A stretch of DNA of 24,353 bases from a virus: positions 1-24,353 of IMG/VR virus record IMGVR_UViG_3300007519_000629; one strand, given 5' to 3'. The number at the start of each line of letters is the position of its first letter. Positions within the stretch are counted from its first letter, which is position 1. The notes below the pieces were generated by a model, which saw only the letters and a list, made by a program, of their open reading frames with translations, was not told where the DNA came from and searched no databases. Position numbers and translations under genes: made by a program. Shown here piece by piece: positions 1 to 24,353 of the stretch.

Positions 1-31
1 AACTCTGTATTCTCGAGTCAAGACCCAATAG
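1..31 (+). CDS. C-terminal end of an upstream gene (partial)
   Basis: An open frame enters from the left edge and reads T-L-Y-S-R-V-K-T-Q before a TAG stop at 29-31, one base before the next ATG. This tight packing matches the rest of the cluster, so it is probably the tail of a real gene. In tailed phages the gene before the portal region is often the large terminase subunit, but nine residues cannot show that. The identity is inference from position only. Confidence 0.4.
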   Translation, partial: TLYSRVKTQ

Positions 32-32
32 C

Positions 33-329
33 ATGATGGATACTTCGATTTTACAGTTTATTATCTTAGGTTTGGCTACCTACAGGATTACTCGTCTATT
101 TATCAGAGACACTATCTTATCCACCCCCCGCGATTGGTTCTGGTCAAAGTTTCCTCCAGAGTCTTCCAAGCTGGGGTATCTTTTAACCTGCGAGTGGTGT
201 TTGAGTTTTTGGATAGGATCATTACTTGTTTTCTCCGCTATCATTATTCCATCGGTAACCTATGTAATCGCTGCAGTATTTGCTGTATCGGCTGTCACGG
301 GTTTGTTGACTGCATATGAAGACAAGTAA
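33..329 (+). CDS. Small membrane protein, DUF1360-like
   Basis: This 98-residue protein has an N-terminal hydrophobic stretch (about residues 5-22) with the T-Y-R-I-T-R-L signature, a central D-x-I-x-x-x-P-R segment, a C-E-W-C motif followed by S-F-W (about residues 53-60), and a long C-terminal hydrophobic segment (about 60-92). This pattern is typical of the DUF1360 family, short membrane proteins found in phages and Gram-positive bacteria with no established function. Two membrane segments with the CxxC near the membrane face are likely. ATG ATG occurs at the start; 33 is used, but 36 is equally possible. No clear Shine-Dalgarno is visible, and coupling to the upstream stop at 29-31 may serve instead. 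Its place just before the portal is common for small accessory genes. Confidence 0.7.
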   Translation: MMDTSILQFIILGLATYRITRLFIRDTILSTPRDWFWSKFPPESSKLGYLLTCEWCLSFWIGSLLVFSAIIIPSVTYVIAAVFAVSAVTGLLTAYEDK

Positions 330-356
330 GACTTTATATTCCGCCACTGATATGAC

Positions 357-370
357 AAGGAGTTCTTGTG
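357..370 (+). promoter_or_regulatory. Ribosome binding site fixing the GTG start of the portal
   Basis: AAGGAG at 357-362 lies five bases before the GTG at 368. It supports the rare start codon, because no ATG with comparable spacing lies nearby. Confidence 0.7.
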
Positions 371-2104
371 GGCATTTTCACTAATGATGAATCAACTCCT
401 GTCACCCCCGAACCAAAAAAGGTAAAAGCAAAAAGAACACGATCTATCTTTTCTCGTTCTACTCAGATTGTTCAACAAAACAAGCCTTCAACATCTTCTG
501 TATTTACAAACAATAATTCTGCACAAGCACTTTCATACTTAACCCCTCGCTCTCTTACTGCAGCAGCAGCGCAAGTAAGACTTAATGATAGAGCAGAGTT
601 TGAACAGTTCCGTGTTCGTCGCACCGCTGGTTCTAGTGCATGGCAGCAAGAAGCTTGGGAATACTATGACGCAATCGGTGAAGTTAAATATGCTTTCAAC
701 CTTGTTGCATCTGTTGTATCTCGTATTCGCATTTATGCAGCAGCAATTGATAATCCAGCAGAGAGCCCAGTTTCAGTTAGAGATTCAGCAAAGACAGATC
801 CACGCTTGGCTAACGCAGCAGAGCGTGCACTAGATCGACTAAACTCAGCATATGGCGGACAGGCAGGTTTACTTAAAGATGCAGCACTTAATATTTCAGT
901 TGCAGGTGAATGCTACTTGGTTCAAATGCCAAGTCGTCCAGGACATAACATTCCTGAGTCTTGGGATATTCGCTCTGTCGATGAAGTAACACTTGATCCA
1001 AAAGGTGGCTTCAATGTTATTGGTCGTCGTGAGCAATCTCAAGGTGGTAATACTGGTTTAGTAGATAGACTTTCAAAGGATGCATTTGTAGGACGCATCT
1101 GGCGTTCACATCCACGCTTCTCAGATGAAGCAGACTCATCATTACGCGGTCTCCTCGATCTCTGCGCCGAACTACTTCTTCTTAATCGTACATTTCGTGC
1201 AACAGCACGCTCTCGTCTAAATGCTGGCGCACTTTATCTTCCAGATGGTCTTTCAGTTGCCGCTCAAGGTGATGGAAATTTTCCATACGATTCAGAAGAT
1301 GGAATAGGTCCAAACTTTACAGTTGAAGAAGCAGAAGACGAGTTTGAAGAACAACTCATGGATGCTATGACAACTCCTATTCGTGATGAAGAATCTGCAT
1401 CAGCAGTTGTCCCACTGATTATTCGTGGTCCTGCAGAACTTGGCGACAAGATTAAGCAGTTTAAGTTTGAGCGTTCATTTGACCCACAACTTGCAGAGCG
1501 ATCAGATCGCGTACTAGAGCGCATCTTGCAAGGACTAGATGTTCCAAAGGATGTTGTTACTGGTCTTGCAAATGTTAAGTATTCAAATGCACTTCAGATT
1601 GATGAGACACTCTACAAGGCACACATCGAGCCACTCATGTTACTTATTGCAGATTCCTTAACCGTTGTCTACCTTCGTCCATACCTTATCGCATCAGGAT
1701 TTGAAGAGGCAGAAGTAAATCGCATTGTTGTTTGGTATGACCCATCAGCCATCTCAACTCGCAATGACCGAGCTTCAGATGCAGATGCAGGTCTAGAGAA
1801 GAATGCAATCTCTCTAGCTACATGGCGTCACGCTCACGGCTTCTCAGATCAAGATGCACCAACTCCAACAGAGTTTGCAATTCGTATGATGCAACAGCGT
1901 GGAGTATTCACACCAGAATTAACAGAGGCAATGCTTGGCGCTATCTCTCCAGACATTATGGAAAAGATTCGTGGCGCCCAGCAAGCAGCATCTGTAGCAC
2001 CACTTCCACCAGATGTAGAAGCAGCTCTGCAGCAAGCAGCATCAGGTGCTCAAGAAGCAGGTATTGCATCTGAACCAGTAGCACCAGAAGAGGGAGCACA
2101 GTAA
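368..2104 (+). CDS. Phage portal protein
   Basis: At 578 residues this is the usual size for a portal, the dodecameric ring at one head vertex through which DNA is packaged and ejected. The first 60 or so residues are basic and Ser/Thr/Asn-rich. They end at S-L-T-A-A (residues 62-66), one of the recurring motifs of this cluster. The conserved core starts near residue 88 with an A-W-E-Y-Y-D-A-I-G-E segment, followed by V-A-G-E-C-Y near residue 180. A later stretch (R-I-L-Q-G-L-D-V-P-K-D-V-V-T-G, near 390) leads into the N-A-L-Q-I-D-E-T region, as in portals of actinobacterial phages. The last 50 residues are Ala/Glu/Pro-rich and probably disordered. The gene starts with GTG behind a good Shine-Dalgarno and its stop overlaps the next ATG by one base (TAATG). 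Family assignment is from sequence pattern and gene order, not a database search. Confidence 0.9.
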   Translation: MGIFTNDESTPVTPEPKKVKAKRTRSIFSRSTQIVQQNKPSTSSVFTNNNSAQALSYLTPRSLTAAAAQVRLNDRAEFEQFRVRRTAGSSAWQQEAWEYYDAIGEVKYAFNLVASVVSRIRIYAAAIDNPAESPVSVRDSAKTDPRLANAAERALDRLNSAYGGQAGLLKDAALNISVAGECYLVQMPSRPGHNIPESWDIRSVDEVTLDPKGGFNVIGRREQSQGGNTGLVDRLSKDAFVGRIWRSHPRFSDEADSSLRGLLDLCAELLLLNRTFRATARSRLNAGALYLPDGLSVAAQGDGNFPYDSEDGIGPNFTVEEAEDEFEEQLMDAMTTPIRDEESASAVVPLIIRGPAELGDKIKQFKFERSFDPQLAERSDRVLERILQGLDVPKDVVTGLANVKYSNALQIDETLYKAHIEPLMLLIADSLTVVYLRPYLIASGFEEAEVNRIVVWYDPSAISTRNDRASDADAGLEKNAISLATWRHAHGFSDQDAPTPTEFAIRMMQQRGVFTPELTEAMLGAISPDIMEKIRGAQQAASVAPLPPDVEAALQQAASGAQEAGIASEPVAPEEGAQ

Positions 2105-2568
2105 TGCAAGTACAGAAACCAGAACTAGTAAACGCACTAGCAGTTTGCTTAAGTGATGCGGTAGTCCTCTCACTTAAAGTTCAAGGTGCTCACTGGAATG
2201 TTATGGGTCCTGATTTTGCTCAGTACCATAAGTTTTTTCAAAAAATTTATGAAGACCTCTATAGTGCAATAGATCCGCTTGCAGAGGATATGAGAAAGCT
2301 AGGTTCTATAGTTCCATCTCGTTTATTTGAGTTTGCTCGTTTAACAAGCGTTGAAGATAAAGAAGTAGGTTGCATGTGTTTAGATCTTTCAGCAGACATT
2401 CTTGTTGGGATCGAAGCAGCTCTACAGAATCTTACTAAAGCATTTGCAACAGCTGATATGTTAAGTGAGCAAGGAATTGCAAATTTAATTGCAGAACGAA
2501 TTGATATGCATCAGAAATGGCAATGGCAGTTAACATCAACGCTTACACCAGTAACTGAGGGAATATAG
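2104..2568 (+). CDS. Dps-type ferritin (DNA-binding protein from starved cells family)
   Basis: This 154-residue protein has the Dps signature: A-H-W-N-V-x-G-P-D-F, then Y-H-K-F-F, then I-D-P-L-A-E-D. The inter-subunit ferroxidase ligands of the family appear intact as His30, His42, Asp57 and Glu61. Dps proteins form 12-subunit shells that oxidise and store iron and, in many bacteria, bind DNA and protect it from peroxide. The ORF is full length for the family. There is no long Lys/Arg-rich N-terminal tail, so direct DNA binding through such a tail is not supported. The start overlaps the portal stop by one base, and an AGGGAG sits about seven bases upstream, so translation is probably coupled to the portal. 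Its place inside the head operon suggests use during assembly or inside the virion, or simple co-expression late in infection. I cannot tell which. Confidence 0.85.
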   Translation: MQVQKPELVNALAVCLSDAVVLSLKVQGAHWNVMGPDFAQYHKFFQKIYEDLYSAIDPLAEDMRKLGSIVPSRLFEFARLTSVEDKEVGCMCLDLSADILVGIEAALQNLTKAFATADMLSEQGIANLIAERIDMHQKWQWQLTSTLTPVTEGI

Positions 2569-2573
2569 TAAAA

Positions 2574-3761
2574 ATGGCAACTCAGTGGACTTTTGACGAT
2601 CAAGGCGGTACAAATAAGGAATATCTTCCTATTGACGCCATCCTTGCTGGTGCAGAAAATCCTTGCTGGGATGGCTATAAGCAAGTTGGAATGAAAAAGG
2701 GTAAAGGTGGGAGGATGGTTCCCAACTGCGTTCCTACTGATGCATCAGATGACTCAGAAGATTCAGAGTTTGCAGCAAAGAAAAGAACAATCTCTCAAAC
2801 TCCTGCCCCTAAGAAAGACAATATTAAAGGTTCAAATAAAAATAAAAAGGGATCTGCATCAGGATCAAAGAAAATCAATTTTTCAAAGTCTGTGGAAGCA
2901 TCTCTTGGTAAAAAAGTTTCAGACCACAATGAAAAAGCAAACAAAGGCCGTCGTGCAACTCTAGGAATGCTTAAGGCTGTCTATCGTCGTGGAGCTGGAG
3001 CTTTCTCTGGATCACACCGCCCCGGCATGAATCGCAACCAATGGGCTATGGGCCGTGTTAACGCCTACCTTCGCTTACTTAAGTCTGGTAAGCCAGCAAA
3101 CGCTAAATACACAACAGATAACGACCTTCTACCATCTGGTCACCCTAGATCATCTAAGAAATCTAACTCTATAATTGCATCAGCAGGTTTAGTACCTGAA
3201 GAAAAAGATTTAGCGGATGCGCTAATAGAGATTGCAGAAAAATATGGAAAATTCAATGAAGACGCCACAGGAATTTGGGCAGGATACACACCTCCAGCAG
3301 AAAACGATGTCAAAGACATCGGAGTCAAGTGCTCTTCATGTGTTCTATATATGGGTAATGGCCAATGCAGAATCCTCGAAATGGAAGTCGAAGACGAAGG
3401 TAAGTGTCGTTTCGCGGTTATTCCAGACGGCGTCGTTGATGTTGGAGTTCTTGAAGCCGAAAAAATAGGAAACACAGTTGAGTCAGAAGATGAACTAGCA
3501 CAGCTAGCTCAAGAATGGCGTTACGAAAACGAATTATCAGTAGAAATTAAAAAAGAAGAAGAATACGAATCTCCAGAAGAAGCTATCCTTGCTCTTACTG
3601 AGTTCTCAGATCTCGGGTATGAAGGGGAACACGCTATTCGCGCTTCATGGCTTCGTGGTGTACGAAACGGAGAAAACCCATTTAAAAGAGCAGCAAACTT
3701 TGCAGTTCTAGGTAAAGATAGTCTTGACTCTGATCTTATGCCTCTTACCGAGGACTATTGA
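2574..3761 (+). CDS. Phage head-region protein with C-W-x-G-Y, K-G-R-R and four-Cys modules
   Basis: This 395-residue protein has no named function that I know, but it is built from short modules that recur in phage head-gene clusters. Residues 30-54 form a P-C-W-D-G-Y ... P-N-C-V-P segment (Cys31, Cys52). Residues about 65-115 are Lys/Ser-rich and likely disordered. Residues about 117-195 hold a basic module (H-N-E-K, G-R-R-A-T-L, Y-R-R-G-A-G-A, N-A-Y-L-R-L-L-K-S-G) ending in D-L-L-P-S-G-H-P. Residues 253-278 hold four cysteines spaced C-x2-C-x8-C-x12-C, probably binding zinc or an iron-sulfur cluster; I recall similar motifs near XkdF-type phage proteins. The C-terminus is acidic. The D-L-L-P-x-x-H-P motif and the following S-(I/M)-x-A-S-A recur near the N-terminus of the next protein. 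The stop overlaps the next ATG (TGATG). An accessory head-maturation or internal virion role is inference. Confidence 0.6.
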   Translation: MATQWTFDDQGGTNKEYLPIDAILAGAENPCWDGYKQVGMKKGKGGRMVPNCVPTDASDDSEDSEFAAKKRTISQTPAPKKDNIKGSNKNKKGSASGSKKINFSKSVEASLGKKVSDHNEKANKGRRATLGMLKAVYRRGAGAFSGSHRPGMNRNQWAMGRVNAYLRLLKSGKPANAKYTTDNDLLPSGHPRSSKKSNSIIASAGLVPEEKDLADALIEIAEKYGKFNEDATGIWAGYTPPAENDVKDIGVKCSSCVLYMGNGQCRILEMEVEDEGKCRFAVIPDGVVDVGVLEAEKIGNTVESEDELAQLAQEWRYENELSVEIKKEEEYESPEEAILALTEFSDLGYEGEHAIRASWLRGVRNGENPFKRAANFAVLGKDSLDSDLMPLTEDY

Positions 3762-6700
3762 TGAGCTCAAAAAAGAAAATAGTTCTTTACTCAGCCGAGA
3801 GAGTATTTAGTTCTCGTCAACAAGCACGCATCATTCGTGATGAAGCAGTTGCTATGCTTGAGACAGCAAATGAATTTTCATCTACAAGTCGTAGAGTCGG
3901 TAAGCGCTCTGCCTTTAAAGTAATTGCACGCTCTTTAGAGTCAACTAGAGGTCTTCCATTCTCTATTCGCAAGCATAAAGCCATCACTGAGCTTTCTAAT
4001 TACATTTCATTGGCTAAGCATAATAAAATTAATGGCTTAGTAGCTTTTAACACAGACCTTCTTCCAATCTCACATCCAAAATCTACTCGTCCAAGTTCTA
4101 TGACTGCCTCTGCAATTCTAGAATCACAGATGCTTTGGGTAACTGATGACCCACGCATCACAGATCCAGAAGCAAAGGCTCTTATTGCCTCTGCAATGAT
4201 GTCCCATCCAGATTCTCCAGAGCACATCTACTCTATGAAGCGCATAGAGCTTCTTCCACAAGGCACAGTGCCTTTAGAAGCACTTGTAGCTTCTTACGGT
4301 GATGGAAACTCTCGTGCTGCAAAGTCTGCTCGTGCAAAACTTCAGCGTCGTGACCGTAAAGGTCGCTTCGCTGAGATGTTTGGAACATTTAAAGTTATTT
4401 TAGGTCTTCGTGACGGTGGACGAGCTAGCGCAACAGGTCGCATCCTTGGACAGAACATCTTTAGCCCCGATCTTCTTGATATGGAGCTTTCAGATGGTCG
4501 TATAGCAGCTATTCCAATCAGCCAAGGCGAACAACCAAAGGCAATGCTTGATGACACAAGCGATGAAGCTCGCAAGAGTGGTTTTGTCCGTGTTTCTGGA
4601 GCAAACTATGATGCAAAGGCTCCTGTAGTACCAGAGGACAACCTTACATTCATAGATGCCCCCTCTGGATTTCGTTTAGATAAAGATTATAAAGGTGCTG
4701 GAAAGAAATACACAGACGAAGCCTTCGATGTAGTCATCTATGACAAACCAAGCAAAGATACTCGTGATGTTATTGATAATGCTATTAAGCGTAGCCGCGA
4801 GCGCGATCTTGCAGATCCAAAACAAGTAAAACTTGGAGAAGATGGAAAGATTTGGGATGAAAATCGTAAACTATTTTCTGTAACTCGCCGTGATGAGCAA
4901 ACACCTTTTGTTTTTTCACAAAATTGGAACGACTCTATAGAAGAAATTGCTCGCATTGAAAAAATTGATGATTCTCAAGAGCGCTTTGGTCAGGGAGAAG
5001 ACGAAGAAAATAGCCCACTTGCAGATCAGTTAAAGGGGAAGCCAAAAAAAGCTAAGGCAAGAATTGCAGATGAAGGTGCAAAGACATCTGAAGGTTTTAA
5101 ATACAATGTTCCAGAAGGCTCTATTGAATTAGATCCCGACTTTGATTATGTTCCAGAAGGTACAGAAGATGACCCATCTCGACTAGCTGAAACCTATGAC
5201 AAATCTGAACTTATGGACGGACTTGTTGATGGACTAGAGCCAGTTAACGCTACAACACCTGCTGTAGGACTTGGCCGTCTAAGTCAAGATGATAAAGATG
5301 AAGATCTTGAAGTTCCTGTTGAAGCAATTCTTAGTGCTCTTAAAGAGCAAGGCTCTGATGGTAAGTCTGCTCTTGCTGAGGCATATGACAAGATTAATAA
5401 AAACAAAGAGAATCAGAATGCGTTAAAGGATTCTCGTAAGGGTGAAAAGAAAGCCAAAGCTGCAGAGCCTAAAGACATTGCTGATGTATTTCCTGAAGTA
5501 GCTACGGAGCCAGCTAAACCAGAAGAAGAGGCTCCTATTGAAGAGCCTACTGAAGATATTATTAGTGAGCAGACAGAACTATCTCTTGCAGAAAAATTAG
5601 ATCAGATGCCCGCTTTAGAATCTTTATCTAAAGAAGAAAAGCAATCTATTATTGATGACAATAATAATTACAGCAAATATCTTCCTAAAAATGAAAATGT
5701 CGCTATGCCAGAAGGAATGTACCAGCCTAAAGAATCTACAGAAAAAGATCGCACTGATGCAATCGATCTAGCTAGTTCTTTAGGAGAGAATCTTACAAAA
5801 GAAGATTTAACAGATAATTTAGAAGATGCAATTAAAAATGAAGGAACTGCAGAGTTTCTTTCCAGTGATGAAAATGGGGAGTCAAGTGAAGTATTTATAA
5901 GTGCTGAAGCTCTGCGTGATGCCCTAGCTTTGCGTGGCGAAGATGCAAATAAGATAATAAAGGATATTGCTGAAAGAAATACCCCAGCGACAAAAGAGCC
6001 AACTCCAGAAGAAAAACCTGCAAAAGAAAAGAAGAAGAAGGCTAAGAAGGAAGAGCCAGCTGCCCCTCCAACTCCTCCTACAGAACCCCCAGCAGAGGAT
6101 CCAGCGGCGGAAGAAGAAAAGCCAAAAAAGACTACTAACTATAAGCGAGTTGGAAACCGTACCTTAATTCGTGCAGGAAAAGGTAAGCCATTTAGTGACA
6201 AAGAAGTTAAAGATTTTCTAACAGAGAATGGTTTTGTTTTTTCAGACACTGTAGAGCGTGATGGAAGAACTATTCCCGTAAAAGCAGAGACAGCTATTCA
6301 AACTGATGAAGAGTTTAAAGCTTTTATGCGCGAACTGAGAGATCGTTTTGGTATTGAATTAGAACCACGAAAAGAAACAGCGTTCTCCCCTGCTCAAGAA
6401 CCAATTGACTTTGATGCGCCAGAACCAGGAAAGCCTGTAGTAGAAGAAGTACCTACCCCTGCTGAAGAAGAAAAACCAACCCCTTCCACAAAACCGCTAC
6501 CTAGTGGTCCAAAAATTACAGAAGATAAATCTAAAATCCCTAACGAACTTCCAGATATTTTGCCAGAAGGTTGGACAAAAGACGCTAACAGAATAGCTAA
6601 GAATGATGATGGAAGCCTTTTACTTCTAATAGATCAAAGTGGTAATAAATACTGGGTTCTAGTTGCCGATGGTTTAGGTACTGGAAAAGCGTTTAACTCT

Positions 6701-9700
6701 CCACAAGAAGCATTAGATTACTACGAAAAGAATATAAAGGGCAGAGAATCTTCTGTTAAACCTGTAGATTTAGACAAGCTTAGAGATGAGAATAAGCGTA
6801 AAGAATCAGAGCGTAGAAACACTAAAAAAGATATTCGTATTATTGAAAGGGCGCTTGATTCCGATACACTCGGCCCTGCAGATAGAAAGAATATAGAAGA
6901 AGAACTTAAAAAACTTAAAGAAAATCTTATACAACTTGAAAAAGATCTTGAAGGTAAACCATCTGAAGCAGATCAAGCTCCTACAGTTGCAGAAGATAAC
7001 AAAGACTTTGATGAAGAGCTTAAAAGCGATAAAGAATTTAAAGACCTGCTCGAAGCTCGTAAAGAGATACAGAAGGCAATAGATGAAGCAGATCTTTCTA
7101 AAGATTCTACCCCTGAAGAAAAAAGAGCTCTTCGTGAGGCATATAACGAGTTAACTCGTAGAATCGATGCAATAGTTCTTGGAGACGAAAGAAAGCTTAG
7201 AGACCTAATTGAGAAGCGTCGTAAAGTACAAAAGCAAATTGATGATGCAGATAGCTCGAATAAAGCCACTGCTGAACAAAAGAAAGAACTACGCGATCTT
7301 TACGATAGATTAACTCGTCAAATTGACGCAATAATTCTTGGAGAAGATTCTGAAAAAGAAGAAGGATCCGATGCAGATGCCGCAGTAGATACAGCATTTA
7401 TTGACATCCTCGACGAAGAATCAGATCCAAGAGATGTGGCGTTGGATAGAGTTCTTGACAACATGCGTTCTATGCTAAAGCTTTCTAAAGGAGAAAAGAA
7501 AGATTTAAGAAAACGCAAAAAGCTTCTTCTCAAAATCCTATACAGCACATTTGGTCCTTCAGCTCTTCGTTTAGACAGTAGAGATAGAATAGAAGTTAAG
7601 AATTTTCTTTTCGAGTTAAATAAACTTTCAACTGAAGATCTTGAATATATTGGCAAAGGTGTTAATGAAGAGCTTGGTTGGGAGTTCTTTAGAAACCTTA
7701 AAGAAACTGTGGATCGTCTTGATTCATATATACGATACGAAGGAATCATTACTCGTATTGAATTAGGCGATCCTATTAATCCACAAGGTATAGTTACTCC
7801 CGATAAAACTCAAATTAATGGAACTCCTGAAGTTCAAGAATCTCTCAAAGAATTTACCCCCGACAATACTCTTCACGTTGTCAACTCACTTGGAAAAGAT
7901 CTAAAGGCGGGTGATATTGCATTCCTCCGTGAAGGAGACGAGCTTGTTGAATTTTTTGTAGTTGAGGAAGTTCTTCCAGGAACAGTAATGACTAAGCGAG
8001 CAGATGGAAAACCAGATGTAGAGCAAGTTCAAATTCGTGGATACTATCCAGGACATCAATCGCAAGTTAAGGGTTGGAGTGTTGGTACATCTGTAGAAGC
8101 TATTCGTGGAGAGAAAACAAAAAATATTCCAGCTATGGGAGATAAGCCAGAGATACCAAGTATACCTCTAGGATCACTAAAAGGAAAAGCTTATCAAGAT
8201 AAAAAAGCAGAAATCTCGGCTGTAAGAAAAGAAGCAGGTAAGGTATATACACCTAACTTAAAAGCTACAGATATCCCAGCAGTACTTGTGGCAAAGCCTA
8301 ACTCTTTTGCTAGTGGCTCACGTCCAGCATTTTTTGGAAAAGCTGCAGAACTTGCAAACCTTAAAGATGGAAAAGCAATCTCGGATGCACTCAAAGGTAA
8401 GAGAGTTGTTTTCTTTGACTTTGAAACAATTGGAACTGGGAAGTTTGATAGTGATAATCCAGATGCTCCTATTCAGGTTGCAGCATCTGTATTTGAAGGA
8501 GGAGAAAAAGTTGGGGAGATCAACTTATTCATTAATCCTAGAGAAGCACTAGGTAAGTTCTACTATATAGATGAAGATCCTTCTAAGGGATTAGACCCAG
8601 CAAAACTTCTTACAAGTGATGGAACTCCAGTAGATGATGCATTCTTAGCATCTCAGCCATCTATCGAGGAACAACTTCGCAAGTTTGCAGAGTTTGCTGG
8701 ACAAGATGCAATTTTTGTTGCACATAATGCAGAGTTCGATACTAATACTTTTGAGAAGTGGGCAAAGAAGTTTGGTATTGATTACAACATGGATGGTGTA
8801 ATTGATACTCTAGAACTAGCAAAGAGCATGACACCTAAGGGTAATAAGCTAGGTCAAGTTGCTAAGCGTTATGGAATTGAAAAGACAGATGAAGAATGGC
8901 ACGATGCCAGAACTGACTCTGAGGTACTTCCACAAATCTTAGAAGGCTTGCTTGCAGATATGAAGCCTGATAATAAAGAATTTGACAATGCTACTCGCCT
9001 TGCTGAGTTTGAAGCTAAGCGTTCTTCATACAATGAAAAGATGGAAGCATTTAAGAAGCAAGAAGCAGAACTAGTCACTGCAGAGGCTGTAAAGCGTGGA
9101 ATGTCTGGCGAGCAAGTATCTATTGACGAGATGCTTGGAAAAGATAAAACAACCTCTGGCTTTGGCTCAGAAGGAAGTACAGACTCTGCAGAAGAGTATG
9201 CACTTGACTCTATCTTTGGCGAAAAGATTAATAACTCTTGGATTGAAGACGACGAGAATACATTTATCGTTGATGAAGGTGGCGCAACTGTTGGAGACAT
9301 CAAGATTGGTGACTTTGTACCTGCTGAAGGCGGCGGATACCATGAAGTTATAGATCTCCAACAAGATCCAGAAGATCCAAATGGAACTATTGTTGTTCGC
9401 AGAATTGTTGCTACTGGCGAGTTTTACAGTACTAGAGTAAAAGAGAAGAAGTCTCCAGGTATTGGCTGGTCTAATGGTCAAATTCTTAAAGGAACCTTGC
9501 GTCGTCGCAACGGACTATCTGGAAAGACAGCTGCAGAAATTAAAGATCTTGCATCTAAGCCAGTAGTAGTTGCTCCAGAACCTAAGACAAAAGAAAAGAC
9601 TCCTACACCTAAGGGTAAGAAGTCAATAACTCCAGAAGAAACACAGAGTGTTGTATCGGATGCTATCGAAACAATTACTTCTGGTTCTAAGTCAGATGCA

Positions 9701-12700
9701 ACTGTTAAGGAAGCTGTAAAGGCTCTTCCAGTTGATGACACGGTTAAGAGTCTTGTTCTTGCAGATCGCCCAGATGCGTCAATCAATCATCTTTCAGCAA
9801 GTGGTGTTGCTCTTAAGGTAGGAGATGAAGTAAGAGGAGTTAAGACTGGACGTATCGGTACTGTTAGGGCACTTATTACATCTTACGGATCTCGTGGATA
9901 TAAGAATTATGTCAAGGTTAAGTTTAATGGAACAGAGAAGCGTGAAAACATTTCTGCTGGTTCACTAGAAAGTATTAATCCAGATGATGGCAGTGGATTC
10001 TTTGCAGATCCAACTCCTCCTAAAGCTGGAGAGACATTAGATCCAAATACTAGCCCTAAATCTAAAGAAGATTTAGCTTCACTGTTAGACGGAAAAGTTC
10101 CAGAAGGTCAGCCTACAGTTGAAATTCCTGAAGAGCCAGTAGTACCTGATAGAGAAAAAGCTATTGCTTACTATAAAGAAAAAGAAGTAGAGAGAATGAA
10201 ATATGCTCTTGAACTTAACTATCGTCAAGTAAGTCCTGAAGCACTTCAATCACTTACAGCTGCTGTTTCTGATATCTCTAAATTTGAAAAAGGTCATACA
10301 AGATCATTTACTTCATTTATGCCAAACCTTTCAACAGGAGAGCCTTTAGAAAGATCATTTACTTTTGTAAAGCCAAGTAAAGAAGATCTTAAATACCATG
10401 AGTATTTAGAAGAAGACGATATTATTGTAAAAACTGGACCAGTAAATACTGCAGCTGTTATTAAATCAGACGGAAAGATTCTTTATTTAGAGAATCCAAA
10501 TGTTCCAAATTGGAAACTTAGTGTCGTATCTCCAGATTTAAATACTGCTTTAGAAAATAAAAATGCAGTAAATCTGCCTTTAGGGGAAAATCCTGATCTT
10601 CCAAATTTGGGAATGATTTCATTTAATCAAGAGTTTCTTGGAGAAGTATCTGGAAGTCCAGACGAGACACCAGATCCAGATTTTGTTGTAGATAGCCCTG
10701 ATGCAGCACCAAAGGGAATTAAGCCAACTAAACAACAGCAAGCAGTAATTGACGCTATAGTTTCTGGCAAAGATGTGATTGTTCAAGCTCTTGCTGGTAC
10801 AGGTAAAACTAGCACGTTAAAGATGGCTGCAAAAGCTATTGCAGAAAAAGATCCAGATAAAACTATTCTTTACATTGCATTTAATAAGGCTGTAGCTGCA
10901 GAACTTAATGCAGATCCAGATCGTCCATCGAATATGGTTGCAAGAACTAACACACAGGTAGCTTGGCATCACTCACCTGCTTGGATGCAAAAACGCAGCT
11001 TCGATAAGACATCTATATTTTCTCCAACAGAGGTAGCTGATCATCTTGGAGTAGGACCAGTTAAAGTTACAGAAGTTAAAAAAGATGGAACAAAAGCAGA
11101 TGCAACGCTTTCAAGCAGAGAAGTAGTTGCTGTTGTTCGTCAGGCAGTAACAGCATTTGCACAGAGCGCAGATGAAAAGATTATGCCTCGGCACTTTACA
11201 GATAACTTTGTAGATATTCCTGAAGTATTTATTGATTATGCTAATCGTTGGTGGGATGATATATCAAGCCCTAAAGGTAAATTAGCAATGAATCAATCTT
11301 TTCCAGAGAAGTACGTTCAGTTAAATGGCATCGATGTAACAATGTCACCAAATGAAGGAGGTTTAAACCCTAATACAAGAATTCCTGCAGCAGACATTAT
11401 CTTCTTTGATGAGGCACAAGATATCAATGACGTTGCTGGCGACTGGGTTCGTAAGCAAAAAGTACAAAAAGTATTTGTTGGAGATGGTAATCAGTCAATC
11501 TATGGATTTCGTGGAGCTAAAGATCAGCTAGATACACTCGAGGGAGCAGATAAGCTTCAAATCACAGAGTCATTCCGCTTTGGCCCAAACATTGCAGCAC
11601 CTGCAAACCGTTTTTTAGCTGTTGCTGGAAAATCAGAAAAAATTGTTGGAGCTGGTAAAGATCAAGGTGAGCTTGTAGAAGGAATGGAAGATCCAGATGC
11701 CGTTCTTGTTCGCACTAATGGTGGTGGATTTAAAGCAATGCTTGAATATCTTGAGCAGGACAAAGTTGTAGGAATTAGTCAATCAACTAAAGCAAGACTA
11801 GAAGAAGTTATTGAAACAACAAGCTGGCTTATGGGTGGTAAGAAAGGCTCAAAACCAGCTAAATACAATGCAGAAATTGGAATGTACGATTCTTGGGAAG
11901 AACTCTCTACTGCGGTGCGAGAAGGAAAAGCTCGTCCAGTTAAAGCTTTCTATGATCTAGTCACACAAAACGGTATGCAGAGCATTCGTGACATCTTAGA
12001 TCGTGTTGTTGTAGAACGTGAAGAAACTGCTGAAAGTAAGCTTGCTCTTACAAAATATAAGCCGCTTACTTTAGATCTTGTAGAAGATGGCTCTACTGGA
12101 AAACTTGATAAAGACACAACATATAAAATTGAAGGCGACGATGTTGTTCTTACTGGATTCTTTAAGTTTAACAATGAAAAACTAAAAGAAGCTGGATTTA
12201 AAGCAAGAAAAGGTATAGATGGCAATTGGGCAAAAGACAGACGTATAACTATAGAAGATAATCTAAACAAGGTTGATAAACTCAATCAACTAAAAAAAAT
12301 TCTTGAAGGTGTTATTGAGCCAGTTAAGGCAGATGTTGTTATTACCACTGCACATCAGTCAAAGGGTCTGCAATGGAACAAGGTTCGCATTTACGATGAC
12401 TTCTGGGGTCCAAAGTTTAATAAGGAAACTGGCGATATTGATATGCCAGCACCAGAAGAATTACGTCTTGCATATGTTGCAGTTACTCGTGCTCAGAAGC
12501 AATTAGATCTTGGCCCACTTACATGGGTTAATGACTACACCACGGAAGAAGATGAACAAGCTATTTCATCATCTTTTAATGTGGAAGCAATGTCAAATAT
12601 TAATACTGACCCAACACCAGTAACTCCAGAAGAGTTTGATAATGAGGTACAAGAGACTGCTAAGAAAGCAGACCCAGCCACACAAAGGATTGCAGATGCC

Positions 12701-14380
12701 ATTATTGCTGCACTCGAAGCTGGAACAGCACCTTGGCGCAAACCATGGGCTGGTGGGGGGGTTATGCCAACTAGTGTTGCAACTGGGAAAATGTATGAGG
12801 GGTCAAACATCCTCTCTCTCTGGGCTGCTCAGGCAGCAAATGGCTGGGCAGATAACCGCTGGCTTACATACAAGCAAGCGGAAAAACTTGGCGGAAATAT
12901 TAAGCGTGGAGAAAAAGCAACCTCAATTATTCACTGGACTCCAAAGTTTAAAGATGTAAAGCAGCCAAATGGAACTACTGAAAAAGTATTTGTTTACACT
13001 CCACCAAAAATTATTAATGTATTTAACGTAGAGCAAGCAGAGGGAGTTAATCTTCCTCCACTTGTTAAGGGTGAACCAGTTCCAGTAGGTCAAGGAGAGC
13101 AAGCTATTCTTGATGCATATAAGGACCGACCAGAGATCTTCTACAAGTCTCAAGACAGTGCCTATTACTCACCTATAACAGACACAATTCATCTCCCACT
13201 GCGTGAACAGTTTGGGACAGAGCAAGATATATTTGAAACTCTTGTTCATGAACTTGCACACAGCACAGGTCACACATCTCGTGTAAATCGTAAAGATCTT
13301 ACAGATAACTATGGAACTCATAGAGAAAGCCGTGGAGAAGAAGAACTTATTGCAGAGATATCTGTTGCAATTGCGGCAGCACGTCTTGGCGTTGAGATTG
13401 ACTTTGGGAACGTTGCATCATACGCAAAGTCATGGCTTGGATCTCTTAAGAACGATCCAACAATGATCATCAAGGCAGCCAAGCAAGCACAAAAGGCTGT
13501 TGATCACATGCTAGGAAAGCAAGAAGAACCAGCAAAGTTTGATGAAGAAGGAAACCCTGTCGAACCTGTTGGCGAAGGTGTTGGAAGCGAAGGTAAGACT
13601 GGCGATCAGATTGCAGAAGATGCAGGTCTAAAGCCAGAACCAACTCCTGAACCTAATGTAGGAGAGCAGGGTAAAACTGGGGAAGAGATTGCTCGAGAAG
13701 ATGATATAAAACCTGCTGGTACAAAAGGCGGACATAATCTTAGCCCTAGAGAAGTATTTAACAAACAGTCGGTCCGTAGCGATGTAGATATTAAAAAAGT
13801 ATACGGTGCAGAAGATGTACATCAGCCTCAATTGCAAAGAGACGTGAAACAACCTGTTGCCCCTAAACGTGAAGATTTTCAAGATAGAGATTCTTATGTA
13901 GCAGCTTATAAAAAATACTCTAAAGAGTATGATGACATGTATCGTGAAAGCTCAAGAAATATTCAATCTTCAATAGGAGAAAAAAATTTAGACGGGTCTC
14001 AAAAAGGTGTTCAAAATTATGTAAAAGATGTAATAACTGCTGATTGGTTTGTAGAAACCTTTGGTGACGGAGGACAGATGGGAAGACCTCCAGTCAGTCT
14101 GATAACTAGTAAAAAAGCAGGTGGTAAATATATTTATGGCTTTAAAAATGGTGTATACAAATCAGCATTAAAAATTAACAGCCTTTTATCAAAAAGTGAG
14201 CCATCTATCCTTCACGAGATCGCTCATTTTGCTACAGCAATTAGCGTGGGAGAGGGATTTGATGCTCATGGTGTAGAATATAGAATGAATTATATTTTTA
14301 TTACTAATAAAGTACTTGGTCGTGAATCTGCAGAAAGTCTTAAAGAAGCTTACAGAAAGGCAAATTTAAATGTCGGATGA
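3761..14380 (+). CDS. Giant polyvalent protein: exonuclease, helicase, ArdC, metallopeptidase
   Basis: One uninterrupted 10.6-kb frame encodes about 3539 residues. ATG 3761 is preferred over TTG 3758 because it forms a TGATG overlap with the previous gene and GAGG lies seven bases upstream. Order (numbering from 3758): N-terminal region with D-L-L-P-x-x-H-P and S-M-T-A-S-A (115-119); R-D-R-K-G-R-F and a probable small beta-barrel (198-270); long acidic, Pro/Glu/Lys-rich linkers with small islands; coiled coil and a 53-residue tandem repeat (about 1000-1200); DEDDh exonuclease (about 1545-1730); two probable KOW/SH3-like barrels (about 1830-1910 and 2010-2070); SF1 helicase (about 2320-2920); ArdC module (about 2972-3252); C-terminal HExxH metallopeptidase (about 3390-3540). 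This matches the polyvalent proteins of phages and conjugative elements, thought to enter the recipient cell with the DNA. Its place between portal and capsid genes supports packaging in the virion, as for phage P1 DarB. The packaging is inference. Confidence 0.85.
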   Translation: MSSKKKIVLYSAERVFSSRQQARIIRDEAVAMLETANEFSSTSRRVGKRSAFKVIARSLESTRGLPFSIRKHKAITELSNYISLAKHNKINGLVAFNTDLLPISHPKSTRPSSMTASAILESQMLWVTDDPRITDPEAKALIASAMMSHPDSPEHIYSMKRIELLPQGTVPLEALVASYGDGNSRAAKSARAKLQRRDRKGRFAEMFGTFKVILGLRDGGRASATGRILGQNIFSPDLLDMELSDGRIAAIPISQGEQPKAMLDDTSDEARKSGFVRVSGANYDAKAPVVPEDNLTFIDAPSGFRLDKDYKGAGKKYTDEAFDVVIYDKPSKDTRDVIDNAIKRSRERDLADPKQVKLGEDGKIWDENRKLFSVTRRDEQTPFVFSQNWNDSIEEIARIEKIDDSQERFGQGEDEENSPLADQLKGKPKKAKARIADEGAKTSEGFKYNVPEGSIELDPDFDYVPEGTEDDPSRLAETYDKSELMDGLVDGLEPVNATTPAVGLGRLSQDDKDEDLEVPVEAILSALKEQGSDGKSALAEAYDKINKNKENQNALKDSRKGEKKAKAAEPKDIADVFPEVATEPAKPEEEAPIEEPTEDIISEQTELSLAEKLDQMPALESLSKEEKQSIIDDNNNYSKYLPKNENVAMPEGMYQPKESTEKDRTDAIDLASSLGENLTKEDLTDNLEDAIKNEGTAEFLSSDENGESSEVFISAEALRDALALRGEDANKIIKDIAERNTPATKEPTPEEKPAKEKKKKAKKEEPAAPPTPPTEPPAEDPAAEEEKPKKTTNYKRVGNRTLIRAGKGKPFSDKEVKDFLTENGFVFSDTVERDGRTIPVKAETAIQTDEEFKAFMRELRDRFGIELEPRKETAFSPAQEPIDFDAPEPGKPVVEEVPTPAEEEKPTPSTKPLPSGPKITEDKSKIPNELPDILPEGWTKDANRIAKNDDGSLLLLIDQSGNKYWVLVADGLGTGKAFNSPQEALDYYEKNIKGRESSVKPVDLDKLRDENKRKESERRNTKKDIRIIERALDSDTLGPADRKNIEEELKKLKENLIQLEKDLEGKPSEADQAPTVAEDNKDFDEELKSDKEFKDLLEARKEIQKAIDEADLSKDSTPEEKRALREAYNELTRRIDAIVLGDERKLRDLIEKRRKVQKQIDDADSSNKATAEQKKELRDLYDRLTRQIDAIILGEDSEKEEGSDADAAVDTAFIDILDEESDPRDVALDRVLDNMRSMLKLSKGEKKDLRKRKKLLLKILYSTFGPSALRLDSRDRIEVKNFLFELNKLSTEDLEYIGKGVNEELGWEFFRNLKETVDRLDSYIRYEGIITRIELGDPINPQGIVTPDKTQINGTPEVQESLKEFTPDNTLHVVNSLGKDLKAGDIAFLREGDELVEFFVVEEVLPGTVMTKRADGKPDVEQVQIRGYYPGHQSQVKGWSVGTSVEAIRGEKTKNIPAMGDKPEIPSIPLGSLKGKAYQDKKAEISAVRKEAGKVYTPNLKATDIPAVLVAKPNSFASGSRPAFFGKAAELANLKDGKAISDALKGKRVVFFDFETIGTGKFDSDNPDAPIQVAASVFEGGEKVGEINLFINPREALGKFYYIDEDPSKGLDPAKLLTSDGTPVDDAFLASQPSIEEQLRKFAEFAGQDAIFVAHNAEFDTNTFEKWAKKFGIDYNMDGVIDTLELAKSMTPKGNKLGQVAKRYGIEKTDEEWHDARTDSEVLPQILEGLLADMKPDNKEFDNATRLAEFEAKRSSYNEKMEAFKKQEAELVTAEAVKRGMSGEQVSIDEMLGKDKTTSGFGSEGSTDSAEEYALDSIFGEKINNSWIEDDENTFIVDEGGATVGDIKIGDFVPAEGGGYHEVIDLQQDPEDPNGTIVVRRIVATGEFYSTRVKEKKSPGIGWSNGQILKGTLRRRNGLSGKTAAEIKDLASKPVVVAPEPKTKEKTPTPKGKKSITPEETQSVVSDAIETITSGSKSDATVKEAVKALPVDDTVKSLVLADRPDASINHLSASGVALKVGDEVRGVKTGRIGTVRALITSYGSRGYKNYVKVKFNGTEKRENISAGSLESINPDDGSGFFADPTPPKAGETLDPNTSPKSKEDLASLLDGKVPEGQPTVEIPEEPVVPDREKAIAYYKEKEVERMKYALELNYRQVSPEALQSLTAAVSDISKFEKGHTRSFTSFMPNLSTGEPLERSFTFVKPSKEDLKYHEYLEEDDIIVKTGPVNTAAVIKSDGKILYLENPNVPNWKLSVVSPDLNTALENKNAVNLPLGENPDLPNLGMISFNQEFLGEVSGSPDETPDPDFVVDSPDAAPKGIKPTKQQQAVIDAIVSGKDVIVQALAGTGKTSTLKMAAKAIAEKDPDKTILYIAFNKAVAAELNADPDRPSNMVARTNTQVAWHHSPAWMQKRSFDKTSIFSPTEVADHLGVGPVKVTEVKKDGTKADATLSSREVVAVVRQAVTAFAQSADEKIMPRHFTDNFVDIPEVFIDYANRWWDDISSPKGKLAMNQSFPEKYVQLNGIDVTMSPNEGGLNPNTRIPAADIIFFDEAQDINDVAGDWVRKQKVQKVFVGDGNQSIYGFRGAKDQLDTLEGADKLQITESFRFGPNIAAPANRFLAVAGKSEKIVGAGKDQGELVEGMEDPDAVLVRTNGGGFKAMLEYLEQDKVVGISQSTKARLEEVIETTSWLMGGKKGSKPAKYNAEIGMYDSWEELSTAVREGKARPVKAFYDLVTQNGMQSIRDILDRVVVEREETAESKLALTKYKPLTLDLVEDGSTGKLDKDTTYKIEGDDVVLTGFFKFNNEKLKEAGFKARKGIDGNWAKDRRITIEDNLNKVDKLNQLKKILEGVIEPVKADVVITTAHQSKGLQWNKVRIYDDFWGPKFNKETGDIDMPAPEELRLAYVAVTRAQKQLDLGPLTWVNDYTTEEDEQAISSSFNVEAMSNINTDPTPVTPEEFDNEVQETAKKADPATQRIADAIIAALEAGTAPWRKPWAGGGVMPTSVATGKMYEGSNILSLWAAQAANGWADNRWLTYKQAEKLGGNIKRGEKATSIIHWTPKFKDVKQPNGTTEKVFVYTPPKIINVFNVEQAEGVNLPPLVKGEPVPVGQGEQAILDAYKDRPEIFYKSQDSAYYSPITDTIHLPLREQFGTEQDIFETLVHELAHSTGHTSRVNRKDLTDNYGTHRESRGEEELIAEISVAIAAARLGVEIDFGNVASYAKSWLGSLKNDPTMIIKAAKQAQKAVDHMLGKQEEPAKFDEEGNPVEPVGEGVGSEGKTGDQIAEDAGLKPEPTPEPNVGEQGKTGEEIAREDDIKPAGTKGGHNLSPREVFNKQSVRSDVDIKKVYGAEDVHQPQLQRDVKQPVAPKREDFQDRDSYVAAYKKYSKEYDDMYRESSRNIQSSIGEKNLDGSQKGVQNYVKDVITADWFVETFGDGGQMGRPPVSLITSKKAGGKYIYGFKNGVYKSALKINSLLSKSEPSILHEIAHFATAISVGEGFDAHGVEYRMNYIFITNKVLGRESAESLKEAYRKANLNVG
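7043..7348 (+). repeat. Tandem 53-residue repeat inside the polyvalent protein
   Basis: Two copies (about 7043-7189 and 7202-7348) align without gaps at a 159-base period. About 26 of 49 compared residues are identical, and both copies end in R-I/Q-I-D-A-I-(V/I)-L-G. The units are charged and helical, with a heptad-like pattern of E/K/R and L/I, and probably form a helical hairpin or coiled coil. The DNA copies have diverged more than the protein copies, so this is an old duplication. Confidence 0.85.
8396..8965 (+). other. DEDDh 3'-5' exonuclease domain (DnaQ-like) within the polyvalent protein
   Basis: All metal ligands of the DnaQ-like DEDDh family are visible: Asp1554 and Glu1556 in F-F-D-F-E-T, Asp1661 in A-H-N-A-E-F-D, and His1715 with Asp1720 in H-D-A-R-T-D. 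The domain is about 190 residues, normal for the family, and should remove nucleotides from 3' ends. A roughly 40-residue insertion lies between the first and second motifs. No polymerase is attached, so it is not simply a proofreading domain in cis. Numbering is from 3758. Confidence 0.9.
10712..12525 (+). other. UvrD/Fbh1-like SF1 helicase domain within the polyvalent protein
   Basis: The SF1 motifs are present in order: P-T-K-Q-Q-Q-A-V-I (Q-motif), A-L-A-G-T-G-K-T (Walker A, Lys2350), F-F-D-E-A-Q-D (Walker B, Asp2551 Glu2552), V-G-D-G-N-Q-S-I-Y-G-F-R-G-A (III), E-S-F-R-F-G (IV), T-T-A-H-Q-S-K-G-L-Q-W (V) and Y-V-A-V-T-R-A-Q (VI, Arg2911). The Y-I-A-F-N-K-A-V-A-A-E motif Ia is like that of the Fbh1 group. 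The enzyme should be ATP-dependent and move 3'-5' on single-stranded DNA. With the exonuclease in the same chain, a role in resecting or repairing DNA ends is plausible but not shown. Confidence 0.9.
12671..13515 (+). other. ArdC antirestriction module (ssDNA-binding plus zincin) within the polyvalent protein
   Basis: The segment starts with A-D-A-I-I-A-A-L-E-A-G-T-A-P-W-R-K-P-W and continues with W-L-T-Y-K-Q-A and the I-K-R-G-E-K-A-T motif, the ArdC N-terminal single-strand-binding domain (DUF1738). It is followed by a zincin domain with H-E-L-A-H (His3164, Glu3165, His3168) and the E-E-L-I-A-E-I motif. ArdC from conjugative plasmids protects incoming DNA from restriction. The zinc ligands look intact, so peptidase activity is possible. 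Confidence 0.9.
13920..14377 (+). other. Second metallopeptidase-like domain (TIGR04338-like) at the C-terminus of the polyvalent protein
   Basis: The last 150 residues contain H-E-I-A-H (His3486, Glu3487, His3490), and His3504 in D-A-H-G-V-E-Y thirteen residues later as the likely third ligand. The pattern of helix, W-F-V-E-T-F-G, strand, L-H-E-I-A-H and H-G-x-E-Y resembles the TIGR04338 family of putative metallohydrolases of actinobacteria and their phages. The substrate is unknown. This zincin is distinct from the ArdC one. Confidence 0.7.
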
Positions 14381-14486
14381 TTACGAGTATGAAATTGTTG
14401 ATCCTTTAGGTCCTGACTACAGCCCAGAGCCTTCTGAAGAAGTTCTTACAGAAGAAGAACAAGAAGAAGAAGAAGAGACGGTATAA
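14370..14486 (+). CDS. Tiny acidic protein (38 residues)
   Basis: A 38-codon ORF starts with ATG 14370, overlaps the end of the polyvalent gene by eleven bases, and ends three bases before the next ATG. AGAAAGG lies about ten bases upstream. The product is strongly acidic, ending in a run of Glu residues (E-E-E-Q-E-E-E-E-E), and has no Cys or hydrophobic segment. It resembles no family I know. Overlap, Shine-Dalgarno and tight packing support translation, but its small size keeps this tentative. Confidence 0.5.
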   Translation: MSDDYEYEIVDPLGPDYSPEPSEEVLTEEEQEEEEETV

Positions 14487-14488
14487 TA

Positions 14489-14614
14489 ATGGCTAAGTCT
14501 GATAAAGAGCGGTACAACGAGGCTGTCGTTGCTGCTTATCGTAAGATTATTGAGTTAGCAGAAGTTGACCCTAATGCTGACTCCTATGAGCCTGAGGATG
14601 AGGAAGTGCTGTGA
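14489..14614 (+). CDS. Small acidic protein (41 residues)
   Basis: This 41-codon ORF begins two bases after the previous stop and overlaps the following GTG start by four bases (GTGA). The N-terminal half (K-E-R-Y-N-E-A-V-V-A-A-Y-R-K-I-I-E-L-A) would form an amphipathic helix, and the C-terminal half is acidic. No family is recognised. The four-base overlap is the best evidence that it is a real coupled gene. No strong Shine-Dalgarno is visible before its ATG, so it may depend on ribosomes ending the previous ORF. Confidence 0.5.
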   Translation: MAKSDKERYNEAVVAAYRKIIELAEVDPNADSYEPEDEEVL

Positions 14615-15327
14615 GACTCTCTAATGCTAAAACCTATCCCACTGAGGGAATGTCGTTAATTTATGCCAACGGAGAGAATGTTGTCTATCAAGCAATTTTT
14701 TACACAGAAAACTATGGAACATTTACAAGAGTAGATGGTAAGTGGCTTGCTCTAGCTTCAGATGATACTAGTTTAGAAAATCTTTCTATTATGGATATTA
14801 CTCCTGCTGATTACAAAGTAGTTACAGATATGTTTGATACGGCACAAAAAACTAAAACATATCTAAAATATGATCAGGTAAAAAATTACGAAGTTGCATA
14901 TTCTTTTGAAGAAAAAAATAGATCAATGACAGCAGCAGTTGAGACTTCAGAAGGATGTCCTCCTGCAACTTCAGATATTGCACTTAACCTCGCCAATCGT
15001 GAGAATGCAATTAAGACTGCAGGATACGGACCAATGAATCCAGCACTGCCAAATAATAAGTTTTGGCAAGCAAAAACAGAGCGTTGGTCTGTGACAGTTG
15101 AAGAAGCTAAAACATCACGCTGCGGCAACTGCGCTGTCTTTATTCAAACCCCAAAGATGCTTGATTGCATTGCTTCTGGCCTAGGTAACGAGTCAGGAAA
15201 TGACGCTTGGGGCTCAATAGAGGCTGGCGATCTAGGGTATTGTGAAGCGTTCGACTTTAAATGTGCATCATCTAGAACTTGCGACGCTTGGGTTGCTGGC
15301 GGGCCAGTTACAGAGGAGTCTAAGTAA
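14611..15327 (+). CDS. Phage protein with C-terminal six-cysteine cluster
   Basis: This 238-residue protein has an N-terminal beta-rich domain (about 1-100), then R-S-M-T-A-A (104-109, a recurring motif of the cluster), then a segment with D-I-A-L-N-L-A-N-R and Y-G-P-M-N-P, and finally a cysteine module: C171-x2-C174-x11-C186-x24-C211-x6-C218-x5-C224, ending C-D-A-W-V-A-G-G-P. I recall the C-G-N-C ... G-Y-C ... F-K-C ... T-C-D-A-W pattern from many phage head-cluster proteins. The spacing suggests a zinc or iron-sulfur site. GTG 14611 is chosen because of GAGGAA about five bases upstream and the four-base overlap; ATG 14650 lacks a well-spaced site. The stop overlaps the next ATG by one base. 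The function is unknown; a structural or maturation role is inferred from position. Confidence 0.65.
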   Translation: MRLSNAKTYPTEGMSLIYANGENVVYQAIFYTENYGTFTRVDGKWLALASDDTSLENLSIMDITPADYKVVTDMFDTAQKTKTYLKYDQVKNYEVAYSFEEKNRSMTAAVETSEGCPPATSDIALNLANRENAIKTAGYGPMNPALPNNKFWQAKTERWSVTVEEAKTSRCGNCAVFIQTPKMLDCIASGLGNESGNDAWGSIEAGDLGYCEAFDFKCASSRTCDAWVAGGPVTEESK

Positions 15328-18300
15328 TGGAATACATGGGCCGTATTGAGTCTAGAGTTCTATTTACTGACGATGGTCAAGGTGCTGTTATCGATGAGCT
15401 AACTAATCTTGTAGTTGCGTTAGACACAAAAGAGACTCTTCTTGCTGCTGCCCAATGGGACTTAGATCTTGAGCGCCATAACGATACTTCAGTAGAACTT
15501 GCTAACGCTGCTCTGACTAATCTTGATATCAAAGTATTTTCAAATAATGACCGTATGTACACCATCCCTGACTCAGTTGTTGCTGAGGCAAAGCGCGGAC
15601 TTGAGTGGCGAAAAGAAGAAGATCGTGGCGGTACATCTGTCGGTGTTAATAGCGCCCGAACACTTGCTCGTGGTGGTCAGGTTGGTATTAAAAAAGTTCG
15701 TCATATTGCTAAATACTTTCCTCGTCATCAGGTAGATAAAAAAGGAACTGGTTATAAGCCGGGAGAAAAAAATTACCCATCTAATGGCCGTATCGCTTGG
15801 GCTCTTTGGGGTGGAGATGCAGCAGAGCGTTGGGCATCTGCAATTGTAGAGCGTGAAAATAAGAAAGATAAATCTAATTCAGTGATGACTGCAGGACTTG
15901 ATCCTATGAATTATGAAATGCCAAAGAAAGTCAATTACGATTCTTTTATAACTACAAAAACTATGCCAGAAGATAATGTCATAGAATTTTTTATTCGTGT
16001 TCGCTTAGACGGTTCTGGTATTGATCGTCTCTATCGCATTGAACCAGAAGGTCAGATTTATGTTTGGGACGATGGCGACTGGGATGACATGGGCATGCCA
16101 GATTATGACATGTTAATGTACGACAATATTTTAGATATGAATCAAGAAACTGTTCCTTGTGGTCACATTCCTGTGGATACAGATACAGCTCTTCTTATTG
16201 CCGCACTTCTAGATAATGAACCATTTATTGCACATAAACTTGAAAAAGTTAACCCAGAAGAAACTCAAATGTTTACAGAAGCATCACCGGGGATGGATTG
16301 GGGTCTTCTAGACGAACTAGCACTTCCAGATGAGATGTCCGATTCTTGGGACTTCTTTGACGATAGCCTTACAGCCGCTGGAGAACCTGCCGCAACTGAT
16401 GGAAACTATACCCCCGATGAGCGCTCAAAAAATACAGAATCACAGTTGCGTGATAAAACAGGTAAATTTGCAAAGATGGGTGGCCGTGTAGTTATTGCTG
16501 GTCGTCCTCAATATCAAGGAAATATTCGTGCAATTAATCCTGATTCAGGTACAGTAAAAATTCAATTAGATAATGGAAATACAGTTGATCTTGCAGCAAA
16601 TCTCACAGAACCTTTAGAGTCATACACTCCTATTCCTGATGCAGTTGCTAGCGATAGTCTTGATACTTCTGGAATTCTTGGTGAGCCTCGTACTCCCATG
16701 GATTCTCCTGTCCGTATGCCGGGAACACTTCCTCCACTTAACGCAGCAAATTTAAATACAATGCTTACAAACTATCCTCAATGGGTAGCCGACCAAAGAC
16801 TTTCCGCTGATGTTGCAGGAAGTCAACCCCAGTCGGGTGAGCAAGCTAAACCAGCTACACGCTCTGCTAATCCTTTAGCAAAGTATTACCCACAGGTAGC
16901 TAAAGGTGCAGAAATGAAAGCAGTGAATGCTTACAATGTTGCAAACCTTAAATCATGGCTAGCAGCGGATACAACTGGAAGACGATCTGCTCCACCATTT
17001 ATGAACCCTGCAGATAATAAAAAATTTGTAGAAGATAAAGGTGCAAACAGTCCTTGGCTAGATAAAAAAGGTAAAGCCCTTAAAGCATCTGCAGAAGACA
17101 CGCCTTTAACACCAGAAACTTCTGATGTTGCCATTATTCACATGGCTGTAGTTTCACCAGATGACCCTCAGGCAGTAATGGATTTAGTTGCGTTACATCC
17201 AAAGACTAAAAATACAATTCAGCCTACAACTTTTGTTAGAAAAGAAGGCAAGTGGGTTCACGATCCTCAGATGCTAATGGATCTTCGTAGTGCAACTCCA
17301 CCACCTGTAATTGTTTTAGATGATAAAAATCTTTTAGATGTTTTAGAGCAAGTTGACGAGAATAAACAATCTATGACTGCCGCTGGTGGCGCAGATCGTA
17401 ATCGTGGAAACGCAGAAAAGCTTCGTCGCTATTGGACTTACGGCAAGGGTGGAGCAAAGATTCGTTGGAAGACTCCCGGAGATTGGACTCGTTGCTACAA
17501 GCAACTTGCCAAATATATGGGTCCTCGTGCCAAGGGTTATTGCGCCCTTCGCCACAAAGAGATGAATGGCTATTGGCCAGGAGATAAAAAAAATCGTGAG
17601 ATGGGTTCATTTACTGTAGATACTTTGCGTAATTATGACGAACTTCTGAGCACTTTTGCTCTCCGTGCAAAAGCAGCAGATGCTCGTTCTAGAGTTTTAC
17701 TTGCTGGAGCAGATGTGGAAGAGCAACAAGGATCAGAATTTTTTATTCCTTTAGTAATCCCAGAAGGACTTGAATCTGGAGATGGTCGTGTCATGGAAAA
17801 AGGCGCTCTTAGTATGCGTGAACTTCCACTTCCATTATTGTGGCAAATCCAGACTGGAGAAGGTCATAACGGCTCCGTTGTTGTTGGAAAGATTGTTCAG
17901 ATGGAGCGCACAGACCAAGGAATTGGTAATGCTCGTGGCTTCTTTGATAAAGGAGAATACGGACAAGAAGCTGAGCGTTTAGTGCGCGGTGGCTTTATTC
18001 GTGGAGTTTCAGCTGATTTAGATCAATTTGAAGCTGATGAAGAAGTGCCAGAGGCTAAAGAAGGATCTGACACTAAGATAGAAAGCGGTAAAATAAAGAT
18101 CAAGAAAGCACGAGTCATGGCTGTGACTTTAGTGCCAAAGCCAGCTTTTCAAGAATGCACAATTAAACTCGCTGAAGAGCTCGGCGTTGAGGAGGAAGAA
18201 AAAGTGAACATCCCTGACGGCGTTTATGTCGAAGAAATAAATGCACTAGATGCTTCGGCTCTAGTTGCTTGTGGAATGATTGCTGGAGCAATCCCAGTAA

Positions 18301-20054
18301 CACCCCCTACAGAGTGGTTTGATAACCCCAAGCTAAGTGGACCGACCCCACTAACTGTTGATGATGATGGTCGCGTTTTTGGTCATATTGCTGCATGGCA
18401 TGTTGATCACATTGGTCTGAGTATGGGAACAAAGCCACCTCGCAGCCGAAGTGGTTATGCATATTTTCACACAGGAGTAATTCGTACAACTAGCGGAAAA
18501 GATGTTGCTGTTGGTCAACTAACTCTTGCAGGCGGTCACGCTGGAATGGAAGCGTCTGCTGCTGAAGCAGTTCGTCATTATGACGACACAGCATCTGCAA
18601 TTGCAGATGTTCATGCAGGAGAAGATGCTTATGGAATTTGGGTAGCAGGATCTCTTCGTTCAGGATCATCCCCAGAACAAGTTCGTGCACTCCGTGCCTC
18701 AGCACCTTCAGGTGATTGGCGCCCAATTAAGAATTCATTAGAACTTGTTGCAGTTTGTCAAGTCAATGTTCCCGGATTTCCAATTGCTCGTGCTCGTGTT
18801 GCATCTGGAACAGTTATGGCACTTGTCGCCGCTGGCGCACAGGTTCTTGCTCAGATGAAGGTAGATCCTCTCTCCGAGCTTAGCCAAAGACTTGAAGCTT
18901 TAGAGAATCCTCAAAAGATGGCACTTGTCGCATCGGCTGCATCTGCTCGTGCTCGTGTTCAAGAATTTCAAAATGAACAGCTCAGTACAAAAAAAGCACT
19001 TGTAGCATCTAAAGTTGCAAAGATGAAAGCAGATACAGAGCTTGATTCAGATTATATGAATCAACTATTTGACGAAGATCCAGAGCAAGAAATGGCTGTA
19101 ATCACTCGTCGTGTTCGTGAGCGTTTAGCAAAAGAAGGCAAAGCACTTGCAGATGGTTCATACCCTATCCGTAATGCTTTAGACCTAAAGAACGCTATTC
19201 AAGCATATGGTCGCGCAAAGCCGGGAAGTCGTGGCAAGGTAAAGCGTCATATTGTGAAGCGTGCCATCGGTCTTAACCGTGAAGAGCTAATCCCAGAAAA
19301 TTGGAAGGGTGCTGCAGCAGATCTTGATAATATTGTTGCCTCGATGAAAGCAAGTGCTAAAGTTGCTTTTGCAATGATTTCAAGCAATTCTGAAGCAGTT
19401 TTTTCACAGTCAGAATTTTCCGAAGCAGAAGAAGAAAAAGTCATTGCAGATCTTACCGACGAAGAAATTGAAGTTCTCAGACAAGAAGCAAAGACTCGTA
19501 AGGATCAGGAAAATGATGGTATTTCTAGAGATGAAGATGGCCGTATTAAATACACCCCTGAAACTCAGCCTCGTGATGCCTCTGGAAAGTTCCGTCAAGT
19601 TCTAGCTCGTATTAAGCAGAACTTAGGAAACTCTGGTCTTCAGAATGTTCTTGAGAAAATAAAAGAAGCAGAAAACTTTGATAGCACTGGAAACTATGCT
19701 GGAGCAGCTAAAGCAGCAGCAGATTTACTCGGGATTATTGATCGATTGGACTCTGGAGCGTTAAATTCTGACGCTTTAGAAAATGTCCGTACTAGTGCTG
19801 CCGAGCTTGGAAAGGTTATCGCTAACCTCCCATTTGCCTTCGGTGAAGATGCAGAGAAGATTCGCTTCTCCGATATCCCACCTGCTCTGAAAGACCTTAT
19901 GAAAGACATGATTACTCGTGTAGAAGACAAGATTGGCAAGGAAGATGCCGATATTGCTACCGCTGACCTTAGAAACTTTATGTCTGGCGGGGACTACTAC
20001 AATCAATCTGAGGTCTCATCCCAAATGGCTAAGCTCCTTCGCTTACTTACATAA
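15327..20054 (+). CDS. HK97-type prohead protease embedded in a 1575-residue fusion protein
   Basis: The protease core is at about residues 797-950: a strand-rich start, His847 in G-H-N-G-S-V-V-V-G, Ser895 in R-G-V-S-A-D-L-D, and a closing V-M-A-V-T-L-V-P-K-P-A-F. This is the layout of caudovirus serine proteases that mature the capsid. Before it: a R-G-G-T-S-V-G ... W-A-L-W-G-G-D-A-A-E-R-W module (about 95-170), V-M-T-A-G-L (186-191), an acidic region, S-L-T-A-A-G (347-352), R-D-K-T-G-K-F plus a small barrel (375-425), S-M-T-A-A-G-G (682-688), and a Y-W-T-Y-G-K-G-G module (about 700-755). After it: the domain usual in actinophage proteases (about 990-1170, with G-P-T-P-L-T-V and A-G-E-D-A-Y-G-I-W-V-A-G), a D-G-S-Y-P-I-R-N module (about 1260-1330, DUF6582-like), R-D-A-S-G-K-F (1416) and a helical C-terminus that could scaffold. 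GAGGAG lies eight bases before ATG 15327. Confidence 0.85.
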   Translation: MEYMGRIESRVLFTDDGQGAVIDELTNLVVALDTKETLLAAAQWDLDLERHNDTSVELANAALTNLDIKVFSNNDRMYTIPDSVVAEAKRGLEWRKEEDRGGTSVGVNSARTLARGGQVGIKKVRHIAKYFPRHQVDKKGTGYKPGEKNYPSNGRIAWALWGGDAAERWASAIVERENKKDKSNSVMTAGLDPMNYEMPKKVNYDSFITTKTMPEDNVIEFFIRVRLDGSGIDRLYRIEPEGQIYVWDDGDWDDMGMPDYDMLMYDNILDMNQETVPCGHIPVDTDTALLIAALLDNEPFIAHKLEKVNPEETQMFTEASPGMDWGLLDELALPDEMSDSWDFFDDSLTAAGEPAATDGNYTPDERSKNTESQLRDKTGKFAKMGGRVVIAGRPQYQGNIRAINPDSGTVKIQLDNGNTVDLAANLTEPLESYTPIPDAVASDSLDTSGILGEPRTPMDSPVRMPGTLPPLNAANLNTMLTNYPQWVADQRLSADVAGSQPQSGEQAKPATRSANPLAKYYPQVAKGAEMKAVNAYNVANLKSWLAADTTGRRSAPPFMNPADNKKFVEDKGANSPWLDKKGKALKASAEDTPLTPETSDVAIIHMAVVSPDDPQAVMDLVALHPKTKNTIQPTTFVRKEGKWVHDPQMLMDLRSATPPPVIVLDDKNLLDVLEQVDENKQSMTAAGGADRNRGNAEKLRRYWTYGKGGAKIRWKTPGDWTRCYKQLAKYMGPRAKGYCALRHKEMNGYWPGDKKNREMGSFTVDTLRNYDELLSTFALRAKAADARSRVLLAGADVEEQQGSEFFIPLVIPEGLESGDGRVMEKGALSMRELPLPLLWQIQTGEGHNGSVVVGKIVQMERTDQGIGNARGFFDKGEYGQEAERLVRGGFIRGVSADLDQFEADEEVPEAKEGSDTKIESGKIKIKKARVMAVTLVPKPAFQECTIKLAEELGVEEEEKVNIPDGVYVEEINALDASALVACGMIAGAIPVTPPTEWFDNPKLSGPTPLTVDDDGRVFGHIAAWHVDHIGLSMGTKPPRSRSGYAYFHTGVIRTTSGKDVAVGQLTLAGGHAGMEASAAEAVRHYDDTASAIADVHAGEDAYGIWVAGSLRSGSSPEQVRALRASAPSGDWRPIKNSLELVAVCQVNVPGFPIARARVASGTVMALVAAGAQVLAQMKVDPLSELSQRLEALENPQKMALVASAASARARVQEFQNEQLSTKKALVASKVAKMKADTELDSDYMNQLFDEDPEQEMAVITRRVRERLAKEGKALADGSYPIRNALDLKNAIQAYGRAKPGSRGKVKRHIVKRAIGLNREELIPENWKGAAADLDNIVASMKASAKVAFAMISSNSEAVFSQSEFSEAEEEKVIADLTDEEIEVLRQEAKTRKDQENDGISRDEDGRIKYTPETQPRDASGKFRQVLARIKQNLGNSGLQNVLEKIKEAENFDSTGNYAGAAKAAADLLGIIDRLDSGALNSDALENVRTSAAELGKVIANLPFAFGEDAEKIRFSDIPPALKDLMKDMITRVEDKIGKEDADIATADLRNFMSGGDYYNQSEVSSQMAKLLRLLT

Positions 20055-20104
20055 ATATTAAATAATCGTACAGATAAACATATAAAAAATAATGTATAGT
20101 ATTA
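20055..20104 (+). promoter_or_regulatory. A+T-rich possible promoter region before the capsid gene
   Basis: The first 50 bases of the only long intergenic gap are almost pure A+T. They end in TATAGT (20095-20100), a fair match to a -10 box. No convincing -35 box is visible about 17 bases upstream. A start near 20107 would put the structured leader at the 5' end of the transcript. Weakly supported. Confidence 0.35.
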
Positions 20105-20221
20105 CTCAGGTGGAGTGCCTCCACGCATCTAATGCGTCTGTGAGTCCCTCGGCCCTAACTGATAAGCGAGACAAGAAGTCTTATACATTCTTGTCGTAAC
20201 TGGCCCAGAGGAGGGACAGTA
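20105..20221 (+). ncRNA. Structured 5' leader of the major capsid gene
   Basis: Four stems can be drawn by hand. Stem 1: GTGGAG 20110-20115 with CTCCAC 20119-20124 (3-base loop). Stem 2: GCAT 20125-20128 with ATGC 20132-20135. Stem 3: GTCCCTC 20144-20150 with GAGGGAC 20211-20217, extended after an internal loop by GGCC 20151-20154 with GGCC 20202-20205. Inside stem 3 is stem 4: GACAAGAA 20170-20177 with TTCTTGTC 20188-20195. The 3' side of stem 3 holds part of the Shine-Dalgarno (AGGAGG 20209-20214), so folding would hide the ribosome site of the capsid gene. ATAAG 20162-20166 can also pair with CTTAT 20180-20184 as an alternative. No U-run follows, so it does not look like a terminator. It could tune or autoregulate capsid translation. 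Confidence 0.6.
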
Positions 20222-22300
20222 ATGGATCAAATCAAAGACATGATCGATCAGCTGGCTGATATTAGCGACGAACAAGTCGCCGATCTCCAGAATAAGATCA
20301 TTAAGGAATTTGAATCTGTTGAGAAGGAAGACCCTACTCCGCAATCAGTTGATGCGATGTCGTCATTAGCCGACATGCTTGACACCGTTCGTGGTGAATT
20401 CAAGCGACGCGAGGCCGCGATTCAAGAGCTCGCAACGCGAGCAGCAGATGCAGCCTCTCGTGTTTACGGTGAAGACACAGGAAAAGACATGGAGTCTGAT
20501 TCCTCAGAGGAAAAGAAAGAAGAAATGCCAGAAGAAGCAGAAGAGATGGCGATGGATATGCCAGCTAAAGATGCTGAAGATGATATGCCTTCTGAAGAAG
20601 TTCCAGTAGCCGAAGCTCCTATGGCAGAAGAAATGCCTGTAGCAGAAGAAGCACCTACTCCAGAGATGGAAGAGGAAAAGAAAAAGGAAGAGGAAAAAAT
20701 GTCTGAAGCGTCAATTGATGCAAGTAAGGTCGTCGAACTCTCGACGGAAACAAATGAAGTTGTTACCGAAACAGCTGCCGCTGTAGAAGTAGCCGCTGTT
20801 GTTGCAGATGGTGCAGATGCATCAGAAGCAGAAGCAGCACCTGCAGAAGCAACGCCTGTTGCTGAAGCAGTTGTAACAGAAGCAGAAGCAGTAGTTGAAG
20901 ATTCAGCAGTCGCTGTTGATTCAGAAGCAGCAGTAGCTGAAGTTACAGAAGATGCAGAAGCATCAATCAAAACCAAAACTGAGCCAAAGGCTCAAGAAAT
21001 TATGGAGGCACCTGTGACCGCCGCTGGAGATGATCTCAATATTGAGGTCCCTGCTGACCGTCGCCCTGTTGCACAGGCATCTGTAGCTCCCGTGGCAATT
21101 ACTGCGGGTGCTGACATTCCTGGTTACACCGCTGGCAGCTCAATGAACGACATGTACGATGTCGCATCAGCGTTCGAAAAGCGTATTCACGCTCTTCGCC
21201 GCGTAAATGGTGGAGATGGAGAGCAGCACATTGTTGCATCTGTCGCCACTCAGTACCCAGAAGCTCGCACTCTTACAACAGATGCAGAAGCTAACTGGGC
21301 AAAGGTTCAGGCCGTTACTGGTCCTGAAGCACTCGTCGCATCTGGTGGACACTCAGCACCATTCGAAGTTAAGTACGACATCTTCGGACTTGGTACTACA
21401 TCTCGTCCACTTCGTGACGCACTACCAAAATTCCAAGCAGACCGTGGCGGTATCCGCTTCGTAACTCCACCAGTACTTAGCTCATACGCTAACGCTGTTG
21501 GTGTATGGACCGCAGCAAATGACTCAGCAGAAACACCAAACCCAGCTGCAAAGCTTAGCTTGACTGTAACAGCTGCATCAGAGCTAACTGTCGCAACTGA
21601 TGCTGTAACACTACAGCTACAGTTTGGTAACTTGATGTCTCGTGCATACCCAGAATTGATCGCTCGTCACAATGAGCTTGGTCTAATTCAGCATGCTCGT
21701 GAAGCAGAAGGACAGATTCTAACCCGTCTAACTGCTCTTTCAACAGCAGTTACATCCACTTCACTTATCGGTGTAGCCCGTGACTTCCTAGTACAGCTAG
21801 GTCGCGCAGCAGCTAATTACCGTGGCCGTCATCGCCTAGAGGCAGATGCTCCACTCCGTGTCATTGCTCCATACTGGATCAAGGACGCAATGGTTGCAGA
21901 TCTTGCAATTTCAGCACCAGGAGACAGCACTCTAAACGCAACAACAGAGATTGATGGATATATTGCATCTCGCAATATCAACATCAGTTACCACATCGAT
22001 GATTTCACCGATGCACAGAATGTCGGTGCAATGAACGAGTTTGGAGATACATTCGTATGGTACATGTTCGCTGAAGGAACATTCTTGTTCCTAGATGGCG
22101 GTACATTGGATCTCGGTGTTATCCGTGACTCAACTCTCGTTGGTACAAACGACTACAAGATGTTCGTTGAAACCTTCGAAGGCGTTGCAAAGATTGGCGT
22201 TGAATCACTCAAGGTCACATCAACCATCTCTGTTAACGGTGTAGCAGCAGCTCTCCGCGATACAACTGGTGGCGCATCAGCTGCGGTTATCGAATACTAA
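20222..22300 (+). CDS. Major capsid protein with long acidic N-terminal (delta/scaffold) region
   Basis: This 692-residue protein has a C-terminal part (about 300-692) that reads like an HK97-fold capsid protein of actinobacterial phages: A-I-T-A-G-A-D-I-P-G-Y (292-302), an extended-loop region around F-E-V-K-Y-D-I-F-G-L, a G-G-I-R-F-V-T-P-P segment, the A-P-L-R-V-I-A-P-Y-W-I spine region, and a C-terminal beta domain. The first 290 residues are different: a charged helical segment (about 1-90), then a Glu/Ala/Met/Pro/Val-rich low-complexity stretch to about 255, then P-V-T-A-A-G-D (264-270). Such N-terminal regions act as built-in scaffolds and are removed by the prohead protease, here encoded just upstream. 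Cutting near 266-270 would leave about 425 residues, a normal size. A strong AGGAGG sits seven bases before ATG 20222. A second well-placed Shine-Dalgarno before ATG 20699 may allow an internal start. Confidence 0.85.
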   Translation: MDQIKDMIDQLADISDEQVADLQNKIIKEFESVEKEDPTPQSVDAMSSLADMLDTVRGEFKRREAAIQELATRAADAASRVYGEDTGKDMESDSSEEKKEEMPEEAEEMAMDMPAKDAEDDMPSEEVPVAEAPMAEEMPVAEEAPTPEMEEEKKKEEEKMSEASIDASKVVELSTETNEVVTETAAAVEVAAVVADGADASEAEAAPAEATPVAEAVVTEAEAVVEDSAVAVDSEAAVAEVTEDAEASIKTKTEPKAQEIMEAPVTAAGDDLNIEVPADRRPVAQASVAPVAITAGADIPGYTAGSSMNDMYDVASAFEKRIHALRRVNGGDGEQHIVASVATQYPEARTLTTDAEANWAKVQAVTGPEALVASGGHSAPFEVKYDIFGLGTTSRPLRDALPKFQADRGGIRFVTPPVLSSYANAVGVWTAANDSAETPNPAAKLSLTVTAASELTVATDAVTLQLQFGNLMSRAYPELIARHNELGLIQHAREAEGQILTRLTALSTAVTSTSLIGVARDFLVQLGRAAANYRGRHRLEADAPLRVIAPYWIKDAMVADLAISAPGDSTLNATTEIDGYIASRNINISYHIDDFTDAQNVGAMNEFGDTFVWYMFAEGTFLFLDGGTLDLGVIRDSTLVGTNDYKMFVETFEGVAKIGVESLKVTSTISVNGVAAALRDTTGGASAAVIEY
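20686..20701 (+). promoter_or_regulatory. Possible internal ribosome binding site and start within the capsid gene
   Basis: GGAAGAGG at 20686-20693 lies five bases before an in-frame ATG at 20699 (Met160). Starting there would give a 533-residue protein lacking the helical part of the N-terminal region. The purine-rich context also encodes a run of Glu/Lys, so it could arise from amino acid composition alone. Confidence 0.3.
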
Positions 22301-22327
22301 TCGGTAGCCTAAAGTAATTAAGTCAAA

Positions 22328-22439
22328 ACCCGAGCCGACACTTAGAAGAAACAGGAGATACAAAAATGGCGTTTAGAGGAATCTATCCAGCACCAGATTT
22401 GGTCAATGCTCCATGTGGAGTTCTAAGTGTCGCTCGGGT
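22328..22439 (+). repeat. 19-bp imperfect inverted repeat enclosing the start of the gene after the capsid
   Basis: The arm at 22328-22347 (ACCCGAGCC then GACACTTAGAA) is the reverse complement of 22421-22439 (TTCTAAGTGTCG then CTCGGGT) over 19 base pairs, with one bulged C in the left arm. The left arm is between genes; the right arm is inside the following coding sequence (codons for V-L-S-V-A-R-V). The 73-base loop holds the Shine-Dalgarno GGAG (22354-22357) and ATG 22366. CTCC at 22409-22412 could pair with that GGAG or with GGAG at 22417-22420. A match this long at this distance is very unlikely by chance. Confidence 0.85.
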
Positions 22440-23247
22440 GATGACCCACACAGATGCAAAATACGATGATCGTTGGGTTCGTGGCTTCTCCTACGAATTC
22501 TACTCTCAACCAGAAGTAGAACTATTTACAGTAAACGATTCAGTAGTAACTAATGGAGTTGTAGGAACTTCAACACTTCCTAGATTTAAAGAGTACGATC
22601 CTTTTTTTATTCAAGGAACAGATACTCGTTCATATTTTGGTATTAATGGTGAAGATCGTTTTGAAATTGCGAAAAAGCAACTAGAAGCAGCAACACAAAA
22701 AGCAGTGGAATTAGAACTTTGGGAAGGCGTAGCCTCTACTGCAGAAACAAATGGGAATGACTTTTTAAGAAAAACAGGTGCAGCAACAGTAGTAGATACT
22801 GGCGCCTTAGCTCCGTCAACAGCACTTATGCTGTTAGAGCAAGCAGTTTCTTCATCACCAGCAGGGACTAATGGAGTTATCCACATGACCCGTGATGTTG
22901 CTTCGATCTTAGGATCTAGGCTCATGTATCTGCCAGTAGATGGAGGAAAATCAGGTAAGGCAATGACACGCTTGGGTACAGAAGTCATTATTGGATCTGG
23001 ATACACAGGCGCTGGTCGTCTTGCAGATTCCAATACCGCAGCATCTGCTTCAAATAAGTGGATGTATGCAACTGGACCTATAGATGTTCATCTAAGCAAA
23101 ATTGAAATCGTAAACGAAAACCTTGGTCAAGGCGCAACAGTAAGTACGAACACAAATGACTTAACAGTCAGAGCGGTTCGTTCAGCTGCGGTATACTTTG
23201 ATCCAAGTATTTTTTATACAATTCGTCTAGCACTACCAACAACCTAG
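22366..23247 (+). CDS. Putative virion structural protein after the capsid gene
   Basis: This 293-residue protein opens with G-I-Y-P-A-P-D-L-V-N-A-P-C-G and has an E-L-W-E-G segment (about residue 118). Its second half contains V-I-H-M-T-R-D-V-A (160s), G-T-E-V-I-I-G-S-G-Y-T-G-A-G-R (about 205-219) and M-Y-A-T-G-P-I-D-V (about 234-242). It ends in a beta-rich segment with R-A-V-R-S-A-A-V-Y-F-D. I recall similar proteins directly after the capsid gene in actinobacterial phages, without a firm function. A head completion, decoration or connector protein is plausible. There is no signal peptide or membrane segment. ACAGGAGA lies about eight bases before ATG 22366, inside the loop of the inverted repeat at 22328-22439. 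The 65-base gap before it is otherwise featureless. Confidence 0.6.
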   Translation: MAFRGIYPAPDLVNAPCGVLSVARVMTHTDAKYDDRWVRGFSYEFYSQPEVELFTVNDSVVTNGVVGTSTLPRFKEYDPFFIQGTDTRSYFGINGEDRFEIAKKQLEAATQKAVELELWEGVASTAETNGNDFLRKTGAATVVDTGALAPSTALMLLEQAVSSSPAGTNGVIHMTRDVASILGSRLMYLPVDGGKSGKAMTRLGTEVIIGSGYTGAGRLADSNTAASASNKWMYATGPIDVHLSKIEIVNENLGQGATVSTNTNDLTVRAVRSAAVYFDPSIFYTIRLALPTT

Positions 23248-23276
23248 TAAGAAATAACAAAAAGGAGAAAACTGGA

Positions 23277-24323
23277 ATGGCCACTCAAGAGTTTGCGGCT
23301 AGCGTCCAAGGTGTGTGCATCCGAGTCACTCGACTGGACGCCGCAGGTAATCTGCTCAATGGAGCAGGAGACAGCTACACAACCTCGGCGTTCCTCCGTA
23401 CATCGTTCACCCCTGAATATGAAGAGGGCGACGAAATTATTGAAAAGCAAGCAAACGGCATTATATGCGTGTCATATAAAGCCCCTGATACGCTTAAGCG
23501 CATCACAATGGAGCTCGCAATCTGCGAGCCAGATACAGAACTTTCACAACTAATTTCAGGCGGTCTATTGCTCCGTAAGAACTTCGGATCATTTGCATCA
23601 CCTGACAATAAGTCAATCGGCTGGGCAGCACCATCAGTTGGAGATGATCCAACAGGTAACGGTGTGGCTCTAGAAGTTTGGTCATTTGCAATTGCAGATG
23701 GTCGCCGTGCAGCAGTACGCCCTTACTTCCACTGGGTATTCCCATATGTAAAGCTTCGTCAGTCAGGTGACCGTGTAATTGAAAACGGTATGCTTGCTAC
23801 AACATTCGAAGGTTACGGACTTGGAAATATTACATTCGGAGCAGGACTAGATGGTCGCTGGGAGTTCCCAATTGCCACCGAGCGTTCATACTCATATGCA
23901 CGAGCAGATTATGCTCCAGTCGGTCTAAAAGGCTTCTACCGCTGGTTTGACGAGTCCACTAAGACAGTCACAAACAAGGCAAAGACATCATCCGTTGCAA
24001 CCCTTACAACAGGTGCTGCACACGGTTTTGAAGTTGGTCAGAGCGTAACTGTTTCAAGCGTAGATGCCGATTTTAATGGAACATCTACAATTACAGCAGT
24101 ACCTACTCCAACAACATTCCGCTATGCAAAGACTGGTACAGATGTTACATCTGCAGCAGTAAGCCCAGCGGGTGCAGTTCTTCGTAATCGTGGATACCTA
24201 ACAGTTTCAGATTTTGCCTCACAAGGTTCAACATCTGTTTACAATGTTCCAGGTAACAGCGAGTACAACCCAGAAAGCCCAATAGACTTCATTATCGCGT
24301 CAACTGAGGATGCAACAGCTTAA
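23277..24323 (+). CDS. Putative major tail tube protein with an inserted beta-sandwich domain
   Basis: This 348-residue protein starts with a pattern I associate with actinophage major tail proteins: C-I-R-V-T-R-L-D-A-A-G (about 14-24), then F-T-P-E-Y-E-E-G-D-E-I (about 44-54), N-G-I-I-C-V, and A-I-C-E-P-D-T-E-L (about 82-90). Residues about 230-300 look like a separate unit: T-N-K-A-K-T-S-S-V-A-T-L-T-T, then A-A-H-G-F-x-V-G-Q-S-V-T-V, F-N-G-T-S-T-I-T-A-V and F-R-Y-A-K-T-G. This is a small beta domain that occurs in many phage tail and fibre proteins and would project from the tube. The final 45 residues return to the parent fold. AAGGAG at 23260-23265 serves ATG 23277, and the gap to the previous gene is only 29 bases. 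The position after head genes fits a tail tube. Confidence 0.7.
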   Translation: MATQEFAASVQGVCIRVTRLDAAGNLLNGAGDSYTTSAFLRTSFTPEYEEGDEIIEKQANGIICVSYKAPDTLKRITMELAICEPDTELSQLISGGLLLRKNFGSFASPDNKSIGWAAPSVGDDPTGNGVALEVWSFAIADGRRAAVRPYFHWVFPYVKLRQSGDRVIENGMLATTFEGYGLGNITFGAGLDGRWEFPIATERSYSYARADYAPVGLKGFYRWFDESTKTVTNKAKTSSVATLTTGAAHGFEVGQSVTVSSVDADFNGTSTITAVPTPTTFRYAKTGTDVTSAAVSPAGAVLRNRGYLTVSDFASQGSTSVYNVPGNSEYNPESPIDFIIASTEDATA

Positions 24324-24328
24324 TTCGT

Positions 24329-24337
24329 AAGGAGAGG
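24329..24337 (+). promoter_or_regulatory. Ribosome binding site of the next gene
   Basis: AAGGAGAGG directly follows the stop of the tail-tube-like gene and precedes an ATG at the window edge by 13 bases, slightly longer than usual. Confidence 0.45.
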
Positions 24338-24350
24338 CGGGCATAAACCG

Positions 24351-24353
24351 ATG
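24351..24353 (+). CDS. Start codon of the next gene (cut by the window edge)
   Basis: Only the ATG is inside the window. It is supported by the purine-rich site upstream and the dense + strand packing. In this gene order a tail assembly protein or another tail gene would be expected, but nothing here shows it. Confidence 0.35.

Follow-up and report, generated by a model that had tools for sequence, protein, structure and literature searches.

A giant polyvalent protein with head-type N-terminal modules, probably packaged and injected, in the head operon of a predicted actinobacteriophage

We describe a giant protein, encoded in a phage head operon, that joins an exonuclease, a helicase, an ArdC homologue and a further zincin behind an N-terminal part composed of modules related to head proteins. 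By the definition of Iyer et al. (2017) it counts as a polyvalent protein, and we consider it probable that it is packaged in the virion and injected. Packing in the virion is supported by its fixed place in the head operon, by the head-homologous N-terminal modules, by the TA(A/S)-type sites that they have in common with head proteins, and by the recurrence of this head module on giants whose cargo is unrelated. The operon is carried by the window, the whole analysed stretch of 24,353 nucleotides, which is a 24-kb virus fragment from IMG/VR (IMGVR_UViG_3300007519_000629). Its features are as follows; residues are numbered as in the Pfam search, with residue 1 at the TTG at 3758.

368-2104, + strand: portal protein (phrog_776, 2e-103)
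2104-2568, + strand: Dps/ferritin-like protein (Pfam Ferritin, 7e-13)
2574-3761, + strand: DUF5824-like head gene, carrying module A homology (Pfam, N-module profile)
3761-14380, + strand: giant polyvalent protein, 3539 aa, 391 kDa, pI 5.0
3812-4114, + strand: module A of the giant, helical, ending in the site-like MTASA (4100-4114); homologous to the DUF5824-like head gene
4283-4762, + strand: module B of the giant, an RDRKGRFAEM box and a beta-rich domain, common to the scaffold/protease polyprotein and giants of cultured phages
4763-7825, + strand: acidic, fast-evolving linker and coiled-coil region (D+E content, dN/dS)
8408-8929, + strand: DEDDh 3'-5' exonuclease domain with FDFET, AHNAEFD and HDARTD (Pfam RNase_T, residues 1551-1724, 1.5e-16)
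10730-12505, + strand: UvrD/FBH1-type SF1 helicase with all motifs, residues 2325-2916 (Pfam UvrD-helicase, UvrD_C)
12677-13486, + strand: full-length ArdC homologue, residues 2974-3243, composed of ArdC-N (12677-12961) and a zincin (13145-13486)
13994-14353, + strand: C-terminal HEXXH zincin, TIGR04338/Rv0185-like (E 2.9e-6, weak)
14370-14486, + strand: tiny ORF of 38 aa overlapping the stop of the giant (ORF inspection, relatives)
14489-14614, + strand: tiny ORF of 41 aa overlapping the start of the next gene (ORF inspection, relatives)
14611-15327, + strand: Cys-rich head-operon protein, its conserved part beginning after MTAAVE (sequence comparison)
15327-20054, + strand: scaffold/maturation-protease polyprotein, carrying module B homology (PHROGs, profile match)
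20222-22300, + strand: major capsid protein with a long N-terminal part and a site-like VTAAGDD near residue 265 (phrog_777, 4.6e-83)

The head operon belongs to a relative of Actinomycetia phage DSL-LC01, whose capsid protein is 75% identical over the aligned part. DSL-LC01 is a lake metagenome phage with Actinomycetia as its predicted hosts (PMC10611076), and the window virus is likewise predicted to infect freshwater actinobacteria. The giant occupies a single intact frame (3758-14380), open across 3540 codons, and its likely start and stop, the ATG at 3761 and 14380, bear out the single chain of 3539 residues described in an earlier note on this DNA. Intact giants are found in the close relatives L003 and L005-L008 as well, where identity is 72-84% across most of residues 1357-3540, and a further contig, L175, has a giant N-terminus 99% identical to that of the window. 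The same note placed the gene between portal and capsid genes and coupled to its neighbours on both sides. The place is right, but the portal gene is not adjacent, as the Dps-like and DUF5824-like genes intervene. Coupling is direct at the 5' side, where the ATG at 3761 shares a base with the stop codon of the preceding gene (TGA, 3759-3761), whereas the 3' side is connected not directly but through the two tiny overlapping frames, both of them retained in most close relatives.

Several details of the operon vary between relatives. A Dps/ferritin-like gene between the portal and DUF5824-like genes occurs in only 6 of 80 related loci. The Cys-rich protein is annotated as HiPIP in DSL-LC01, and its domain is fused to the DUF5824-like gene in L142, L158 and L171. 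The single 1575-aa scaffold/protease polyprotein of the window corresponds to three genes in DSL-LC01, which also has another very large gene (L018 28221-36782) that codes for 2853 aa, bears the annotation ALK receptor and lies in a cluster of collagen-like genes. An Rfam search gave nothing credible.

Pfam recognised the exonuclease, the helicase and ArdC in the enzymatic part of the chain, a second metallopeptidase lies at its C-terminal end, and the alignment of relatives confirms the catalytic motifs. The exonuclease domain matches structures of PolC and DNA polymerase III epsilon. The helicase (UvrD-helicase, residues 2325-2588, 3.9e-11; UvrD_C, residues 2829-2916, 3.2e-10) belongs with phrog_1967 (E 3.8e-71), and its best relative among solved structures is human FBH1 (E 4.9e-24). 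ArdC-N and the first metallopeptidase (ArdcN, residues 2974-3068, 6.9e-30; MPTase-PolyVal, residues 3130-3243, 2.8e-28) together form one ArdC protein, which matches the solved ArdC 6i89 over 278 query residues (E 1.6e-47) and also 6sna (about 2e-47). The HExxH and downstream conserved glutamate of ArdC are found as HELAH and EELIAEI, kept in 10 relatives, while the zincin motif reads HELGH in L114 and L117. An anti-restriction function is thus a candidate for this part of the giant. The C-terminal zincin (HEIAH...HG) matches TIGR04338 weakly, at 2.9e-6 and 27 bits against a curated cut-off of 90; its HEIAH and HG are conserved among close relatives, and an AlphaFold2 model, built from 8 similar sequences, had a pLDDT of 38 and was not used. 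This zincin is absent from the L113 giant, and the end of its region differs in L004. Synonymous divergence from close relatives in its region (13538-14377) is far below that of ArdC (dS 0.25-0.35 against 0.77-0.96), which suggests recent exchange.

The catalytic motifs align with few substitutions across 10 relatives; in the divergent pair L114/L117 the second exonuclease motif is VGQNIGFD, with the aspartate retained. The exonuclease, helicase and ArdC domains are under purifying selection, with dN/dS against the five closest relatives of 0.07-0.23, 0.07-0.16 and 0.06-0.17, respectively, and of up to 0.34 against L113. Between the head modules and the enzymes, residues 336-1356 are mostly acidic (D+E 17-30% per 100 residues), in agreement with the linker and coiled coil of about 1000 residues reported earlier, and dN/dS there is 0.28-0.70. 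Such a long acidic and coiled-coil region, together with modules in common with the scaffold/protease polyprotein, might be expected of a mainly structural head protein, a large scaffold or inner-capsid component with enzymatic domains as minor passengers. This is very unlikely, since it is the enzymatic domains that are most conserved (dN/dS 0.06-0.23) and keep their catalytic residues, whereas the middle drifts (0.3-0.7).

Residues 1-335 of the giant consist of two modules homologous to neighbouring head proteins. Module A is related to the 395-aa DUF5824-like head protein of the window (gene 2574-3761; profile E 1.2e-8, relatives to about 1e-11) and is helical in AlphaFold2, with local pLDDT of about 83-94. 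Module B, with its RDxxGKF box, has its counterpart in the 1575-aa scaffold/protease protein at residues 347-435 (E 8.7e-8, relatives to 4e-14); it is also related to the extreme N-terminus of the giants of the cultured phages Cece, Pumpernickel, Racecar and Atuin (E about 1e-28 to 1e-11). A profile built from residues 2-335 matches only 4 of the 145 proteins of DSL-LC01, and all four are among its 12 head genes (hypergeometric chance about 3e-5). The predicted fold of the whole N-module (pLDDT 78) has no structural match with E below 0.001 in PDB or BFVD; prohead-protease, XkdF and ChaB-like proteins appear as weak matches in BFVD, which are no more than suggestive. Among 84,980 bacterial and archaeal genomes the N-module search found no relative, and hence no prophage or named host there.

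The first 335 residues also contain TA(A/S)-type sites resembling those of the capsid protein. The N-module has them at three places, of which the first is missing in some divergent giants; in the capsid protein (near residue 265) and the Cys-rich protein (near 106) such motifs mark the point where a divergent N-terminal part gives way to a conserved body. Head proteins are moderately enriched in them, with 7 in 7682 aa (0.91 per 1000 aa) against 5 in 30156 aa (0.17 per 1000 aa). From this recurrence, they look like candidate prohead-protease sites. Motifs in common with head proteins had been claimed from the first reading of the DNA; modules A and B and the TA(A/S) sites give that claim substance.

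The place of the giant is fixed to a high degree. In an independent scan with the N-module only, which gave 80 loci, a portal gene lies 0.9-1.7 kb upstream on the same strand in 79, and the contig of the remaining one stops 1.4 kb upstream. Conversely, among 80 IMG/VR loci collected by portal similarity, the N-module is present in all 59 that have at least 1.5 kb downstream (counted by hand), in a frame that comes after the one or two genes 3' of the portal. A scan with ArdC only gave 7 loci, with a giant in 7/7 and the capsid gene at its usual downstream place in six, the seventh ending earlier. Homologues lying mostly outside head clusters, named in the earlier note as evidence against packing, were looked for; the opposite was found, with a portal gene shortly upstream in 79 of 80 loci.

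What follows the N-module is variable. In 17 diverse giants, Pfam detected RNase_T in 6, UvrD in 5, a PI3/4-kinase-like domain in 3 and ArdC with MPTase in 2, and NUDIX, ART and sigma-70 region 4 in 1 each. The module heads such other sets as UvrD without ArdC, ART with UvrD, PI3/4-kinase-like, NUDIX or sigma-like. ArdC is present in 22 loci, a number that includes some near-identical copies. A split version exists in L171 (9448-16637), where an 888-aa N-module protein is accompanied by a separate 854-aa head-operon protein with two ArdC copies. Directly 3' of the portal gene, Orf10 of Gordonia phage GMA2 (L015 7981-10632), which is only distantly related to the window phage, has an Acb1/2H-like end (weak, E 8e-4). 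Over its first 900 residues the giant is equally close or closer to L041 (48-84% identity per block) than to L003 (35-65%), whereas residues 1351-3300 are much closer to L003 (65-93%) than to L041 (23-69%). Such a switch of lineage between head module and cargo is as expected if the cargo block was exchanged by recombination, and the sequences behave as expected of cargo that is exchangeable between phages behind a constant head module.

Two further explanations concern the producing cell. The first is an ordinary replication or recombination exonuclease-helicase placed in the head operon by chance, to which one could be led by phrog_1967 (DNA helicase) and phrog_192 (polymerase exonuclease subunit), both classed as DNA metabolism. 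We regard it as highly improbable, because PolA and an SF2 helicase have genes of their own in another cluster, tens of kilobases away, and because several relatives lack the helicase or the exonuclease in this slot, where the head module is always there. The separate cluster was found in 5 of 6 relative contigs tested (G002 has neither gene), and it argues against the giant being the standard replication set. For the same reason, a plain replication helicase was rejected as the main reading of the giant. On large contigs of close relatives, the giant nevertheless holds the only UvrD-type helicase and the only DEDDh exonuclease, and it may therefore act within the cell that produces the phage. 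Being the only enzymes of their kind there also speaks for the second explanation, a DNA-processing protein that is made late, stays in the cytoplasm and is tethered to the prohead; its exonuclease and helicase would rid concatemers of branches or bound proteins at packaging and its ArdC would guard DNA of the producer cell, with no injection. The head-operon position and head modules would tether such a packaging helper equally well. Same-slot siblings, however, carry host-modifying or defence-related domains (ART, 2H/Acb1-like), some have no UvrD or DEDDh match, and ArdC travels with DNA in conjugation (PMC5512222); we therefore judge this explanation unlikely, if less so than the other alternatives.

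Head-packed giants of comparable kind are found in phages P1 and N4. DarB of phage P1, which has a methyltransferase domain, is a giant anti-restriction protein packed in the head, which the window giant would resemble as a putative protein of this type; the latter shows no methyltransferase domain (no methylase family is among the matches listed by Pfam, PHROGs and NCBIfam scans) and has ArdC and an exonuclease instead. The virion RNA polymerase of N4, at about 3500 aa, is similar in size, has an MPTase and is packed in the head, whereas no RNA polymerase domain was found in the window giant by the same three scans. The N4 MPTase domain is described in PMC5512222. DarB (251 kDa) is present at about 40 copies per head, and a reporter fused to just its N-terminal 30 residues is packaged (PMC9024508); trimming by the prohead protease is known for other head proteins of P1 (PMC9024508, PMC12810830). 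P1 Dar proteins have no N-terminal consensus sequence (PMC9024508), in contrast to the conserved head-type N-module that the window giant has in common with several head proteins. Position, head modules, variety of cargo and the DarB precedent (PMC9024508) make packaging and injection the best reading, one that is strongly suggested.

Polyvalent proteins are a known class (Iyer et al. 2017, PMC5512222). As in phage-type members, the giant has at least two domains of disparate activity in one chain and its gene lies among the virion genes of a portal-terminase phage; a zincin-like MPTase, common but not obligatory in such proteins, is present, next to ArdC-N. ArdC-N is rare in phage-type polyvalent proteins and UvrD occurs in a few actinomycete giants, in conjugation-like contexts, and DnaQ is unmentioned in the main text (PMC5512222). 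Unlike the proteins described there, the window giant unites ArdC-N, UvrD and DnaQ-type domains behind a head module common to its neighbours. The combination was not found in either annotated collection searched, phage or plasmid: among 50,697 phage records, coverage of the C-terminal 2000 residues at any one place is at most 31%, and the best coverage in annotated plasmids is 36%. What is new here is the domain set, together with a head module that identified neighbours also possess and the evidence that the cargo following this module is exchanged.

Related enzymes occur as separate genes on plasmids, in place of the one chain of the window phage. One plasmid that encodes homologues of both ArdC and the helicase is typed as conjugative. 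In Pantoea plasmids, genes for an ArdC-like protein, a UvrD helicase and TraI are found within a short distance of one another; in L253 (2944-8369) the row is ArdC-like zincin, DUF1281, UvrD helicase and TraI. This neighbourhood with TraI suggests that ArdC and a UvrD-type helicase serve together when DNA enters a cell, and ArdC is a protein transferred with DNA in conjugation (PMC5512222). Among cultured phages, Racecar gp78 and Atuin gp71 (Arthrobacter) and Pumpernickel gp82 and Cece gp68 (Microbacterium) occupy the same post-portal slot and have a homologous module B. The Racecar and Atuin giants also carry a UvrD helicase, and that of Atuin an ART, so its cargo differs from that of the window; no ArdC or DEDDh domain was found in the four.

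We propose that the N-terminal modules would recruit the giant into the prohead by contacts also used by neighbouring head proteins, where it is probably trimmed at its TA(A/S)-type sites by the protease of the prohead. The acidic linker would supply flexibility, and the giant would leave the head together with the DNA. ArdC would then shield the incoming DNA against restriction, the DEDDh exonuclease and FBH1-like helicase would act on the entering DNA, and one or both zincins may cleave the chain into working pieces. End resection or protection, removal of bound proteins and action on host DNA are all candidate tasks of the exonuclease and helicase, end processing or protection being the most likely; end resection or repair and the blocking of restriction are inferred from domain identity only. 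Between phages, the cargo would be swapped while the head module remains.

More tentatively, and with somewhat less than even confidence, we suggest that the N-terminal head module is a general delivery platform, which loads interchangeable multi-enzyme giants into capsids for injection across this actinobacteriophage lineage. The window giant would then be a one-chain entry kit, in which restriction is blocked by ArdC and the genome ends are managed by the exonuclease and helicase. The cultured phages Racecar, Atuin, Pumpernickel and Cece permit a direct test of such loading. If the proposal is true, widespread freshwater and soil actinobacteriophages bring their first-strike proteins along in a single giant chain, which is exchangeable and can be recognised by its loading module, and the sequence of this module would help to find injected effectors whose function is unknown.

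Follow-up and report, generated by a model that had tools for sequence, protein, structure and literature searches.

The coat protein of the RNA phage MS2 represses the replicase gene of that phage, and Mu-gpT-DE RNA, an Rfam entry, is a candidate RNA found close to a phage head gene. Phage T4 has autogenous translational operators in the mRNA of genes 32 and 43 (PMC3014915). Bacterial mRNAs are stabilised by stem-loops at the 5' end, and RppH requires the 5' nucleotides to be unpaired (PMC3997798). The DNA analysed here is a stretch of 24,353 nt from the IMG/VR virus record IMGVR_UViG_3300007519_000629 (the window), in which positions 20108-20221 are best explained, with a probability of about 0.72, as a conserved RNA leader that acts in cis on translation of the capsid mRNA -- a 5' hairpin (P0) would shield the end of the message, a second hairpin (P4) would gate the ribosome, and an internal loop is a candidate factor site. 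The parts of the leader and the capsid ORF lie on the + strand.

The gene under control is that of the major capsid protein (MCP), a 692 aa ORF at 20222-22300 (phrog_777 major head protein, E 4.6e-83; matched in 734 phage records) which starts in the window with ATG 20222. It is preceded by a structural fusion ORF containing the protease (15327-20054) and then by 167 nt without a long forward ORF (20055-20221), so that the leader at 20108-20221 has the maturation-protease gene on one side and the MCP gene on the other. The initial annotation had described this as the only long noncoding gap, but by the ORF listing a further gap with no forward ORF, at 14381-14610, is longer (230 nt). Other features of the window include a giant ORF at 3758-14380, placed between portal and protease, whose 3540 aa product has an ArdC N-terminal domain along with zincin metallopeptidase, RNase T exonuclease and UvrD helicase domains and resembles a polyvalent protein, possibly injected, and a ferritin-like (Dps-like) gene inside the head-gene cluster at 2104-2568 (PF00210, E 7e-13). 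The N-terminal ~250 residues of the MCP itself (20222-21000) are rich in Glu and Ala, and may form a fused scaffold-like domain. Judging from the relatives of the window's phage, its host would be an actinobacterium.

Homologous loci were collected by scanning IMG/VR with three MCPs, reaching MCPs down to about 55% identity. The leader lies directly 5' of the MCP in all of the IMG/VR loci that have the MCP N-terminus, over an MCP identity range of 55-100%; it is also found in DSL-LC01, a metagenome-assembled phage of Dishui Lake (PMC10611076), and more divergent versions occur in the isolated Microbacterium phages Pumpernickel, Big4, Cece and A3Wally. A covariance model, R1, built from 69 homologous leaders with Big4, Cece and A3Wally left out, matches 94 of 94 leaders at E<=2e-5, including those three. 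Of 20 large phage records, 18 carry exactly one R1 copy and one contig carries two; R1 misses Zooman, where the leader is too divergent for it and can be recognised by eye only. Each copy is located directly 5' of an MCP. The contig with two copies carries two MCP genes, with one leader in front of each. (This 160.7-kb contig, from which L183 also comes, with leaders L494 at 835-949 and L495 before two different MCP genes, is either a chimera or represents two phages.) A DNA-pattern scan that was blind to the MCP gave 29 R1 matches, and the ORF starting at the end of the match was an MCP homolog in every one of them. When cellular genomes were scanned by DNA pattern, at least 117 stretches came up; 22 were run against R1, none scored below E 0.016, and no cellular copy was seen among these.

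Farther out, the leaders of the Arthrobacter phages Atuin and Mimi and of the Gordonia phages GMA2, Sixama and Phendrix gave no R1 match even at E 10. Those of the Gordonia phages resemble the window leader by pattern only (GAGCGCC-hairpin-GGUACCUC, shorter), and even this pattern is absent from Streptomyces phage phiSAJS1 and Gordonia phage PinkCoffee. Atuin and Mimi (L084, L253) have an AAG-hairpin-CUU leader just 5' of the MCP and are perhaps very distant relatives. Sequence analysis shows the leader to be a conserved structured RNA tied only to the MCP gene.

The 5' domain is built on P0, in which AGGUGGAG (20108-20115) pairs with CUCRGCCU; RNAalifold recovered this pairing, and the whole 5' domain, unaided from a plain alignment. 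Inside P0 lies the internal loop YGCC/RUCC, made up of two isolated G-C pairs with pyrimidine mismatches between them. Its 5' side occupies 20116-20119, where GCC is invariant and the first base is T/C in A2; it is also present in the Microbacterium phages and takes the form GAGCGCC in the Gordonia phages. Its 3' side, GUCC, forms a single segment with the P0 3' arm, CUCGGCC(C)U, at 20144-20156; here GTCCCT is invariant in A2 and AUCCC is found in the Microbacterium group, and the CCCUC of this segment is also complementary to the Shine-Dalgarno (SD) sequence. The GAG:CUY part of P0 is paired in 76 of 77 homologs, and the pair adjoining it has switched from G-C to A-U on three independent occasions, both bases changing (p 0.007, against a null in which changes are placed randomly on the tree). 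Arm lengths match as well, with 5' arms that are one base shorter accompanying 3' arms of the shorter type; the outer pairs, AGGU:RCCU, show no double changes among the homologs. The loop encloses P1 (20120-20143; ACGCAU-CUA-AUGCGU in the window), a variable hairpin whose 81 distinct sequences have a mean energy of -4.9 kcal/mol versus -2.0 when shuffled, 39 of them individually at p<0.05. The initial annotation had seen this stem as GCAT/ATGC; it is present, but at 6 bp (ACGCAT/ATGCGT) rather than the 4 bp given there.

A single-stranded and moderately conserved hinge, AACUGAUAAGCGA (20157-20169), leads to hairpin P3, GACAAGAA / UUCUUGUC (20170-20195). P3 is almost free in sequence, yet when all 5995 column pairs were tested against a tree-based null, five pairs of this hairpin reached significance (E<=0.025), with a sixth at E 0.06. 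The alignment used was fitted to R1 and hence leans towards the model, so P3 was retested without any alignment: the hairpins have a mean energy of -10.4 kcal/mol, versus -4.7 for shuffled sequences and -4.6 for hairpins recombined from halves of different phages. A plain MAFFT alignment, not fitted to structure, gave no significant covarying pair (best E 0.43) because P1 and P3 are misregistered in it, which is why the model-fitted alignment and the arm-swap test were relied on. The 8-bp stem that had been picked out from the single sequence is this P3, and the five covarying pairs and the arm-swap test show it to be sound. The motif GAUAAGC precedes P3 in the main group of leaders, and the DSL-LC01 group (leaders L044, L059 and L082) has it within the loop of P3.

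The last hairpin, P4 (20199-20220), reads ACUG-G-CCC [AGAGGA] GGG-A-CAGU in the window and ACUG-n-NCC [loop with AGGA] GGN-n-CAGU as a consensus over the homologs, and its 3' arm stops just 5' of the window's start codon. The SD, GAGGAGG (20208-20214), is divided between the loop of P4 and its 3' arm. P4 forms in every homolog shown, with a mean of -8.9 kcal/mol and a range of -5.4 to -11.4, and its N:N' pair in the 94 leaders is C-G in 56, U-A in 16, G-U in 10 and A-U in 1, being unpaired in 11 (covariation p 0.009). In most relatives it covers the GU of a GUG start in addition to part of the SD, while in the window an inserted TA shifts the start just beyond it. By sequence analysis, P4 is thus a hairpin that encloses the SD and nucleotides at the start codon, and a structured element over the ribosome site, such as marks an autogenous translational operator, is present.

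The view of the initial annotation that the capsid gene has a structured, conserved 5' UTR is supported by this conservation and covariation; it had looked to a lack of covariation in homologous leaders as the observation that would tell against it, and P0, P3 and P4 all covary. Its other stems also occur in the sequence -- GTGGAG/CTCCAC (6 bp), GTCCCTC/GAGGGAC with GGCC/GGCC (7+4 bp), GACAAGAA/TTCTTGTC (8 bp) and ATAAG/CTTAT -- though with different fates in the family. It was right in placing the SD in a stem, which is the local covarying hairpin P4, but the 7-bp GUCCCUC/GAGGGAC stem that it chose is not kept family-wide: it is complete in 44 of 77 non-redundant leaders, and lacks compensatory support because its 5' strand is invariant and its 3' strand varies. 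The ATAAG/CTTAT pairing, proposed to open the 8-bp stem, has a counterpart in only 3 of the 35 homologs with the hinge motif. As conserved elements, the GUGGAG/CUCCAC hairpin (complete in 37/77 homologs) and the GGCC/GGCC inner stem (both halves in 23/77) were rejected, as was a hammerhead-like reading of CUGAUNAGCGA, to which no cleavage core fits. Taken singly, the fold of 20090-20240 is modestly better than chance (z -1.85, with 8 of 200 shuffles as good); it is the conservation and covariation in homologs that place the leader structure above chance.

The promoter-like A+T box noticed earlier just upstream also has counterparts among the homologs. It is a putative -10 box, TATAGT (20095-20100), 7 nt before the first base of the leader, and TANNNT stands at the same distance from P0 in 66% of 88 homologs, and in some others it is displaced by a single base; position -1 is T/C in 86 of the 88, and +1 is a purine. 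In the Gordonia group, TACTGT was read by eye 7-8 nt 5' of GAGCGCC. There is no -35 match, and a scan with the sigma-70 consensus found nothing. The conserved box and the pyrimidine/purine step at a fixed distance lead to the prediction that transcription starts at 20108, the first base pair of P0. No intrinsic terminator, as expected of a transcription attenuator, was found within 19900-20300, which argues for translational over transcriptional control.

Compensatory base changes and a fixed place beside one gene, the marks of a cis-acting structured RNA leader, are both found here, and because the conserved fold hides the MCP ribosome site the leader very probably controls the amount of capsid protein made. 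With transcription from 20108, the 5' end of the mRNA would coincide with the outermost pair of P0 and would thereby be shielded from 5'-dependent decay. P4 would limit ribosome access until opened, and the invariant YGCC/RUCC loop may be the site at which a factor acting in trans, a phage protein being the likeliest, or else a tertiary contact decides whether the ribosome site opens. The internal loop is also compatible with a riboswitch; the location beside a phage structural gene does not point to any metabolite.

A point against this reading is that a strong hairpin at the ribosome site would be a strange choice for the most abundant protein in the absence of regulation. Against the combination of P0 and P4 stands the minimum-energy fold of the window, which favours pairing of the SD with GUCCCUC (-40.2 vs -36.0 kcal/mol). 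This raises the possibility, tentative at best, of a two-state switch, in which CCCUC is either held by P0 or paired with the SD (GUCCCUC/GAGGGAC), closing the gene, with the 5' arm GGUGGAG as an SD mimic. Both states need the same strand and their energies are close (means of -36.6 vs -34.9 kcal/mol), P0 being better in 55 of 93 leaders and the SD stem in 38, and in Gordonia relatives CCUC(C) also faces the SD, with an extra pairing ACCUCC/GGAGGU; such competition for CCCUC makes a switch possible in the main group. The incomplete 7-bp stem (just 44/77) weighs against it, as do the 37 of 94 leaders in which the base after GG has become A, U or C while its proposed partner remains C, and an SD stem clearly weaker than P0 in leaders of the L066, L070, L110 and Cece types. 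A more elaborate version, that the YGCC/RUCC loop senses free capsid protein or the state of assembly and trades the 5' hairpin for the SD stem, is doubtful, though if true it would tie capsid synthesis to shell assembly in actinobacterial phages.

The MCP itself is a plausible trans factor for the loop. That it (or the protease) binds the leader and the MCP represses its own synthesis once shells stop growing draws on the strict linkage of the leader to the MCP gene and, by analogy, on the SD held in a hairpin as in the T4 gene 32 and gene 43 operators (PMC3014915), but other phage or host factors fit equally well and this specific form of control is rather unlikely. Somewhat less so, while still not favoured, is a role chiefly as an mRNA stabiliser, the blunt 5'-terminal hairpin blocking 5'-end-dependent decay and P3 and P4 tuning translation constitutively; the predicted transcription start at the first P0 pair suits this, as do the stabilising action of 5' stem-loops on bacterial mRNAs and the unpaired nucleotides that RppH requires (PMC3997798), yet a simple clamp would have no need of an invariant internal loop and a hinge. 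The long invariant strings could also reflect conservation of the DNA, as a protein or packaging site with fortuitous hairpins, but the compensatory changes in P0, P3 and P4 make this highly improbable.

Neither the window nor 14 homologous loci gave a match to Rfam 15 at the gathering threshold, and a permissive search gave two chance-level hits only (17.5 bits where the threshold is 99, and 11.2 where it is 70). This agrees with the earlier suggestion of a possibly undescribed RNA class. No description of such a leader was found in the literature searched, a body that takes in few subscription papers. The leader family, its architecture and its link to a capsid gene thus appear undescribed, though the cis-regulatory phage mRNA leader is already known as a kind. 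What is added is a compact family of RNAs without an Rfam entry, found before the capsid gene both in abundant freshwater actinobacterial phages and in Microbacterium isolates. Through it, the way in which large tailed phages adjust the amount of capsid protein at the translational level becomes open to testing, and the cultivable phages Pumpernickel, Big4, Cece and A3Wally permit direct tests.

Like Mu-gpT-DE RNA, the leader is a putative structured RNA associated with head genes of phages, but it matches no Rfam family at gathering score or as a credible weak hit. As in the MS2 coat-protein operator, a hairpin holds the SD and the start region, but the loop and bulge sequences differ and the MS2 target is the replicase gene. 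With the T4 gene 32 and 43 operators it shares a structured mRNA element located 5' of, and extending into, the ribosome site for a phage protein made in large amounts (PMC3014915); here the gene is that of the capsid, sequence and architecture are unrelated, and the operator function is putative. Finally, as in 5'-terminal stabilising hairpins of the ompA/papA type, the predicted transcript has its 5' end at the base of a hairpin (PMC3997798); a stabilising role is putative here, and the leader differs from them in having an invariant internal loop and an additional hairpin at the SD.
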